From contig NZ_FOIB01000011.1 of assembly GCF_900111765.1 (NCBI RefSeq), forward strand, positions 62,001-126,000: a stretch of DNA of 64,000 bases, given 5' to 3'. The notes under the pieces are model-generated. The model was not told where the DNA came from, did no database searches, and saw only the letters and a program-made list of their open reading frames with translations. The position numbers and the translations under genes are program-made. Source of the DNA: Myxococcus fulvus. Lineage in GTDB: Bacteria > Myxococcota > Myxococcia > Myxococcales > Myxococcaceae. Of this stretch, positions 1 to 64,000 are shown piece after piece (position 1 is the stretch's first letter; each line of letters begins with the position of its first letter).

Positions 1-20
1 GGTGGTAGGACCGACCCGGC

Positions 21-1334
21 ATGGAACCCATCGTCATCCTCGGAGCGGGGCTCGCGGGCCTGTCCACCGCCCACTTCCTCCAGAAGCCCTGGCGCCTCAT
101 CGAGAAGTCCGAGCGCGTCGGCGGTCTCATCAAGACCGAGGTCATCGACGGGTGTTATTTCGACCCCACCGGCCACTGGCTCCACCTGCGCGACCCTGAA
201 ATCCAGGAGCTGGTCAACACGCGGTGGCTGCCGGGGCAGATGGTCCGCATCCAGCGCAAGGCGGGCATCTTCACGCGCGGCGTCTTCACCCGCTTCCCGT
301 ACCAGGTGAACACGCACGGGCTGCCGCCCGAGGTCGTCTCCGAGAACCTCATCGGCTACGTGGACGCCATCTACGGCGAGAAGGGCCGCGCCCTGCGCGA
401 GCGCGAGCCCCGCGACTTCGAGGAGTTCATCCTCCGCTACATGGGCGAGGGCTTCGCGAAGAACTTCATGGTGCCCTACAACCAGAAGCTCTGGACGGTG
501 CACCCGCGCGAGATGTCCGCCGCCTGGGTGGGCCGCTTCGTGCCGCGCCCCTCGCTCAAGGAGGTGGTGGACGGGGCGCTCGGCGCCGGCAGCGACGCGG
601 TGGGCTACAACGCGTCCTTCCTCTACCCGCGCGAGGGCGGCATCGAGAGCCTGGCGCGCGCCATGCTGCGCGACCTGAAGGGCGGCGAGCTCAGCCTCAA
701 CACCGAGCCCACCTCCATCGACTGGAAGGCGCGCAAGGTGGTGCTGAACGACGGCAGGACGCTGTCGTACTCGGGCCTCGTCTCCTCCGTGTCCCTGCCG
801 GGGCTGGTGCGCCTGCTGGCGCAAGGGGCCTCGGGCGTGCCCGACGAAGTGGTCGCCGCGGCGAAGCGCCTTCGCGCCACCACCGTCACCTATGTCGCCG
901 TGGCCGCGCGCGGGCCCAACCGCCAGCCCTGGCATTGGATCTACCTGCCGGAGCCGGAGTTCCACACGTACCGCATCGGCTCGCCGTCGGCCGTCTACGA
1001 CGCGCTGGCGCCCAAGGACACGTCCACCTTCTACGTGGAGTACAGCCACCACGGCGAGCTGTCCCCGGCCACCGCCGAACAGTACGCGGTGCAGGACCTG
1101 GTCCGCTCCCAGATGATCCACTCCGCGGACGACGTCCTCTTCGCCCAGGCGCGGGAGATTCCCCACGCCTATGTCCTCTACGACGAGGCCTACGGCCCAG
1201 CGAAGGCGGAAATCCTCCGTTTCCTGGAGCACGCCGGCATCCAGACGGCGGGGCGCTACGGGCAGTGGGAGTACTCGTCCATGGAGGACGCCATCCTCGG
1301 TGGGCGGGCGTGTGCCCGGACGCTGAACGGCTGA
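21..1334 (+). CDS. FAD-dependent amine oxidase / protoporphyrinogen-oxidase-like protein
   Basis: The 437-residue product opens with a Rossmann FAD site (IVILGAGLAGLSTAHFL, residues 4-20), followed by an acidic residue and a GG pair (EKSERVGGLI) typical of the amine oxidase / UDP-galactopyranose mutase superfamily. The middle section has the DPTGHWLHL and FPYQVNTHGLP patterns seen in UGM- and PPOX-like proteins. It probably oxidises or isomerises a substrate using FAD in the cytosol; the substrate cannot be told from sequence. A glycosyltransferase and a polysaccharide deacetylase follow on the same strand, which favours a role in surface glycan synthesis over heme. The family is clear and the reaction is not. 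Confidence 0.8.
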   Translation: MEPIVILGAGLAGLSTAHFLQKPWRLIEKSERVGGLIKTEVIDGCYFDPTGHWLHLRDPEIQELVNTRWLPGQMVRIQRKAGIFTRGVFTRFPYQVNTHGLPPEVVSENLIGYVDAIYGEKGRALREREPRDFEEFILRYMGEGFAKNFMVPYNQKLWTVHPREMSAAWVGRFVPRPSLKEVVDGALGAGSDAVGYNASFLYPREGGIESLARAMLRDLKGGELSLNTEPTSIDWKARKVVLNDGRTLSYSGLVSSVSLPGLVRLLAQGASGVPDEVVAAAKRLRATTVTYVAVAARGPNRQPWHWIYLPEPEFHTYRIGSPSAVYDALAPKDTSTFYVEYSHHGELSPATAEQYAVQDLVRSQMIHSADDVLFAQAREIPHAYVLYDEAYGPAKAEILRFLEHAGIQTAGRYGQWEYSSMEDAILGGRACARTLNG

Positions 1335-1424
1335 CGGACGTCTGCGACTTCCGACGCATCTTGTCGACGGGTGCCGCGCGGCATGCTAGGCGGACCGGAC
1401 TGTCGCTCGTCCGGACGTGATTCC

Positions 1425-2135
1425 ATGGCACCGCACCTGTCCGTCGTCATCCCCGTCTACAACGAGGAGTCCATCATCGCCTCGGCGGCGGAGGAGTTGC
1501 GCCAGGGGCTCGATGCGCGTGGGCTCGACTACGAAATCATCTTCGCGGAGAACGGCTCGAGGGATGCCACCACGAGCATCCTCGACGAACTCTGCGCGAA
1601 GCACCCTCGGATGCGCTGGTTCCACTCCGAGCGTCCCAACTACGGCGTCGCCCTCAAGGCCGGCATCCTCATGGCCCGGGGCACGTACGTCATCTGCGAC
1701 GAAATCGACCTGTGCGACGTCACCTTCTACGACGCGGCGCTGCCGCGGCTGGAGCGGGGTGAGGCGGACATGGTGGTGGGCTCCAAGGCGGCCAAGGGCG
1801 CCAGCGACCAGCGCCCGCTCATCCGCCGCGCGGCCACGCGGGTGCACAACAAGCTGCTCAAGGTGACGCTGGGCTTCCAGGGCACGGATACGCACGGGCT
1901 CAAGGCCTTCCGCCGCGAGGCGCTCCTGCCCGTCATCCAGAAGTGCGTGGTGGACATGGACGTGTTCGCCAGCGAGTTCGTCATCCGTGCGTGGCGCGAG
2001 GGGCTGAAGGTGATGGAGATTCCCATCCAGCTCCACGAGAAGCGCCAGCCGTCCATCCACCTCTTCAAGCGCGTGCCCAACGTGCTCAAGAACGTGGGCA
2101 AGCTGTTCTACGTCATCCGCGTGCGCGGCACCTGA
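1425..2135 (+). CDS. Family 2 glycosyltransferase (dolichyl-phosphate-mannose-synthase-like)
   Basis: The start is the ATG opening MAPHLSVVIPVYNEES, which places the GT2 nucleotide-binding beta strand right at the N-terminus; an ATG 18 codons upstream adds only low-complexity sequence. The GT-A fold features are VVIPVYNE, the FAENGSRDAT segment and an acidic metal site (ICDEIDLCD) in place of the usual DxD. The 236-residue length without membrane helices fits DPM1-like enzymes that transfer a sugar from a nucleotide donor to a lipid carrier at the inner membrane. It lies 20 bp upstream of the deacetylase, so the two are probably co-transcribed. The donor and acceptor are unknown. Confidence 0.85.
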   Translation: MAPHLSVVIPVYNEESIIASAAEELRQGLDARGLDYEIIFAENGSRDATTSILDELCAKHPRMRWFHSERPNYGVALKAGILMARGTYVICDEIDLCDVTFYDAALPRLERGEADMVVGSKAAKGASDQRPLIRRAATRVHNKLLKVTLGFQGTDTHGLKAFRREALLPVIQKCVVDMDVFASEFVIRAWREGLKVMEIPIQLHEKRQPSIHLFKRVPNVLKNVGKLFYVIRVRGT

Positions 2136-2155
2136 CGCGAAGGGGAGGGCGCGCC

Positions 2156-3097
2156 GTGACGAGGATTGCGTCCATCTCCGTCGACCTGGACTCGCTGCCG
2201 CACTACTGCCGCATCCACGGGCTGCCGGAGTCGCTCCTGGACGCGCGCGCCCGCTCGCTGGTGCACCAGGTGGCGGTGCCTCGCTTCCGCGAGCTCTGGG
2301 ACGCGCTCGGCGTGCCCGGCACCTTCTTCGCCATCGGCGAGGACCTGGAGTCGGACCCCGTCGCCGCCGCTGGCATGCGCGCCGCCCACGAGGCGGGCAT
2401 CGAGGTGGCGAGCCACAGCCACGCCCACGACTACGCGCTCACGCGCCGGGCGCCGGACGCCATCCTCGCGGACCTGCGCCGCGCCGATGACGTCATCCTC
2501 CAGGCCACGGGCACGCGCCCGGTGGGCTTCCGCGCTCCGGGCTACACGCTCAACGCGGACCTCTACGCCGCCACCCAGACGCTGGGCTACCAGTACGGCT
2601 CCTCCGCCTTCCCGGCCGCGCCGTACTACGCGGCGAAGGCGGCGGTGATGGGGGCGCTGGCTCTCGTCGGACGGCCCTCCCGCTCGGTGCTCGACACGCC
2701 CCGGGTGCTGCTCGCGCCGCGCGTGCCGTACCGACCGGACCCCGCGAATCCCTACCGGCGTGGCACCGGCTCCGTGCTGGAGCTGCCCATGGCGGTGACG
2801 CCCGCGCTGCGCTTCCCGTTCATCGGCACCTTCGCCACCACGCTGCCCCTGCGCTCGTTGAGGGGCGCCTGGCGCGCGTGCCGGCGCGACGCCTTCTTCA
2901 ACTTCGAGCTGCACGGGGTCGACGTGCTCGACGCGACGGACGGCATCCCCGGCGAGCTGGTGCGCCAGCAGCGGGACTTGCGCGTCGGGGCTGGCCGGAA
3001 GCTGGAGCGGCTGCGCGAAATCTTCGGCTGGCTGCGCTCGGAGTGCGACGTCGTCACCCTTCGCGACGCGGCCGGGCGCCTGTCCGCGAGCGTCTGA
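2156..3097 (+). CDS. Polysaccharide deacetylase family protein
   Basis: A GTG start is chosen because AGGGGAGGG lies just upstream and the protein then begins with the first catalytic beta strand (ASISVDLDSLP, Asp10 and Asp12). The second NodB-homology motif is HSHAH at residues 87-91, with the metal-binding histidines present, and motif 3 is FRAPGY at 125-130. At 313 residues it matches single-domain carbohydrate esterase 4 enzymes that remove N-acetyl groups from sugars. No signal peptide is visible, so it probably acts on cytosolic or lipid-linked intermediates. It follows the GT2 gene by 20 bp, supporting a shared glycan pathway. Confidence 0.85.
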   Translation: MTRIASISVDLDSLPHYCRIHGLPESLLDARARSLVHQVAVPRFRELWDALGVPGTFFAIGEDLESDPVAAAGMRAAHEAGIEVASHSHAHDYALTRRAPDAILADLRRADDVILQATGTRPVGFRAPGYTLNADLYAATQTLGYQYGSSAFPAAPYYAAKAAVMGALALVGRPSRSVLDTPRVLLAPRVPYRPDPANPYRRGTGSVLELPMAVTPALRFPFIGTFATTLPLRSLRGAWRACRRDAFFNFELHGVDVLDATDGIPGELVRQQRDLRVGAGRKLERLREIFGWLRSECDVVTLRDAAGRLSASV

Positions 3098-3100
3098 GCC

Positions 3101-3805
3101 TCAGCGCGCCACCGCGGGCGAGCCGAGCACGTCCACCACCGCGTCGTGCACGCGCCGGTCCGTGAGCATCCACGGGTGCAGCAGCACCGGGAACCTTCGC
3201 TCGCTGGCGCCAGGAAGCCGCGAGCTGGAGGCAGGGAGGATGGTCAAATCCCACGGCGTCCAGAAGCTGTGCACCTCCGTGGCACCCCAGGGGCGCGGGT
3301 CCTGCTGGAGCGCGCGCAAGAGCCGGCTGCCCGGGCGCATCTGCGTCACGCCCTTGCCGCGTCCCAGGAACGCCAGGCCCGTGCCCGCGTGGGGCCCGGA
3401 GATGGAGATGAAGCGCCGCACCACCAGCCTGCCGCCCAACAGTTGCACCCAGTAGCGGCTGACCAGTGCCCCCATGCTGAAGCCCACCACGTCCACGCGT
3501 CGGGCGCCGGTGCGCGCGCGCAGCGCCTCGGCCTCCCGCGCCACCTGCCGCGCCAGCGCGGGGATGCCCTCGCTGCCGTTGTTGGGGACCAGGGAGATGG
3601 CGTGGACGTGCGGCCAGCCCTCCTGCTCCAGCCGGCCGCGCAGGGCGTCGAAGGCGCTGGCGTCGTCACCGATGCCGTGTACCAGCAGCACCGGCGCGCG
3701 CTGCTCCACGGGCGCCAGCCGCGGCGACACCGCGAGGGACGCCGCCGTCATGGCGCACCCCTCGCAGAACCACGCCAGGGCCAGCAGGACGAGCATCGCG
3801 CGCAT
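3101..3805 (-). CDS. Secreted or lipid-anchored alpha/beta-hydrolase (lipase-like)
   Basis: The product has 234 residues and a short N-terminal hydrophobic signal (MRAMLVLLALAWFCEG). The mature part has LLVHGIGDD (oxyanion region) and GFSMGALVSRYW, whose GxSxG serine is the expected nucleophile. This is the pattern of triacylglycerol lipases and extracellular esterases of the EstA/LipA type. A cysteine follows the signal (CEGCAM) but the lipobox is poor, so secretion and lipidation are both possible. It is convergent with the deacetylase, with 3 bp between stop codons. The substrate is unknown. Confidence 0.75.
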   Translation of the reverse strand: MRAMLVLLALAWFCEGCAMTAASLAVSPRLAPVEQRAPVLLVHGIGDDASAFDALRGRLEQEGWPHVHAISLVPNNGSEGIPALARQVAREAEALRARTGARRVDVVGFSMGALVSRYWVQLLGGRLVVRRFISISGPHAGTGLAFLGRGKGVTQMRPGSRLLRALQQDPRPWGATEVHSFWTPWDLTILPASSSRLPGASERRFPVLLHPWMLTDRRVHDAVVDVLGSPAVAR

Positions 3806-4156
3806 GCAGGGCGGGACATGGCGATGTCACTCCCCGCTCGCAAGGGACCCCGGAGGCATCCGTCCACGCGAGGCGATGGCGCATACCCCTTCCGTCACGC
3901 AGTGCACTCCCGGTCGTCCACGAAGGGTCCCCATCGGCATCCACGCGACGAAACGGCCCCGCCCGTCGCTCACTCCCCTTCCTCGGAGCCTACACCCAGG
4001 GGCGCCCCGGTCGCGCCAGCCCCTCGGCATCCCCGGGGATGGCCGCCCTTCACGGACTGTCCGGAGCCCAACGCCACGCCCCCGGGCCCGGGCCCGGAGC
4101 GGGGGAGGGTTTCTCCACTCCCGGTGGAAGGGCCGGTGGTGTAAAGAGCCGGGACC
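3806..4156. other. Intergenic region, no gene recognised
   Basis: This 351-bp spacer between divergent genes has no reading frame with a plausible start or protein-like composition. Its right half contains GC-rich inverted segments such as CCCCCGGGCCCGGGCCCGG. It must hold the promoters for the lipase-like gene and the acyltransferase, but no convincing -35/-10 or -24/-12 pair was found. Confidence 0.5.
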
Positions 4157-5011
4157 ATGCTGGAGCGACTCGGCGACCGAGTGAAGAAGGGCCTGCGCGA
4201 CTGGACCGACCGCCTGGCCAACGACGAGCAGAAGGAACGGATGCTGGCCCTGGCCCGGCCGCAGAACGAGTACGGGGTGGACCCCTTCGGGTACAACCTG
4301 GACTTCAGTCTGTCCGCCGTGGCGCCCTTCCTGTGGCTCTACCGCAACTACTTCCGCGTGGAGACCTTCGGCGTGGAGAAGGTCCCCGCCGGCCGCGTGC
4401 TCCTGGTGTCCAACCACTCCGGGCAGCTGCCGCTGGATGGCGCCATGATTGGCGTGTCGCTGATGCTGGAGGCCAGCCCCCCCCGCGCCATGCGCAGCAT
4501 GGTGGAGAAGTGGGTGCCGTCGCTGCCGTACGTCTCCACCTTCATGGCGCGCATGGGGCAGATTGTCGGCACGCCGGAGAACTGCCGTCGGCTGCTCGAG
4601 TCCGACGAGGCCATCCTCGTCTTCCCGGAGGGGCTGCGCGGCATCAACAAGCTGTGGCCCCAGCGCTACCAGCTCCAGGAGTTCGGCCTGGGCTTCATGC
4701 GCCTGGCGCTGGAGACTCGCACGCCCATCGTCCCCGTGGCCGTCGTGGGCGCCGAGGAGCAGGCCCCCGCGCTCATGGACCTGAAGCCGGTGGCGAAGCT
4801 GCTGGGCTTCCCGTCCTTCCCCATCACCCCCACGGGCGTGCCCTTCCCGCTGCCCACGAAGTACCGCATCTACTTCGGGGACCCGATGCACTTCTCGGGG
4901 CGCCCCGACGACGAGGACAGCGAGCTGGACAAGAAGGTCCGCACCGTGAAGGCGGCCATCCAGTCCATGCTCCACCAGGGCCTCAAGGAGCGCCGCGGGG
5001 TGTTCTGGTGA
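4157..5011 (+). CDS. PlsC-like lysophospholipid acyltransferase
   Basis: The 284-residue protein carries the acyltransferase block I as NHSGQLPLDG, an NHx(5)D-type motif, and block III as FPEGLRGINK. These motifs bind the acyl donor and the glycerol-phosphate acceptor in the PlsC/LPLAT family. No full transmembrane helix is obvious, so it is probably a peripheral inner-membrane enzyme esterifying a lysophospholipid or another lipid alcohol. The neighbouring epimerase gene starts 40 bp downstream and may share its transcript. The exact substrate cannot be read from sequence. Confidence 0.85.
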   Translation: MLERLGDRVKKGLRDWTDRLANDEQKERMLALARPQNEYGVDPFGYNLDFSLSAVAPFLWLYRNYFRVETFGVEKVPAGRVLLVSNHSGQLPLDGAMIGVSLMLEASPPRAMRSMVEKWVPSLPYVSTFMARMGQIVGTPENCRRLLESDEAILVFPEGLRGINKLWPQRYQLQEFGLGFMRLALETRTPIVPVAVVGAEEQAPALMDLKPVAKLLGFPSFPITPTGVPFPLPTKYRIYFGDPMHFSGRPDDEDSELDKKVRTVKAAIQSMLHQGLKERRGVFW

Positions 5012-5051
5012 GCGATTACGCCCGGAGTCGGGGGACCAAGAGAGTGCAACC

Positions 5052-5975
5052 ATGAGACCGGCCGTCGTCGTCACGGGCATCAGCGGCAACCTCGGCCGTA
5101 CCCTCGCCAAGCTCCTCCACAAGCACGAGCGCATCATCGGCATCGACCGGCGTCCCTTCGTGGGCCGGCCGAAAGACGTGGAGATGTACGAGCTGGACCT
5201 GCGCAAGAAGAAGGCGGAGGACGTCTTCCGCAAGAACGAGGTCCGCGCCGTCATCCACATGGGCATCATGCATGACCCGCGCATGAGCGAGGAGGAGCAC
5301 CACTCGTTCAACGTCGTGGGCACCACGCGGCTGCTGGAGTACTGCGCGAAGTACGGCGTGAAGAAGGTGGTGGTGCTGTCCTCGGCCAACGTCTACGGAC
5401 CCAGCCCGGACAACTCCAACTTCCTCACCGAGGACGCGCCGCTCATGGCGGCCAGCCGCTTCTCCGGCGTGCGCGACTTGATTGAAGTGGACATGCTCGC
5501 GCATGGCTTCTTCTGGAAGCACCCGCACATCGAGACGGTGATTCTCCGGCCCGTGCACATCGTCGGGCCCACCATCAAGAACGCGCCCTCCAACTACCTG
5601 CGCCTGCGCTACCCGTGGATGATGGCGGGCTTCGACCCGATGATTCAGCTCATCCACGTGGAGGACGTCGCCCGCGCCATGGTGGCCGCGCTCCGGCCCG
5701 AGCCCAAGGGCGTCTACAACGTGGTGGGCCCGGGCGAGGTGCCCCTGTCCGCGGTGATGCGCGAGCTGGGCAACTCCCCCATCCCCGTGCCGCACCCGGT
5801 GGCCCGGCCCCTGTTGGGCATGCTCTTCAAGTACCGGCTGGCCAACTTCCCGCCCCCGGAGTTGGACCACATCCAGTTCCTGTGCGCCGTGGACGGCAGC
5901 CGCTGGGTGCAGGACGTGGACTGGAAGCCCCGCCACTCCATGCGCGAGACCATCCGCGCGGTGAACGGCGAGTAG
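5052..5975 (+). CDS. NAD-dependent epimerase/dehydratase (extended SDR)
   Basis: The Rossmann motif VTGISGNLGRTLAKLL (residues 7-22) fits the TGxxGxxG signature of extended short-chain dehydrogenases. Later features are the VIHMGIMHD strand, a catalytic-type serine and tyrosine region (VLSSANVYGPSPD) and a substrate-binding part containing HVEDVARAM. The 307-residue length is normal. It likely epimerises or dehydrates a nucleotide-linked sugar or a related hydroxy compound; the classic YxxxK is not clear, so the activity is uncertain. It is the last gene before the non-coding locus at 6.0-6.4 kb. Confidence 0.8.
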   Translation: MRPAVVVTGISGNLGRTLAKLLHKHERIIGIDRRPFVGRPKDVEMYELDLRKKKAEDVFRKNEVRAVIHMGIMHDPRMSEEEHHSFNVVGTTRLLEYCAKYGVKKVVVLSSANVYGPSPDNSNFLTEDAPLMAASRFSGVRDLIEVDMLAHGFFWKHPHIETVILRPVHIVGPTIKNAPSNYLRLRYPWMMAGFDPMIQLIHVEDVARAMVAALRPEPKGVYNVVGPGEVPLSAVMRELGNSPIPVPHPVARPLLGMLFKYRLANFPPPELDHIQFLCAVDGSRWVQDVDWKPRHSMRETIRAVNGE

Positions 5976-6001
5976 CCTCCAGACCCCGGAGGAAAGTCCG
6001 A

Positions 6002-6069
6002 GGGTCCCCTGACACGGTTGTCGTGCCTGGCACGACGCCGAAGGCTGGACCCTCTGACACGAGTGTCAG
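6002..6069. promoter_or_regulatory. Cluster of dyad sites, candidate enhancer for the sigma-54 promoter
   Basis: A perfect 17-bp odd palindrome, GTCGTGCCTGGCACGAC, lies at 6020-6036, and CTGACAC-GA-GTGTCAG at 6054-6069 is a second perfect dyad. The half-site CTGACAC occurs once more in direct orientation at 6009-6015. The sites sit about 100-160 bp upstream of the -24 element at 6168, the normal distance for a bacterial enhancer-binding protein. The symmetry is seen directly; the binding protein is unknown. Confidence 0.5.
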
Positions 6070-6167
6070 GACCCCGACGGCCCCACCCCCGGACTGTCGG
6101 CGCGCCCGCCTCGCAAGCCCTTGAATCTCCAGGTGAGGCAGTGCGGGCCGGCCGGTGCTCGGGCGCG

Positions 6168-6183
6168 TGGCATCGCCATTGCT
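6168..6183 (+). promoter_or_regulatory. Sigma-54 (-24/-12) promoter
   Basis: The sequence TGGCATCGCCATTGCT matches the sigma-54 consensus TGGCAC-N5-TTGC at the invariant GG and GC, with the correct 10-base spacing between them, and has an exact TTGC at -12. The single difference in the -24 hexamer is T for C at its last position. Transcription would begin near 6194 and read into two tandem hairpin units with no open reading frame between. Confidence 0.65.
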
Positions 6184-6250
6184 CTAGTGGCCGGCGTCAC
6201 CGCGCGGCGACGCGGGCCTGTTCAACACCGTCGCCCCGCTCACATGTCAG

Positions 6251-6391
6251 GGCGCTCCATGGGGGAGCTCCCGACGCCCATCGACTCGGCCGGCCCCGAG
6301 CCGATGGGCGGATTCTTGTAGGGCACTCCATTGGGGAGTTCCCGACGCCCACCGCCTCGGCCGGCCCCGAGTCGGTGGGCGGTTTCTTTTT
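6251..6391 (+). repeat. Two tandem 70-nt structured units with compensatory changes
   Basis: Unit 1 spans 6251-6320 and unit 2 spans 6321-6391. In both, a small hairpin (GCTCC/GGAGC in unit 1, ACTCC/GGAGT in unit 2) precedes a long stem with CTCGG/CCGAG at its top and a CCGGCC loop. Pair G6254-C6268 becomes A6325-T6339, and pair T6281-A6304 becomes C6352-G6375. Both changes keep pairing, so the units look selected as RNA. Confidence 0.75.
6347..6391 (+). terminator. Rho-independent terminator
   Basis: The stem pairs GCCCACCG (6347-6354) with CGGTGGGC (6373-6380) and CTCGG with CCGAG around one internal mismatch and a 6-nt loop. It is followed by GGTTTCTTTTT. The T tract abuts the stop codon of the convergent lipoprotein gene, so the same stem could also end transcription from the other side. 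Confidence 0.7.
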
Positions 6392-6807
6392 CAGCGCAGC
6401 TCGTCCGCGAACGGCCCCTCGTCCTGACGCTCCAAGAGCCACGTGCCGTGCTGGTAGACGAACTCCGACGTGACGACCGAGACGTGCTCGGACGCGGAGG
6501 GCAGGCGCATCCACTGGATGCGGCTCTGGATGAAGGCCCGCGTGCCGTCCTCGGACAGCTGCCCGTCCTCGATTTCGTAGTCGGTGATGCTCAAATCCCG
6601 CTCGTCGTTGAGCGCGATGCGGGCCTTGGTGAACGCCTTGCGCTTCTCCGGGACGATGAAGCGCGCCGCGGACCGGAAGTCCTTCCAGCGGATGACCTGA
6701 TGGAACTGCTCCACCGTGGGCTTGAGTTCTTCCAGGTTGGATTTCTTGGATACGGTTGCGCACCCGGACAGGGCCAGGACGAGGAAAAGGGCAGGCAGGC
6801 GATTCAC
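6391..6807 (-). CDS. Small lipoprotein of unknown function
   Basis: With the GTG start at 6807 the protein begins VNRLPALFLVLALSGC, a signal peptide ending in a good lipobox (LSGC), giving a 138-residue lipoprotein. Longer upstream starts add arginine- and proline-rich sequence that would bury the signal. The mature part contains EELKPTVEQFHQVIRWKDF and a mixed alpha/beta segment that may be an NTF2-like or DUF4440-like fold; this is only an impression. It is convergent with the candidate sRNA and divergent from the large TPR gene. Confidence 0.7.
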   Translation of the reverse strand: MNRLPALFLVLALSGCATVSKKSNLEELKPTVEQFHQVIRWKDFRSAARFIVPEKRKAFTKARIALNDERDLSITDYEIEDGQLSEDGTRAFIQSRIQWMRLPSASEHVSVVTSEFVYQHGTWLLERQDEGPFADELR

Positions 6808-6898
6808 GAGGGGGACGGTAGCATCCGGCGCCCGCCCCGGACGAGGGCAGGGTGCTATGGTCCGGCTCCTCGCCCGAGCACCGGAGTCGCAAGCCCTC

Positions 6899-9800
6899 AT
6901 GGCCAAGTCGATGGTGGAGCGCTACGAGCAGCTCCTCCGGCAGGACCCCACTTCTTCCGTTTTCGTCGAACTGGCCAAGGCCCTGCTGGAAAAGGGGGAC
7001 GCGCCGCGCGCCATCGAGGTGTGTGAGCAGGGTGTCTCGCACCATCCGTCCTCGACGGTGGGCCGGGTGCTCTGGGGCAAGGCGCTCATCCAGCTGGGCC
7101 GCCCCGCGGAGGCGATGGAGCAGTTCGACCGCGCCATCGCCATCGAGAAGGACAACCCCTACGCCTACAACCTGATTGGCGAGGTGTTGCTGCAGCGCGG
7201 GCTGTACCGCTCGGCGCTGCCGATTCTGCGCAAGGCCGTGGCGCTGCAGCCCAACGACGGCCGCGTGAAGCTGTGGCTGGAGCAGGCGCAGCAGGCCCTG
7301 GCCGGTGGCCCGGCGCCGGTCTTCGCGGACCTGATGGGGCTGGAGAAGGCCGAGTCCGAGGAGGGTGAGTCCGAGCCTGACGCCGCGAAGCCCGAGAGCG
7401 CCGAGGGTGCTCCCGCCGCCGCGTCGCCCATGGCGGCCGCGAGGCTTCGCGCCGCGGCGCTCGGGGATGCCGCGAAGGCCGCGAGCGCCTCGGGGCCTGG
7501 GGCGTCGAAGAGCGCGGGCGCGCGGGCCGCCGCGGACCTGGCGAGCGCCGCCGCGGCGGGTGGGCACGCGAGCCCGGGCGATGCGGGTGCTCCGGGCGGG
7601 GAGGATGCGTCCTCGACGGAGGAGGGCGGCGCCCAGGCTTCTCTTGGGGCGCCGGGCGATGCGTCCGACGCGGAGACGTCGTCGTCTGATTCCCTCGGGT
7701 TGATCGACCGGCAGGTGCCGGTGCTGCAACCCACGTCGGGCACCCCGCTTCCGAGCCTGGAGCTGTCCCTCTTCGACGAGGAGGACGGAGCCCGTTCTCC
7801 GGACGCGAATGCACCGGCGGGGGAGGGCGCCGACGCGGGTTCCTCCCAGGAGGGTCAGGCGTTGGACCCGGCCGCCTTCGAGAGCGGTCCCAGTGCGTCC
7901 TCCGATGCGGGCGCTGTGTCCGACGAGACCAGCGAGCAGGCGCTGCTGCGCTCCAGCGAGTTCACCACCGCCAAGCCGGTGGTCCCCGCAGCGTCCACCG
8001 ACTCGACCGAGTCGGATGAAGAGCAGGCGCTGCTGCGCTCCAGCGAGTTCACCACCGCCAAGCCCGTGGTCCCCGCCGCGTCGGGCGGGCTGCTGGGGGA
8101 TTTGCCTCCACCCGACCCCACCGCCGCCACGCCCGTTGTCGCGCGCGCGCAGCCCCAGGCGCGTGGCTCGGGCTCCAAGCGCTCGCTGCTGGAGGACTTG
8201 CCCGACGCCTCGGACGCCACGGCCGCCACCGGCCGCGCGAAGGCTGGCGCGCCCAAGCAGGACACCGAGGCGCTCACCGCCGCCTACGAGAAGGAGCTGC
8301 GACAGAAGCTGGCGCGCGAGGCGGCCAAGACGTCCTTCCTGAAGCGCAACGGCGTGAAGGTGGCCGGCGCCGCCGTGCTCCTGATGGTGGTCATCGCCGT
8401 CATCGTCGGCGTGGTGCGCATCCGCGCGGCCACCGGTGGCCAGACGCTGAACGAGGCCCTGGCCAAGAGCGAGGACCTCATCACCCAGGACACGCGCGCG
8501 TCGCTGGATGGGGCGCTGCAGCAACTGGACCGGGCGCTGGACATGGACGAGAGCAGCAGCCGCGCGTGGGCCCTCAAGGCCTGGACGCACGCGCTGCTCT
8601 TCGCGGACCACGGCCTGTCCCCGGAGGACCGACTCAAGGCGCTGGAGGCCCTGGAGAAGCCCGGGGTGAAGGAGGCCGCGCCGGGCCTGACGCTCGCCAC
8701 CAACGTCCTCGTGGCGGATGACCGGGGCCGCGAGCCCGCGCGCCGCGCGCTGCTCGCCGCGACGGAGGAGAGCACGGAGGTCCACGCGCTGGCCGCGAGC
8801 CTGCTGCTGGCCGCCAAGGACGAGAAGAAGGCGCTGGAGCGCTTCGACCGCGCGCTGAGGGCCTCGCCGTCGAACGTGCGCGCCCTGGTGGCGCTGGGGG
8901 GCTACTACCTGGCCTCCGAGGACTTCCCGCACGCCATCGAGATGTTCGGCAAGGCGCGCACCAAGTCCCCCAAGCACTCCGTGGCGCGCATCGGTCAGGC
9001 CGAGGCGCGGCTCGCGCTGGAGCAGGACCTGGAGGCGTCGCTCTCGGACGTGGCGCCCCTGGCCGGAAGCCCCGAACTGCCCGCCGCGCTCGGCGCTCGA
9101 CAGCAGCTGGTGCACGGCCGGCTCCTGTCCGCCGTGGGCAAGCACGACGAGGCCCGCGCGCTGCTCGCCAAGGGCACGCAGGGGCCGCTGGCCTTCGACT
9201 TCCAGCTCGCGCAGGGCGCGGCGAGCCGGGCCGCCGGGAAGCTGGACGCGGCGCAGTCCGCGTACGAGGCGGCGCTGAAGCTGCAACCCAAGAGCGACGA
9301 GGCCCGAGAGGGGCTGGGCCGCACGTTGCTGGACAGGGACCGGGAGCGCGACGTGCTCACCCGTCTGGAGGCGGACGGCGGCCGCAAGGTGGCGCTGGTG
9401 CGGGGCACCGCGTACGCGCGGCTCGGAGACTGGAAGCGCGCTCGCACGGAGCTCGCGCGCACGCGGGTGAACGAGCGCTACCCGCCGGAGGCCGTGTCGC
9501 TGCTCGCGCTGGCGGACGCGGCGGAGGGCAACGCGGCGCAGGCCCGCGAGCTGCTCGAGAAGGCGCTGGCCGCGAGCAAGCGCCCGCGCAACGACATGCG
9601 ACTGGCGCTGGGGCAGGTGTACTGGCGCGAGCGCGCCTTCGACAAGGCGCAGTCCCAGTTCGAGGAGGCGCAGAAGGACCCTCGGGACTACGAGGCGTCG
9701 TGCTCGCTGGGCCGGCTCCTGCTGGCGCGCGGCCTGCCGGACATGGCGCTCAAGCCGCTGACGCAGGCGGTGGAGCGCAACGGCTCGCACGGCGAGGCGC

Positions 9801-10675
9801 GCGACGCGCTGGGGCGCACGCTGCTGGCGCTGGGGCGCACGCCGGAGGCCCTCAAGCAGTTCGAGACGTGGCAGCTCGACAACCCGGGCAGCGCGGATGC
9901 GCACAAGGGCTTCGCGCTGGCGCTCTTCCACTCCGGGCGTCGCAAGGAGGCCGAAGGGGCCGCGGGGCGCTCGGCGAAGCTGGCGCCGGACGACGCCGAG
10001 GCCCACCGGCTGCGCGCCGCCATCCTCTTCGCCGCGGGCGACGCGAAGGGCGGCTTCTCCGCGCTGGAGCGCGCCAACAAGCTCAACCCGAAGGACCCGG
10101 ACACCTTCTGCGAGATTGCCCACGCCTTCCTTCGCCAGGGCAACCCGGACAACGCGGACGCGGCCTTCGCGGCGGCGCGGCGCGAGGGACCGGACGCCAC
10201 GTGCGGCCGGGTGGGGGAGCTCTACGCGCAGCTGCCCAGCGGAGGCCGTCCCGCGGCGCGGACGCTGGAGGACCTGGCCTCGCGCGCGCCCACCGTCTGG
10301 GACAAGGCCTTCGCCCAGGCCACCATGGCCCGGGTGCTGCTCGGGGCCGGCGCGGTGAAGGAAGCGCGGACGGCGGCGGAGGAGGCCGTGCGGCTGGCGC
10401 CGTACCAGGGCCGCTCGCACCTGGCGCTGGGCATGGTGGCGCTCAAGCAGCGCCAGGAGCCCGTGGCCAAGGCGTCGCTCTTGAAGGCCGTGGAGCTGGA
10501 GCCCACGGACGGACTGGCGCACCTGGCGCTGGCGGACGTGCTGGTGCGCGAGTCGGCGGAGCTGCCCCGGGCGGTGGAGTCCTATGAGGCCTTCCTCCGA
10601 CTGGCCGGAGGAAGCGAGGATGCGGGCCGCGTGAAGAAGGCTCTGCCGTCCCTCAAGAAGAAAGCGGCCCGCTAG
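6899..10675 (+). CDS. Large TPR-repeat membrane protein
   Basis: The start is the ATG opening MAKSMVERYEQLLRQDP. The first ~140 residues are TPR units (for example AIEVCEQGVSHHPSSTVGRV). They are followed by a ~310-residue Ala/Ser/Glu-rich linker, a single transmembrane helix (VAGAAVLLMVVIAVIVGVV, near residue 490) and a long C-terminal array of TPR-like helices to residue 1258. The layout suggests an inner-membrane scaffold with TPRs on both sides of the membrane. Large TPR proteins serve in motility, secretion and development in myxobacteria, but no specific role can be assigned. The linker carries a recent internal duplication (separate entry). Confidence 0.8.
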   Translation: MAKSMVERYEQLLRQDPTSSVFVELAKALLEKGDAPRAIEVCEQGVSHHPSSTVGRVLWGKALIQLGRPAEAMEQFDRAIAIEKDNPYAYNLIGEVLLQRGLYRSALPILRKAVALQPNDGRVKLWLEQAQQALAGGPAPVFADLMGLEKAESEEGESEPDAAKPESAEGAPAAASPMAAARLRAAALGDAAKAASASGPGASKSAGARAAADLASAAAAGGHASPGDAGAPGGEDASSTEEGGAQASLGAPGDASDAETSSSDSLGLIDRQVPVLQPTSGTPLPSLELSLFDEEDGARSPDANAPAGEGADAGSSQEGQALDPAAFESGPSASSDAGAVSDETSEQALLRSSEFTTAKPVVPAASTDSTESDEEQALLRSSEFTTAKPVVPAASGGLLGDLPPPDPTAATPVVARAQPQARGSGSKRSLLEDLPDASDATAATGRAKAGAPKQDTEALTAAYEKELRQKLAREAAKTSFLKRNGVKVAGAAVLLMVVIAVIVGVVRIRAATGGQTLNEALAKSEDLITQDTRASLDGALQQLDRALDMDESSSRAWALKAWTHALLFADHGLSPEDRLKALEALEKPGVKEAAPGLTLATNVLVADDRGREPARRALLAATEESTEVHALAASLLLAAKDEKKALERFDRALRASPSNVRALVALGGYYLASEDFPHAIEMFGKARTKSPKHSVARIGQAEARLALEQDLEASLSDVAPLAGSPELPAALGARQQLVHGRLLSAVGKHDEARALLAKGTQGPLAFDFQLAQGAASRAAGKLDAAQSAYEAALKLQPKSDEAREGLGRTLLDRDRERDVLTRLEADGGRKVALVRGTAYARLGDWKRARTELARTRVNERYPPEAVSLLALADAAEGNAAQARELLEKALAASKRPRNDMRLALGQVYWRERAFDKAQSQFEEAQKDPRDYEASCSLGRLLLARGLPDMALKPLTQAVERNGSHGEARDALGRTLLALGRTPEALKQFETWQLDNPGSADAHKGFALALFHSGRRKEAEGAAGRSAKLAPDDAEAHRLRAAILFAAGDAKGGFSALERANKLNPKDPDTFCEIAHAFLRQGNPDNADAAFAAARREGPDATCGRVGELYAQLPSGGRPAARTLEDLASRAPTVWDKAFAQATMARVLLGAGAVKEARTAAEEAVRLAPYQGRSHLALGMVALKQRQEPVAKASLLKAVELEPTDGLAHLALADVLVRESAELPRAVESYEAFLRLAGGSEDAGRVKKALPSLKKKAAR
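7934..8088 (+). repeat. In-frame duplicated linker segment inside the TPR gene
   Basis: A ~63-bp segment encoding EQALLRSSEFTTAKPVVPAA occurs at 7934 and again at 8021, a period of 87 bp (29 codons). The copies differ at very few bases, mostly silent, so the duplication is recent or conserved. It lies in the disordered linker before the membrane helix. Confidence 0.85.
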
Positions 10676-10676
10676 C

Positions 10677-11048
10677 GTGAGGAATCCTCCCCCCGGCTCG
10701 GGGCCCGAGTCCCCGTTGCTGCGAATCATGTGGGGCAACGCCTTCCTGCTGTCGGCGCTCTACCTGTTGGTGGGCGTCGTGGTGGAGCTGGCGCTGCGCT
10801 ATTTCCCCTCGCTCTTCCTCCAGCGGCTGTCGCTGTCGCTGGACTCGCTGCCCGCGCGGGCCCTGGAGCTGATGGGGGCGATGGAGCCCTTGCGCACGGC
10901 GTACTTCAACGGGCGCATCCCCGAGTACGCGGTGCGCCTGGTCTTCGGCCTCACCACGGTGGCGGTCATCTTCCTGCTCGCGCTGGTGGTGGGCACCGTC
11001 ATGGGCACCCTGCGCCACCTGCTCTCCCGGCGCACCCGGGGCGCCTGA
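10677..11048 (+). CDS. Small two-helix membrane protein
   Basis: A GTG start 2 bp after the TPR stop gives 123 residues; the ATG at 10728 is an alternative that removes only a proline-rich lead. Two hydrophobic segments, AFLLSALYLLVGVVVELAL and LTTVAVIFLLALVVGTVMG, should form membrane helices, with a basic C-terminus (RHLLSRRTRGA). No family is recognised. The tight spacing to the TPR gene suggests one transcript and perhaps a membrane partner for it. Confidence 0.7.
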   Translation: MRNPPPGSGPESPLLRIMWGNAFLLSALYLLVGVVVELALRYFPSLFLQRLSLSLDSLPARALELMGAMEPLRTAYFNGRIPEYAVRLVFGLTTVAVIFLLALVVGTVMGTLRHLLSRRTRGA

Positions 11049-11064
11049 GCGAAGGTCCCGCCGT

Positions 11065-13146
11065 TCAGTCGGTGCCCAGCGCGCGGCGGATGCGAGGCTT
11101 CTTCGCGCGCGCCGCGGCCATGGGCGCCACCTGCGGCTCGTGTCCCGCGGCGCGGGCCATGAGGCAGATCTCCACCACCTTGGGCCCGAAGCGCTCCCAG
11201 CGGCTCTCCCCCGTGCCCTTCACCGTGAGGAAGCCCTCCCGGTCGATGGGGAGCGCCGCCGCCAGACCCAGCAGCGTCGCGTCGTTGAAGATGATGAAGG
11301 GCGCGACGCCCAAATCCTTCGACAGCTCCTTGCGCCAGCGGCGCAGCTCCGTGGAGGCCAGCTCGCTGTAGTTCGTCACCAGCGGCGCGGCGGCCGCGGC
11401 GCGGGCGCGGGAGGCGGACGGCCCACCCGACAGCAGCACCGGCATCTTCGCGGGCGCGCACACGTCGCAGTTGCCGCAGGCGGTCTCCACGTCCTGCTGG
11501 CCGAAGTAGTGGAGGATGGCACCGCGCCGGCAGCGCGAGTCCCGGTCCGCGTAGGCGTAGTCCGTCATCCGCCGCAGCAGCTGGAGGTTCTGCCGCTCCT
11601 GCTCGCGCACGTGGGACAGGTCCATGCCCAGCTCCCGGAAGGGCATCCGCAGGAGCGCGCGGATGGAGCGCCCCGAGAAGGGCCTGCGCACCCGCACCAC
11701 GCCCGCCTTCTCCAACAGCCCCAGCGCGTGCCGCGTCTCGTCCACCGACAGGCCGATGCGGCGCGCGAGGATGGTCAGCTCCGTGGTGGCCTGACGGCCG
11801 ATGGGGAACGTCTCCACGAGCGACTTGAGCAGCCGCTGCGCGTCCGGGGAGTGGGGGTGCGCGGCCTGGGCCTTCTCCGTCAGCAGCACCCCGTGCTCCC
11901 CCTCGCCCCGGCCGCCGCGCTCGAGCTTCCCGGCGCGCTCGAAGATGCGCAGCGCCGCGGACACCTCGAACTCGCTGGCGTTCACCATGCCCGCCAGCAC
12001 GTGCACGCCCCGCTCGAACTCCTCCACCGACTGGAGCACGCCCCACACGTCCGCCAGCACCGCCTCCGAGGGGTGGCTGCCCTGGATGAGCCGCTCCTGG
12101 GTGTACACGTCCGAGTGGTTGAACAGCAGCACCGCCCGCGCCTCCCCACCGTCGCGGCCCGCGCGGCCTATCTCCTGGTAGTACGCCTCCACCGCGCGCG
12201 GGATGTTGGCGTGCGCGACGAAGCGGATGTCCGGCTTGTCGATGCCCATGCCGAACGCGTTGGTGGCCACCGCCACCGCGTCCGGGGTGGACATGAAGGT
12301 GTCCTGCGCTCGCCGGCGCGCGTCGTCCTCCATGCCCGCGTGGTACAGCACCGCCTTGAGCTTGCGCCCGTGCAGCTCCGAGAACACGCCCTCCGCGGCC
12401 CTTCGCGTGGAGCAGTAGATGATGCCGCTGCCCCCCAGCGCCGCCAGGCGCGCGCACGCCTCGTGCCGGTCCGTGTCCCCGCCCACCTCCTGCTTGCCGA
12501 GGAAGAGGTTGGGCCGGTCGAACCCCATGGCGAACTCGCGGGGCTCCTTCATGAGCAGCACCCGGACGATGTCCGCGCGCACCTCCGGCGTGGCCGTGGC
12601 GGTGAGCGCCACCGTGCGCGGAGGCCGCAGCCGCTTACGCACCTGGCCCAAGAGCGCGTAGTCCGGCCGGAAGTCGTGGCCCCACTGGGAGATGCAGTGC
12701 GCCTCGTCCACGGCGAGCAGGTCCACGCCCACGTCGGTGACCATCTGCACGAAGCTCGCGCTGCGAAAGCGCTCCGGCGCCACGTACAGCAGCTTGTACT
12801 CACCGCCGCGCAGCCGGCGCATCCGCTCCGCCCGCTCCAGGTCCGTCAGCGACGAGTTGATGAACGTGGCGGAGATGCCGCGCGCGGTGAGCTGCTCCAC
12901 CTGGTCCTTCATCAGCGCGATGAGCGGCGACACCACCAGCGTCAGCCCCGGCAAGAGCGTGGCCGGCAGCTGGTAGCACAGGCTCTTGCCGGCGCCGGTG
13001 GGCATCACCACCACGGTGTTGCGCCCCGACAGCACGGTGGAGATGACCTCCGCCTGTCCCGGACGGAACTGCGTCAGGCCGAAGTGGCGCACCAGGCCCT
13101 GCTGGGCTTCTTCGAGATAGGGCAGGGCCACCGACATCGCTCGCAT
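11065..13146 (-). CDS. recQ: RecQ-family ATP-dependent DNA helicase
   Basis: The order of motifs is that of RecQ: the Q-motif region FGLTQFRPGQAEVI, Walker A MPTGAGKSLCYQLPA, DEAH box VDEAHCISQWGHDFRPDY, TATATP and a helicase C domain with AFGMGIDKPD and QEIGRAGRDG. A zinc-binding/winged-helix region follows (YADRDSRCRRGAILHYFG, then CGNCDVC). It is about 693 residues from the chosen ATG; ATGs at 13182 and 13137 are alternatives, and an AGGATGGTGG stretch precedes the inner ones. RecQ unwinds 3'-tailed DNA in recombination and fork repair. The C-terminal ~100 residues are less conserved and lack a clear HRDC domain. Confidence 0.92.
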   Translation of the reverse strand: MRAMSVALPYLEEAQQGLVRHFGLTQFRPGQAEVISTVLSGRNTVVVMPTGAGKSLCYQLPATLLPGLTLVVSPLIALMKDQVEQLTARGISATFINSSLTDLERAERMRRLRGGEYKLLYVAPERFRSASFVQMVTDVGVDLLAVDEAHCISQWGHDFRPDYALLGQVRKRLRPPRTVALTATATPEVRADIVRVLLMKEPREFAMGFDRPNLFLGKQEVGGDTDRHEACARLAALGGSGIIYCSTRRAAEGVFSELHGRKLKAVLYHAGMEDDARRRAQDTFMSTPDAVAVATNAFGMGIDKPDIRFVAHANIPRAVEAYYQEIGRAGRDGGEARAVLLFNHSDVYTQERLIQGSHPSEAVLADVWGVLQSVEEFERGVHVLAGMVNASEFEVSAALRIFERAGKLERGGRGEGEHGVLLTEKAQAAHPHSPDAQRLLKSLVETFPIGRQATTELTILARRIGLSVDETRHALGLLEKAGVVRVRRPFSGRSIRALLRMPFRELGMDLSHVREQERQNLQLLRRMTDYAYADRDSRCRRGAILHYFGQQDVETACGNCDVCAPAKMPVLLSGGPSASRARAAAAAPLVTNYSELASTELRRWRKELSKDLGVAPFIIFNDATLLGLAAALPIDREGFLTVKGTGESRWERFGPKVVEICLMARAAGHEPQVAPMAAARAKKPRIRRALGTD

Positions 13147-13195
13147 GTCCACCATCCTGGTCCAGCCGTCAACGCAAACCACACCCCGCCACCCC

Positions 13196-13441
13196 TCACA
13201 GCTCCAGCCCCGGCGGCACGGGGACGGCCAGGCGGGCCCTCCTCCGCGCCACCTCCAACACCCTCAGCGCCGTGGCCTCCGGCTCCACGCGGCCGTCCAC
13301 CACCACGTCCCCCTCGCGCGCGTCCGCCGGGAGCGCGGCCCGCTCCACCACGCAGGCCCGGCCGCTCTCCAGCCGCACCACCTGCGCCCGCGTGTCCTCC
13401 AGCAACTCCACCTGCACCAGCCCCACCAGACATCCCGCCAT
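13196..13441 (-). CDS. DUF3006-like small protein
   Basis: This 81-residue protein (starting MAGCLVGLVQVELLEDTRAQ) has the layout of DUF3006 proteins: a short beta-rich segment, then LPADAREGDVVVDGRVEP. The start codon overlaps the radC stop by one base (TGATG), which implies translational coupling. DUF3006 proteins are often encoded next to metallo-beta-lactamase or ComEC-like genes; the pairing with radC is less usual. The function is unknown. Confidence 0.7.
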   Translation of the reverse strand: MAGCLVGLVQVELLEDTRAQVVRLESGRACVVERAALPADAREGDVVVDGRVEPEATALRVLEVARRRARLAVPVPPGLEL

Positions 13442-14220
13442 CACCCACGTCCTCCCGCCGCGTTCCATTCCCGCTTCGCCTCCCACTCCCCGTCCGGGAG
13501 CAGGCCTCGCTCCAGCATCGACACGAAGCCGCCGTCGCCCACCACCAGGTGGTCCAGCACCTTCACGTTGAGCAGCCTCGCGCCCGCCACCAGGTGCCGC
13601 GTCAGCGCCACGTCCTGGACGCTGGGCTCCGGGTCCCCCGAGGGGTGGTTGTGCGCCAGGACGATGGCCGTCGCCCGGGACACGAGCGCCGCGGCGAACA
13701 CCTCCCGCGGGTCCACCGGGCACGTGTTCATGGTGCCCTCCGCCACCCGCGCGTCATGCACCAGCACGTTGCGCGTGTTGAAGCACAGCACGTGGAAGAC
13801 CTCGCGCCTCAACCCCGTGAGGCCCGGCGTCAGGTACGTGTGAATCTCCTGGGGAGAGCGCAGCCGGGGCCTGCGCTCCGGCGTCCTCTGCGCGCGCCGC
13901 CCCAGCTCCAGCGCCGCGAGCACCTGCGCCGCCCGCCGCGGCCCCAGGCCCGGCACGTGGGCCAGCTCCACCGGCTCCGCCTGCAACAGGGCCTTGAGTC
14001 CCCCGCAGCGCTTCAACACCGCGAGGGCCGCCTCCATCGCGCCGCGCGAGCCCGAGGCCGCGCCCCACGCCACGCACAAGAGCTCCGGGTCCGTGAGTGC
14101 CCGCGCTCCCAACCGGAAGAGCCGCTCCCGGGAGGACTCGGCGTCCACTCCCTTCCGCGCGCCCCTCGACTCCTCGACCACCTCATCCGCCGCCCACGCC
14201 TCGCCCATCCGCCACCCCAT
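13441..14220 (-). CDS. radC: RadC-family JAB-domain protein
   Basis: From the ATG opening MGWRMGEAWAADEV (preceded by AAGGTGGGCGGG) the protein has 259 residues. It has an N-terminal helix-hairpin-helix region (LAHVPGLGPRRAAQVLAALE) and a C-terminal MPN/JAB domain with the RadC signature AHNHPSGDPEPS and the upstream glutamate-containing strand. JAB metalloprotease-like residues are intact. The role of RadC remains unsettled; links to DNA repair are debated. It is followed by the overlapping DUF3006-like gene. Confidence 0.9.
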   Translation of the reverse strand: MGWRMGEAWAADEVVEESRGARKGVDAESSRERLFRLGARALTDPELLCVAWGAASGSRGAMEAALAVLKRCGGLKALLQAEPVELAHVPGLGPRRAAQVLAALELGRRAQRTPERRPRLRSPQEIHTYLTPGLTGLRREVFHVLCFNTRNVLVHDARVAEGTMNTCPVDPREVFAAALVSRATAIVLAHNHPSGDPEPSVQDVALTRHLVAGARLLNVKVLDHLVVGDGGFVSMLERGLLPDGEWEAKREWNAAGGRG

Positions 14221-14389
14221 CCCGCCCACCTTCACCGGCGATTGAGCAAGGCGTGTGCCCGCTGTCTCTACCTGGAGCGTGATGTGCCTACCCATCCCGA
14301 CCCGCGCGCCAGCGGCCCGTCCGCCGGACTGTCACCGCCCGCCACGGGCCTGCCGCCCGACGAGCGCCGGGCCGTGTCCAGGCTTTGTC

Positions 14390-14848
14390 TCAGAAGCGGG
14401 AGATGGCGAAGAACGATTTGATCTTGTCGTTCGTCTCGCGAAGTCGCTCGCTCAGCGTCCGGACGAACGTCCACAGCAGGACGTACGCCAGGTCCTTGTC
14501 GGTGAACATGAGCTGGTCCAGCTTGGAGCGCTCGATGACCCACACCGCGCAGCTGATGTGGGCGATGGCGTCCGCGGAGCGGGGCGAGTCCTCGATTACC
14601 GCCATCTCACCGAAGTACTGGCCGGCCTCCAGGATGGCGAGCGCCTCCTCGCCGATGCCGGGCACGGACTTGGAGATGCGGACCTTGCCCCGGGAGATGA
14701 CGAACATCTCCTGGCCGGACTCCCCCTCGCGGAAGAGGAAGGCGCCCGCAGGGTAGTCCCTGGTCTGGCCGAGTTGAGCCACCTTGGCGAGCTGGCCCTG
14801 GGTCAAACCCTCGAACAGCGCAACCTTCTTGAGGAGCTCGGCATCCAT
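14390..14848 (-). CDS. Cyclic nucleotide-binding domain protein
   Basis: The 152-residue protein is essentially one cNMP-binding domain of the CRP/PKA type. It has the roll YPAGAFLFREGESGQEMFVI, then GEMAVIEDSPRSADAIA, matching the phosphate-binding cassette GE(L/M)A...RSA. A short C-terminal helix follows, and there is no DNA-binding helix-turn-helix. It therefore probably senses a cyclic nucleotide and acts through a partner protein. It is divergent from trxB with an 80-bp gap. Confidence 0.85.
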   Translation of the reverse strand: MDAELLKKVALFEGLTQGQLAKVAQLGQTRDYPAGAFLFREGESGQEMFVISRGKVRISKSVPGIGEEALAILEAGQYFGEMAVIEDSPRSADAIAHISCAVWVIERSKLDQLMFTDKDLAYVLLWTFVRTLSERLRETNDKIKSFFAISRF

Positions 14849-14927
14849 GAGGCCAGCTTCGTATCACGCGCCCGAGGGCCTCTGGTACCTTCGCGGCCTC
14901 AACGAGACAAGAGGGAAGGAGCCACCC

Positions 14928-15893
14928 GTGGCGGAGGAGAAGATCAACAAGGTGACCATCATCGGCTCGGGGCCGGCGGGCTACACTGCGGCCATCTATG
15001 CCGCGCGCGCCAACCTGGAGCCCGTGGTGTTCGCCGGTGGGCCCACGCTGGAGCACCCCCAGCGCGTGCCGGGCGGGCAGCTCATGGTGACCACGGACGT
15101 GGAGAACTACCCGGGCTTCCCGGAGGCCATCACCGGCCCGGAGCTGATGGAGCGCTTCCAGAAGCAGGCGGAGCGCTTCGGGACCGCCATCCACATGGAG
15201 AACGTGGTGAAGGTGGACTTCAGCTCGCGCCCGTTCCTGCTGGAGAGTGAGAGCGGCCTGCGCGTGCGCTCGGAGACGGTCATCATCTCCACCGGCGCCA
15301 CGGCCAAGTGGCTGGGCGTCAAGGGCGAGGACACGTACAAGAACCGCGGCGTGTCCGCGTGTGCCACGTGTGACGGCGCGTTCTTCAAGAACCAGGAGGT
15401 CCTCGTCGTCGGCGGCGGCGACACGGCGATGGAGGAGGCCACGTACCTGGCGAAGATCGTCAAGCACGTCACCCTCATCCACCGGCGCGACTCGCTGCGC
15501 GCGTCGAAGGTGATGCAGGAGCGCGCGCTCAACAACCCGAAGATCTCCTTCCTGTGGAACTCCGCGGTGGAGGAGGTCCAGGGCGACGCGAAGGGGATGT
15601 CCGGCGCGGTCGTGCGCAACCTCAAGACGGGCGACAGCCAGCTCGTCAAGGCGACGGGCCTGTTCGTGGCCATCGGCCACACGCCGAACACGGAGCTGTT
15701 CCAGGGCATCCTGGAGACACACCAGGGCGGCTACCTCAAGACGGTGCCGGGCAGCACCCGCACGAACATCCCCGGCGTCTTCGCTTGTGGTGACGTGCAG
15801 GACAGCTACTACCGGCAGGCGATCACGGCGGCGGGCACCGGCTGCATGGCGGCCATCGACGCCGAGCGCTGGCTCATCGAGCACGGCGAGTAG
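14928..15893 (+). CDS. trxB: Thioredoxin-disulfide reductase
   Basis: The GTG start is preceded by GAGGGAAGGAG. The 321-residue protein has the FAD site IIGSGPAGYTAAIYAARANL, the redox pair CATC (Cys145 and Cys148), the NADPH site VVGGGDTAMEEATYLAKI and the C-terminal FAD contact GVFACGDVQD. These are the hallmarks of bacterial TrxB, which passes electrons from NADPH through FAD to thioredoxin. A strong intrinsic terminator follows. Confidence 0.95.
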   Translation: MAEEKINKVTIIGSGPAGYTAAIYAARANLEPVVFAGGPTLEHPQRVPGGQLMVTTDVENYPGFPEAITGPELMERFQKQAERFGTAIHMENVVKVDFSSRPFLLESESGLRVRSETVIISTGATAKWLGVKGEDTYKNRGVSACATCDGAFFKNQEVLVVGGGDTAMEEATYLAKIVKHVTLIHRRDSLRASKVMQERALNNPKISFLWNSAVEEVQGDAKGMSGAVVRNLKTGDSQLVKATGLFVAIGHTPNTELFQGILETHQGGYLKTVPGSTRTNIPGVFACGDVQDSYYRQAITAAGTGCMAAIDAERWLIEHGE

Positions 15894-15927
15894 CTAGCCC
15901 GCGCAGCGCCGCGTGACGCATGCTCCA

Positions 15928-15965
15928 GGCCGGTCCGCTCCGAAGAAGAGCGGGCCGGCCTTTTT
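15928..15965 (+). terminator. Rho-independent terminator of trxB
   Basis: A 13-bp stem pairs GGCCGGTCCGCTC (15928-15940) with GAGCGGGCCGGCC (15948-15960), with one T-G wobble and a 7-nt loop. TTTTT follows directly. It is one of the clearest intrinsic terminators in the window. Confidence 0.9.
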
Positions 15966-16017
15966 CGCGTCGAGCCGGGACACACGCGCCCGGGAACGGA
16001 CTCGAGGACCCTCTCTC

Positions 16018-17202
16018 ATGAGCACGAAGCAGAAGACGCTGGCGGTGCACGCCGGGACGCGGCTGACGGGGAGCAAGGCGGTGCCCGTCTCGCCGCCCAT
16101 CTCCGTGGCGGCGGTGAGCTGGTTCGACAGCAGTGATGACCTGGACGGCGCGCTGGACGGCAAGGACTACGCCTATGCCCGCATCAGCGCGCCCAACACC
16201 ACGCTGCTGGAGGAGGCGGTGGCGGCGCTCGAGGGCGCCGAGTCCTGTGTGGCCTACGCCAGCGGCATGGCCGCGCTGCGCTCGCTCTTCGAGGCGCAGG
16301 GCTTTGGTCCCAAGGACAGGTTGGTGATGCCGGCCGACGGCTACGGTGTCACGCGCGCGCTCTACAAGAAGCTGTGCGCGGCGCTGGGCGTGGAACTGCA
16401 CGCGCTGAAGCTGACGGACGCGGACGCACCGGCGCGCATCCGGGAGCTCCGGCCCCGGCTGGTGCTGGCGGAGAGCATCACCAATCCGCTTCTGCGCGTG
16501 GCGGACCTGCGCGTCCTCGCGAAGGCGAGTCATGACGTCGGCGCGGCGTTCGCGGTGGACGCGACGTTCCCTTCGCCCATGGGGCAGCGCGCGCTGGAGA
16601 TGGGCGCGGACTACGCGGTGCAGTCCACCAGCAAGTGGCTCAACGGGCACAGCGACGCGCTGGGCGGCACGGTGAGCGGCTCGCGCGAGCGCATCGACGT
16701 GCTGCGCGCCGCGCGCATCCTCGCGGGCGATGTGCTCGGGCCGTTCGAGGCGTGGTTGACGTTGCGCGGGCTGCGCACGTTGCCGGTGCGGATGAAGGCA
16801 CATGCGGAGCACGCGGCCCATGTGGCGAGGCGACTGTCGGAGTCGCCGCTGCTCGAGCGCGTCATCTACCCGGGACTGCCCACGCATCCGGACCACGCGG
16901 TGGCGCGCGAGCTGCTGAAGGACGGCGGGCCCATGGTGTCGTTCGAGATTCGGGGCGCGGGGCGTCCGGAGGCCATGCGCTTCCTGGAGGCGCTGAAGGT
17001 GGGGCGTCCCGGGCCCTCGCTGGGGGATGTCTGCACGCTGGTGATGCACGCGGCCAGCGCGAGCGCGCGGCGCTTCACGCCCGAGGAGCGCGAGGCGGCG
17101 GGCATCCGCGAGAGCCTCATCCGGGTCTCCGTGGGGCTGGAGGACCCGGACGACGTGGTGGACGACCTGCTCCAGGCCGTGGCCCGTGGGGTGGCGCGAT
17201 GA
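16018..17202 (+). CDS. Cys/Met-metabolism PLP-dependent enzyme
   Basis: From the ATG opening MSTKQKTLAVHAGTRL the protein has 394 residues. It shows the cystathionine gamma-synthase / methionine gamma-lyase fold: the VHAGTR N-terminus, AYARISAPNTTLLEEAVAALE, SCVAYASGMAA (phosphate contact), the AVDATFPSP strand and the Schiff-base lysine in QSTSKWLNGHSD. It probably acts on a sulfur amino acid or its O-acyl-homoserine precursor; the subgroup cannot be fixed. It overlaps moaC by four bases (ATGA). Confidence 0.85.
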   Translation: MSTKQKTLAVHAGTRLTGSKAVPVSPPISVAAVSWFDSSDDLDGALDGKDYAYARISAPNTTLLEEAVAALEGAESCVAYASGMAALRSLFEAQGFGPKDRLVMPADGYGVTRALYKKLCAALGVELHALKLTDADAPARIRELRPRLVLAESITNPLLRVADLRVLAKASHDVGAAFAVDATFPSPMGQRALEMGADYAVQSTSKWLNGHSDALGGTVSGSRERIDVLRAARILAGDVLGPFEAWLTLRGLRTLPVRMKAHAEHAAHVARRLSESPLLERVIYPGLPTHPDHAVARELLKDGGPMVSFEIRGAGRPEAMRFLEALKVGRPGPSLGDVCTLVMHAASASARRFTPEEREAAGIRESLIRVSVGLEDPDDVVDDLLQAVARGVAR

Positions 17203-17693
17203 AGATGGTGGATGTCGGCGCGAAGCCGAAGACGGAGCGGGTGGCGGTGGCCACGGGGCTGTTGCGCATGCACGCCGAGACGCGCGAGCGCATCCTCGCG
17301 GGGAAGATGGAGAAGGGGGACGTGCTCGCGGCGGCGAGGCTCGCGGGCATCATGGCCGCCAAGCGCACCCCGGACTTCATCCCGCTGTGCCATCCCATCG
17401 CCCTGTCCGGCGTGGAGGTGACGCTCCAGCCCGTGGCCGAGGGACTCACCGTCCGCGTGACGGTGCGCACCGTGGACCGCACGGGCGTGGAGATGGAGGC
17501 GCTCACGGCCGCGTGCGCGGCGGCGCTCACCGTCTATGACATGTGCAAGAGCTCGGACCGCGGCATGGTGCTGGATGCGGTGCAGCTCGAGCACAAGTCC
17601 GGTGGCCGCTCGGGGACGTGGGAGCGCGAGCCGGTGAAGAAGGCCGCCGCGTCCGCGCGCACCGCTCGAAAGCGCACTCGCGCCGGACGGTAG
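17199..17693 (+). CDS. moaC: Cyclic pyranopterin monophosphate synthase
   Basis: The 164-residue product carries the MoaC signatures IPLCHPIALSGVEV, DRTGVEMEALTAACAAALTVYDMCK and the lysine/aspartate-containing active-site region. MoaC converts the cyclic dihydro-GTP made by MoaA to cyclic pyranopterin monophosphate in molybdenum cofactor synthesis. The first ~12 residues (VDVGAKPKTERVA) align with MoaC from VDVS onward, so the start is sound. It is translationally coupled to the PLP enzyme, an unusual partner. The C-terminus ends in a basic tail (ARTARKRTRAGR). Confidence 0.93.
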   Translation: MKMVDVGAKPKTERVAVATGLLRMHAETRERILAGKMEKGDVLAAARLAGIMAAKRTPDFIPLCHPIALSGVEVTLQPVAEGLTVRVTVRTVDRTGVEMEALTAACAAALTVYDMCKSSDRGMVLDAVQLEHKSGGRSGTWEREPVKKAAASARTARKRTRAGR

Positions 17694-17885
17694 GCCCTCG
17701 CGGGGGCGCCCACGGGCCCGTGCGGGCCAGACACTGTCCGCTGTGGGACGTCGCGACTGTGTCCCCCCGCACGTCGCACCCTGAGCCGATGCCCTTCGGG
17801 GCTCCCCCTTGTCGGAGGGGACTCCCATCTTGGACGAGCCGTGTGCGCCCGACGGGCGTCCGTGGCCAGGGAGGAGGTTGGAAGG

Positions 17886-18143
17886 ATGCTCGACGACAGG
17901 ACGACCCGCTCCACCCTGGCCCTGCTCGCGGCCGTGCTCGGCGTCGGCTGCAGCGCGGGCGAGGGCGCCTCGGAAACCTCCCCGACGCTGGTCGCCGAGG
18001 ACTCCCGCGCGCGCTGCGGCGAGGGCACGGACCGGCGCTCCATCTCCACGGACCCGACGGACTGCCGTCACATGCTCTTCGTCTGTGCCCCCGGGGAGAC
18101 GCCCTTCTTCGACGCCTGCGGCTGCGGCTGCGAGCGTCAGTGA
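17886..18143 (+). CDS. Small cysteine-containing lipoprotein
   Basis: The ATG is preceded by GGAGGTTGGAAGG. The 85-residue product has a signal segment (TRSTLALLAAVLGVGC) ending in a lipobox-like cysteine, an acidic linker, and a C-terminus with RCGEGTDRRSI, DCRHMLFVC and DACGCGCERQ. The cysteines probably form disulfides outside the cytoplasm. No family is recognised. The 190 bp before it contain the GC palindrome CACGGGCCCGTG at 17711-17722, a possible end of the moaC transcript. Confidence 0.7.
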   Translation: MLDDRTTRSTLALLAAVLGVGCSAGEGASETSPTLVAEDSRARCGEGTDRRSISTDPTDCRHMLFVCAPGETPFFDACGCGCERQ

Positions 18144-18146
18144 GCC

Positions 18147-18707
18147 CTACGGAGTCTTCGCCTCCGCGCGGAGCCGCTCCAGGAAGAACGCCCCCACCAC
18201 CAACGAGTGGGTGATGCGCCCCTCCAGGATGAGCCTGGGCGCATCCGCGCGCGGGTGCAGCTCCACCGCGATGTCCTCGCCCTCGTCCTGCTGCCCCGCA
18301 TGCGCCTTCACGCAGTCGAGCGCCAGGAAGCTGAAGCACTTGTTGTCCTGCAGCGCGGGATTCGGATGCACCCAGCCGAGCGGAATCACACGGCCCGCCA
18401 CGTACCCCGTCTCCTCCTCCAGCTCGCGCGCCGCGGCGACGGCGGGGTCCTCGCCCTCGTCCACCATGCCGCCGGGCACCTCCAGCGTGTCCGCGCCCGT
18501 GCCGAAGCGGAACTGCCGCACCAGCACCAGCTCGTCGCCCGGCGTCACCGCGATGACGTTCACCCAGTCCGCGCAGTCCACCCGCACCCGAGGGTGCTCC
18601 AGGTTCGTGCGAGGGTCCGCCCACTTGTCCTCGCGGACCGTCAGCACCTGGTAGTCATGCTCCAGGCCCTGGCGCAGTCGCAGCCAGGGCTTCACCGTCC
18701 GGGACAT
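18147..18707 (-). CDS. NUDIX hydrolase (ADP-ribose pyrophosphatase-like)
   Basis: The NUDIX box is complete: GGMVDEGEDPAVAAARELEEETGY fits Gx5Ex7REUxEExGU (18 of its residues read EGEDPAVAAARELEEETG). The preceding segment VLVRQFRFG and the trailing GWVHPNPALQ are typical of ADP-ribose/nucleoside diphosphate sugar pyrophosphatases. The start is the ATG with GGAAG nine bases upstream; a GTG two codons earlier is possible. The 186-residue length is normal. Its substrate is inferred from the family only. Confidence 0.88.
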   Translation of the reverse strand: MSRTVKPWLRLRQGLEHDYQVLTVREDKWADPRTNLEHPRVRVDCADWVNVIAVTPGDELVLVRQFRFGTGADTLEVPGGMVDEGEDPAVAAARELEEETGYVAGRVIPLGWVHPNPALQDNKCFSFLALDCVKAHAGQQDEGEDIAVELHPRADAPRLILEGRITHSLVVGAFFLERLRAEAKTP

Positions 18708-18753
18708 GGGCACTCGCTTCCGGGGCCCTCCACACCGGCGGGCCCCTCGGGAA

Positions 18754-19602
18754 TCAGTTGAGCAGGGCCGCGCGCTCGCGCAGCTCCTGGGCCGTCAGCT
18801 CCAGCCGCTCGCGGTCCGGCGCCTCGGGGGACAGCTCCAGGCAGCGCTCCACGTCGCGCAGCGCCGCCCGGTACGCGCCCAGGTTCGCCAGCAGCGCCGC
18901 GCGCGTGCGCAGCTCCCCGGGATGGTCCGGCGCCAGGAGCAACAACAGGTCCACCACCGCCAGCCCGCGCTCCCGGTCCTCGCGGCCCAGGTACACCCGC
19001 CGCAGGTTCGACAACATCCGGTACGCAATCAGCTCCACCGGCGCGGGTGCCAGCATGGCCCGGTCGAACTTGAGCTGCGGGGCCACGCGCTTGAGCAGCT
19101 CCTCGCAGCCGTGCTCCGTGAGGATGTCCCCCTGGTGGAACGGGTCCATCACCAGCTTGTGGTCCCCCGCGTCGTGCGCCACCAGGAAGTGGCCGGGGAA
19201 GGGCACCCCGTACAGCGGGATTCCCGCCCGACGCGCCACCTCCAGGTACACCACCGACAGCGTTATCGGCAGGCCCAGCTTCCGCTCCAGCACCTGGTCC
19301 AGGAAGCTGTTCTCCGGCGAGTGGTAGTTGTCCTCGTTGCCCCGGAAGCCCTCGATGTCCGACAGCACGTGTCGCAGCGCCCGGAGCGGGGCCAGCGCCT
19401 CGCCCTTGTCGTTGAGCCGCTCCGCCTCCACCTGCACCCGGCAGGCAAGCACGTCCAACATGTGCAGACACGCCGGCGCGTCCAGCTCCGGCCTGTCCAG
19501 TGTGGCAATCGCCAGCGCCGCCAGGTCCAGGCGGGGAGGCTCCGCGGCCAGCGCCGACACCAACCGTTCCCGGGCCAGCGGCGGGCTGAATCCTGTGGTC
19601 AT
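18754..19602 (-). CDS. SirB1-family transglutaminase-like/TPR protein
   Basis: The ~282-residue protein has the SirB1 arrangement: an N-terminal helical part (NEDNYHSPENSFLDQVLERK), a transglutaminase-like core (GLPITLSVVYLEVARRAGIP, then PFPGHFLVAH) and a C-terminal TPR-like pair (HPGELRTRAALLANLGAYRAAL). In this family the papain-like cysteine is often absent, and here the usual cysteine position reads SVVYLEVARR. It is therefore more likely a binding than a catalytic module. A GTG at 19620 is an alternative start. Confidence 0.8.
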   Translation of the reverse strand: MTTGFSPPLARERLVSALAAEPPRLDLAALAIATLDRPELDAPACLHMLDVLACRVQVEAERLNDKGEALAPLRALRHVLSDIEGFRGNEDNYHSPENSFLDQVLERKLGLPITLSVVYLEVARRAGIPLYGVPFPGHFLVAHDAGDHKLVMDPFHQGDILTEHGCEELLKRVAPQLKFDRAMLAPAPVELIAYRMLSNLRRVYLGREDRERGLAVVDLLLLLAPDHPGELRTRAALLANLGAYRAALRDVERCLELSPEAPDRERLELTAQELRERAALLN

Positions 19603-19662
19603 GCTCACGGCGGCAACCACTAACCCACGACGAGCCCGACAGCAAAGGCAGGCGGCCGAGCG

Positions 19663-19938
19663 TCAGAAGGTGGGCGGCGCATAGGGCAGCCTCCCCTTGA
19701 TTTCGGCGCGCAGCCCCATCTGGGCCGAAATCAACCCCGCCAGGATTCCGTCCTCGAACTCGAAAGTCGGGTGTTCCTTGAGTTGAGGGAAGTCGTGGGG
19801 ATTGCGGAGCTCCTCGGGGGTGATGTTGGGGACGGCCTCGCGGGCCAGCCGCAACACCTTCGCCTGCTGCTGGGAAATCATCCGCTCGAAGAGCTGGGCG
19901 GACAGCTCCAGCATGTCCTGGGCCACGTCTTCCTTCAT
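19663..19938 (-). CDS. Conserved-looking small protein of unknown function
   Basis: This 91-residue, mostly helical protein begins MKEDVAQDMLELSAQLFERM and ends in GRLPYAPPTF. It is charged and has no signal or membrane helix, so it is probably cytosolic. It lies 7 bp downstream of the permuted NlpC/P60-like gene on the same strand, which suggests co-expression. No family is recognised. Confidence 0.65.
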   Translation of the reverse strand: MKEDVAQDMLELSAQLFERMISQQQAKVLRLAREAVPNITPEELRNPHDFPQLKEHPTFEFEDGILAGLISAQMGLRAEIKGRLPYAPPTF

Positions 19939-19945
19939 TGCGTGT

Positions 19946-21523
19946 CTACTCCTGGGCGATGTCCCACTTGGCGCGGCGGTAGCTGTAACGGAAAGCCGCC
20001 GCGTCCGCCTCTTTCGCGAGCCCCTCGCCCTCCCGGCCGTCCAGGAAGGCGACGAAGTCGAGCTGGCGGTCCTCCCGGCCGAACTCGGCGTCGAAGAGGC
20101 GGACCAGCTCGTTGGCGGGCAGCGTGCGCCGGCCGACGACGTCGACCAGGGGGATGGAAAGGCCCCGCAGCTCCTTCGAGGGCGCGTAGGACTTCCACAC
20201 CAGCTCCGTGCACACCAGCGTCTGGTCGGAGAAGAAGTCGAAGTCGAAGTCGTAGGGGCGGCCCTGGTAGCCGAAGGCCCGGAGGATGGCGCGCGCCTTG
20301 TCCACGCGCGTCAGCCGGGGGCGCATCACGCCCAGATAGTCCACGCGCATGCCGTGCTCGGGGCCGGTGAAGCTGACGCCCTCGCTGATGGACTCGATGA
20401 TGCGCAGCGCGTCCCCATGCGTGTCGGTCTGGTTGTACGCGGCCCACTTGGCGGGGAAGGCCGTGGCCAGGTGGCCCGTGAAGCTCTGGGGCGTGCCCTC
20501 GAGCGTCGCGAGCCAGGCCTTCACGTCCTTGTCCTCGTCGAAGTAGGCGGCCAGCTCCTTCTGGGTGCCCACGTACAGCTCCGCGTGAGGCCAGAAGCCC
20601 GGCAGGCCGATGTTGGAGAGGTACCAGTTCTGGCGGGCCACCAGGATGTCGCCGGGCTCCATGCGACCCAGCAGCGCCTGCACCTGCTCGCGGGAGATGA
20701 GCGGCTGGCCGGAGCGGTGCACGCGCGTGTCGCCCATCCACTCGGCCACCGCGCGCTGCACGGGGAAGAAGGCGCGCTGGGCGCTGTCCTGGGTGAGGTC
20801 CGTGGCGGCCTTGGCGAAGAGCACGGGGCCGCGCTTGATGAGCAGTCCCTTGGCCACCTCGCTGTTGAGCTTCATCTCCTGCATCACCCACGGGACGCGC
20901 GGCGCATCCAGCGCGCCGGCCTTCACCAGGAGGGGCCGCAGCTGCTGCTTGTAGCCGTCCCCGGTGAGCAGCTGGGTGGTGGTGCCCACGTGGATGACCT
21001 TCTCCTTGAAGCGGGCGAAGGCGCGCGCGGGCAGGCCATACTCGGGGGCGGGCTCGTCCAGGAGGACCTCCAACTGCTTGCGGCCTCCGGTGAGCTCCGC
21101 GTACGTCAGGCCGTGGGCCAGCTCCGTGGTGAGCGCGCCGTGGGTGAGCAGGAAGCCCCAGGCGTGCTTCGTCGGCTGGGTGAGCGATGGCACCTTTACG
21201 AAGTCCCAGTAGCGCTGACGGATGACCTCGGTGGAGACGAAGTAGTCGAAGAAGGCGGCCCACGTGGTGAGCAGGCGCTGCTTCTGGTCCGGCGTGTACG
21301 GCTCGCTCTGCTTCTGCAGATACAGCGCGCGCGACGTCTTCACCTCCGCCGACAGTCGCCTGAGGCCCTGGGCGTAGCGCTCCAGCTGTCGCAGGTCCTC
21401 CTGGGCCTGGGCCACGAAGGCGTCGTCCTCGAGCGCGTAGACGCTCTTGGGAGGGGCGGCGGGCGCCTGGGGAGGCGGACTGGCGAAGGTGAGCCAGGCG
21501 AGCAGCAGGGAGGCGGCGGGCAT
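19946..21523 (-). CDS. Secreted permuted NlpC/P60 (YiiX/YebB-like) hydrolase
   Basis: The 525-residue protein starts with a short signal peptide (MPAASLLLAWLTFASPPPQ). A ~260-residue helical N-terminal region precedes a domain with MEPGDILVARQNW, FWPHAELYVG and, ~130 residues later, TLVCTELVWKSY. The order His first, Cys later is that of circularly permuted papain-fold NlpC/P60 enzymes of the YiiX/YebB group. These act on peptidoglycan peptides or on lipid/acyl amide substrates. The N-terminal half is unlike known domains to my eye. Confidence 0.75.
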   Translation of the reverse strand: MPAASLLLAWLTFASPPPQAPAAPPKSVYALEDDAFVAQAQEDLRQLERYAQGLRRLSAEVKTSRALYLQKQSEPYTPDQKQRLLTTWAAFFDYFVSTEVIRQRYWDFVKVPSLTQPTKHAWGFLLTHGALTTELAHGLTYAELTGGRKQLEVLLDEPAPEYGLPARAFARFKEKVIHVGTTTQLLTGDGYKQQLRPLLVKAGALDAPRVPWVMQEMKLNSEVAKGLLIKRGPVLFAKAATDLTQDSAQRAFFPVQRAVAEWMGDTRVHRSGQPLISREQVQALLGRMEPGDILVARQNWYLSNIGLPGFWPHAELYVGTQKELAAYFDEDKDVKAWLATLEGTPQSFTGHLATAFPAKWAAYNQTDTHGDALRIIESISEGVSFTGPEHGMRVDYLGVMRPRLTRVDKARAILRAFGYQGRPYDFDFDFFSDQTLVCTELVWKSYAPSKELRGLSIPLVDVVGRRTLPANELVRLFDAEFGREDRQLDFVAFLDGREGEGLAKEADAAAFRYSYRRAKWDIAQE

Positions 21524-21717
21524 GGGGTGGGGCTCCGGCGGAGACAGGGCGGCGGCGGGACTCTACCTCGGGAGCAGCCGGGGCGGCTGGCCCCCTGGCT
21601 GCCCAGGGGAGGGGAGGGGGACGGCCGGGTGGTCCGGCGTGGGTTTCGTCCCCAGGTTCCTGGGACTCAAGTGACTCACGTCCGGACCGGGCTGGCCGGG
21701 CAGAAAGGCAGCGGCAG

Positions 21718-22035
21718 ATGGCATTCGGAACCGCGGAAGACCCCGGGCTCTCCATCACCCCCCACCTCGACTCGGTGGACTACCCCACGACGCGGGCGGA
21801 CCTGGTCGAGGCGGCCGAGGATGGCGAGGCCCCCGTCGACATCATCAACGTCCTCAAGTGCCTGCCGCGCACGGAGTATGCGTCGCGCGAGGACGTGATG
21901 AGGGACCTGGCGGAGGCCGCCCGGCGGTTCTCGCAGGGGGGACTGCCCGACGACGACGGCGCGAACAGGGACCGGCGCAACATCGGCCGGGACCTGGTGG
22001 AGAACGCGCCCGACGGCAGCTCGCGTCACCCCTGA
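21718..22035 (+). CDS. DUF2795-containing small protein
   Basis: The 105-residue protein contains the DUF2795 pattern: VDYPTTRADLVEAAEDGEAP, VDIINVLKCLP and YASREDVMRDL. The family is a ~60-residue helical domain of unknown role found in many bacteria. The C-terminal ~30 residues are polar and arginine-rich. GGCAG lies just before the ATG. It is divergent from the NlpC/P60-like gene. Confidence 0.75.
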   Translation: MAFGTAEDPGLSITPHLDSVDYPTTRADLVEAAEDGEAPVDIINVLKCLPRTEYASREDVMRDLAEAARRFSQGGLPDDDGANRDRRNIGRDLVENAPDGSSRHP

Positions 22036-22100
22036 GGGGCGACATCCCCGGGAAGAAGCGCTCGCGGGCGCTGGCCGTTTCTGCCAGCGTTCGCGGGCGC

Positions 22101-23000
22101 ATGCGTCCAGGTCTCCTGCTGAGCTGTCTCGTGCTGTTGCTCTCGTCCGGTTGTCGGAAGCCGCCGCCCTTGAGGGTGCCCGTCCCCTCGGTGACGCCTC
22201 GGGTGCGCCTCTCCTTCCAGCCGCCCGTGGGGCGCGTGCTCACCGAATCCCAGCAGGCCAGCCGCGCGGTGGAGCAGGACGGTCAGGTGCTGCGCGAGGA
22301 GGCGGAGCTGACCACCGAGTCCCGCTTCGCCACCTCCGAGGGCGGCTGGCTCCTCACCCAGTCCGTGACGCGGGCGCAGCGCACGCGCGCGGGCGCGGCG
22401 GTGGAGGGCTGGGTGGACGACGTGCTGCTGCGCTTCGCGCTCCGGCTGCAGCTGGCGGCGGACGGCGCGTTCGTGAAGCTGGTGTCGCCGGAGTCCGCGA
22501 GCGAGGCCTTGCGGCAGTCGGTGCCCGCGGGCGCGGACGCGAAGGCGCTGGAGCGCTTCCTGGCGCCGGAGGCATTGGAGGCGCGCACGCGGCGCGAGTG
22601 GGAGGCGAAGTTCGGTGGCCTGTTCCAGCGTCATCTGTCGGAGGGTCAACGCACGTGGGCGGTGGACACGCTGCCCATGGGCGACACGCAGGTGGCGTAT
22701 GTGCTGGAGCGCACGCTGCAGGGGACGCGGGACACGGAGTACGGCGACGCGGTGGTGCTGAGCCTCAAGTGCCTGGACTCGGTGCCGGAGGACGCGCCGC
22801 AGGAGCTGACGGACGCGTGGGTGGCGGCGGGGCGCCCGGAGCTGACGGCGGGCGTGACGTGCGAGGGCGAGCAGGTGGTGGCCTACGGGCGCTTCGTGCC
22901 GGTGAGCCGTGAGCTCACGGTGAAGGCCCGGGTGGGCCCGGCGGCGTGGACGGTGACGATGCAGTCGCGAGCGCAGGCCCTTCAGGAGGAGACGCCATGA
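22101..23000 (+). CDS. Lipoprotein of unknown function
   Basis: The ATG opening MRPGLLLSCLVLLLSSGC gives a clear signal peptide with lipobox LSSGC and a 299-residue precursor. The mature part is beta-rich with long paired strands (RVRLSFQPPVGRVLTESQQA, AWTVTMQSRAQAL) and looks like an outer-surface or periplasmic protein. No family is recognised. Its stop codon overlaps the start of the CoA-binding protein gene (ATGA), so both are made together. Confidence 0.75.
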   Translation: MRPGLLLSCLVLLLSSGCRKPPPLRVPVPSVTPRVRLSFQPPVGRVLTESQQASRAVEQDGQVLREEAELTTESRFATSEGGWLLTQSVTRAQRTRAGAAVEGWVDDVLLRFALRLQLAADGAFVKLVSPESASEALRQSVPAGADAKALERFLAPEALEARTRREWEAKFGGLFQRHLSEGQRTWAVDTLPMGDTQVAYVLERTLQGTRDTEYGDAVVLSLKCLDSVPEDAPQELTDAWVAAGRPELTAGVTCEGEQVVAYGRFVPVSRELTVKARVGPAAWTVTMQSRAQALQEETP

Positions 23001-23440
23001 GCTGGGAAGACAACCTCGTCGAGGACGAAGCGGGAGTGGAGCGCGTGGTGAAGGGCGCCAGGCGCGTGGCGGTGCTGGGCATCAAGACGGAGCAGCAGTC
23101 GGGGCAGCCGGCCTTCTACGTGCCGGACTACCTGGCGCGCGCGGGCGTGGAGGTGGTGCCCGTGCCCGTCTACTACCCGGACGTGACGCACATCCTCGGC
23201 AAGCCCGTGTTCCGCAGGCTCGCGGACGTGCCGGGGGAGGTGGACCTGGTGGACGTGTTCCGCAGGCCCCAGGACATCGACGCGCACGTGGACGACATCA
23301 TCGCCAAGAAGCCGAAGGCGGTGTGGTTCCAGTCCGGCATCCGCAACGACGCGGCGGCGCGCAGGCTCGCGGAGGCGGGCATCCAGGTGGTGCAGGACCG
23401 CTGCCTCATGGTGGACCACCGCCGCTACGGCGGACGCTGA
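22997..23440 (+). CDS. CoA-binding domain protein
   Basis: The 147-residue product is a single Rossmann CoA-binding domain of the CoA_binding_2 group. Features are ARRVAVLGIKTEQQSGQPAF, VVPVPVYYPDV, the VDLVDVFRRPQDI strand and KPKAVWFQSGIRNDAAARR, ending with VVQDRCLMVDH. Such stand-alone proteins bind CoA and may be involved in protein CoAlation or acyl-CoA metabolism. It is coupled to the upstream lipoprotein by a 4-base overlap. Confidence 0.88.
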   Translation: MSWEDNLVEDEAGVERVVKGARRVAVLGIKTEQQSGQPAFYVPDYLARAGVEVVPVPVYYPDVTHILGKPVFRRLADVPGEVDLVDVFRRPQDIDAHVDDIIAKKPKAVWFQSGIRNDAAARRLAEAGIQVVQDRCLMVDHRRYGGR

Positions 23441-23453
23441 GGCTTCTGCGCTC

Positions 23454-23482
23454 CGTCGGGCCTCGTGTGCGGGGGCCCGACG
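23454..23482. terminator. Hairpin between convergent genes
   Basis: CGTCGGGCC (23454-23462) pairs perfectly with GGCCCGACG (23474-23482) across an 11-nt loop. It lies between two convergent stop codons, as expected for a bidirectional terminator, but has no T tract on either side. Confidence 0.45.
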
Positions 23483-23503
23483 AAGCACGCCCGACGTCAG
23501 GGC

Positions 23504-24103
23504 TCAGGACGCGTCATAGGTCCACGTGAAGTACAGGTTGCGGCCGCGCCAGGCCGACAGGTCCTCCAGGCAGTACATGCCGGTGTGGATGCCGAACAGC
23601 TTGCCCTTGAGGAACTTGATGGCCCACAGGTTCGGCGAGTCGGTGTTGTTGACGACGATGTCCATCGTGTAGGGACCGCGGCCGGAGTTGTGCGTCTCGA
23701 GCACGCTGGGGTGGCGCGAGCCGTCCGGGCGGAAGACCTCGATGCCCTTCCACCAGGTGATGTTCGCGGCGGCCGTGAGGGTGATGCGCACGACGTTGGA
23801 GGGCGCCGCCCCCGCGCCGCTGTACGTGAAGAACACGCGGTCTTCCGAGCTCTGGATGAGGTTGCCCGCCCAGCCGTTGTTGACCGTCCCGTTGGAGTTG
23901 ATGACGCCGTAGGGCCAGTAGACCTGGGGGTCCCTGCAGCCGGGGTTGATGGCCTGCGCCGCGGTGTCGAGCTCCTCGGCCGCGGGCACGCTGACGGGCT
24001 CCTGCGTGGTGGGGGCCTGCGTGGCGTCCATCTCCACTTCGGGGCCGCAGCCGACGAGGCCGAACATGAGGGAGAGGGAAGCGATGGTGACGTGAGTCTT
24101 CAC
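23504..24103 (-). CDS. Secreted lipoprotein, possible sugar- or ligand-binding beta fold
   Basis: The GTG start (with AAAGG upstream) gives VKTHVTIASLSLMFGLVGCG, a signal with a good lipobox, and 199 residues in all. A Thr/Pro/Glu linker follows, then a beta-rich domain with VYWPYGVINSNGTVNNGW, WWKGIEVFRPDG and YTMDIVVNNTDSPNLW. Two cysteines (PGCRDP and MYCLED) may pair. No family is recognised. The 246 bp upstream hold two copies of GGTGACACGCGGG and several TGGCAC words but no firm promoter. Confidence 0.65.
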   Translation of the reverse strand: MKTHVTIASLSLMFGLVGCGPEVEMDATQAPTTQEPVSVPAAEELDTAAQAINPGCRDPQVYWPYGVINSNGTVNNGWAGNLIQSSEDRVFFTYSGAGAAPSNVVRITLTAAANITWWKGIEVFRPDGSRHPSVLETHNSGRGPYTMDIVVNNTDSPNLWAIKFLKGKLFGIHTGMYCLEDLSAWRGRNLYFTWTYDAS

Positions 24104-24349
24104 GGGGTGCCTTTCGGGTATCGGTGGGACGCACCGCTCGCGGTGCGGTGACACGCGGGATGCCCGGCGTGTCGCGTGGGGGCCTTGTGCACCGCGCGTG
24201 CCCGCGTGCGCGCACGGGCTTCTCCGAGGAGACTGTGTGGCGGTGGGCCTCGATTCGTCGCGCGGTGACACGCGGGGTTGGCACGGGTGGCACGCGGGCG
24301 TCGTGCCAGGGGCTCACCGTGGAGGATTCGGCGCGCTAGAGTCGCGGGC

Positions 24350-27300
24350 ATGTCGGACGCGGATGACCGCCGGGAGGGGGCCGGCGTGCCCGGGGGGCTC
24401 TCCACCCAGGAAGACAGCGTCGCTCCGGAGGAGCCCTGGGAGGACGCGGGGCCGCCCGGCGCGTGGGAGCGCTTCGCGGACCTGACGCTGCTCGGGCAGG
24501 GCGGAATGGGCGTGGTCTATCGCGCGAGAGATGCGCGCCTGGGCCGCGACGTGGCGCTCAAGTTCGTGAAGGGGACCTCGCCCGCGCGCGCGATGCGACT
24601 GGTCCAGGAGGCCCGGGCGCAGGCGCGCATCGACCATCCCAACGTCTGCAAGGTGTACGAAGTGGGGCAGGTCGCGGGCCGCGACTTCATCGCGATGCAG
24701 TTGGTCGCCGGGCGCAGGTTGGATGTGGCCGCCGTGGACATGTCGTTGGAGGGCAAGGTCCAGGTGCTGCGGGACGTGGCCCTGGCCATCCACGAGGCCC
24801 ATCGACTGGGCGTCATCCACCGCGACCTCAAGCCCTCCAACATCCTGGTTCAGAGGAGTGAAGAGGGGCGCTGGTTCCCGGTGGTGATGGACTTCGGTCT
24901 GGCGCAGGAGACGGGGCTGGAGCGCGGACTCACGCAGTCCGGCGCGGTGCTGGGGACGCCTTCGTACATGTCGCCGGAGCAGGCTCGGGGAGACGTTCGG
25001 GCGTTGGACCGGCGCTCGGATGTGTATGGCCTGGGCGCGACGCTCTACGAGGCGCTCTGTGGTGTCGCGCCGTTTCATGGCGTGTCCGCCGCGAGCGTGT
25101 TGCACCATGTGCTCCACGAGGATGTTCGTGCGCCGCGAGCGCTGGTGCCGGGCCTGCCCGTGGACCTGGAGACGGTGCTCCTCAAGTGCCTGAGCAAGGA
25201 GCCGGCGGCGCGTTATGGCTCGGCGCGCGCGCTGGCGGAGGACCTGGGGCGCTTCCTCGATGGTGAGCCCATCCTCGGCCGAGGACCGGGGCCGTGGGCG
25301 AGGCTGGTGCGACGGTGGAAGACGCAGCGCGCGCTCGTCACCGTCAGCGCGGTGTCCCTCGTGTGCATCGCGGTCCTGTCGGTGCTCGGCGTGCATTCGT
25401 GGTTGGAGGCGCGGGCCGTCGAGCAACGCTCTGGGGCGCGTGCGTTGCTCGCGCAGCAACTCGGGCAGCAGGTGAAGGACCTCGAGTGGATTCTTCGCGC
25501 CGCGCACCTGGCACCGCTGCATGACACGGGGCGGGAGGAGGCGCTGGTCCGCGAGCACATGCGCCGCATCGCCTCGCTGCCTCATGAGCTGGGGACCTCG
25601 GGTGAGGTGCTCGTGCTGCAGGCGCTGGGGTTGGGGCACCTGGCGATGAACGAGCTGGAGCCCGCGCGCGAGGCACTGGAGGCCGCGCGTGCGAAGGGGC
25701 TCGAATCACCCGAGCTGCATCATGCGTTGGGGCGGGTGCTCGGTGGGCTGTACCACCAGGAACTCGAGGCGGCTCGACGCAGTGGCGACGCGGCGTGGGT
25801 GGCGGAGCGTCAGCGCTCGCTGGAGGCTCGCTATCTGGTTCCCGCGTTGCAATCGCTGGAGCGCAGTCGGGAGGTGGAGTCGGGGACGTACCTGGAGGGG
25901 CTCATCGCGTACTACCGGGGCTCGCTGGATGCGGCGGCGGAGGCGGTGGCGCGTGCGGTTGAGGAGTCGCCGTGGAGCCTGGAGACGCGCCTGCTCGCTG
26001 GCGAGGTGACGCTGGCTCGGGCGATGCGTGATCTGGAGCGCGGTGACTACGATGCGGCGCGCGCGGGACTGCAAGATGCTGCCCGGCGCTACGAGGCCGC
26101 CACGGACCTGGGACGCAGTGATGCCCGTGGATACGAGGCGCTGGCCGAGGTCTGGCTGCAACAGTCGGAGCTGGACAAGCGACAGGGGCGCTCGCGCCGG
26201 GCCTCGTTGGAGCAGGCGCTGGTCGCGAGCGAGCGGGCCGTGAAGGCCGCGCCCGGACGCTCCTCGGTGCACACGAAGCGGGCCTGGGTGCTGATGAACT
26301 GGTACCGGTGGGTGAACTTCCAGGAGCGCGACACGGACCCGAAGGCCGTGCTGTCCGACTGGACGGCCACCGCCGCGCGCGCCGTGGCGTTGGACCCCGC
26401 GAACGTCCAGGCCCACGACACGCTGGGCTACAGCCACTTCATGCGCGGGCTCCAGGAGGCTCGCGAGGGGAAGGACCCGCGTCCCGCCTATGACGAGGCC
26501 GTCGCGTGGTTCGAGAAGGCGCTGCGACTGCAGCCCCGCTACCCTTGGGCGCTCAATGACCTGGCCCTCGTGCACCGGTGGCGGGGGACGTGGTTGCGAG
26601 AGCATGGCCAGGACCCGCGCGCCGCGTTCGCCGAGGCCGCGCGTCACCTGCGAGAGGCCGCGCGCGTGGACCCGAAGTACCTCTTCGCGCACGCCAACCT
26701 CACGGAGGTGCACAACTCGCTGGCGCAGTATGAACTCTCCCTCGGGAGGGACCCCTCGGCCGATGTCGAGCAGGCGCGCTCCGCGGGGGCACGGGCGCTC
26801 GCGCTGGATGCGCGCTATGCGCCGGTGCTCACGCAGCTGGGGCTCGCGGAGCTGACTCAGGCGCGCCATGTGTCGCGCACGAGCGGCGAGCCGGGGACGT
26901 TGCTCTCGGCGGCGCTGGCGCATGTCGCGCGCTCGCTCGAACTCAACCCCACGGCGGGAAGGACGCACTTCCTGGGCGCGTCGGTGCACCTGCTCGCGGC
27001 GGAGCACGCGGTGCGCTCGGGGGTGGACCCCACCGCTTCACTGGAGTCCGCGCGTCGAGCCCTGGCCGTGCCCTATCCGGGAGACGCCTCGTGCGCGGAC
27101 TGCCGTGTCCTGGGAGCGCGGTTGTCGCTGATTGGGGCCTCGTGGGAGCGCCTGCGCGGACACTCGGCGCGGCGATGGGTGAGCGAGGCGCTCGAGGAGG
27201 CCCGGCGGGCCGTGAAACTCTATCCCTATGACGAGGCCCACCTGGAGCTGGCGCGCGCGAGCTGGTGGATGGCGTCGGAGGCACAGACGTCATCGCCCCT

Positions 27301-27562
27301 CACCGAAGGGCTGGCGCAGGCCGACCTCGCCCTCGGACTCAATCCCCGGCTCGCTGCTGCTCATGCGGTTCGAGGTGCCCTCCTGCTCACGCGGTCACAG
27401 GGCGCGACCTCGGCGGAGCGCGAACCGCTGAGAGCGCAGGCTCGCGCCTCGTTGGAGCGGGCCTTGGCGCTCGATGCCTTCCTCCGCGAGGAGTACGCCC
27501 GGCCGCTGCGCGAGCTGGGTGTGCTCACGAACGAGCGCGGACCACATCACGCGGGACGCTGA
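24350..27562 (+). CDS. Ser/Thr protein kinase with TPR-like C-terminal region
   Basis: From the ATG opening MSDADDRREG the protein has 1070 residues. The kinase domain has the G-loop LGQGGMGVVY (49-57), the ATP lysine in VALKFVKG (Lys71), HRDLKPSN (Asp159), DFGLA in the form MDFGLA, and the SPEQARGD motif of PknB-like kinases. A membrane helix (VTVSAVSLVCIAVLSVLG, ~329-346) separates it from a ~700-residue helical, TPR-like region, which should face the periplasm. It probably senses an external signal and phosphorylates cytosolic targets. The FHA-containing activator 2 kb downstream is a plausible partner. Confidence 0.9.
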   Translation: MSDADDRREGAGVPGGLSTQEDSVAPEEPWEDAGPPGAWERFADLTLLGQGGMGVVYRARDARLGRDVALKFVKGTSPARAMRLVQEARAQARIDHPNVCKVYEVGQVAGRDFIAMQLVAGRRLDVAAVDMSLEGKVQVLRDVALAIHEAHRLGVIHRDLKPSNILVQRSEEGRWFPVVMDFGLAQETGLERGLTQSGAVLGTPSYMSPEQARGDVRALDRRSDVYGLGATLYEALCGVAPFHGVSAASVLHHVLHEDVRAPRALVPGLPVDLETVLLKCLSKEPAARYGSARALAEDLGRFLDGEPILGRGPGPWARLVRRWKTQRALVTVSAVSLVCIAVLSVLGVHSWLEARAVEQRSGARALLAQQLGQQVKDLEWILRAAHLAPLHDTGREEALVREHMRRIASLPHELGTSGEVLVLQALGLGHLAMNELEPAREALEAARAKGLESPELHHALGRVLGGLYHQELEAARRSGDAAWVAERQRSLEARYLVPALQSLERSREVESGTYLEGLIAYYRGSLDAAAEAVARAVEESPWSLETRLLAGEVTLARAMRDLERGDYDAARAGLQDAARRYEAATDLGRSDARGYEALAEVWLQQSELDKRQGRSRRASLEQALVASERAVKAAPGRSSVHTKRAWVLMNWYRWVNFQERDTDPKAVLSDWTATAARAVALDPANVQAHDTLGYSHFMRGLQEAREGKDPRPAYDEAVAWFEKALRLQPRYPWALNDLALVHRWRGTWLREHGQDPRAAFAEAARHLREAARVDPKYLFAHANLTEVHNSLAQYELSLGRDPSADVEQARSAGARALALDARYAPVLTQLGLAELTQARHVSRTSGEPGTLLSAALAHVARSLELNPTAGRTHFLGASVHLLAAEHAVRSGVDPTASLESARRALAVPYPGDASCADCRVLGARLSLIGASWERLRGHSARRWVSEALEEARRAVKLYPYDEAHLELARASWWMASEAQTSSPLTEGLAQADLALGLNPRLAAAHAVRGALLLTRSQGATSAEREPLRAQARASLERALALDAFLREEYARPLRELGVLTNERGPHHAGR

Positions 27563-27628
27563 GTCGTCGCTCCACGGGCGCAGTCCCTTGGACACGCTCG
27601 GGTCATGGGCCCGAACGTGGTGCATCGC

Positions 27629-27956
27629 GGGCGCGGTGGCGCACATGCCCCATTGCGTCCAGTGGATGGGCTCGCACCAGAGCGGCAAGCTGGCGGACCT
27701 ATCGATGGACAAGTGCGGAGCGCACAAACGCTACGGCACGTGGGCGCGGTGGCGCGCAGGCCCCAGTGCGTCCCGCGGATGGGCTCGCACAGGGGGCATC
27801 AAGCTGCCCCACCTGTCGATGGACAGGTGCGGAGGGCACAGGCTCGTGTCAGCGTGCGGGCGCGGTGGCGAGCTTGCCCCATTGCGTCCAGTGGATGGGC
27901 TCGCAGCGGGGCAGCAAGCTGACCCACCTGGGGTCGACGAGCTCGGGACGACGGAA
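27629..27956 (-). repeat. Three tandem copies of the ADYC gene 3' end
   Basis: A ~95-bp segment beginning GGGCGCGGTGGCG on the plus strand recurs at 27629, 27742 and 27858 (periods 113 and 116). The copy at 27858 is the last ~33 codons of the minus-strand lipoprotein gene; the other two lie beyond its stop. On the minus strand they encode variants of CEPIHWTQWG-x-x-ATAP. The middle copy has a one-base frameshift and the outer one keeps the frame. Confidence 0.85.
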
Positions 27957-29114
27957 GTTCTCCGGGATGATGCACTCCGCGCCACGCGGGCTCCACAGGG
28001 CCTCCAGGCGGGGCAGGGTCTCCAGGTCGCTGCTCTGCTCCAGCCCCACGGCGAACTCGTCGCGCCTGCGGATGAGCGTGTTGTTGGCGGTGTAGCTCTT
28101 GAGGTTGTTGAACCGGACGAAGTACGCGGCGCGCTTCGCCTGCAGACACGAGGCGTAGAGGTACGCGCGATTCGCGTCGAGTCGCCCCTGCTTGTCCCAG
28201 GGCGTGTAGCCCCAGTCGAGGCAGGTGGCGATGGCGCCCTTGTCACACGCGAGGGTGACGGACCTCGGTTGGCTGCTGACGCCCGCGGTGAGGCTGTCGA
28301 CGGCGAAGTCGGGCAGCACGGCCATCGAGGCGTCGGGCCGGGCCGGGACGTCCCTCACGCCCGAGCAGGGATTGACCCAGGACATGCTCGGCCTCCATTC
28401 GCCCTCCTGGTACTCCATCACGTACTTGGGCACCGCGCCGCGCGGCATCGAGGCGCTGGCCAGGGGACGGAACCTCACCTGGTAGCGACGGGGCTCCTCG
28501 TGCGGGTCCTTCACGCTCAACGCGAGGATGAGCCTGGGCAGCTCACCGCCCTCGATGGCGAAGGACTCCGTGGAACGGCCCACGTGGACCCCCTTGAAGC
28601 GGAGCTGTCCCTTCCCACCTTGAATCTCGAGCACCTTCACCGGCTCGGAGGCGCTCATCGATTCGTCGAGCAGTCGGGCGTCGACGACGTCGGCCATGAT
28701 GACCTGCGCGCCGACATTCGCGTCACGCAGGCGCAGCGCGATGCCGTCCGCCGTGTTCAGGAACGTCTCCGGGCAGTAGCGGTCCTTGGTGGAGATGGCC
28801 AGACAGTGGCTGTGGCCCTCGAGGTTGTAGATGCCCAGGCCATTGGGGCTCTCCGGGTCGCACTGGCCGGAGGGACAGTCATCGGAGACGAGCCGTCCCT
28901 CGTACGGGGGCGTCTCGCAGTTCTCCCGTGCGCAATCCTTGTGGGGCAGGGTGTCGTCCTTGCTCGGGTGTGTCGACGGGCACGAGAGCCCCATGTACTT
29001 GCAGCAGCCACTGGCGCCGCTCGCCAGCAGGAGCAGGAGCGCGCAGCGGAGCCCCACGGTCCACAGTGGCCGCTTCGGTGACACGCCAGGACGGACTCGT
29101 ACGAATGCCTTCAC
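27849..29114 (-). CDS. ADYC-like lipoprotein
   Basis: The GTG start at 29114 is preceded by AGGGGG at good spacing and gives a 421-residue lipoprotein (signal CALLLLLASGASGC). Later segments CLDWGYTPWDKQGR and YLYASCLQAKRAAYFVRF, then SYTANNTLIRRRDEF, match the layout of ADYC-domain proteins, which are common in myxobacteria. Here the name-giving motif reads AAYF rather than ADYC. Many cysteines occur in the first 100 residues. It faces a divergent FHA-type sigma-54 activator and has a sigma-54-like promoter. Its role is unknown. Confidence 0.7.
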   Translation of the reverse strand: MKAFVRVRPGVSPKRPLWTVGLRCALLLLLASGASGCCKYMGLSCPSTHPSKDDTLPHKDCARENCETPPYEGRLVSDDCPSGQCDPESPNGLGIYNLEGHSHCLAISTKDRYCPETFLNTADGIALRLRDANVGAQVIMADVVDARLLDESMSASEPVKVLEIQGGKGQLRFKGVHVGRSTESFAIEGGELPRLILALSVKDPHEEPRRYQVRFRPLASASMPRGAVPKYVMEYQEGEWRPSMSWVNPCSGVRDVPARPDASMAVLPDFAVDSLTAGVSSQPRSVTLACDKGAIATCLDWGYTPWDKQGRLDANRAYLYASCLQAKRAAYFVRFNNLKSYTANNTLIRRRDEFAVGLEQSSDLETLPRLEALWSPRGAECIIPENFRRPELVDPRWVSLLPRCEPIHWTQWGKLATAPAR

Positions 29115-29180
29115 GGATGACTTCCCCCTCATGGATGGTGGCGAGGACAGACCCGAGTGGCCCGTCCTCGGTGACTTCAT

Positions 29181-29196
29181 AGCCAGCTTCGTGCCA
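29181..29196 (-). promoter_or_regulatory. Candidate sigma-54 promoter of the ADYC-like gene
   Basis: Read on the minus strand the sequence is TGGCACGAAGCTGGCT. It has a perfect TGGCACG -24 element, correct spacing, and GGC in place of TGC at -12, with the invariant GC intact. Transcription would start near 29170, about 55 bp before the GTG at 29114. The adjacent divergent gene encodes a sigma-54 activator. Confidence 0.55.
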
Positions 29197-29220
29197 CGGA
29201 GGTTCGTGACCGGTAGCTCG

Positions 29221-29265
29221 GTGCCATCAGCAGCGCTGACACACTTGCGCTAGCGTGGATGGCAC
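29221..29265. promoter_or_regulatory. Inverted repeat between divergent genes, possible activator site
   Basis: GTGCCATC (29221-29228) and GATGGCAC (29258-29265) form an 8-bp perfect inverted repeat 29 bp apart. TCAGC-AGC-GCTGA (29228-29240) is a smaller dyad inside it. The sites lie 25-70 bp upstream of the candidate promoter and could bind the divergent FHA-sigma-54 activator. Confidence 0.35.
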
Positions 29266-29310
29266 GAGGGGCTGTGCCAACGCGGTGCGCCCTGGAAGAG
29301 GGACGAAGGC

Positions 29311-30678
29311 ATGGCGCGGGACGTGTCGACGCTCGGACCGAGTGAGGGTTCCCTGGAGGCAGGGGACTCCGCGCGCGTGCGGACGCCGGGGCTGGTGGGG
29401 GTGTACGGCGCGGGAGTCGCCCTGGCGGTGGCGTTGCCGCTGCGAGGCGAGAGCCTGGAGGTCGGACGGGGCACGCCCTCGTTGGGTGAGAGCGAGGACC
29501 CGAGGATGTCCCGCAAGCACGCGCGCATCCGCTTCGACGGTCAGCGCTTCTGGGTGACGGACCTGGGCAGTCAGAACGGCACCTTCGTGGACGGTGAGCG
29601 GCTCCTCGTCGGTGCGCCCCGGGAGGCGAGGCGGATCATCCGCATGGGCAGCTCGCTGTTCGTCCCCAGCGCGGACGTCGGTCCACTGGAGCGACTCGGG
29701 GTCGAGCGCGTCGACGGCTTCCTTCGAGGCCCGTCCTTTCGCGGGGTGTTGGACGAGGTGGCGCGAGCATCACGGCTCGGAACTTCACTGCACATCCATG
29801 GTGAGAGCGGCACGGGCAAGGAAGGAGTCGCGCGGGCCTTCCACTCGCTGGGCCCCAGGAGCACGGGTCCCTTCATCGCGGTCAACTGCGCGGCCATCCC
29901 CCAGGCGCTCGCCGAGCGGCTGTTGTTCGGCGCCAGGCGTGGCGCGTACTCGGGCGCGGAGGCGGACGCGCAGGGGTATCTGCAGAGCGCGGATGGCGGC
30001 ACGCTGTTCCTCGACGAGGTGGTGGAGCTGGACCTGTCCGTCCAGGCGAAGTTGCTGCGCGTGCTCGAGACAGGAGAAGTGCTCGCGCTCGGCGCCGCGA
30101 AGCCCGCCAAGGTCGACGTGCGGGTCTGCTCCGCGAGCCATCAGTCGCTGCGCGCGCTCGTCGCGAAGGGGCGACTGCGCGAGGACCTCTACTTCCGCAT
30201 CGGCAGACCGGAGGTGGTGCTCCCTCCGTTGCGTGAACGCCCCGAGGAACTCGCGTTGCTCCTCCAGGAGCAGGTCCACCGCGTCGAGCCCGACATGGGA
30301 ACCCACGTCTCGTTGCTGGAGGCGTGTCTGCTCAGGCCCTGGCCGGGCAACGTGCGTGAGCTGCTCGTTGAAATCCGGGGTGCCGTCCAGAAGGCGTTGG
30401 CGGAGGGCTCGCGACGCGTCTCCTCGGCGCACCTGGGCTCGGGCGCGGGGACGGCCTTCGGTGACGGCGAGGCGGGCCCCGCGGCGCGAGAGGTCTCCGC
30501 GAAGGCGAGGACGCTGGAGGGCGAGGAGCGCGCCCGGGTCGAGGCCGCGCTGCGAACGCACTCAGGCAACGTGAGCGCGGCGGCGCGGGAACTCGGGATG
30601 CACCGCACGACGTTGCGACGGCTGCTGGAGCGCTGGGACCTCCCGTCGTCCGAGCGTGAAGAGGGCGATGAGCCCTGA
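29311..30678 (+). CDS. FHA-domain sigma-54-dependent transcriptional activator
   Basis: The 455-residue protein has an N-terminal FHA domain (LEVGRGTPSL, MSRKHARIRF, TDLGSQNGTFVDG), an AAA+ domain and a Fis-type helix-turn-helix (NVSAAARELGMHRTTLRRLL). Walker A is HGESGTGKEG, Walker B is GGTLFLDEV, and the sigma-54 contact loop reads GAYSGA (211-216) instead of GAFTGA. There is no receiver domain, so regulation is probably by phosphothreonine binding of the FHA domain. The upstream kinase is a candidate source of that signal. The likely target is the divergent ADYC-like gene. Confidence 0.9.
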   Translation: MARDVSTLGPSEGSLEAGDSARVRTPGLVGVYGAGVALAVALPLRGESLEVGRGTPSLGESEDPRMSRKHARIRFDGQRFWVTDLGSQNGTFVDGERLLVGAPREARRIIRMGSSLFVPSADVGPLERLGVERVDGFLRGPSFRGVLDEVARASRLGTSLHIHGESGTGKEGVARAFHSLGPRSTGPFIAVNCAAIPQALAERLLFGARRGAYSGAEADAQGYLQSADGGTLFLDEVVELDLSVQAKLLRVLETGEVLALGAAKPAKVDVRVCSASHQSLRALVAKGRLREDLYFRIGRPEVVLPPLRERPEELALLLQEQVHRVEPDMGTHVSLLEACLLRPWPGNVRELLVEIRGAVQKALAEGSRRVSSAHLGSGAGTAFGDGEAGPAAREVSAKARTLEGEERARVEAALRTHSGNVSAAARELGMHRTTLRRLLERWDLPSSEREEGDEP

Positions 30679-30699
30679 CGCGCTGTCCCGAGCCTCAGC

Positions 30700-31578
30700 T
30701 CACCACTGCGCCTGCCCGAAGGGCACGGGGGGACGGGACAGGGCCACCGCGGCGGCCAGGCGCGCCTGGTCCAGCGCATCGAACCCGCGCTCCATCGTGG
30801 TGGGCGTCACGGGAGGCAGGTTGGACACGACGACGTAGACGGGGATGCCGCGTCCCTCCAGCACGGTGAGCTGGAGTCGGAAGTGGTCCCTCCGCAGCGC
30901 CGCCGAGCCCGCCGCCAGTCCCTGCGCGTACGCCATGGGGCCGCCCACCACCTTGCGCGTCTTGCTCGGCAGGAAGTGCACGAGGATGGCGTCCAGGTCC
31001 TTCCCGGCGGCGCTGTCATGCAGCGACAGCGCGGGCGCCTTGTCCACCAGGCCTCCGTCCCAATACAGGTTCCCATCCAGCGGCACCGCGCGGAACAGGC
31101 CGGGATAGGCACAGGTGGCGTGGACGCGGGGCGCCAGCTCCCCCGTGGTGAAGACGTCGTGCGTGCCCAGCGTGAGGTTCGCGCCCACCAGCAACAGCGG
31201 ATGCGGCAGGTCCTCGAACGTCGGCGCGCCCAGCGTGTCCTCCAACAGCCGACGGAAGCGCTCGCCCTTGAGCAGGCCCGTGAGCCCGTGGCCCGCGGCG
31301 TCCGCGTTCAACACGGCGCCAATCGGGTCCGGGTCCCAGAAGTTCGCGCGCGTCTGGCGCAGCACCAGCTCCTCAATCGCGTGCACCGGCATCCCCGCCG
31401 CCGCGTATGCCGCCACCATGCCGCCCGCGGACGTACCCGCGTAGGCCGAGGGCTTGAGCCCCGTGCTCGCCAGCCCCTTGAGGAAGCCAGCGTGCCCGTA
31501 GAAGCCGAAGTAGCCCGCCGAGAGGACCAGGCCGAACCGCTTGCCCTCGAGCAACTGCTGCAGGTTGGGAGATGCCAT
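30700..31578 (-). CDS. Patatin-like phospholipase
   Basis: The ~292-residue protein has the patatin catalytic dyad: the serine in AGTSAGGMVAAYAA and the aspartate in WDGGLVDKAP. The glycine-rich oxyanion segment is altered, reading LSAGYFGFYGHAGFLKGL rather than the usual GGGxxG. The start is the ATG of MASPNLQQ; an ATG three codons earlier is possible. No signal peptide is seen, so it acts in the cytosol or is exported by another route. It hydrolyses acyl esters of lipids, judged by family. It is divergent from the ArsR-methyltransferase gene. Confidence 0.88.
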   Translation of the reverse strand: MASPNLQQLLEGKRFGLVLSAGYFGFYGHAGFLKGLASTGLKPSAYAGTSAGGMVAAYAAAGMPVHAIEELVLRQTRANFWDPDPIGAVLNADAAGHGLTGLLKGERFRRLLEDTLGAPTFEDLPHPLLLVGANLTLGTHDVFTTGELAPRVHATCAYPGLFRAVPLDGNLYWDGGLVDKAPALSLHDSAAGKDLDAILVHFLPSKTRKVVGGPMAYAQGLAAGSAALRRDHFRLQLTVLEGRGIPVYVVVSNLPPVTPTTMERGFDALDQARLAAAVALSRPPVPFGQAQW

Positions 31579-31646
31579 GTCCCACATCTACCACTGTCCG
31601 CCGGGAAGCACGCGGTGCGTCGAAAGTCCGCTGGTCTCCAGCCCGG

Positions 31647-31664
31647 CATCGACGTATGTTGATG
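31647..31664. promoter_or_regulatory. Near-palindromic operator upstream of the ArsR-metH operon
   Basis: CATCGACGTATGTTGATG matches its own reverse complement at 14 of 18 positions (CATCrACrTAyGTyGATG). It ends 7 bp before the ATG of the ArsR-type regulator, a place where autorepressors bind. The AT content is well above the surroundings. It is inferred to be the operator of that regulator. Confidence 0.6.
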
Positions 31665-31671
31665 TGGCGAT

Positions 31672-32568
31672 ATGGAAGCACTGTCCCAATCCTTCCGGGC
31701 GCTCGGCGACCCGACGCGGCTGCGCATCCTCCGACTGGTGTCCGAGGCTCCGCTGAACGTGACGGAGCTGGTGTCGCTCGTGGGGGTGGCGCAGTCCTCG
31801 GTGTCCCACCACCTGGGCAAGCTCAAGGGGCTGGGGCTCATCCGCGAGGAGCGGCAGGCGGGCTTCAGCTACTACTCGCTGGCGCTGGGCGGGGAGGACT
31901 CCCGCTGGCCCCTCATCCGGCTGGCGCGCGAGGCGGAGGACGCGGCGGGGGACTCGGCGCGGCTCAAGGACCTCCTGCGCGCGCGCGCGGACCGGCAGGC
32001 GCTCAACGAGCGGCTCCTGGAGCCGGGCCAGTCGTGGTTCCTGTGGGCGGGCGCGCTGGCGTCGCTCCTGCCGCCGCTGGATGTCGCGGACTTCGGCTGT
32101 GGGACGGGCGTGTTGAGCGTGGCGCTGGGCCGGTGGGCCAGGCACGTGTGGGCCATCGACCAGAACGCCGTTGCCCTGGAGCAGGCGCGGGAGCGCGCGG
32201 CGGGCGAGGGCCTCACCAACGTGAGCTTCCTCTGCGAAGACCTGCACCGGCTGTCGTTGAAGTCGGGCCAGCTGGACCTGGTGGTGATTTCACAGAGCCT
32301 GCACCACGTGGAGGAGCCGGCGGCGGTGTTGGCCGAGGCCGCGCGCCTGCTCAAGCCGAGCGGCCGGCTGGTGGTGCTGGAGTTGATGCCGCATGACGAA
32401 CGCTGGGTGGTGGACCGGCTGGGCCACCGCCACCTGGGCTTCGAGCCGTCACAGCTCGAGGCCAGCTTGCGCGAGCAGGGGTTCGCGCAGCTCACCCGCG
32501 AGTCGCACGCCCGCGACGGTGCCAGCCCCTTTCGAGTCTTTCTGCTGACAGGAGTCAAACCATCATGA
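31672..32568 (+). CDS. ArsR-family regulator fused to a SAM-dependent methyltransferase domain
   Basis: Residues ~1-80 form an ArsR winged helix (ALGDPTRLRILRLVSEAPLN, VAQSSVSHHLGKLKGLGLI). Residues ~130-298 form a class I methyltransferase fold with motif I VADFGCGTGVLSVALGRWA and the motif II/IV region LDLVVISQSLHHVEEPA. It overlaps metH by four bases. This domain order and placement resemble SahR-type regulators, which respond to S-adenosylhomocysteine and control the SAM cycle; the fused domain may bind SAM or SAH as ligand instead of catalysing. An operator-like palindrome lies directly upstream. Confidence 0.85.
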   Translation: MEALSQSFRALGDPTRLRILRLVSEAPLNVTELVSLVGVAQSSVSHHLGKLKGLGLIREERQAGFSYYSLALGGEDSRWPLIRLAREAEDAAGDSARLKDLLRARADRQALNERLLEPGQSWFLWAGALASLLPPLDVADFGCGTGVLSVALGRWARHVWAIDQNAVALEQARERAAGEGLTNVSFLCEDLHRLSLKSGQLDLVVISQSLHHVEEPAAVLAEAARLLKPSGRLVVLELMPHDERWVVDRLGHRHLGFEPSQLEASLREQGFAQLTRESHARDGASPFRVFLLTGVKPS

Positions 32569-35500
32569 CGAGCCCGACGCCCACCGTCCTTCCTCCCCCT
32601 CCTGGAGAGCATGGCCGCCGCGTGGAGGCCCTGCGCTCCGCCATGCGTGAGCGCGTGCTGGTGCTGGATGGCGCCATGGGGACGCTGTTGCAACAGCATG
32701 ACCTCAAGGCCGCGGACTTCGGCGGCGCCGAGTTCGAGGGCTGCAACGAGAACCTGGTCCTCACCCGGCCGGAGCTCATCCGGGACATCCACGCGCGCTA
32801 CTTCGAGGCGGGCGCGGACGTGACGGAGACGGACAGCTTCGGCGGCACGCCGCTGGTGCTCAACGAGTTCGGCCTGGGCCACAAGGCGCTCGAAATCAAC
32901 CAGGCCTCCGCCCGGCTCGCCCGCGAGGCCGCCGAGGCCGCCGAGGCGAAGGACGGCCGCATCCGCTGGGTGGCCGGCTCGGTGGGCCCCACCACCAAGG
33001 CCATCAGCGTGACGGGCGGCATCACCTTCGAGGAGCTGGTGGACAACTTCGCCGTGCAGGCGGAGGGGCTCGCGCTGGGCGGCTCCGACTACCTGCTGGT
33101 GGAGACGTGCCAGGACACGCGCAACATCAAGGCGGCGCTCCTGGGCATCGACCGCGCGTTCCGGAAGCTGGGCTATGCGCTGCCGGTGGCGGTGTCGGGC
33201 ACCATCGAACCCATGGGCACCATGCTCGCAGGCCAGAGCGTGGAGAGCCTGGCGGCGTCGCTGGAGCACTGGGAGCTGCTCTACCTGGGGCTCAACTGCG
33301 CCACGGGTCCGGACTTCATGACGGACCACCTGCGCTCCCTATCCGACTTGAGCCCGTTCCCGGTGTCGTGCGTGCCCAACGCGGGCCTGCCGGACGAGAA
33401 CGGCCACTACCTGGAGACGCCGGACATGATTGCCCGCTCGCTCACGCGCTTCTGTGAGCAGGGCTGGCTCAACGTGGTGGGCGGCTGTTGCGGCACCACG
33501 GAGGCGCACATCCGCGCGGTGTCCCAGGCGGTGAAGGGGCTCAAGCCGCGCACGAAGGTGCCCAAGCAGCGCTCGACGCTGTCGGGCGTGGACTACCTGG
33601 AGGTGACGGACGACGTGCGCCCGGTCATCGTCGGCGAGCGCACCAACGTCATCGGCAGCAAGAAGTTCAAGGAGCTCATCGTCGCGGGGCAGGTGGAGGA
33701 CGCGTCGGAGATTGCGCGCGCGCAGGTGAAGCGCGGCGCGCAGGTCATCGACATCTGCCTGGCCAACCCGGACCGCGATGAGCTGGAGGACATGCGCCAG
33801 TTCCTGGAGGTGGTCGTCAAGAAGGTGCGCGTGCCCTTGATGATCGACTCCACCGACGAGCGCGTCCTGGAGATGGCGCTGACGTACAGCCAGGGCAAGG
33901 CCATCATCAACTCCGTCAACCTGGAGGATGGCGAGGAGCGCTTCGAGAAGGTGGTGCCCCTGGCCCGCCGCTTCGGCGCGGCGCTGGTGGTGGGCTGCAT
34001 CGACGAGGTGGGCATGGCCGTGACGCGCGAGCGCAAGCTCGCCGTGGCGGAGCGCTCGTTCGAGCTGCTCACGAAGAAGTACGGCATGCGCGCCGAGGAC
34101 CTCTACTTCGACCCGCTCGTCTTCCCGTGCGCCTCCGGTGACGCGCAGTACACGGGCAGCGGCGTGGAGACGGTGGAGGGCGTGCGCCTCATCAAGCAGC
34201 GCTTCCCGCAGTGCCGCACGGTGCTGGGCATCTCCAACGTGTCCTTCGGCCTGCCCACCGCGGGCCGCGAGGTGCTCAACTCCGTCTTCCTGTACCACTG
34301 CGTCCAGGCGGGCCTGGACATGGCGCTGGTCAACTCCGAGAAGCTGGAGCGCTACGCGTCGCTGCCCGAGGAGGAGCGCACGCTGGCGGAGGACCTGCTC
34401 TACAACCGGGGGGCGGACCCGGTGACGCCGTTCGCCGCGCACTTCCGTGAGCGCAAGGCCGTCAAGGTGGCGGTGAGCACGCTGCCCCTGGAGGAGCGGC
34501 TGCAGCGCTACATCATCGAGGGCTCGCGCGACGGCCTGTTCGCGGACCTGGAGGAGGCGCTCAAGAAGTACGCGCCGCTGGACATCATCAACGGCCCGCT
34601 GATGAAGGGCATGGATGAGGTGGGCCGGCTCTTCGGCGCCAACGAGCTGATTGTCGCGGAGGTGCTCCAGAGCGCCGAGTCGATGAAGGCCGCGGTGGGC
34701 TTCCTGGAGCCGCACATGAGCTCCGCCAAGGCGGCCATGCGCGGCAAGGTGGTGCTGGCCACGGTGAAGGGCGACGTCCACGACATCGGCAAGAACCTGG
34801 TGGAGATCATCCTCGCCAACAACGGCTTCCACGTGGTGAACCTGGGCATCAAGGTTCCGCCCGAGCAGCTGGTGCAGGCGGTGCGCGAGCACCAGCCGGA
34901 CATCCTCGGCCTGTCGGGGCTGCTCGTGAAGAGCGCGCACCAGATGGTGGCCACGGCGGAGGACCTGAAGCGCGCGGGCGTGGAGGTGCCCATCCTGGTG
35001 GGCGGCGCCGCGCTCAGCCGCAACTTCGTGGACCGCAACATCGCCCCGGCGTACGGCGGCGGCACGGTGGCCTACGCGCAGGACGCGATGAGCGGCCTGG
35101 ACCTGGCCAAGCAGATCGTCGACCCGTCGTCGCACGAGCGGCTGCGCGGGGAGCTGGCCGAGCGCCGCGTGAAGCTGGCCCAGGAGGTCAAGGAGCGTCC
35201 GCGCGTGGAGGCGGTGGTGGCGCGGGGGCGCAGCGCGGAGATTCGGGTGCTGGAGACGGTGCCGCCCGCGCCGGACTTCGAGCGGCACGTGCTGACGAAC
35301 ACGCCGCTGGACCACATCTGGAAGTTCATCAACCCGGTGATGCTGTACGGACGTCACCTGGGCCTGCGCACGTCGTCGCGCGCGCTGGGGACTCCGGCCG
35401 AGGCGGAGCTGGCGAAGACGGAGGAGGGGCGCAAGGCGCTGGCGCTGAAGGAGGCGGTGGAGGAGCTCAAGGGCATGCTGCGCGGCGGGCTCATGCAGGC

Positions 35501-36080
35501 GCGCGCGGTGTTCCAGTTCTACAAGGCCGGCAGCGACGGCAACCGCGTGGTGCTGTTCGACGGGACGACGGGCCGCGAGGCGGCGAGCTTCGACTTCCCC
35601 CGGCAGGACCGCGACGGGGGCCTGTGCCTGGCCGACTACCTGCGGCCGCTGGAGCGCGGCGTGCCCACCGACAACGTGGCCATGTTCGTGGTGACGGCGG
35701 GCTCGGGCATCCGCGAGCTGTCCGAGGGCCTCAAGGCCAAGGGCGAGTTCCTGAAGATGCACGCGGTGCAGGCGCTCGCGCTGGAGACGGCGGAGGGCTA
35801 CGCGGAGCTCTTGCACACGCAGCTGCGCAGCATGTGGGGCACGCCGGACAAGCAGGACATGACGATGCTGGAGCGCTTCCGGGCGGAGTACGCGGGCAAG
35901 CGCTACTCGTTCGGCTACCCCGCGTGTCCCCGGCTGGAGGACCAGTCGAAGCTCTTCGAGGCGCTGCGGCCGGAGGAGATTGGCGTGCAGCTCACCGACG
36001 GCTGCATGATGGAGCCCGAGGCCTCGGTCTCCGCCATCGTCTTCCACCATCCCCAGGCCTCGTACTTCTCGGTGTCCTGA
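32565..36080 (+). CDS. metH: Cobalamin-dependent methionine synthase
   Basis: The full-length 1171-residue enzyme has four modules. They are the homocysteine/zinc domain (LDGAMGTLLQQHD, VVGGCCGTTEAHIRAV), the folate domain (VIVGERTNVIGSKKFKELI), the cap and cobalamin domain (GDVHDIGKN with the Co-ligating histidine at residue 739) and the C-terminal SAM-reactivation domain (ACPRLEDQSKLFEAL region). It moves the methyl group from methyl-tetrahydrofolate to homocysteine through B12. No cobalamin or SAM riboswitch precedes it, so the coupled ArsR-type regulator is the likely control. Confidence 0.97.
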   Translation: MTSPTPTVLPPPPGEHGRRVEALRSAMRERVLVLDGAMGTLLQQHDLKAADFGGAEFEGCNENLVLTRPELIRDIHARYFEAGADVTETDSFGGTPLVLNEFGLGHKALEINQASARLAREAAEAAEAKDGRIRWVAGSVGPTTKAISVTGGITFEELVDNFAVQAEGLALGGSDYLLVETCQDTRNIKAALLGIDRAFRKLGYALPVAVSGTIEPMGTMLAGQSVESLAASLEHWELLYLGLNCATGPDFMTDHLRSLSDLSPFPVSCVPNAGLPDENGHYLETPDMIARSLTRFCEQGWLNVVGGCCGTTEAHIRAVSQAVKGLKPRTKVPKQRSTLSGVDYLEVTDDVRPVIVGERTNVIGSKKFKELIVAGQVEDASEIARAQVKRGAQVIDICLANPDRDELEDMRQFLEVVVKKVRVPLMIDSTDERVLEMALTYSQGKAIINSVNLEDGEERFEKVVPLARRFGAALVVGCIDEVGMAVTRERKLAVAERSFELLTKKYGMRAEDLYFDPLVFPCASGDAQYTGSGVETVEGVRLIKQRFPQCRTVLGISNVSFGLPTAGREVLNSVFLYHCVQAGLDMALVNSEKLERYASLPEEERTLAEDLLYNRGADPVTPFAAHFRERKAVKVAVSTLPLEERLQRYIIEGSRDGLFADLEEALKKYAPLDIINGPLMKGMDEVGRLFGANELIVAEVLQSAESMKAAVGFLEPHMSSAKAAMRGKVVLATVKGDVHDIGKNLVEIILANNGFHVVNLGIKVPPEQLVQAVREHQPDILGLSGLLVKSAHQMVATAEDLKRAGVEVPILVGGAALSRNFVDRNIAPAYGGGTVAYAQDAMSGLDLAKQIVDPSSHERLRGELAERRVKLAQEVKERPRVEAVVARGRSAEIRVLETVPPAPDFERHVLTNTPLDHIWKFINPVMLYGRHLGLRTSSRALGTPAEAELAKTEEGRKALALKEAVEELKGMLRGGLMQARAVFQFYKAGSDGNRVVLFDGTTGREAASFDFPRQDRDGGLCLADYLRPLERGVPTDNVAMFVVTAGSGIRELSEGLKAKGEFLKMHAVQALALETAEGYAELLHTQLRSMWGTPDKQDMTMLERFRAEYAGKRYSFGYPACPRLEDQSKLFEALRPEEIGVQLTDGCMMEPEASVSAIVFHHPQASYFSVS

Positions 36081-36091
36081 TTCGGACGCAC

Positions 36092-36107
36092 GGGCCCCCG
36101 GGGGCCC
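36092..36107. terminator. 16-bp perfect GC palindrome after metH
   Basis: GGGCCCCCGGGGGCCC is perfectly self-complementary and begins 12 bp after the metH stop. It can form a strong hairpin but no T tract follows, so it may be a weak or factor-dependent terminator. Confidence 0.4.
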
Positions 36108-36172
36108 TGGGGACCCGCCCGGGGCCACCGAGGCGCGCCGTGGGGAAGGGGAGCGGTTAGACTCCCGCGCCT

Positions 36173-37264
36173 ATGAGCGCGCCGAACATCCGTCGAGCCG
36201 TCCAGTTGCTGCCCGCCTGTGCCACCACGGGCATCGGGAGCCTGCCCCACACGCAGGTGGAGCTGGGGCTCCAGGTCGCCCTGTCGATGGACATCCCCTT
36301 CCTGCCGCAGCTGCCGGTGGGCAAGCCCTCCGAGCTGATGATTCCCGCGGCGCTGGAGGGGCTGCCCGGGCTGCGGTTCGACGACGAGGGCCTGTGCACG
36401 GTGGACCTCCAGGCCTGGGAGTCGGGGCGCGCCCAGTTCGAGGCGAAGCTGGAGTCCGCGCTCGCGGCCGGGGCGCTGGAGGCGTACGAGCCTTCCCCCG
36501 AGGCGTGCCGCGCGTGGCGGCCGTTCCTGTGGGAGGTGGAGCACCGCAAGCTGGCCTTCGCGAAGGCGCAGCTCGCCGGGCCCTTCACGGTGCGCTCGGT
36601 GGCGAGGACGGACTCGGGCCTGTCCGCGCTGGAGGTGCCGGGGCTGGACCAGGCCATCTATCGGCTGGTGCTGGCGCGCTCGCTGGCGATGGTGAAGGCG
36701 CTGCGGCGCGCGGGCACCACGCCGCTGTTCTTCCTCGACGAGCCGGGCCTGTACGCGTTCCAGCGCGTCAATCCGCGGCACCTGCTGGCGGTGCAGGAGC
36801 TGCGGCTCCTGATTGTCGCGCTCCAGCGGGAGGGCGCGCTGGTGGGCCTGCACTGCTGCGGCAACACGGACTGGAGCGCGCTGCTGGACGCGCAGGCGGA
36901 CTTGTTGTCGCTGGACGTGCGGCTGTCGCTCGACGCGATGCTGGAGGAGAAGGACGCGCTGGAGCGCTACCTTCATTCGGGCGCGACGCTGAGCCTGGGC
37001 ATCATCCCCACGGACCTCGCGTCGACGTACGAGGTGACGGAGCTGGCGGACTCGGTGGAGGCGTCGCTGAAGGCCGCGCTGCCGCGGGGCTTCTCGTTCC
37101 CCCGGGCCGTGTCCACGGTGCTGCTGACGCCAGCGTGCGGATTGGCGATGCGCTCGGTGCAGGACGCGGAGCGCATCCTCGCGGAGCTGAAGGTGGCCCA
37201 GCGCAGGTTGCGAGGCGCGCTCGAGGCGGAGCGCCCCGTGCTGCACTCGCCGCCGCCCCACTGA
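36173..37264 (+). CDS. MetE-like (core methionine synthase / UROD-like) barrel protein
   Basis: The 363-residue protein is about half the length of MetE and corresponds to its C-terminal catalytic barrel. It begins with TTGIGSLPHTQVELGL. Zinc-type ligands are visible as LHCCGNTDW (HxC) and LTPACGLAMRS, matching the His/Cys and the DCGL cysteine of MetE. FFLDEPGLYAF corresponds to the homocysteine-binding strand. It lies 92 bp downstream of metH, which supports a role in methyl transfer to a thiol. Core MetE proteins often use a corrinoid protein as methyl donor, but this has not been shown here. Confidence 0.75.
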   Translation: MSAPNIRRAVQLLPACATTGIGSLPHTQVELGLQVALSMDIPFLPQLPVGKPSELMIPAALEGLPGLRFDDEGLCTVDLQAWESGRAQFEAKLESALAAGALEAYEPSPEACRAWRPFLWEVEHRKLAFAKAQLAGPFTVRSVARTDSGLSALEVPGLDQAIYRLVLARSLAMVKALRRAGTTPLFFLDEPGLYAFQRVNPRHLLAVQELRLLIVALQREGALVGLHCCGNTDWSALLDAQADLLSLDVRLSLDAMLEEKDALERYLHSGATLSLGIIPTDLASTYEVTELADSVEASLKAALPRGFSFPRAVSTVLLTPACGLAMRSVQDAERILAELKVAQRRLRGALEAERPVLHSPPPH

Positions 37265-37271
37265 CTTGTCA

Positions 37272-37306
37272 CGCGGGTGGGCCCGGTGCGGTCACGGGCC
37301 CACGCG
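37272..37306. terminator. Hairpin between convergent genes
   Basis: GTGGGCCCG (37277-37285) pairs with CGGGCCCAC (37295-37303) over a 9-nt loop, with CGCG/CGCG able to extend the stem. It separates the MetE-like gene from the convergent DUF2934 gene. No T tract is present. Confidence 0.5.
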
Positions 37307-37314
37307 TCGGGTGG

Positions 37315-37533
37315 CTACTGACGGCCGAGCTTCAGCTCGCGCTCGGCTTGTTGCCAGTCCTGCTCGTGGTTGCCGGGCTTGCCTCCGCGGGCCATGTAGA
37401 TTTCGTAGGCGCGCCGGGCAATCTGCTCGTGGGAGATGTCGGAGCGTGCGTGAGGGCCCTGCGGCTCGTGCGCGTGTTCCGCGTGCGGGGGTTGGGTGTG
37501 CGGGGTCGACTTGGGAGCGTTGTTTCGAGCCAT
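37315..37533 (-). CDS. DUF2934-containing small protein
   Basis: GGAGG lies upstream of the ATG. The 72-residue protein has a His/Pro/Ala-rich N-terminus (STPHTQPPHAEHAHEPQGPH) and then the DUF2934 pattern ISHEQIARRAYEIYMARGGKP, GNHEQDWQQAERELK. DUF2934 is a short helical domain of unknown role. The five histidines in the N-terminal region might bind metal. Confidence 0.8.
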   Translation of the reverse strand: MARNNAPKSTPHTQPPHAEHAHEPQGPHARSDISHEQIARRAYEIYMARGGKPGNHEQDWQQAERELKLGRQ

Positions 37534-37697
37534 CGGGACGCCTCCGGTGAAAGGGCGCGCGAAGCTTGAGTCGCGTGCGTGACGCGCGAAAGCGACCCGA
37601 CCTGGCGGGGGTTGTCGAAGCAACACGACGTCCCGGGGCGTGTCGACGGCCGGACAGCTGCGGGCGAGCCGCGCGGCGACCGGAGCAGGGAGCGGCC

Positions 37698-39365
37698 CTA
37701 CGCTTGCGTGCCCACCACGGTGTCGAGGGCGCGCTGCATCGCGGTGCTCATGCCGAGCGTCGCGGCCTCCGCGGGCGTGCACCAGCGAAGCTCCTGGAAG
37801 GCGGCGGAGTGGGTGGGGCGCTTGGGGCCGGACACGCGGTACATGCGCAGCGTGAGGTCGCGGTGGGTGAGCTGCCGCTTCACCGTGCCCAGGAGGGACT
37901 CCAGCTTCACGCCCGTGCCGAGCGCGGCGGTGAGGCGCAGCGTGGTCTCCTCCACGGTGGCGTCCTCATCCACCTCGGCGGCGGGGAGCTCCCACAGTCC
38001 GCCGAAGAGGCCCGAGTCCGCGCGACGCGCGAACAGCAGCGTGTCCGCGTGGGCCCACACGGCGAGGGCCAGGGTCAGCTTCTTCGGCGCGGCGCGCACC
38101 TTGGCGGGAGGCAGCTCCGCGACGCGGCCCTTCTTGAAGGCGACGCAGCCCTCGCGCACGGGGCACAGCAGGCAGAGCGGGTTCTCGGGACGGCACGTGG
38201 TGGCGCCGTGCTCCATGAGGGACTGGTTGAAGTCGCCGGGGCGCTCGCCTTTCACGAGCAGGCCCGCGAGCTCCCACAGCGTGGCCTCGCGCTCGCGGTC
38301 TCCGGGCAGGCCCTCGACCTCGAAGAGCCGGGAGAGCACGCGGGCGACGTTGCCGTCGACGAGTGGGGCTTCTTCACCGAAGGCGATGGAGGCCACGGCG
38401 CCCGCGGTGTAGCGGCCGAAGCCGGGCAGCGAGAGCAGCTGCTCCGCGGTGGAGGGCAGGGTGCCACCGAAGCGCGAGACGATGTCCTGCGCGGCGCGGT
38501 GCAGGTTGCGGGCGCGCGTGTAGTAGCCCAGGCCCTTCCAGCCGGCGAGCACGTCATCGAGGGGCGCGGAGGCGAGCGCGAGCGCGGTGGGGAAGCGCTT
38601 CAGGAACCGCTCCCAGTAGGGGATGACGGTGGACACCTGCGTCTGCTGGAGCATGACCTCGCTCAACCAGATGGCATACGGGTCCTTCGTGCGACGCCAC
38701 GGCAGGTCGCGCTTGTTGCGGTCGTACCAGGCGAGCAGCGGCGCGCGGATGCTGGCCAGGTGCGCGGCGCTCGGTGTCACCGTGGGGACGCGGGGCGACG
38801 TGGCCACGGTGCGAGGAGGACGGCCGCGTCGCGCCTTCGGTGGCGTCGAGGGTGTGCCTGCCACGTCCTCGGAGACTCCCTCGGTCGGTGTCGCCGTGAG
38901 GGTCCGGGTCGATGTCGTCTCGGTGCTCGGAGGCCGTCCGCGTCGCGCCTTCGGTGGTGTCGAGGATGTGCTCGCCACGTCCCCGGAGACTCCCTCGCTT
39001 GGTGTCTCCGTGAGGGCTCGGGTCGATGTCGTCTCGGTGCGTGGAGGCCGGCCGCGTCGCGCCTTCGGTGGCGTCGAGGGTGTGCTTGCCGCGTCTCCGG
39101 AGACGCCCTCGCGAGACGCGACGCTCTCCGCGCCTCCTCGTGATGAGGGGGACTCGAACAGCGAGCCGGTGGACGGCTTCTTCCCCTTCGCACCTGTGGG
39201 GGTCGGCTTGTCGCGCAACGGCAAGGACTCCGCATTGCCTCCTCGCGGTGGGCGCCCCTGACGAGAGCGAGGCACTGCGTCGCGCGCCTCGGCGTCCTGT
39301 TCGCGAGAGACAGGCGGCATGTCCGACGAGACAGCGGGCTTCGCGGGGCGACTGCGGGGGCTCAT
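37698..39365 (-). CDS. mutY: A/G-specific adenine glycosylase with AT-hook repeat extension
   Basis: The catalytic part starts near residue 201: LPWRRTKDPYAIWLSEVMLQ (Glu236), the helix-hairpin-helix LPGFGRYTAGAVASIAFG, the aspartate in GDFNQSLMEHGA and the 4Fe-4S cysteines Cx6Cx2Cx5C (CRPENPLCLLCPVREGC). A NUDIX-like C-terminal domain for 8-oxoG recognition follows. The ATG at 39365 overlaps the SDR stop (ATGA). Uniquely, residues 1-200 are a disordered region with four GRP cores at 36-41, 103-108, 141-146 and 179-184, the last three in exact 38-residue repeats. It removes A mispaired with 8-oxoG; the extension may tether it to DNA. Confidence 0.93.
   Translation of the reverse strand: MSPRSRPAKPAVSSDMPPVSREQDAEARDAVPRSRQGRPPRGGNAESLPLRDKPTPTGAKGKKPSTGSLFESPSSRGGAESVASREGVSGDAASTPSTPPKARRGRPPRTETTSTRALTETPSEGVSGDVASTSSTPPKARRGRPPSTETTSTRTLTATPTEGVSEDVAGTPSTPPKARRGRPPRTVATSPRVPTVTPSAAHLASIRAPLLAWYDRNKRDLPWRRTKDPYAIWLSEVMLQQTQVSTVIPYWERFLKRFPTALALASAPLDDVLAGWKGLGYYTRARNLHRAAQDIVSRFGGTLPSTAEQLLSLPGFGRYTAGAVASIAFGEEAPLVDGNVARVLSRLFEVEGLPGDREREATLWELAGLLVKGERPGDFNQSLMEHGATTCRPENPLCLLCPVREGCVAFKKGRVAELPPAKVRAAPKKLTLALAVWAHADTLLFARRADSGLFGGLWELPAAEVDEDATVEETTLRLTAALGTGVKLESLLGTVKRQLTHRDLTLRMYRVSGPKRPTHSAAFQELRWCTPAEAATLGMSTAMQRALDTVVGTQA
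38780..39110 (-). repeat. 114-bp tandem repeats encoding AT-hook units in mutY
   Basis: The word CGCCTTCGGTGGYGTCGAGG recurs at 38832, 38946 and 39060, a period of exactly 114 bp or 38 codons. A partial unit lies on the 38780-38831 side. Each full unit encodes TPPKARRGRPP plus a Thr/Ser/Glu-rich spacer. The reading frame is kept throughout. Confidence 0.9.
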
Positions 39366-40171
39366 GCGTCCTTCTTCACCGGGTTGGCCATGCGGTGGGC
39401 GACCCGGTCGAACAAGCCGGGCGCGAGCCGGTTGGCCAGTACCATGACGCGGCCGGGGAGGGTGAGGATGGTGTCGCGTCGTCCGCGCACGCTCGCCTTC
39501 ACCATGGCCCGCGCCACCTCCTCGGAGGACATGGCCTTCAGCGGAATCGCGTCCTGTGCCCAGCCCTGGGCGTTCAGCCGGTGGTCCCGGAACTCGCTCT
39601 CGGTGAGGCCCGGTGACACCAGCCGCACGCCGATGCCCTCGGCGGCCAGCTCCGTGCGCAAGGACTCCGTCATCGCGTTCACCGCCGCCTTCGACGCGCA
39701 ATACCCGCCGAGCAGTGGCAGCCCTCGATGCCCCAGCACCGAGCTGACGTTCACCACGTGCGCCCCGCGCCGCCCGCGCAGCAGCGGCAGCGCCGCCCGC
39801 GTCACCCGCCACAGCGCGAACACGTTCAGCTCGAATACCTGCCGCAGCTGCTCCTCGCTGATGGCCTCCAGCGGCCCGTACAACCCCTGGCCCGCGTTGT
39901 TCACCAGCACGTCCAGCCCACCGAAGTCCGCGCGGACCTGGGCCATGAGCCGCTCCACGTCCTCGCCGCGAGTCACGTCGCACCGCACCGCCAGTGCCCG
40001 GACCCCCAGTGACTTGGCTTCACGGGCCGCGTCCTCCAGCCGCTCCAGCCGCCGGGCGGCGAGCACCACGTGGGCGCCCGCCTCCGCGTAGGCCCGGGCC
40101 GCCGCGCGGCCGATGCCGCTGGAAGCGCCTGTGATCAGGACGACTCGCTCCGTCAGGGGTCGGCTCTTCAT
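39362..40171 (-). CDS. Short-chain dehydrogenase/reductase
   Basis: The classic SDR motifs are present: VLITGASSGIGRAAARAYAE (NAD(P) site), NNAGQG, the catalytic serine in VNVSSVLGHRG and the YxxxK in GGYCASKAAV. From MKSRPLTERVV it has 269 residues. The C-terminal 40 residues (TLPGRVMVLANRLAPGLFDR) are hydrophobic and may lie on the membrane. The substrate is unknown. It is coupled to mutY by a 4-base overlap, an odd functional pairing that may only reflect gene packing. Confidence 0.9.
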   Translation of the reverse strand: MKSRPLTERVVLITGASSGIGRAAARAYAEAGAHVVLAARRLERLEDAAREAKSLGVRALAVRCDVTRGEDVERLMAQVRADFGGLDVLVNNAGQGLYGPLEAISEEQLRQVFELNVFALWRVTRAALPLLRGRRGAHVVNVSSVLGHRGLPLLGGYCASKAAVNAMTESLRTELAAEGIGVRLVSPGLTESEFRDHRLNAQGWAQDAIPLKAMSSEEVARAMVKASVRGRRDTILTLPGRVMVLANRLAPGLFDRVAHRMANPVKKDA

Positions 40172-40295
40172 GGTGGCGAGGACCATACTCCCAGGGTTCC
40201 CCACCCGGACTGTCATTCAACCCACCCCCAGGGCTCGTTTCCCTGCCTGTTCCCCTTCTGGCGGAGCGAGCGAACGCCTAGGATGCGCCGCCTCG

Positions 40296-41282
40296 ATGCG
40301 GCGCCCACCCCTCCACAACGACTTCTCCTGGTCCAAGAGCCGCCACGAGAAGTTCTCCGAGTGCCTGCGCTCCTACTACTTCTACTACTACCGCTCCTGG
40401 GGCGGCTGGGAGTCGGACGCGCCCAAGGACGTGCGGGAGCTGTACGTGCTCAAGAAGCTGGCCAACCGCTTCAGTTGGGCGGGCAGCGTCGTGCACGAGA
40501 GCATCAAGGACGTGCTGCTGGACTGGCGCGCCGGCCGCGTGGTGGACCCCGCCGTGGTGGAGGCTCGCGCACGCAAGCTGATGCAGGACGACTACCGCCA
40601 CTCGCGCGGCAAGGCCTACTGGACGCAGAAGTACCGCAAGCAGTTCACCGGCCTCGTGGAGCACGAGTACGCCGAGGCGCTCCCCGACGAGGCCTGGAAG
40701 CAGAACTGGGAGACGGTGCGCGTGGCGCTCGCGTGGTTCTTCAACTCGCGCTGGCCGCTGCTCGCCAAGAGCCTCAAGCCCGAGCAGTGGCTGGAGGTGG
40801 ACGCGGGCTTCGACTTCGCCCACTTCACGCTCGGCGGCCTCAAGGTCTTCGCCATCCCCGACTTCGCCTTCGTGGACCAGGACGGCGCGCCCGTCGTCGT
40901 GGACTGGAAGACGGGCAAGTCTCGCGACGGCTATGACGAGCAGGTGCTCGGCTACGCGCTGTACGTGTCCCAGCGCTACCGCTTCCCCGTGGAGAAGGTG
41001 CGCGCGTCGCTGGTGTACCTCAACGAGGGCAAGGAGCAGGACGTCCAGGTGGACCTGGGCGCCATGGACTCCTTCCACCGGCACTTCGAGACGAGCGTGG
41101 CGAAGATGCGCGCGCTCCTGAAGGACCCCGTCACCAACACGCCGCTGGACGCGGACGCGTTCCCTCGCTCGGAGACGCTGTCGCCCTGCATGCGCTGCGT
41201 GTTCCGCAGGCCCTGCGGGCGCGAGGCCGAGGCGCTCGCCGAACAGCAGGCGCGAGCGGCGCAGTCTCAGCAGGTGGCCTGA
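40296..41282 (+). CDS. Stand-alone PD-(D/E)XK nuclease with AddB/Cas4-type Fe-S cysteines
   Basis: From MRRPPLHNDFSWSKSR the protein has 328 residues. The nuclease core is VFAIPDFAFVDQ, VVVDWKTGKSRDG and YDEQVLGYALYVSQRY, fitting the RecB-family D-(D/E)xK-Q/Y pattern. Cys23 near the start (FSECLRSYYF) and Cys298, Cys301 and Cys307 at the end (CMRCVFRRPC) give the C...Cx2Cx5C arrangement of AddB and Cas4 iron-sulfur nucleases. No helicase or cas gene is nearby. It is probably a 5'-3' or end-processing exonuclease. Confidence 0.82.
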   Translation: MRRPPLHNDFSWSKSRHEKFSECLRSYYFYYYRSWGGWESDAPKDVRELYVLKKLANRFSWAGSVVHESIKDVLLDWRAGRVVDPAVVEARARKLMQDDYRHSRGKAYWTQKYRKQFTGLVEHEYAEALPDEAWKQNWETVRVALAWFFNSRWPLLAKSLKPEQWLEVDAGFDFAHFTLGGLKVFAIPDFAFVDQDGAPVVVDWKTGKSRDGYDEQVLGYALYVSQRYRFPVEKVRASLVYLNEGKEQDVQVDLGAMDSFHRHFETSVAKMRALLKDPVTNTPLDADAFPRSETLSPCMRCVFRRPCGREAEALAEQQARAAQSQQVA

Positions 41283-41286
41283 GCCG

Positions 41287-42180
41287 TCAGCGCGTGGAGG
41301 CGAGCCTTCGCACCACGACGCCGGCGGCGTTCATCCCGAAGCACGAGGTGACGAAGGACACGCTGCCATCGATTTGCGTGCGGTGGTCGCACGTGTGGAA
41401 CTCGTTGTCCTGCGGGCAGACACACAGGAACCCGTCCGTCGCGTCGTCGTAGTTGAGGGCCACCGGCATGCGGCGCGCCTCGATGGAGTACACGGCGGTG
41501 ATGCCGGTGTGCCGCTCGGTCTCCACGCCGTACTTGCGCTTGAGCAGCTTGCGGATGTCCTTGGCGAACGGGTCCATGTGCGTCTCGGACAGGTCCTCCA
41601 CGCGGATGGCCGTCGGATCCAACCGCGCGGCGGCGCCCATCGAGCTGACCACGGGGATGCCCAGCGACACGCACCGGTGCAGCAGGTGCAGCTTCGCCTT
41701 CACGTTGTCGATGGCGTCCACCACGAAGTCGTACTTGCCGGCGGGCAGCATCTGCTCGGCGACCTCTTCGCGGTAGAACTCGCGCACCGCCTCCACCCGG
41801 GCCTCCGGGTTGATTTCGCGGCAGCGCTGCGCCATCAGCTCCGCCTTCGACTTGCCCACGCCCTTCACCGTCGCGTGGAGCTGGCGGTTGGTGTTGGTGA
41901 CGCAGACGTCGTCGTGGTCCACCAGCGTCAGGTGACCGATGCCGCTGCGCACCAGGCCCTCGGCCGCGTAGCTGCCCACGCCGCCCAGGCCGAACACCAC
42001 CACGCGCGCGTTGGCGAGCCGCTCCATGGCGTTGTCCCCCAGCAGGCGGCCGGTGCGGTCGAAGCGGCGCGACAGCTTGAACGGCCGGGCGAGCGAGCCA
42101 GTCGCCGCGTTCGGCGTGGCCGCCGTGGCGGGCGGAGTCTCGGGCTGAGGAGGGGCGGGCGGTGGGGGCTGCGGGTTCAT
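41287..42180 (-). CDS. tcdA: tRNA threonylcarbamoyladenosine dehydratase (TcdA/CsdL-like)
   Basis: The 297-residue ThiF/E1-like protein has the adenylation motif VVVFGLGGVGSYAAEGLVRS, the RxxxQ-type TNTNRQLHATVKGVGKSKAE, and DAIDNVKAKLHLL. The ending FVTSCFGMNAAGVVVRRL is typical of TcdA, which cyclises t6A to ct6A in tRNAs. A ~35-residue Pro/Ala-rich N-terminal extension precedes the conserved part, so the true start could be internal. It is convergent with the nuclease gene at a 4-bp gap. Confidence 0.88.
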   Translation of the reverse strand: MNPQPPPPAPPQPETPPATAATPNAATGSLARPFKLSRRFDRTGRLLGDNAMERLANARVVVFGLGGVGSYAAEGLVRSGIGHLTLVDHDDVCVTNTNRQLHATVKGVGKSKAELMAQRCREINPEARVEAVREFYREEVAEQMLPAGKYDFVVDAIDNVKAKLHLLHRCVSLGIPVVSSMGAAARLDPTAIRVEDLSETHMDPFAKDIRKLLKRKYGVETERHTGITAVYSIEARRMPVALNYDDATDGFLCVCPQDNEFHTCDHRTQIDGSVSFVTSCFGMNAAGVVVRRLASTR

Positions 42181-42208
42181 GGGGGTCCTCTATAACGCGA
42201 CCGCTCGC

Positions 42209-43006
42209 CTACCGCGAAGCGGGGGGAAAACCTTCCCGGAACAGGCGCCGGGCATTCTCGGTCGTCCGCTGGGCGACCTCGTCCAGGGGCTCTCCCCGCA
42301 CGCGGGCCATCCCCTCCAGGATGTGGGGCAGGTAGGCCGGCTCGGAGCGGCCGCCCCGGTGAGGGGTGGGCGCCTGGTCCGGCGCGTCCGTCTCCGCCAT
42401 CAGCCGGTCCAGGGGGATGGCGCGCAGCGCGTCCAGGGGCTTTCGCGCCTCGGCCCACGTCACCGGCCCGGCGAAGGAGAAGTGGCAGCCCTTCTGGAGG
42501 TAGAAGCGCGCCAGCTCCACGCCGCCGCTGTAGCTGTGCATGAGCACGCCCGCCTCGGGCAGCTCCTCCTGCTTGAACATCTCGATGAGGGCCGGGTGGA
42601 GCCGGTGGCAGTGCATCAACACCGGCAGCTGGTGCTTGCGCGCGAGCGCCAGGTGCCGCCGCAGCACGGACACCTGCCGCTCGAGCGGCGCGCCGGGCAG
42701 GGATGGACCATCGAGTCCACACTCGCCCACGGCGATGGCGCCGCCCTTGGACAGCAGCGCGTCGAGCAGCTCCAGCGCCGCGTCGTCCTCCTCGGGCGTC
42801 ATGTCTGGCAACAGCTGGGGGTGGATGCCCAGACCCACCTGGAGGCGCGGCTCCGCGCGTGACAGCTCCAGCAGGGGCTCCCAGTCGTGGGTGCCGACGC
42901 CGGGGACGAGGATGCCTTGCAGCCCCGCGGCCCAGGCGCGCTCCAGCACGAGCGTCCTGTCCTCATCGAATCGCGTCGCATCGAGATGGCAGTGGGTGTC
43001 GATCAT
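42209..43006 (-). CDS. TatD-family metal-dependent deoxyribonuclease
   Basis: The 265-residue protein opens with the TatD metal motif MIDTHCHLDATRFDEDR. It continues with VGLGIHPQLL, GECGLDGP, a HCH-type histidine (PVLMHCHRLHPALIE), VLMHSYSGGVELA and the late aspartate in LMAETDAPDQAP. All canonical ligands are present. TatD proteins are 3'-5' nucleases implicated in DNA repair and quality control. It lies directly upstream of tcdA on the same strand. Confidence 0.92.
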   Translation of the reverse strand: MIDTHCHLDATRFDEDRTLVLERAWAAGLQGILVPGVGTHDWEPLLELSRAEPRLQVGLGIHPQLLPDMTPEEDDAALELLDALLSKGGAIAVGECGLDGPSLPGAPLERQVSVLRRHLALARKHQLPVLMHCHRLHPALIEMFKQEELPEAGVLMHSYSGGVELARFYLQKGCHFSFAGPVTWAEARKPLDALRAIPLDRLMAETDAPDQAPTPHRGGRSEPAYLPHILEGMARVRGEPLDEVAQRTTENARRLFREGFPPASR

Positions 43007-43038
43007 TCATCACGCTGGAGTGAATCGCCGTTCATTCA
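43005..43038. promoter_or_regulatory. ATTCA/TGAAT half-site cluster in a divergent promoter region
   Basis: Half-sites ATTCA (43005-43009), TGAAT (43021-43025) and ATTCA (43034-43038) occur within 34 bp between the TatD-family gene and a lipoprotein gene. The last two form an inverted pair 8 bp apart. The patch is AT-rich for this genome and could be an operator or a promoter core. Confidence 0.3.
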
Positions 43039-43126
43039 GGAACATGCTCACTGCAACCCGCCCTCGCGAACCATTCCGTCCCTTCGGAGCGAGGCTATAC
43101 GCCCTTCACTCACTTGGAGGGGCTGA

Positions 43127-44638
43127 ATGGACAAGCGAATCGTCGGCGCGCTGTGCTGCGCGCTGTGGGTTCTGTCGACGGGGTGTGGTGACGAATGTGT
43201 GGACCAGTTCGATTGTCGCAGTGACAAGGGGCAGCCCGCCGAGGGGCAGGAGTGGGTCTGCACCGGCGACAACGAGTGCGAGCAGCGCCCCATCCAGACG
43301 CCGACCCCCGAGCCGGACGCCGGTGGTGGAGACGACGACGCGGGTGTCCCCGACGCGGGAGTGCCGGACGCGGGTGTCCCCGACGCGGGCACGGGTGACG
43401 ACGCGGGCACGCCCGACGGTGGTGGCCAGGGCACCGGCGCGAAGGGGGATGCCTGCACGGGGTCCGGGGACTGCGGTCCGGGCCTTCGCTGCGAGGGCGC
43501 TCCGCTCACGTGTCAGGCGATGCATGTCGCGGTGACGGGCCGGGACGATGCCGGAGTCTCCGCGGCGCTGGTGATGCGCTACGACACGCCGGGCATGACG
43601 TCGCTGAGCGCGGCGGGCACCGACAGCCGCTATCCGCGCTGGGGTCCGGGCGGTACGCACCTCTCGTTCGCGCAGGGCGCGGTGGACACCGCGACGGAGA
43701 AGAGCGCCGGTGACCTCACCGTGCGCGAGGTCCCCCTCGTCGAGGGCCAGGGCGTGGTCGTCGCCGACGGCGGCACGGGCAACACGGAGGCCTTCCGCTC
43801 GATGGAGTGGGAGCCGGGCACCGCCATCGCGTGGGTGCGGCAGAACGGCAGCCAGCGCTCCGGCATCTCGGCGGTGACGCCGGGCGGCACCGGGGGCGTG
43901 GTGCAGGCGACGACGACGGGCGCGTTCCCGGACTGGTCGCGTGACGGGACGACGTTCGTCTACAACGTGAACGGCGAGGGCCTGTTCACCGCGGCCGGAG
44001 GGGGCGCCGCGCCGACGCCGCTGGCCAACGCCGGGACGACGGCGGAGCAGGCGCACTACAACCGCGTGAATGACCAGCTGCTGTTCCTGGCCAACCCGAA
44101 CAACGAGCTGGTGACCTTCGAGGGGGACACCACGCCCACGCCGCTGGTCCGGCTCTACAACATCAACGTGACGGGCGGCGGCGCGCCCCAGCTCGTCGCG
44201 GACGTGTCCACCGAGGCGTCCACCGACGGCACCGTGGACTCGTTCATCGCGAGCCCCATCTGGGCGCCGGATGGCACCTGGGCCGCGTACGTGCGCGCGT
44301 ACTACTTCCGGCCCACGACGGGCGGCGCGGTGCTGTGCGGCGGAGCGGTGTCGCCGTGCCAGGACCGCTCGGGCAACGTCATCTTCCTGCGCGCCATCAA
44401 CCCGCAGGACGGCTCCGCCACGGGTACCGAGGTGCGGCTGGTGGATGACGGCACGCTGCCGTCGTTCTCGCCGGATGGCCGCTTCGTCGCGTTCATCAAG
44501 GCGGGGCAACTGCATGTGCAGCGCATCGATCCGGCGACGGGCGCGCAGGAGGGCGCGGCCATCATCCACCCGAAGGCGGGCTTCACGCTGCAGACGGGCG
44601 ACAGCGACGACCACCGTCCTCGCTGGCAGCCTCGCTGA
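43127..44638 (+). CDS. Lipoprotein with a TolB-like beta-propeller
   Basis: The 503-residue precursor has a signal ending in LSTGCGDECVDQ (lipidated cysteine) and a short Cys-rich stretch. A low-complexity linker with repeats of DAGVP/PDAG follows, then DACTGSGDCGPGLRCEG. The rest is a WD40-like propeller with repeats such as DSRYPRWGPGGTHLSF, GAFPDWSRDGTTFVY, ASPIWAPDGTWAAYV and PSFSPDGRFVAFI, which are PD40/TolB blades. It is probably a surface or periplasmic protein-interaction scaffold. The PDAG linker is common in myxobacterial lipoproteins. The partner is unknown. Confidence 0.82.
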   Translation: MDKRIVGALCCALWVLSTGCGDECVDQFDCRSDKGQPAEGQEWVCTGDNECEQRPIQTPTPEPDAGGGDDDAGVPDAGVPDAGVPDAGTGDDAGTPDGGGQGTGAKGDACTGSGDCGPGLRCEGAPLTCQAMHVAVTGRDDAGVSAALVMRYDTPGMTSLSAAGTDSRYPRWGPGGTHLSFAQGAVDTATEKSAGDLTVREVPLVEGQGVVVADGGTGNTEAFRSMEWEPGTAIAWVRQNGSQRSGISAVTPGGTGGVVQATTTGAFPDWSRDGTTFVYNVNGEGLFTAAGGGAAPTPLANAGTTAEQAHYNRVNDQLLFLANPNNELVTFEGDTTPTPLVRLYNINVTGGGAPQLVADVSTEASTDGTVDSFIASPIWAPDGTWAAYVRAYYFRPTTGGAVLCGGAVSPCQDRSGNVIFLRAINPQDGSATGTEVRLVDDGTLPSFSPDGRFVAFIKAGQLHVQRIDPATGAQEGAAIIHPKAGFTLQTGDSDDHRPRWQPR

Positions 44639-44846
44639 ACTGACTCCCGGGCGGGGAGTGGCTGAGCGCTCCTCGCCTGGGTCACCGTGACGACCGACGT
44701 GTCCGCCCCGGGTGTTCCGTGGACATGTCCACGCTCGCGGCCTGTCGTCCTCCGCGCGCGACGCATCGGGCCTTGCCTGTCCTGGGGCCACGGGAATAGA
44801 GGGGTCCGGCTGACGGGCCTGGTGCCCTCTGTCCCGGAGGACGCGG

Positions 44847-45101
44847 ATGAAGATGCTGCTCGTGACGTTGGGAGTCCTGCTGTTCGCCGGCTGCGCCACG
44901 CTCCCGAGCCTGCCGGTGGACGTGGGCGGTGGCGGAACCGTGTCCGAGGACCCGCACCCGGACATGGCGCCTGTGCGCCTCCAGACGCGCGCGGGCACCT
45001 TCCTGGTGCACCCCAACAATGCCGAGGACTTCGCTCGCGCGCTGGCGGGTGAGCCCACCCAGCGGCACTACACCACCGGCATGCTCCTGGCCGGGGAGTG
45101 A
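44847..45101 (+). CDS. Small lipoprotein
   Basis: The 84-residue precursor has a textbook signal and lipobox (MKMLLVTLGVLLFAGCATLP). The mature part contains PVRLQTRAGTFLVHPNNAED and a polar C-terminus (RHYTTGMLLAGE). No family is recognised. It stands alone, with ~200 bp of unremarkable sequence upstream. Confidence 0.7.
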   Translation: MKMLLVTLGVLLFAGCATLPSLPVDVGGGGTVSEDPHPDMAPVRLQTRAGTFLVHPNNAEDFARALAGEPTQRHYTTGMLLAGE

Positions 45102-45180
45102 ACCTGGGGCCCTGCCGCCGAGGCTCGGAAGCCACGGTGCGGGCCACCGGTAGTTCCTACGCTGAAAAAAGCGGAGGGTT

Positions 45181-45423
45181 TCAGCCCACCACGACGATGC
45201 GGCGCCCCAGGGCCCGCGTCATCTGCGGTGACGTCATCACCGCCAGCGCCTCACCGAGCTCCCCGCCCGCCGTGTCGAAGGCCGCGGCGATGACCTCCCC
45301 CACGGTGAGGTGGGCCTTCTCGGCGGCCACCCGGGCCCGCTGAGCCGTCCGCCGCAGTGCTGGCATCACCCGTCGCCCTTGCCGGCGCATCGGGACGCTC
45401 TTGCGTGTCGTCGTCTTGGCCAT
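45181..45423 (-). CDS. Small basic protein of unknown function
   Basis: A strong ribosome site (GGAGGAGC) precedes the ATG. The 80-residue product is basic at its N-terminus (KTTTRKSVPMRRQGRR) and has amphipathic helices (HLTVGEVIAAAFDTAGGELG). A nucleic-acid-binding role is possible but unproven. Its stop codon sits inside a small inverted repeat (GCTGAAA at 45161 with TTTCAGC at 45179). Confidence 0.6.
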   Translation of the reverse strand: MAKTTTRKSVPMRRQGRRVMPALRRTAQRARVAAEKAHLTVGEVIAAAFDTAGGELGEALAVMTSPQMTRALGRRIVVVG

Positions 45424-45829
45424 GTGCTCCTCCCACCTCGCGTTGCTGCGCGGGTGAGTACACCTGGGGTCTGACATATGCAGACGAGGTGCCAGCCGGA
45501 CGCTCACCTGACGGGTAACGCGTACTAAGGGTTTTCCCTGGCACGGAGCGGGGTTCCAGGTTCACCACCGCACGCAGAGCACCGCAACCCCGGAGGGGTT
45601 CCTCGTTCTGTCGAGTTAATTCGTTCATCCAGACCCGCAATCTCGACGTTTCGTTCAAGAATCGAGAGTTCACTACAAGCCGCGAACACGGCGAGTGCGC
45701 TCGGTCTTGAATGACCCATGTGTCGCTGGCGCCCCGCCGGATTGGTCAAAAAATTGGCAGTTGGGGGTGTGGGCTGACATGGGCGTCGCGCCCTCGTGGG
45801 CGGAGTGTTCGGTGCGGTATACGCGGGCC
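45424..45829. other. Intergenic region with AT-rich repeat patch, no gene recognised
   Basis: This ~400-bp region separates two divergent genes. It has no convincing coding frame. Its central part, 45601-45680, is AT-rich for this genome and carries short direct and inverted repeats (separate entry). Confidence 0.5.
45604..45668. promoter_or_regulatory. Direct repeats TCGTTC and an inverted repeat in a divergent promoter
   Basis: TCGTTC occurs at 45604, 45622 and 45652; the last two are part of an exact TTCGTTCA repeat spaced 30 bp, three helical turns. TCTCGA (45642-45647) and TCGAGA (45663-45668) form an inverted repeat. The arrangement suggests a regulator binding one face of the DNA, but none is identified. 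Confidence 0.35.
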
Positions 45830-46906
45830 ATGCCTCAGACCCTCTGCCCGAGCTGCGGTCACAGCCCCATTCCCCGGGGCGCCTCGGCCTGTCCCGCCTG
45901 TGGTGAGCCCTTCGACCATCTGCAGTCCTACAAGAAGGTCGGCCGCACGCGGCTGGACCGCTTGGGGGACGCGGTGGATGACGAGGCCACCGTCTTCGGC
46001 GGCGACCTGGTGACGAGCGCCGTCTCCGCGCATCCGGGCCCGGTGGCGGCGGTGTTGGGGGCGGGCGCGGCCGCGTGGTTCCTGCGGGCCGGTGGGGTGC
46101 TGGGCTCGCTGCAGGACCCGTCGTGGACGTACGGGCTGGTGGCGTTGGACCTGGTGCTCGCGCTGGTGCTGGTGCTCAACCGGGGGCCGGTGAAGGGCAT
46201 CGCCCAGACGGGCTTGACGGTGCAGTTGGTCGCCACGGCGTGGCTCGCGCGCGGAGCGCCGACGGCGCCCGTGCACGTGGCCTACTTCGCGCTGGGCCTG
46301 GTGGCGTTGTTCCTGGTGGTGGGGGAGCCCGGTCCCGCGCGGCGTTACACGGGCCTGGGGTTGGGGCTCGCCACGGCGCTGGCCTCGGCCGTGCTCCTGG
46401 CGATGCCGGGCACGGGGGCGTCCCTGGGAGGCGGGGGCGTGCGGCAGCTCTTGGTGGGCAGTGAGCTGGGGTATCGGCTGGAGCTGCCGGTGGGGTGGGA
46501 GCGGCTGACGCGTGAGCAGCTCGCCACGCACCTGCCGCTGCCCGCGGCGACGCTGCACGGCAGCGGCGTGGGCTTCGGCGACATGGCGCGCGGGCGCTAC
46601 GGCTTCCTCTGGGTGGAGCGCTCCACAGGCGTGAAGCTGGAGGCCGGCTGCCAGGGGCTGTTGAGCGCGGTGGGCACCGGTGAGGAGGCGCGCACGGCGT
46701 CGCCCGCGGCGCTGGGGTCGCGCTCGAAGCTGTACACGCTGAGCACGTCGGCGGGCGCGAGGGGCACGCTGGGCTGCGGGCTGTTGCCGGATGGTCGACT
46801 GGTGGGGCTCGCGGTGGTGGCCGCCGGGTCGGGTGACGCACAGCCGGGCGACACGGGAGGGCAGGAGTCCTTCGCCGCGGTGGGCGAGGGGCTCGCGTTG
46901 CAGTAA
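45830..46906 (+). CDS. Membrane protein with an N-terminal zinc ribbon
   Basis: From MPQTLCPSCGHSPIPRG the 358-residue protein has a two-CxxC zinc ribbon (CPSCG...CPACG), about five hydrophobic helices (for example GLVALDLVLALVLVLNRG) and a ~160-residue C-terminal extracytoplasmic domain beginning GYRLELPVGWERLTREQLA. The last part may be a small beta domain similar to those following other zinc-ribbon membrane proteins. No specific function is recognised. Confidence 0.75.
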   Translation: MPQTLCPSCGHSPIPRGASACPACGEPFDHLQSYKKVGRTRLDRLGDAVDDEATVFGGDLVTSAVSAHPGPVAAVLGAGAAAWFLRAGGVLGSLQDPSWTYGLVALDLVLALVLVLNRGPVKGIAQTGLTVQLVATAWLARGAPTAPVHVAYFALGLVALFLVVGEPGPARRYTGLGLGLATALASAVLLAMPGTGASLGGGGVRQLLVGSELGYRLELPVGWERLTREQLATHLPLPAATLHGSGVGFGDMARGRYGFLWVERSTGVKLEAGCQGLLSAVGTGEEARTASPAALGSRSKLYTLSTSAGARGTLGCGLLPDGRLVGLAVVAAGSGDAQPGDTGGQESFAAVGEGLALQ

Positions 46907-46918
46907 ACGGGCGCGGCC

Positions 46919-47881
46919 ATGAACGTCCAGGTCCTGTTCCACGACAACTGCTTCGACGGCGCCGCGAGCGCCGCGGTGTTCACCCGCTTCTACCGGGAGC
47001 GTGTCCGCGCGGACGCGGCGTTCCGCTACCAGGGGCTGAACCACAAGCCGGGCGCGGAGGGCATCGACCCGGCCGTCTTCACGGGCGAGGAGAACGTCAT
47101 CGTCGACTTCCGCTACAGCCAGGACGCTCGGCTGACGTGGTGGTTCGACCACCATGCCTCCGCGTTCCAGCAGTCGGGGGACGAGGCGCACTTCCGCGCG
47201 GACTCGAGCGGGCGCAAGTTCCACGACGCGCACCGCAAGAGTTGCACGAAGTACCTGGCGGACGTGGCGCGAGAGCGCTTCGGCTGGGACGCGTCCGCGC
47301 TCTCGGACCTCATCCACTGGGCGGAAATCATCGACGGGGCCCAGTTCCCCTCGCCGCAGATGGCGGTGGCGCTGGAGGAGCCCGCGCTGCGCATCATGAC
47401 GGTGCTGGAGGCGAACAAGGACCCGGCGCTCATCCCCGAGGTCATCCGCCGCATGCAGTCGGAGTCGCTCGCGGACATCGCCGCCTCGCCGCTCATCGCG
47501 GGGCCGCTGGCGCCGCTGCTCGCGCGCCATCAGGCGAACATCGAGCTGGTGCGCTCGCGGGCCCGCTACGAGCGCGGCGTCGTCTTCTTCGACCTGGTGG
47601 ACGAGGGCGTGGACAGCCTCAACAAGTTCATCGCGTACGCGCTCTATCCGGACGCGCGCTACACGCTGTGGGTGGGGCGGGGGACGTCGCGCGCGAAGGT
47701 GTCGCTCGGCTCCAACCCGTGGAAGCCGGAGCTGCGCCAGCATGACCTTTCCGCCATCGCTGGCAGGTACGGTGGCGGCGGGCATCCGGTGGTGGCGGCG
47801 GCCAGCTTCAAGGCGGACCAGGCGGACAAGGCCCGCGCCGCGTACCAGGAGGTTCTCGCGGAGCTGTCCACCGCGGGGTGA
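46919..47881 (+). CDS. DHH-family phosphoesterase
   Basis: The 320-residue protein has DHH motif I as FHDNCFDGAASAAVF, the DHH triad as WFDHHASAF and a DHHA1-type C-terminal motif RYGGGGHPVVAAASF. These bind two divalent metals and the phosphate. Such proteins cleave short oligonucleotides (nano-RNase), cyclic dinucleotides or pAp; the substrate cannot be fixed. It lies 12 bp after the zinc-ribbon membrane protein gene and is convergent with maf. Confidence 0.85.
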   Translation: MNVQVLFHDNCFDGAASAAVFTRFYRERVRADAAFRYQGLNHKPGAEGIDPAVFTGEENVIVDFRYSQDARLTWWFDHHASAFQQSGDEAHFRADSSGRKFHDAHRKSCTKYLADVARERFGWDASALSDLIHWAEIIDGAQFPSPQMAVALEEPALRIMTVLEANKDPALIPEVIRRMQSESLADIAASPLIAGPLAPLLARHQANIELVRSRARYERGVVFFDLVDEGVDSLNKFIAYALYPDARYTLWVGRGTSRAKVSLGSNPWKPELRQHDLSAIAGRYGGGGHPVVAAASFKADQADKARAAYQEVLAELSTAG

Positions 47882-47883
47882 GG

Positions 47884-48471
47884 CTACGGCTGGCCGCGCT
47901 CGAAGAAGGTGAAGCCGGCCTGTCGCAGCAGTCGCACCACGGTCACCATGGGCAGGCCCTGCACGTTCGCGCGGTCGCCGTCGAGCCGCGCCAGCAGCGC
48001 CTGTCCCGCGCCCTCCACGCGGTAGCTGCCGCAGCAGCCCTCCCACTCGTTCAGGTCCAGGTAGCGCTCCAGTTCGTCCGGTGTGACGTCGTGGAACGTC
48101 AGGCGCGCGGTCTCCACGGCCTCGTCGATGGACCCGCCCGGGCCCACCAGGCACACGCCGGTGTGGATGTCATGGGTGTGGCCCAGGAGCTTCTGGAGCT
48201 GGCCTCTCGCCGCGTCGCGGTCTGCGGGCTTGGTGAGCGTCTGTCCGGCCACCTCGACCAGTTGGTCCGCGCCGAGCACCCACGCGTCGGGATGTCGTGC
48301 GTGCACGGCGCGAGCCTTGCGAGCCGCCAGCTCGCGGACGGCCTCACGGGCCGAAAGGTGGGCGGCCACCGTCTCGTCGACGCCCGGACTCACGGCGCGA
48401 TAGGGCAGGGCGAGCCCATCCATCAGCGAGCGGCGGGCACTGGAGGTGGATGCCAGAATCAAGGGTCTCAT
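47884..48471 (-). CDS. maf: Maf-family nucleotide pyrophosphatase
   Basis: The 195-residue product begins [21 protein letters not shown], the Maf SxSxxR signature, followed by ARKARAV, the catalytic aspartate in [12 protein letters not shown] and [12 protein letters not shown]. The CGSYRVEG form resembles the YceF subgroup (7-methyl-GTP pyrophosphatase) more than the YhdE subgroup. Maf proteins clear modified nucleotides. Its 5' end and leader are duplicated upstream (separate entry). Confidence 0.88.
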
Positions 48472-48639
48472 GGGAGCGCCACCCTAGTGCACCCGAGGCG
48501 GACCGCGTCGCCGCCCACCGAGTGAACAGGGCAGGCTGGGCCCGTCCATCAGCGAGCGGTGAGCGTTGGAGGTGGAGGACTCATGGGGCCTCACCCTGGT
48601 GCACCCAGGAGTGCCTTGCCGCCGCCCGCCGAGCGAGCA
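48403..48639 (-). repeat. Tandem duplication of the maf leader and first ~22 codons
   Basis: The segment 48403-48528, which holds the maf upstream region and its first codons, is repeated with changes at 48529-48639 (offset 126 bp). Shared words are CATCAGCGAGCGG (48421 and 48547), TGGAGGTGGA and GTGCACCC. The upstream copy has a ~13-nt deletion right after its ATG, which shifts the frame. Confidence 0.85.
48549..48584 (-). pseudogene. 11-codon upstream reading frame in the duplicated maf 5' end
   Basis: The duplicated ATG at 48584 opens MSPPPPTLTAR and stops at TGA (48551-48549). It is a broken copy of the maf start, about 110 bp upstream of the true gene. Four consecutive prolines would slow ribosomes, so it might act as a leader peptide, or it may simply be a relic. 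Confidence 0.4.
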
Positions 48640-48690
48640 TGCACGTCCCTGCTTCCCGGCCCCTGGGGTGATGCCGTAGCGTGACGGCCC

Positions 48691-49908
48691 ATGTCGCGGC
48701 GCGGTCTGCTCGCCCTCTGCCTCCTCCTCACCGCCTGCAAGCGGAACGCCTCGGCCCCGGAGACGGGAGACGCCGGATCGCCCGAGGTGTCGGCTGTGAA
48801 GCCCACCTCTGCCAACGGCACGCACTCCGACGAGCCCGGTGACACCGCGCGCCCCGTGCAGCCGCTCGCGGTCTGCCAGGCCCGGGGCGGCTCTCCACTG
48901 GACGCGGCGCGCGGCTACTACGACTCGGGGCGCTTCGAGGAGGCGCTGTCCTGCGCGGCGCAGGCGGCGGCGCTGGAGCCGGACCTGGCCTCGGCCCACG
49001 CCGAGCGCGGTGTCGCACTGGCCGCCTTGGGGCGCGAGTCGGACGCGCAGCTCGCCTTCGCCCGGGCGCTCGCCATCGACCCCGGGGACGCGGACGCGCT
49101 GCTCGGCGCGGCCCACCTGTACGCGGTGCAGATGACCTCCACGCGCGAACGCGACGAGCTGGGCACGCTCTACGCCGAGCGCGGCCTGTCCCAGCCCGGC
49201 ACGCCCCCGGAGCTCATCCCGCACCTGGCGCTGGTGTCGGCCATGGCCTTCAACGACCTGGGTCAGGCGGAGGAGGCCCTCGCCCGGGCCGCCATCGTCC
49301 TGGCTCGCGAGCCGGGCAGCCGCGAGGCGCTCTACGAGCGAGCCCTGGCCCTCTTCGAGCTGTGCCGCTTCTCCGATGCGAAGCGCGCCTTCCAGGGCCT
49401 GGTCGACGACGCGGAGCGCGCCGCGCACGCGCACCAGCACCTGGGGCTGTTGCTGGAGCGGGAAGGAAAGTGGAAGCAGGCGCAGACGCACTTCGACAAG
49501 GCGCGCACGCTTGCTCCTGACGACTTCCCGACGCCGCCCCTGCCCACCGAGGACACCTTCCGCGTGGACGTGGCCCGCGCCGTCTCCGAGCTGCCTGCTG
49601 ACATGCGCAATGACCTGGAGGGCGTCCCCGTCACCGCGGAGGAGTTGCCCGCCGAGGTGGACCTGCTCGCCAACCAGCCGCCCCTGTCGCCGACCATCCT
49701 GGGGCTGTTCCGGGGGCCGCCCCTGGGCGCGCCGTGCGACGGGGCGGAGTCGCCGTGCCGCTCGGTGGTGCTGTACCGGCGCAACCTGGCACGGGCCGTG
49801 CGCACGCCGGCGGAGCTGCGCGAACAGATTCGCGTGACATTGCTCCACGAAATCGGGCATCTGCGCGGCGAGGACGATGAAGAACTGGCCGCGCGCGGCC
49901 TGGAGTGA
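48691..49908 (+). CDS. TPR lipoprotein with a C-terminal zincin-like metalloprotease motif
   Basis: The 405-residue protein has a lipoprotein signal (MSRRGLLALCLLLTACKRN), about five TPR-like helix pairs (for example AARGYYDSGRFEEALSCAAQ) and a C-terminal ~120-residue region. That region ends in LLHEIGHLRGEDDEEL, the HExxHxxGxxD zinc motif of the minimal metallopeptidase family (PF06262-like). The segment ILGLFRGPPLG upstream of it matches this family too. The protein should be anchored outside the cytoplasm, whereas members of that family are usually cytosolic single-domain proteins, so the fusion is unusual. Confidence 0.8.
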   Translation: MSRRGLLALCLLLTACKRNASAPETGDAGSPEVSAVKPTSANGTHSDEPGDTARPVQPLAVCQARGGSPLDAARGYYDSGRFEEALSCAAQAAALEPDLASAHAERGVALAALGRESDAQLAFARALAIDPGDADALLGAAHLYAVQMTSTRERDELGTLYAERGLSQPGTPPELIPHLALVSAMAFNDLGQAEEALARAAIVLAREPGSREALYERALALFELCRFSDAKRAFQGLVDDAERAAHAHQHLGLLLEREGKWKQAQTHFDKARTLAPDDFPTPPLPTEDTFRVDVARAVSELPADMRNDLEGVPVTAEELPAEVDLLANQPPLSPTILGLFRGPPLGAPCDGAESPCRSVVLYRRNLARAVRTPAELREQIRVTLLHEIGHLRGEDDEELAARGLE

Positions 49909-49913
49909 CGCGA

Positions 49914-51101
49914 ATGGCCATCCCCCCGACGCTTCCCGTTGCACGTACGAGCCCCAAGGGCGCGAAGTCCCTGCGCGCGGGCAACCCCTGGCTGTACCGC
50001 ACCGAACTCGCCGCGCCCCCCGACGTGACGGGCCCCGGCGCGGTGGTGATGGTGGTGGACTCCCAGGGCAATCCCATCGGCCAGGCCCTCTACGCGCGGC
50101 GCTCCCCGCTGGCGCTGCGCCTCCTGACGCGCACGCCCCCGCGCGAGCTGCAGGTGAACGACGCCTTCTTCCGCAAGCGCCTGGAGGCCGCGCTCGCGCG
50201 CAGGTCCTCCCTGTCCAAGCGTGACGGCCTGCGCCTGGTGCACGGCGAGGCGGACCAGCTTCCCGGCCTCTTCGTGGACCGCTACGGCAAGGGCCTCACC
50301 CTCCAGACGCTCTCCGAGGGCATGGACGCGCGCAAGGAGTCCCTGGCGAAGATGCTGGTGGAACTCACCGGCGCCACCCACGTGGTGTGCCGCGACGACG
50401 CCTCCGGCCGCGACTTCGAGGGCCTGCCGCGCGAGACGCGCTTCCTGCACGGCCAGGGCGAGTCGCGCTTCACGTACCACGAGGGCGACAACCGCTTCGA
50501 CGTGGACCTGCTGGGCGACATGAAGACGGGCTCGTTCCTGGACCAGGTGGACAACCACCTGCGCGCCGGAGAGCTGGCGCGCGGCGAGGCGCTGGACCTC
50601 TTCAGCTACCACGGCGGCTTCGCGCTCTCCCTGGCCCGCAACTGCACGTCGGTCATCGCGGTGGAGCAGGACGAGAAGGCCGCCGCGCGCATCGGTGACA
50701 ACGCCCGCGCCAACAACCGGACGAACGTCACCGTGGAGCACGCGAACGCCTTCGACGTGCTCAAGCGCTTCGACTCGCAGAGCCGCCGCTTCGACTTCAT
50801 CGTCCTGGACCCGCCCGGGCTCGCCAAGCGCCGCGAGGGCCTGGAGACCGCGCTGCGCGCGTACCACGAGCTGAACCTGCGCGCGCTGCGCTGCCTGAAG
50901 CCGGACGGCGTGCTCGTCACCTGCTCGTGCTCGGGCAAGCTGGACCGCGCGGGCTTCGAGGAGATGCTGCTGGGCGCCGCCGCGGACGCGAAGCGCCCGG
51001 TGCAGATCCTGGAGCGCCGGGGCGCGGGCCTGGACCACCCCGTGCTCGCGGGCCTGCCGGAGACGGAGTACCTCAAGGCGCTCTACGTCCGGGCGCTCTG
51101 A
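49914..51101 (+). CDS. Class I rRNA methyltransferase (RlmI-like)
   Basis: The ATG at 49914 has GGAG nine bases upstream; a GTG at 49905 overlapping the previous stop is an alternative. The ~395-residue protein has an N-terminal PUA-like domain (KGAKSLRAGNPWLYRTE), a linker with GLFVDRYG, and a SAM methyltransferase domain (LDLFSYHGGFALSLARN, FDFIVLDPPGLAKRREG, LVTCSCSGKLD). The order matches RlmI, which makes m5C1962 in 23S rRNA, though other RlmI-like enzymes exist. Confidence 0.87.
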   Translation: MAIPPTLPVARTSPKGAKSLRAGNPWLYRTELAAPPDVTGPGAVVMVVDSQGNPIGQALYARRSPLALRLLTRTPPRELQVNDAFFRKRLEAALARRSSLSKRDGLRLVHGEADQLPGLFVDRYGKGLTLQTLSEGMDARKESLAKMLVELTGATHVVCRDDASGRDFEGLPRETRFLHGQGESRFTYHEGDNRFDVDLLGDMKTGSFLDQVDNHLRAGELARGEALDLFSYHGGFALSLARNCTSVIAVEQDEKAAARIGDNARANNRTNVTVEHANAFDVLKRFDSQSRRFDFIVLDPPGLAKRREGLETALRAYHELNLRALRCLKPDGVLVTCSCSGKLDRAGFEEMLLGAAADAKRPVQILERRGAGLDHPVLAGLPETEYLKALYVRAL

Positions 51102-51123
51102 CGCGGGCCGGGCCGGACCCGCG
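51102..51123. terminator. Hairpin between convergent genes
   Basis: CGCGGG (51102-51107) pairs with CCCGCG (51118-51123), with CCGG inside. It sits in the 31-bp gap between two convergent stop codons. There is no T tract. Confidence 0.35.
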
Positions 51124-51132
51124 CGAGGGGCA

Positions 51133-51663
51133 CTACGGCAGCCCCAGCTCCTTGCGCAGCTTGCCCACGACCTTGAAGTACTCGGTCCGGGGGAAGGGGA
51201 CGTTGAGGATGTGGAAGTCCTTCTTCGCCAGGCCCACACACCCGAAGCAGTAGTTGCAGTCCTGCAGGTTGCGGCACATCACCAGGTAGGCGCTGGTGGT
51301 GCAGTTCTCGCTCTGCAGGCAGTAGGCGCACGCATGACAGCTCTTGCACTCCACGCAGTGCGAGCAGTTGTTGCACAGCTCGCACCGGGTGCAGTGCGTG
51401 CACTGGAAGCAGCTGTCGCAGTCCTTGCAGAACATGCAGTTGGCGCAGCGCTGACAGCCCTCGCACGCGTAGGAGCCGGGGTTGCCCGGGTCCGACGCGT
51501 AGCTCTTGGTGAGCTTCTGGAGCTGGTCCAGGAACTCCCTCTTGCCGAGCGAGGCCACGACCTCCCGCGCCGCCTTCTCCTCGGCGAGCAGCTCTCCTGC
51601 GTCGGTCCGCGTACCTTTCGCCTTCACCACCCGGGACACTCCTTGCCCATTGTCGGACTTCAC
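51133..51663 (-). CDS. Protein with 17 cysteines at every third residue
   Basis: Residues 67-115 of this 176-residue protein contain 17 cysteines spaced exactly three residues apart (CEGCQRCANCMFCKDC at its start), followed by five more in CLQSENC, VMC, QDC, NYC and FGC. The end GLAKKDFHILNVPFPRTEYF resembles a pattern that recurs in uncharacterised Cys-rich bacterial proteins. The N-terminal ~60 residues are charged and helical. No signal is present, so it is probably cytosolic and may bind zinc or Fe-S clusters. The GTG start overlaps the stop of the lipoprotein gene (GTGA), so both are co-translated. Confidence 0.8.
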   Translation of the reverse strand: MKSDNGQGVSRVVKAKGTRTDAGELLAEEKAAREVVASLGKREFLDQLQKLTKSYASDPGNPGSYACEGCQRCANCMFCKDCDSCFQCTHCTRCELCNNCSHCVECKSCHACAYCLQSENCTTSAYLVMCRNLQDCNYCFGCVGLAKKDFHILNVPFPRTEYFKVVGKLRKELGLP

Positions 51664-52223
51664 TGAAGCCGGGCCAGCCCGGCCAGGTCGATTCCTCGCG
51701 CCACCCGCCGCACCTCCACCGTGCCCGGAAAGCCCCGGCTGGTGACGGCCACCACGAAGCGATCTCCCACCAACAGGTTCGCCTCCGCCAGCGCCTCCTC
51801 CGCGTCGTACCTCACGAAGCCCACCGCGTCCTTCCAGTGGATGGGCGCCGCCGGATCGCTCGCGGGCCGGTCCTTGGCCCGCTCGGCCGCGTCCCGGATG
51901 GCCTGACCAATCTTCTGCCCCATCGTGGTGTCCACGATGCGCACCTTCACCTCGCGGCCCTCACCTCGGGTGAACAGCCGCTCCGCCTCCGACACGGACA
52001 CCTCGCCGTACTTGCCGGTGGAGCCCTGGGTGCGCGCGACGGTGAAGCCCTCCAGCTCCTCCGGCAGGAACGGTGCCAGCGTCTTGAAGTACACGCAGGG
52101 CGCACTGGCGGCGGGGATGGAGGCCGTCACCTCGTCGGAGGTGCCCTCCGCTTTCGTGCACCCGACACCCGGGGCGAGCGCGAGCAGGAGGAGGGCGAGG
52201 CTTGGGAGAAAGTTGTCGCGCAC
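51660..52223 (-). CDS. Lipoprotein, co-translated with the Cys-rich protein
   Basis: The GTG at 52223 gives VRDNFLPSLALLLLALAPGVGC, a signal ending in a lipobox-like GVGC, and a 187-residue precursor. The mature part contains LEGFTVARTQGSTGKYGEVS and VKVRIVDTTMGQKIGQAI, an alpha/beta domain of unknown family. An ATG 18 codons upstream is possible but would lengthen the signal's n-region. It is divergent from the helicase gene, with a 34-bp gap, so their promoters must overlap. Confidence 0.7.
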   Translation of the reverse strand: MRDNFLPSLALLLLALAPGVGCTKAEGTSDEVTASIPAASAPCVYFKTLAPFLPEELEGFTVARTQGSTGKYGEVSVSEAERLFTRGEGREVKVRIVDTTMGQKIGQAIRDAAERAKDRPASDPAAPIHWKDAVGFVRYDAEEALAEANLLVGDRFVVAVTSRGFPGTVEVRRVARGIDLAGLARLQ

Positions 52224-52257
52224 GGCCGAATCAAAAGGTATCCCCGCCCCGCGCGCA

Positions 52258-54333
52258 ATGGACCTCTCGAAGCTCAATCCTCCTCAGCGCGAGGCCGTGG
52301 TCACCCTCCAGGGTCCCTTGCTGGTCCTCGCGGGTGCTGGGAGCGGGAAGACCCGCGTCATCACCCACCGCATCGTCCACCTGCTCAACGAGCGGCCAGA
52401 CCACATCCTGGCTCGCAACATCCTCGCCGTCACCTTCACCAACAAGGCGGCCTCGGAGATGAAGGAGCGCCTGGTCCACATGGCCGGGCCCCGCGCCCAG
52501 GGCGTGCTCGTGTGCACCTTCCACGCCTTCGGTGCGGAGATGCTCCGCGAGGACATCCATCGGCTGGGTTGGCCCAAGAAGTTCGCCATCGCGGACATGG
52601 GCGACCAACTGGCCATCATCCGCCGCGCCATGAGAGACCACCGCATCGACGACCGCGCCTTCGACGCGCGCAAGGTGCTGGGGCTCATCTCCAAGGCGAA
52701 GAACTCCGGCCAGGCGCCCGAGCCCAAGCCCGAGGGCATCGGCGACGACTACGACCTCATCACCCACATGGTCTACCCGGACTACCAGCTGGCGCTGAAG
52801 GCGCAGGGCTCGGTGGACTTCGACGACCTGCTCATCCTCCCCACGCGCCTGCTCCGTGAGCACTCGGACCTGTACCTCAAGTACACGCACCGCTTCCGCT
52901 ACCTGCTGGTGGACGAGTTCCAGGACACGAACCTGGCCCAGCTGGAGCTGCTCAAGCTGATGGCGGGGCAGTCCAAGAACGTGTGCGCGGTGGGGGACGA
53001 CGACCAGTGCATCTACTCGTGGCGCGGCGCGGAGGTGCGCAACATCCTCCACTTCGACCACTTCTTCCCGGGAGGGAAGGAGGTGCGCCTGGAGCAGAAC
53101 TACCGCTCCGTGCAGATGGTGCTGGACGCGGCCAACGCCGTCATCGCCAAGAACCCCGAGCGCAAGGCCAAGCAGATGTGGACCGACCGCAAGGGGGGGC
53201 CCAAGGTGAAGGTGGTGGCGTGCCCCAATGACGAGGAGGAGGCCCGCTTCGTCGCGCACGAAATCCAGAAGCACATCTCGCTGGGCGTCCCTGCGGACGA
53301 CATCGCGGTGCTCTATCGGACCAACGGCCAGTCGCACCCCATCGAGGAGATGCTGCGCGAGAAGAACATCGCCTACGAGGTGGTGGGCGGCAGCGAGTTC
53401 TTCGACCGGCGCGAGGTGAAGGACGTCATCGCGTACTTCAAGGTCATCGTGAACCGGCTGGATGAAATCTCGCTCATGCGCATCATCAACGTCCCGTCGC
53501 GCGGCATCGGCGACGTGACGGTGGAGCGGCTCCACGCGCACTCGCGCGCGGAGGGCGTCACGCTGTGGACGGTGATGCGCAAGGCGTCCGAGTACGACGA
53601 TTTGCCGCCGGGCGCGGGCGCCAAGGTGCACGAGTTCGTGGACCTCATCGAGCGCTACCGCGCGGCGTACGAGGCGGGGCAGCTGGCCGTGGCCACGCGC
53701 AAGCTCTTGGAGGAGATCGGCTTCCGGGACGCCACGCGCGCGCACGCCACCAGCGCCACCAGCGCGGACAAGAAGCTCAAGGGCGTGGACGGCGTCATCG
53801 ACTCCCTGGAGCGCTTCGAGAAGCGCGAGGGCCCCAAGGCCAGCCTGCTCACCTACCTGAACCGGCTGAGCCTGGACAACAAGCAGGAGGACGACGAGGA
53901 CGTCCCGGGCAGCAACCGCCGCGTCACCCTGATGACCATCCACTCCTCCAAGGGCCTGGAGTACCGGCTCGTCTTCTTCATCGGGATGGAGGAGGACCTG
54001 ATGCCCCACGGCGGCATGCAGGGCGAGGCCCAGAACCTCGAGGAGGAGCGCCGGCTCTGCTACGTGGGCATCACCCGCGCCAAGGAGCTGCTCTACCTCA
54101 CCCGCGCCGTCACCCGCGTGAAGCGCGGCAAGGAGGTCCCCCGGACACCCTCCCGCTTCCTGGAGGACCTGCCCGAGGACGTCATCGAGCACGTGACACC
54201 TGATGCGCCGCGTCAGGGACCACCGACGACGGAGGAGAAGAACTTCTTCGCCAACCTCAAGGAGCGCTTCAAGAAGCCCCAGCCGGGGACCCCGGGCGGT
54301 GGGGGCGTGCCTCCTGGAGGTAGGGCAGGGTAG
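52258..54333 (+). CDS. UvrD/Rep/PcrA-family superfamily 1 DNA helicase
   Basis: From MDLSKLNPPQREAVVTL the 691-residue protein shows the SF1A motifs: Q-motif LNPPQREAV, Walker A LAGAGSGKTRVITHR, Walker B VDEFQDTN, motif III GDDDQCIYSWRGA, motif V TIHSSKGLEYRLVF and motif VI YVGITRAKELLY. The length fits PcrA/UvrD/Rep. The C-terminus ends in a short Gly/Pro-rich tail (KKPQPGTPGGGG). It unwinds DNA 3'-5' in repair and replication restart. The exact paralogue is uncertain. Confidence 0.93.
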   Translation: MDLSKLNPPQREAVVTLQGPLLVLAGAGSGKTRVITHRIVHLLNERPDHILARNILAVTFTNKAASEMKERLVHMAGPRAQGVLVCTFHAFGAEMLREDIHRLGWPKKFAIADMGDQLAIIRRAMRDHRIDDRAFDARKVLGLISKAKNSGQAPEPKPEGIGDDYDLITHMVYPDYQLALKAQGSVDFDDLLILPTRLLREHSDLYLKYTHRFRYLLVDEFQDTNLAQLELLKLMAGQSKNVCAVGDDDQCIYSWRGAEVRNILHFDHFFPGGKEVRLEQNYRSVQMVLDAANAVIAKNPERKAKQMWTDRKGGPKVKVVACPNDEEEARFVAHEIQKHISLGVPADDIAVLYRTNGQSHPIEEMLREKNIAYEVVGGSEFFDRREVKDVIAYFKVIVNRLDEISLMRIINVPSRGIGDVTVERLHAHSRAEGVTLWTVMRKASEYDDLPPGAGAKVHEFVDLIERYRAAYEAGQLAVATRKLLEEIGFRDATRAHATSATSADKKLKGVDGVIDSLERFEKREGPKASLLTYLNRLSLDNKQEDDEDVPGSNRRVTLMTIHSSKGLEYRLVFFIGMEEDLMPHGGMQGEAQNLEEERRLCYVGITRAKELLYLTRAVTRVKRGKEVPRTPSRFLEDLPEDVIEHVTPDAPRQGPPTTEEKNFFANLKERFKKPQPGTPGGGGVPPGGRAG

Positions 54334-54371
54334 GAAAAGAGCCTTCCGTGGCTCAGCGGCCCCCGCCAACC

Positions 54372-54400
54372 TTGACTTGATCCTCCATGACCGCTAGGAG
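54372..54400 (+). promoter_or_regulatory. Possible sigma-70-type promoter for rplM-rpsI
   Basis: TTGACT (54372-54377) is followed 17 bp later by TAGGAG (54395-54400). The -35 is good and the spacing ideal, but the -10 matches TATAAT poorly. The ~115-bp leader before rplM could hold regulatory structure, but none was recognised. Confidence 0.3.
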
Positions 54401-54514
54401 GTTCGGCCTTTCCGGGCCTCTTCGGATGTTTCGTGGAGGACCTGTGGTTGGTTCCGCACGAGATGCGGTCCCCGGCATGCACCTGGCGACCGCGAGAAGT
54501 TTGGAGTGCACGAA

Positions 54515-54961
54515 ATGTCGCAGAAGACCTACAGCGCGAAGGCTGGGGACATCAAGCGCCAGTGGCACGTCATCGACGTGTCCGACAAGGTGCTGGGCCG
54601 CGCGGCGAGCCAGATTGCCACCTTGCTCAAGGGCAAGCACAAGGCCATCTACACGCCGTCCATCGACACGGGCGACCACGTCATCGTCATCAACGCCGAC
54701 AAGGTGAAGGTGACGGGGACGAAGGAGAAGGACAAGATGTACTACCGGCACCCGCGCGCGGGTTTCCCCGGTGCCCTGAAGATCACCAACCTGGAGAAGC
54801 TCCGCCAGCGCCACCCCGAGGACATCGTCATCAACGCGGTCCGCCGCATGCTGCCCCGCAACGCGCTGGGTCGGCAGATGATGACGAAGCTGAAGGTCTA
54901 CGCGGGTGATACCCACCCCCACGCCGCCCAGAAGCCGGCTGCGTACTCGGTTGAGGCGTAA
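54515..54961 (+). CDS. rplM: 50S ribosomal protein L13
   Basis: The 148-residue product matches L13 throughout: [54 protein letters not shown] and [20 protein letters not shown]. The start is the ATG preceded by GGAG; an in-frame ATG three codons upstream is less likely. L13 is an early assembly protein of the large subunit. It is followed 14 bp later by rpsI, the usual order. Confidence 0.97.
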
Positions 54962-54975
54962 GGGAGACAACGTCC

Positions 54976-55377
54976 ATGCCCATCCACCAAGAGCTCGGTT
55001 TCTACGCCACCGGCCGCCGCAAGGAGGCCACCGCTCGCGTCTGGCTGCGTCCCGGCACGGGTCAGGTCACCATCAACGGTCGTGAGATCAACGACTACTT
55101 CGGTCGCGAGACCTCGAAGATGGTGCTCAACCAGCCCCTCGAGATCCTCGAGCAGAAGGGGAAGCTCGACGTCACCGTGAACGTTCGCGGCGGCGGTCTC
55201 TCTGGCCAGGCCGGCGCCATCCGTCACGGCATCGCCCGCGCCCTGTGCGCCTTCAACCCGGAGTTCCGTCCGGCGCTGAAGAAGGCCGGCTTCCTCACGC
55301 GTGATGCTCGCGCGGTCGAGCGCAAGAAGTACGGTCAGCCGGGCGCGCGTCGCCGGTTCCAGTTCTCCAAGCGCTAA
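54976..55377 (+). CDS. rpsI: 30S ribosomal protein S9
   Basis: The 133-residue protein has the S9 signature: [52 protein letters not shown] and the C-terminal [11 protein letters not shown], whose end reaches the tRNA in the P site. GGGAGA precedes the ATG. A strong hairpin terminator follows 28 bp after the stop. Confidence 0.98.
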
Positions 55378-55404
55378 CCGTTCAGGTTGGTCGCTCGCTG
55401 TCCT

Positions 55405-55449
55405 CCGCGGCGGAGGCTCTCTCACGAGGGTCTCCGCCGTGGTGTTTTC
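55405..55449 (+). terminator. Rho-independent terminator of rplM-rpsI
   Basis: CCGCGGCGGAG (55405-55415) pairs with CTCCGCCGTGG (55432-55442), 11 bp with one G-T wobble. TGTTTTC follows. The loop holds a second small stem. Confidence 0.8.
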
Positions 55450-55511
55450 GGGGACTCACTCCACGGTGTGTCGCGCGGGCGCGGGAGCGTCTGCTACCAT
55501 TCGCGACGCCC

Positions 55512-56894
55512 ATGGAACTCAATGAGATCCTCCAGATCGCCCTGCGCGGCGGTGCCTCCGACATTCATCTCAAGGCCGGTCTGCCGCCCATGTTCCGGGT
55601 GGATGGCTCGTTGGTGCCGTTGAAGGACGGCCGTCGCCTTCCGCCCGAGGAGGTGGCGCGGATGGCGTTCGGCATCATGAACGAGTTCCAGAAGGAGAAG
55701 TTCAAGGCGAGCAACGAGGTGGACCTGGCGTACGGAGTCCCGGGCCTGGGCCGCTTCCGCGTGAACGTCTTCCAGCAGCGCGGCACCGTGGGCGCGGTGC
55801 TGCGAGTCATCCCGTTCAAGGTGATGACGATGCAGGACCTGCTGTTGCCGCAGGTGCTGGCGAAGATTTGTGGCGAGGAGCGCGGTCTCATCCTGGTGAC
55901 GGGCACGACGGGCTCCGGCAAGTCGACCACGTTGGCGGCGATGATCGACCACATCAACTCCAACGAGACCAGCCACATCATGACGATTGAGGACCCCATC
56001 GAGTTCCTCATTCGCGACAAGCGCTCCATCGTGAACCAGCGCGAGGTGGGCGTGGACACGATGAGCTTCGCGCAGGCGCTCAAGAGCGCGCTGCGGCAGG
56101 ACCCGGACGTCATCCTCGTGGGCGAGATGAGAGATCACGAGACCATCGAGACGGCGCTGCACGCGGCGGAGACGGGCCACCTGGTCATGTCCACGCTGCA
56201 CACGCTGGACGCGACGGAGACGGTCAACCGCATCGTCTCCGCCTTCCCTCCGCACCAGCAGAAGCAGGTGCGCATCCAGCTGGCGTCCGTGCTCAAGGGC
56301 GTGGTCAGCCAGCGCCTGGTGCCGCGCGCGGACGGCAAGGGCCGCGTGGCCGCGGTGGAGGTGCTGCGCGTCACCGCGCGCGTGCGCGAGCTCATCGAGG
56401 ACAAGGACCGCACGAAGGAGATCCACGACGCGATCGCCCAGGGTACGGACTCGTACGGGATGCAGACCTTCGACCAGTCGCTGATGAGCCTGGTGCGCCA
56501 GGGGCTGGTCACCTACGACGAGGCCCACCGTCAGGCGTCCAACCCGGACGACTTCGCGCTGCGCTTCTCCGGCATCAGCGGCACGTCCGACTCCAAGTGG
56601 GACAGCTTCGACGCGAAGCCGGGCGAGGCCCGTCCGGTTCCGGGCTCGGCCGCCTTCGCGCAGAAGGGCGCGCCCGTGGGTGCGGCGCCGCCTCCCGCCG
56701 CGCCGCCCACGCCGGCGCCGGTCCAGGTCGCGCGTCCCGCCACGCCCGCGGCGCCGAACGTCGCGCGTCCGCCCGCGCCCGCCCAGGCCATGCGCCCCGC
56801 CGCGCCTCCGCCGGCGGCCCGTCCTCCGGCCCCGGCCCCCGCGCCCGCTCCGGCGGCGGGTGGGGATGACGACTTCCAGATCGAACGCTTCTGA
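55512..56894 (+). CDS. pilT: PilT-family type IV pilus retraction ATPase
   Basis: The first ~350 residues are a normal PilT: GGASDIHLKAGLPP, Walker A VTGTTGSGKSTTLA (from Gly131), Asp box TIEDPIEFLI, Walker B DPDVILVGEMRD and the His box HAAETGHLVMSTLHT. The protein runs to 460 residues through a ~100-residue Pro/Ala-rich tail that ends in acidic and aromatic residues (GGDDDFQIERF). The tail is not part of standard PilT. It powers pilus retraction and so twitching (social) motility. Myxobacteria carry several PilT paralogues, so this may not be the main one. Confidence 0.88.
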   Translation: MELNEILQIALRGGASDIHLKAGLPPMFRVDGSLVPLKDGRRLPPEEVARMAFGIMNEFQKEKFKASNEVDLAYGVPGLGRFRVNVFQQRGTVGAVLRVIPFKVMTMQDLLLPQVLAKICGEERGLILVTGTTGSGKSTTLAAMIDHINSNETSHIMTIEDPIEFLIRDKRSIVNQREVGVDTMSFAQALKSALRQDPDVILVGEMRDHETIETALHAAETGHLVMSTLHTLDATETVNRIVSAFPPHQQKQVRIQLASVLKGVVSQRLVPRADGKGRVAAVEVLRVTARVRELIEDKDRTKEIHDAIAQGTDSYGMQTFDQSLMSLVRQGLVTYDEAHRQASNPDDFALRFSGISGTSDSKWDSFDAKPGEARPVPGSAAFAQKGAPVGAAPPPAAPPTPAPVQVARPATPAAPNVARPPAPAQAMRPAAPPPAARPPAPAPAPAPAAGGDDDFQIERF

Positions 56895-57084
56895 GTCGAT
56901 GGGGCCCCGTGAGTCGAGGCCGCGATGTGCGGCCCGGCTCCGGTGCTCCTGCTGAGATGCCGCGCATCGTGGGGATGCGCGCGCGGGGCAGGGGAGGACA
57001 GCCATCCTCCCTCCAAGCCGGTCCGCACCGTCATCCACTCCGAGGCAGCGAGTCGCACTCGCCCGCCGCCTCGCGACACGGTGA

Positions 57085-57822
57085 CTACGCGTCTTCCTCG
57101 CCCAGCATGGCCCTCAGGCGCGACAGGCGCAGCGGGCCCATGAGGCCCTCCTTCGCCAGCGCCTGGAGCAGATGGGCGGTGGCGTGCACCTTCTCCTCCT
57201 GCTCCTCCTCGGACTTGTCGGCCACCTGCGCGTCCAGCAGCGCCTCGATGTGCTCGGGGTTGATGGGCGCCGGCCCCTCCGCCCAGGCGATGTCGAACAG
57301 CGCCCTCGCCATGACCTCGCGCACCTTGCGCTCGGCGTCGTCCTTCGAGGCCTTCACGAACCCGACGAACAGCGCGTCCACCGCCTCCTTCGTCAGCGCC
57401 GCCAGCGCGGGCACCTCGCCCAGCGACTCCTTCACGTACTCGCGGTCGAAGCTGTCCACGTCCTGCTCGTAGCCGAACGCCTCCTCCAGGAGGATGGAGG
57501 CGATGAACGCGTCCGTCTCCTCCTCGCTCGCGCCCTCCTCGGTCAGCGCCTCACGCGCCTTCTTCGTGGCCTCGGTCAGCTCTGAATCTTCCTGAATCGC
57601 GCGCGCCGCCGCGTGCGCCGCCAGCAGCACCAGCGCCGCCTGGGCATCCGAGGACAGGACGCGGCCACCCACGTCCATCAGGATGGCGGCCTGGCGCGGG
57701 TGCGCCTTGGCGGCCTCGGCGAAGAACTGCTCCTCCGGGTCGAGGGCGCCACCCGCCTGCTGCTTGCGGAGCGTCTCCTTCGCGACATCGGCGGTGAGGT
57801 AGCGGGCGAGGACTGGGTGCAT
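57085..57822 (-). CDS. Hypothetical acidic helical protein
   Basis: From MHPVLARYLTADVAKETL the protein has 245 residues and is almost wholly helical and acidic (SELTEATKKAREALTEEGAS, EEQEEKVHATAHLLQALA). No signal, membrane helix or family is recognised. It is divergent from recX with a 34-bp gap. Confidence 0.65.
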   Translation of the reverse strand: MHPVLARYLTADVAKETLRKQQAGGALDPEEQFFAEAAKAHPRQAAILMDVGGRVLSSDAQAALVLLAAHAAARAIQEDSELTEATKKAREALTEEGASEEETDAFIASILLEEAFGYEQDVDSFDREYVKESLGEVPALAALTKEAVDALFVGFVKASKDDAERKVREVMARALFDIAWAEGPAPINPEHIEALLDAQVADKSEEEQEEKVHATAHLLQALAKEGLMGPLRLSRLRAMLGEEDA

Positions 57823-57856
57823 GCCGCGCCTGTTACCACATGCTACGTATCCCGCC

Positions 57857-58360
57857 ATGCTCCCGGAGGAAGAAGGCCCCGAGGCCGTCCAGCGCGCCAC
57901 GGATGCGGGACTCAAGCTGTTGGGCATCCGCGCCCGCACGCGCCAGGAGCTGCTCCAGGCCCTGGAGAAGAAGGGCTTCGCCCCGTCCGTCCGCGACGCC
58001 GCGCTCGCCCGCCTCGAGGGCTGGGGCTACCTGGACGACACCCGCTTCGGAGAAGAGCGCGCCGCCTCCCTCCTGCGCTCGGGCAAGGGCCCCGCCTCCG
58101 TCCTCCAGAAGCTGCAATCCCACGGCCTGTCCGAGGACGCGGCCAAGGGCGCGCTGGCGTCCGCCACGGACGCGGTGGACTTCGACGCCACCGCCGCCGC
58201 GCGCGCCGTCCTGGAGAAGCGGGGGCTGACGGCCCGGCCGCTCGACGAGAAGGCCTGGGCCCGCGCCGCGCGGCTGTTGTCCGGGCGGGGATTCTCCGAG
58301 GACGTCATCCAGCAACTGCTCGGCGAACCTTCACTGGACCCCTCGGGGCCGGACGAATAG
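57857..58360 (+). CDS. recX: RecX-family regulatory protein
   Basis: The 167-residue protein consists of RecX three-helix repeats: LLGIRARTRQELLQALEKKG, LEGWGYLDDTRFGEERAASL and LQSHGLSEDAAKGALAS. RecX binds the RecA filament and modulates its activity. recA is not in this window, so the gene stands apart from its usual partner. It lies just upstream of bamD on the same strand. Confidence 0.9.
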   Translation: MLPEEEGPEAVQRATDAGLKLLGIRARTRQELLQALEKKGFAPSVRDAALARLEGWGYLDDTRFGEERAASLLRSGKGPASVLQKLQSHGLSEDAAKGALASATDAVDFDATAAARAVLEKRGLTARPLDEKAWARAARLLSGRGFSEDVIQQLLGEPSLDPSGPDE

Positions 58361-58370
58361 CGTGCCGCCG

Positions 58371-59147
58371 ATGCGTTCCGTCGTCGCCTTCCTGACCGTC
58401 GTCCTCTTGTTCGCCTCGGGTTGCTCCACCCTCTCCGGCTCCCAGGGTGGAGACCCCGACTACGCCGCCGACGCGGAGGAGAACCTCCGGCTCGGCAGCG
58501 AGGCGCTCGAGAACAAGGACTTCTTCAAGTCGCAGAAGTACTTCGAGTACGTCCGGGTCAAGTACCCGTACCAGGAGGCCGCCCGCGAGGCGGAGCTGCG
58601 CCTGGCGGACCTGGACTTCGCCCGCGAGGCCTTCGCCGAGGCCCGGGACCAGTACCAGGCCTTCATCAAGCTCCACCCCACGCACGCCAAGGTCGACTAC
58701 GCCGCCTTCCGCTCGGCGCTCACCCACGTGGAGGACTACCCGTCCGACTTCTTCGCGCTGCCGCCCTCCAAAGAGAAGGACCAGGGCGAGATTCGCGCCG
58801 CGCTCTCCACCATGGAGGAGTTCCTCCGCCAGTACCCGGATTCGCAGTACGTCCCCGAGGCCAAGCGGCACGCGGACGACGCGCGCAAGCGCCTGGCCGA
58901 GCACGAGCTGTACGTGGCCCGCTTCTACACGAAGCGCGAGCGCTGGAAGGCCGTGGCCCAGCGCCTGGAGTCGCTGCTCACGAAGTACCCCGGCACGCCG
59001 TACGAGGAGGAGGCCCTCTTCGACCTGCACGAGGCCTACGTGAAGCTCAACGACCCCAAGCGCGCCGAGGAGACCCTGCGCCAGGTGCTGCGTCGCCTGC
59101 CCGGGACGCCCGCCGCCCAGAAGGCCCAGCAGATGCTGGGCACGTGA
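58371..59147 (+). CDS. bamD: Outer membrane assembly lipoprotein BamD
   Basis: The 258-residue precursor has the lipoprotein signal VVLLFASGCSTL. It continues with TPR pairs in the BamD layout: ENKDFFKSQKYFEYVRVKYP, YQEAAREAELRLADLDFARE, LRQYPDSQYVPEAKRHADDA and YTKRERWKAVAQRLESLLTK. BamD recruits BamA substrates during beta-barrel insertion. A GTG three codons upstream is an alternative start. The next gene begins 16 bp downstream. Confidence 0.9.
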   Translation: MRSVVAFLTVVLLFASGCSTLSGSQGGDPDYAADAEENLRLGSEALENKDFFKSQKYFEYVRVKYPYQEAAREAELRLADLDFAREAFAEARDQYQAFIKLHPTHAKVDYAAFRSALTHVEDYPSDFFALPPSKEKDQGEIRAALSTMEEFLRQYPDSQYVPEAKRHADDARKRLAEHELYVARFYTKRERWKAVAQRLESLLTKYPGTPYEEEALFDLHEAYVKLNDPKRAEETLRQVLRRLPGTPAAQKAQQMLGT

Positions 59148-59163
59148 GGTCCCCGGAGGCCGC

Positions 59164-59868
59164 GTGAGGTCCACCGAGGAGTGGAGCCGGCTGGGGGGAC
59201 TGGTCATCGCCGGACTGGCGGTGCTCGCCGCCTGCGCGGTGCTCATACCCCGGCTCCTGAGCTTCGCCGCGGGCCCCGAAGCGGAGATCATCACCGCCCT
59301 GAAGCACACCGAGGCCTATGGGTTTTCCCTGCCCATCCCCCTCGCGGACGCGCCCCTGGTCTCCCAGGAGCTCCACTTCGCCCGCATCACCGTGACGGTG
59401 GAGCCCGGAGGCCAGCGCGCCGAGGCCCACGCCACGCTCGACTTCAACGGCACCCTCGGCCCCACCCGCGTGGGCACCGCCGGCGTGGAGAAGGTGCCCT
59501 TCGTGCGACGCGGGGGCGATTGGGTGCCGGAGAAGAACACCTCTCCCCGACTGGTGGCCGTCGTCTCCGCGCTGGAGGCCCGGCGCCGCGCGCTGGAGTC
59601 CGCGGATGCACAGGCCCTGGCTCGGCTCACTGTTCCCGGGAATCCAGGGGCAGGGGGCGCCGAGTGGGATGAACTGAAGATGTTGCGAGGGCGCTTGTAT
59701 CGGGCGGAGGCGTGGTACATCCGGTTGGAGCGGGAGCAAGCAGTCGTGACGGAGCACTGGCGGTTGCAGGGCTCCCTCCCGTCGAGGCCGGTGGACACCC
59801 GGGGCCAACGGTCGCTGTCGCTCACGCTTCACGGTGATGAATTCTTGTTTTCGCCCGGGCTCATGTAG
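59164..59868 (+). CDS. Membrane-anchored protein of unknown function
   Basis: A GTG start gives 234 residues with one N-terminal membrane helix (LGGLVIAGLAVLAACAVLIP) and a C-terminal periplasmic domain (QELHFARITVTVEPGGQRAE, AWYIRLEREQAVVTEHWRLQ). It lies between bamD and a TPR gene in the same direction. No family is recognised. The location suggests an envelope role. Confidence 0.7.
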   Translation: MRSTEEWSRLGGLVIAGLAVLAACAVLIPRLLSFAAGPEAEIITALKHTEAYGFSLPIPLADAPLVSQELHFARITVTVEPGGQRAEAHATLDFNGTLGPTRVGTAGVEKVPFVRRGGDWVPEKNTSPRLVAVVSALEARRRALESADAQALARLTVPGNPGAGGAEWDELKMLRGRLYRAEAWYIRLEREQAVVTEHWRLQGSLPSRPVDTRGQRSLSLTLHGDEFLFSPGLM

Positions 59869-59910
59869 GCTAGCCGCGTCGGAGGCAGGGCCCGAGGACG
59901 GGCCGGAGTC

Positions 59911-60633
59911 ATGGAAGAGCCCCTCAAGCAGCTACTGACCCTCGGGCGCGGCTACTTCGAGAAGAAGCAGTACGCCCAGGCCGAGCAGTACCTCGCGAAG
60001 ATCGTCGAGCAGAATCCGACGTTCGCGGACGTGTTCAACATGCTCGGCATCATCTACCACGACCAGGGCCAGTTCGCCCGGGCCCAGCGGGCATTCGAGT
60101 CCGCGCTGAACCTGAATCCGGCGTACACCGAAGCGGCGCTCAATCTCGCGGTCATCTACAACGACATGGGCAAGTACGCCGAGGCGAAGGAGGTCTACCA
60201 GGCCGCCTTGTCCCGGCAGAAGACGGGCCCCGGGGAGCTGGACCCCTACGTCGAGAAGAAGATCGCCAACATGTACGGCGAGATTGGCGACGTGTTCGCC
60301 TCCAGCGGCGCATGGCAGCGGGCCATCGAGGAGTACCGGCGCGCGCTGGGCCTGTGCCCGCAGTTCGTGGACATCCGCCTCAAGCTGGGCAATGCCCTGC
60401 GTGACGCGGGGGACAACGCGGCGGCCATCGCCGAGTACGAACAGGTCATCGCGCAGAACCCGTCCTACATCCCCGGCCGTATCCAGTACGGGGTGGCGCT
60501 GTACTCCGCGGGACGCAGGGCGGAGGCGGTGCAGGTGTGGGAGGACGTGCTGGCGCGCAGCCCCGACAACAAGAGCGCGCAGATGTACCTCAACCTGGTG
60601 AAGGACCCCGGCAAGGTGGAGCAGGCGGGTTGA
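59911..60633 (+). CDS. TPR-repeat protein
   Basis: The 240-residue protein is a run of about six TPR units, for example FEKKQYAQAEQYLAKIVEQN, YTEAALNLAVIYNDMGKYAE and FVDIRLKLGNALRDAGDNAA. There is no signal or membrane helix. It overlaps the FHA-protein gene by one base (TGATG), so the two proteins are made together and may bind each other. Confidence 0.88.
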   Translation: MEEPLKQLLTLGRGYFEKKQYAQAEQYLAKIVEQNPTFADVFNMLGIIYHDQGQFARAQRAFESALNLNPAYTEAALNLAVIYNDMGKYAEAKEVYQAALSRQKTGPGELDPYVEKKIANMYGEIGDVFASSGAWQRAIEEYRRALGLCPQFVDIRLKLGNALRDAGDNAAAIAEYEQVIAQNPSYIPGRIQYGVALYSAGRRAEAVQVWEDVLARSPDNKSAQMYLNLVKDPGKVEQAG

Positions 60634-61574
60634 TGACCATGGATATCTCGAAGACCTATGCCCTGAAGTTCATCTCCGGGAAGTACCAGGGCGGAGAGTT
60701 CCCCCTGAAGGCGGAGAAGCAGATCGTCATCGGCCGCTCCAGCGAGCTGGACATGGTGCTCGTGGAGGACATGGTCTCGCGCAAGCACGCGAAGATCAGC
60801 TTCTCCAACGGGAAGATCACCATCGAGGACCTGGGCTCCACCAACGGCACCTTCGTCAACGGCGAGAAGGTGAAGCAGGCGGGGCTCAAGGAGGGGGACC
60901 GCATCCTCATCGGCACCTCCATCCTCAAGCTCGTGCACCAGGGCGCCGACGGCGCCAACGTGGACGAGAGCACGGCCAAGCTGAAGCTGGAGGAGGCCGC
61001 CGCCGCCCAGGCCGCGCGGACCACCACCAAGGGCAGCTCCATGACGGGGAAGATTGAAGAAATCCCCCTGCCGGACCTGCTCCAGCTCTTCCACACCTCC
61101 AAGAAGAACGGCGTGCTGGTGGTCAACAGCACCCAGGAGGGGAAGATCTACCTGCGCCAGGGCCGCGTGTACTACGCGGTCATCAACGAGAACCACAACC
61201 TGGGGCCGCAGAAGAGCTTCAACCGCATCATCACCTGGGAGACGGGTGACTTCGAGCTGCGGCCGGCGGACAGCCAGGAGTTCATGGTGGAGCTGGACTC
61301 GTCCACCGAGGCGCTGCTGATGGATGCGCTCCGTCAGCTCGACGAGCTCAAGCGGCTGCAGCCGAGCCTGCCGCCTCCGGAGGCCATGCTCCAGCTGTCG
61401 GTGCCGCTGGTGCCGCCGCTCAAGGAGCTGACGCCGGAGCTGCTGGACGTGCTCCAGCTCGTGCTCAACCAGGGCACGCTGGCCGGGGTGCTGGACCGGG
61501 CGGACGCGGATGACGTCGTCACCGCCGAGGGTCTGGTGCACCTGCTCAAGCGCGAGTACGTCCGCATCATCTAG
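60633..61574 (+). CDS. FHA domain plus DUF4388-like protein
   Basis: Residues ~15-105 form an FHA domain (IVIGRSSELDMVL, VSRKHAKISF, LGSTNGTFVNGEKV) with its phosphothreonine-contact Arg, Ser and Asn intact. A second domain has IEEIPLPDLLQLFHTSKKNG, VLVVNSTQEGKIYLRQG and ITWETGDFELRPADSQEFMV, the DUF4388/PATAN pattern common in myxobacteria. The last ~90 residues are helical. The protein probably reads a kinase signal and relays it to the coupled TPR protein. Confidence 0.87.
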   Translation: MTMDISKTYALKFISGKYQGGEFPLKAEKQIVIGRSSELDMVLVEDMVSRKHAKISFSNGKITIEDLGSTNGTFVNGEKVKQAGLKEGDRILIGTSILKLVHQGADGANVDESTAKLKLEEAAAAQAARTTTKGSSMTGKIEEIPLPDLLQLFHTSKKNGVLVVNSTQEGKIYLRQGRVYYAVINENHNLGPQKSFNRIITWETGDFELRPADSQEFMVELDSSTEALLMDALRQLDELKRLQPSLPPPEAMLQLSVPLVPPLKELTPELLDVLQLVLNQGTLAGVLDRADADDVVTAEGLVHLLKREYVRII

Positions 61575-61585
61575 GTCGCACACGA

Positions 61586-61614
61586 AGCCCGCGCTCCTCC
61601 TGGGAGGGCGGGCT
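61586..61614. terminator. Hairpin before selD
   Basis: AGCCCGC (61586-61592) pairs with GCGGGCT (61608-61614), with CTCC and GGAG continuing inside. There is no T tract, so termination is uncertain. Confidence 0.35.
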
Positions 61615-61634
61615 CCCAATGAAGGGATGTCGCC

Positions 61635-62693
61635 GTGGCGGACGCGAAGTCGGTGAAGCGCCTGCGCCTCACCGAGCTGAGTCACTGCGCGGGTTGCGCG
61701 GCGAAGCTGCGGGCCGGGGACCTGGCCCAGCTGTTGGGAGGGCTCAAGTCCTCCCGGCCCCCGCAGGCGCTGGTGGGCTTCAACACGAATGACGACGCGG
61801 CCGTCTACCGCCTCTCGCCCGGCCTGGCCGTGGTGGAGACGGTGGACTTCTTCCCGCCCGTGGTGGACGACCCGTTCCAGTTCGGCGCCATCGCCGCGGC
61901 GAACGCGATGTCGGACATCTGGGCCATGGGGGCGAAGCCGCTGTTCGCGCTCAACCTCGTCGGCTTCCCGGACGAGCTGCCCAAGTCCGTGCTGGCGCGC
62001 ATCCTCGAGGGTGGCCAGTCCAAGGTGGAGGAGGCGGGCATCCCCATCCTCGGCGGCCACAGCATCCGCGACCCGGAGCCGAAGTACGGCCTGGCCGTCA
62101 CCGGCGTGGTGCACCCCAAGAAGGTGCTCACCAACGCGGGCGCGAAGCCGGGGGACTTGCTGCTGCTCACCAAGCCCCTGGGCACGGGCATCGCCACCAC
62201 CGCCATCAAGCGGGGCGTGGCCTCCAAGCAACTGCAGAAGAACGTCATCGGCGTGATGACCACGCTCAACCGCGCGGCGGGCGAGGTCTTCGCCTCGGGC
62301 CGGTTCAAGGTGAACGCCCTGACGGACGTGACGGGCTACGGCCTGTTGGGCCACCTGTTGGAGATGATGACGGCCGCGAAGACGCGCGCGGCGTTGGATT
62401 TGGAGCGCGTGCCGCTCATCGCCGAGGTGCCCTCGCTGGCCGAGGCGGGCGTGGTGCCGGGCGGGACGAAGTCGAACCTGGAGCACGTGCAGAAGAAGGT
62501 CCGTTTCCCCAAGGGGCTCCCCGAGGCCATCCAGTGGGTGCTCGCGGATGCTCAGACCAACGGTGGCCTCTTGGCCTGCGTGCCGGCGAAGGACGCGGTC
62601 AAGGCGCTCAGGGCCCTGGACAGGGCCGGGGTGGATGCGGCGCTGCTGGGCGAGGTCCGCGCGGGCCGTCCGGGCATCGACGTCATCGGCTGA
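61635..62693 (+). CDS. selD: Selenide, water dikinase
   Basis: The GTG start gives 352 residues with the SelD plan: an N-terminal nucleophile region SHCAGCAAKL, FNTNDDAAVYRLSPGLAVVE, VDFFPPVVDDPFQFGAIAA, AANAMSDIWAMGAKPLFALN, ILGGHSIRDPEPKYGLAVTG and DVTGYGLLGHLLEMM. Cys21 aligns with the catalytic Cys and Lys24 with the essential Lys of E. coli SelD. The second cysteine of the GCGCK motif is alanine here, and a cysteine precedes at position 18. It makes selenophosphate for selenocysteine or selenouridine. Confidence 0.94.
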   Translation: MADAKSVKRLRLTELSHCAGCAAKLRAGDLAQLLGGLKSSRPPQALVGFNTNDDAAVYRLSPGLAVVETVDFFPPVVDDPFQFGAIAAANAMSDIWAMGAKPLFALNLVGFPDELPKSVLARILEGGQSKVEEAGIPILGGHSIRDPEPKYGLAVTGVVHPKKVLTNAGAKPGDLLLLTKPLGTGIATTAIKRGVASKQLQKNVIGVMTTLNRAAGEVFASGRFKVNALTDVTGYGLLGHLLEMMTAAKTRAALDLERVPLIAEVPSLAEAGVVPGGTKSNLEHVQKKVRFPKGLPEAIQWVLADAQTNGGLLACVPAKDAVKALRALDRAGVDAALLGEVRAGRPGIDVIG

Positions 62694-62754
62694 ACCGGCC
62701 ACCGGGCGGGGATTTCGCGCCCGGGGTGGGGCTCCGCTAGCATCCCGCTCCGGC

Positions 62755-63564
62755 ATGACGTCGTCCTCCCGCGCACTGCTGTTCCTCCTCGCATGCATCT
62801 GCTGGGTTCCCGTCACGGCGGGAGCCGGCGAGCGCCCCGCGCGCATCGTCATCGACCCGGGCCATGGCGGCGTGAAGGAAGGCGCCAAGGGGCCTGGTGC
62901 GCTGCGCGAGAAGGAGGTGGCGCTGCAGATTGCCCACCGCCTGCGCTCCAGGCTGGAGGCGGCCGGCGGCGAGGTGTACCTGACGCGCGAGCGCGACGCG
63001 CTGGTGAGCCTCACCGAGCGCGTGGAGATGACGAACGACCACGGCGCGGACCTCTTCATCTCCATCCACGCCAACTCCATGCCCACGCCCCGCATGCGGG
63101 CACGCACCGAGGGGGTGGAGACGTACTTCCTGTCGGCCAGCGCCTCGGGTGAGGCGGCGCTCGCGGTGGCGGACCGGGAGAACTCGGAGGCGCCCATGTC
63201 GCGGGCGGCGCGCGGCGACTCGACGCTGGCGCTCATCCTCGATGACCTGGTGCGCACGGAGGCGCACGCGGACTCGTCCCGGCTGGCCTACGCCATCCAC
63301 CCCCGGCTCGTGGCGCGCACGCGGGCGGCGGACCGGGGCGTGCAGCAGGCGCCCTTCTTCGTGCTCTCCGGCGTGGAGTGCCCGGCGGTGCTCGTGGAGG
63401 TGGGCTACATCTCCCATCCCGAGGAGGGCCTGAAGCTGGGGCGGGCGGACTACCAGGAGAAGCTGGCCGAGGCCATCAGCGAGGGCGTGCTCGCCTTCCT
63501 GAAGGACACGCGCCGCAGGGACGCCGCCCGGCCGGCCCAGGTGGCGGGCTCGCAGACGCCCTGA
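62755..63564 (+). CDS. N-acetylmuramoyl-L-alanine amidase (Amidase_3)
   Basis: The 269-residue protein has a signal peptide (LLFLLACICWVPVTAGA) and an Amidase_3 domain: IVIDPGHGGVKEGAKG (zinc His), EKEVALQIAHRL (zinc Glu), ADLFISIHANSMPTP (zinc His) and VLVEVGYISHPEEGL (catalytic Glu). It cleaves the amide between MurNAc and the stem peptide in the periplasm. No SPOR or AMIN domain is present, unlike AmiC-type enzymes. Confidence 0.93.
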   Translation: MTSSSRALLFLLACICWVPVTAGAGERPARIVIDPGHGGVKEGAKGPGALREKEVALQIAHRLRSRLEAAGGEVYLTRERDALVSLTERVEMTNDHGADLFISIHANSMPTPRMRARTEGVETYFLSASASGEAALAVADRENSEAPMSRAARGDSTLALILDDLVRTEAHADSSRLAYAIHPRLVARTRAADRGVQQAPFFVLSGVECPAVLVEVGYISHPEEGLKLGRADYQEKLAEAISEGVLAFLKDTRRRDAARPAQVAGSQTP

Positions 63565-63651
63565 GTGGACACCGGGCCGACTCGGACGACACGCGGGCCA
63601 CGCGGCTCTGGTAGAGAAGGGACGCGCTCATTCCCTACCCAGGAGCTCGCC

Positions 63652-64000
63652 GTGCGTTCCTTCCAACGTGGTGCGCTGGACCTTCGCCCCGTCATCCTCA
63701 CTCCCGGAGTGTCCCGCTACGCGGAGGGCTCCGTGCAGGTGGAGTTCGGCAACACCAAGGTGCTCATCACCTGCTCCACCGAGGAGCGCGTGCCCCCGCA
63801 CCTGATGGGGAAGGGGACCGGCTGGGTGACGGCCGAGTACGGCATGCTCCCGCGCGCCACGCACACGCGCAACCAGCGCGAGGCGGCCAAGGGCAAGCAG
63901 ACCGGCCGCACCATGGAGATCCAGCGCCTCATCGGCCGCTCCCTGCGCGCGGCGGTGGACCTGTCCACGCTGGGCCCTCGCACCCTCACGCTGGACTGTG
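63652..64000 (+). CDS. rph: Ribonuclease PH (5' part, cut by the window end)
   Basis: The GTG is preceded by AGGAG. The visible 116 codons read like RNase [62 protein letters not shown] and [20 protein letters not shown]. RNase PH trims tRNA 3' ends using phosphate. No stop occurs before position 64000, so the gene continues beyond the window. Confidence 0.95.

Follow-up and report, generated by a model that had tools for sequence, protein, structure and literature searches.

A probable small non-coding RNA gene preceded by a sigma-54 promoter element, conserved across the Myxococcaceae and distinct from Pxr

By comparative sequence evidence, an intergenic stretch of a Myxococcus genome is very probably a gene for a small non-coding RNA that is kept in nearly every Myxococcaceae genome searched, is preceded by a sigma-54 promoter element, and has been multiplied into tandem copies in Myxococcus. 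It is not the known developmental RNA Pxr. As no transcript has been seen, this reading rests on sequence alone, and we place its probability at about 0.88. The window in which the stretch lies comprises 64,000 nucleotides (G000:C11:62001-126000, where G000 denotes the Myxococcus fulvus assembly GCF_900111765.1) of a 10.8 Mb genome. A prior sequence-only reading had proposed a sigma-54-dependent, structured small RNA here, independent of or related to Pxr, and our analysis supports the first part of that proposal at the level of sequence.

Results

Organization of the locus

The stretch lies between an NAD-dependent epimerase gene (5052-5975) and a convergent lipoprotein-like gene that has no Pfam match and ends at 6391, with an acyltransferase gene further upstream and a TPR gene further downstream. 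The latter encodes a near-identical repeated stretch, EQALLRSSEFTTAKPVVPAAS, twice in its low-complexity part (window 7900-8090). A -24/-12 element with GG-N10-GC spacing precedes two direct repeats of 69 nt, which are 88% identical and 71 nt apart, and each of which holds a 15-nt inverted repeat that is 93% complementary (Table 1). Each unit consists of a stem-loop with a five-base loop (SL1), a two-nt linker and a long G+C-rich, terminator-like hairpin. The stretch 6194-6391 folds better than all 200 shuffles tested (z = -4.7). A generic terminator scan of positions 1-20000 did not list the last hairpin, probably because its stem holds a mismatch.

Table 1. Coordinates of features at the locus, in window numbering
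Position	Strand	Feature	Sequence or detail
6010-6036		Possible second enhancer site	Degenerate TGACACGGTTGTCG (6010-6023) overlapping an inverted repeat GTCGTGCC-T-GGCACGAC (6020-6036)
6055-6068		Candidate enhancer-binding site, about 100 bp upstream of the -24 element	Palindrome TGACACGAGTGTCA
6168-6183	+	Sigma-54 promoter element, 10/12	TGGCATCGCCATTGCT; GG at 6169-6170, GC at 6181-6182; predicted +1 at 6194
6194-6391	+	Predicted full-length two-unit transcript, about 198 nt	A shorter form ending near 6319 is expected if unit 1 terminates
6202-6239	+	5' leader hairpin SL0	Seen in lineages with a long leader
6249-6317		Direct repeat, unit 1
6250-6272	+	Unit 1 stem-loop SL1	Loop AUGGG (6259-6263)
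6275-6319	+	Unit 1 terminator-like hairpin (6275-6310)	Cap CGGCCGGCCCCG at 6287-6298; weak U-tract GATTCTTGT
6320-6388		Direct repeat, unit 2
6321-6343	+	Unit 2 stem-loop SL1	Loop AUUGG (6330-6334)
6346-6391	+	Unit 2 terminator hairpin (6346-6381)	Cap CGGCCGGCCCCG at 6358-6369; strong U-tract TTTCTTTTT; ends at the stop codon of the lipoprotein-like gene

Conservation and genomic context

A blastn search found the element in 95 of 96 genomes of the family, representing 26 of 26 genera, and the one genome that gave no match (G053) is 79% complete. Matches judged to be chance or unresolved (L027-L030) or duplicates (L001, L031, L034-L036) were set aside before the counts on 95 loci. In 81 of these the epimerase lies upstream on the same strand and the lipoprotein-like gene is convergent downstream, and 76 of 95 show all four flanking genes within the fetched stretch. 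Some of the remainder are cut by contig ends, although there are real exceptions. Three loci of genus g37 show no epimerase or acyltransferase (L051, L052 and L088, the last showing none of the four genes), L097 and L099 show no epimerase, and in six loci of genus g40 (L060-L062, L064, L080, L085) 1.4-2.3 kb of DNA separates the RNA from the lipoprotein-like gene. In L099 (genome G104) the lipoprotein-like and TPR genes lie on the other side of the RNA, suggesting a local rearrangement.

Notably, conservation is far stronger in the element than in its surroundings. Within the 27 genomes of the Myxococcus genus, mean pairwise identity is 94.4% for the last unit and 86.3% for the promoter, but 68.9% for the leader, 57.1% for the 120 nt upstream and 46.1% for the 60 nt downstream; the 130 nt before the upstream stretch rise to 75.5%, which we take to run into the epimerase gene. 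A pattern scan of one genome for each of 84,980 species returned 55 stretches, whose titles are Myxococcus, Pyxidicoccus, Corallococcus, Archangium, Hyalangium, Citreicoccus and MAGs of Myxococcaceae, Archangiaceae, Cystobacterineae or Myxococcales, with three that are vaguer or odd (Deltaproteobacteria, Proteobacteria, Comamonas). M. xanthus AM003 carries two units. With respect to a mobile origin, there was no hit in viral contigs, plasmids or phages.

Tandem copies and U-tracts

The 95 loci hold 135 units. The 68 loci outside the Myxococcus genus show one each, whereas the 27 loci inside it have two (15 loci), three (11) or four (1), with a spacing of 71 nt (37 times) or 70 nt (3 times). 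One case is unresolved: in genome G097 (L100, L181) the two matches sit at contig ends and may be one locus split by assembly or a tandem pair, and it is counted here as one unit. Genome G041 has a genuine second, diverged locus (L180, G041:C6:375221; 70.8 bits) with its own 11/12 sigma-54 element and an upstream TGACAGGCGTGTCA palindrome, and genome G143 has a second, weak match (L175; 48.6 bits) with only a 9/12 sigma-54 site.

In 27 of 27 arrays the last unit has more T in the ten bases after the stem than any internal unit. Counted over nine bases that include the last stem base, internal units average 4.25 T (n = 40), terminal units 6.00 (n = 27) and single units 6.81 (n = 68), although on this count one internal unit ties with the terminal value and one single value (2 T) comes from a unit cut by a contig end. 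We read this pattern as selection for, or tolerance of, read-through into multi-unit transcripts, which is an inference.

Promoter element and candidate activator site

A GG-N10-GC element with at least 10 of 12 consensus matches lies within 220 nt upstream in 93 of 95 loci, and one with at least 9 in 94, whereas 17 of 2,400 mononucleotide-shuffled stretches (12 of the 95 loci, 200 times each) reach 10. The one poor element (L088) scores 8/12. The distance from the element to the SL1 loop motif falls into two classes, 25-36 nt (35 loci) and 66-80 nt (59 loci). In 29 of the 35 short-leader loci the element sits 25-27 nt before the loop motif, which puts the predicted start about 7-9 nt before SL1, so the basic RNA is about 70 nt. 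In most of the long class an extra 5' hairpin (SL0) is present, and its inner stem covaries across 44 distinct leaders; four long leaders of other genera (L037, L047, L049, L095) were left out as not alignable. A sigma-54 domain was found in 12 of 13 genomes tested, the exception being G102, a 94% complete reduced genome that nonetheless has the RNA.

Sigma-54 promoters require an enhancer-binding protein, and a candidate site for such a factor recurs upstream. The dyad GACA-N4-TGTC is the commonest in the 230 nt upstream of -24, being present in 16 of 26 genus representatives, while the highest count for any such dyad in 200 shuffle rounds was 6. This comparison used one locus per genus, the stretch overlaps the epimerase end in some, and six of the 95 loci have under 230 nt upstream. 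TGAC-N6-GTCA is found in 15 of 26 representatives, either form in 20 and neither in 6, while the full TGACA-N4-TGTCA is present in only 11 of 26 and in 59 of 95 loci; no shuffles were made for TGAC-N6-GTCA, either form or the full palindrome. In the genome as a whole the full palindrome occurs at only 8 places (reversed control, 1). Of these, only the site described here has a sigma-54 element of 10/12 or better within 450 nt; four others have only 9/12 sites, one of which (L165) appears to overlap a start codon, and three have none. A wider regulon was not apparent.

Structure and distant relatives

On an alignment of 110 distinct units, 99.2% of cells are paired and 12 of 22 pairs show double-sided changes, amounting to 206 cells against a shuffled mean of 59, and both hairpins covary. 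None of 500 shuffles reached the pair count, cell count or score, and sliding the partner left at most 4 such pairs. In contrast, the number of further pair types does not exceed shuffles (25 against 23.4; 88 of 500), and one pair, columns 38-63, is unpaired in 10 of 110 sequences. The cap CGGCCGGCCCCG is identical in 110 of 110 units. The AUNGG loop keeps A, U and the first G in all and the second G in at least 90%, while N takes all four bases (T 73, G 37, A 23, C 2 of 135).

A covariance model, which replaced weak blastn hits in other families, matched 101 of 145 genomes of the order, namely 95 of the home family, one of a family labelled f2 and five of a family labelled f3. A search of 195 genomes of the phylum gave the same number, 101, although both searches used strict filters and scored few candidates per genome, so that absence elsewhere is weakly tested. 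The f2 and f3 RNAs, which were not used to build the model, on inspection keep the cap and an AUNGG loop while the closing base pair changes from C-G to G-C or A-U. Their best upstream sigma-54 scores are 9 to 12 of 12, with two of seven reaching only 9, a value that shuffles also reach at times. None of the four flanking genes was detected in the fetched flanks of the f3 loci, whereas f2 has the epimerase upstream.

Relationship to known RNAs

No Rfam 15 family matched in the window at the gathering score, and at permissive E-values the lowest was ncS035, with 17 bits against a threshold of 79. Pxr (PMC5568312, PMC5684412) shares with our element a sigma-54 promoter element, an intergenic position, several hairpins and a terminator, is reported only from myxobacteria, and has tandem paralogues reported in Cystobacter (PMC5568312). 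However, one published 20-nt pxr primer site is found with at most one mismatch at another locus in 27 of 27 genomes of the genus (G000:C1:1275055 in the present genome), six of six tested primers match exactly in one of them (L128), and blastn of our element against the genome's own pxr locus gave no hit inside pxr even at E up to 10. Published Pxr lies between nla19 and an NADH dehydrogenase gene, with its activator gene pxrR next door, whereas the four flanking genes checked here include no such regulator. The pxr of this genome has a sigma-54-like element TGGCACGGCGACTGCT upstream, a C-rich first loop, and a GCGGCCCG core in its third stem.

With respect to decoy RNAs of the CsrB/RsmZ type, which also appear to carry repeated stem-loops with a fixed loop motif, the loop here is AUNGG rather than GGA and is followed by a base that differs between families, and CsrA was found in 0 of 1 genome (the control responded in 3). 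Hfq was found in 0 of 6 genomes (the control responded in 5). The Qrr RNAs of Vibrio seem likewise to combine sigma-54 control with several similar copies, but those copies are probably dispersed and Hfq-dependent, while here they are tandem behind one promoter element. GlmY/GlmZ, which appear to be sigma-54-controlled RNAs with upstream dyad activator sites, probably use TGTC-N10-GACA rather than TGACA-N4-TGTCA.

Discussion

Taken together, these observations support a stand-alone small RNA gene in which the promoter element and a two-hairpin RNA of about 70 nt are conserved as one package, with a palindromic dyad recurring upstream and, in the Myxococcus genus, head-to-tail repetition of the unit with weaker internal U-tracts. 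We infer that an enhancer-binding protein of the NtrC type docks on TGACA-N4-TGTCA-like sites and opens a sigma-54 promoter, and that transcripts of one or several units are made, ending mainly at the last terminator. The small-RNA reading and sigma-54 control are each held with high confidence. Less certain is the inference that the RNA acts through its two fixed apical loops, AUNGG and the CCGGCC cap, by binding an RNA-binding protein or by loop-loop contact with partner RNAs, extra units raising dose or valency. In its favor, almost every base outside the loops is paired, the free base inside AUNGG fits a structured or protein-bound loop better than a pairing seed, the unit multiplies in tandem, and no Hfq or CsrA was found in the few genomes tested. 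Nonetheless, no partner protein, enhancer-binding protein or target was identified (targets were not searched for), and we regard loop-mediated titration over classical antisense pairing as roughly an even proposition. A more speculative and on balance unlikely extension is a multivalent decoy of a new kind for bacteria without detectable Hfq and CsrA, in which the AUNGG pentaloop of a sigma-54-switched array is read by an undiscovered RNA-binding protein and leaky internal terminators set how many binding sites each transcript carries; the palindromic GGCCGGCC in the cap could in addition let units kiss one another.

Of the alternatives, a classical trans-acting antisense RNA that pairs by a linear seed with ribosome-binding sites remains possible, though less favored. 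Most characterized bacterial small RNAs probably work in this way, and on inspection CUCC in SL1 resembles an anti-Shine-Dalgarno stretch, yet the linker between the hairpins is two nt, nearly all of the unit is paired, and the fixed bases lie mainly in and beside the apical loops, with the central base of AUNGG varying freely. It is unlikely that the element is only a terminator for the convergent epimerase and lipoprotein-like genes, duplicated in some genomes. Its position between convergent genes, where a terminator is expected anyway, its U-tract at the stop codon and the strong synteny are in keeping with that view, but the cap is not a general terminator cap, as only the two units among 19 genomic copies show the hairpin and T context on inspection, none of the four flanking genes was detected near the RNA in the f3 loci, and three g37 loci show no epimerase or acyltransferase.

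The related possibility that the region is only the 3' end of the epimerase mRNA without conserved structure fails, given the covariation and the f3 flanks. Paralogy with Pxr is very improbable on the evidence above. A small protein encoded in the stem-loop region is the least likely of all. The sequence-only description of the stretch as lacking a reading frame was loosely put, since mechanical ORFs cross it (for example 6121-6321 and 6018-6473 on + and 6197-10738 on -) and one frame has a stop in only 1 of 135 units. However, the unit spacing of 71 or 70 nt is not a multiple of three and shifts the frame from copy to copy, ATN in the loop is ATG in only 37 of 135 units, and both stem sides covary.

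We recognized no description of this RNA in the papers examined (including PMC5568312, PMC5684412, PMC10217877 and PMC11928866), although only open-license papers were searched and prior description cannot be excluded; a 50-genome ncRNA study (PMC11109978) names no myxobacterium in its main text. A candidate regulatory small RNA other than Pxr, kept in 95 of 96 family genomes and present in M. xanthus, highly conserved and with a candidate activator site, would open RNA regulation in a main model of bacterial multicellularity to direct test. Moreover, the graded copy number and weaker internal U-tracts make it a natural series for asking how tandem small RNA arrays evolve.
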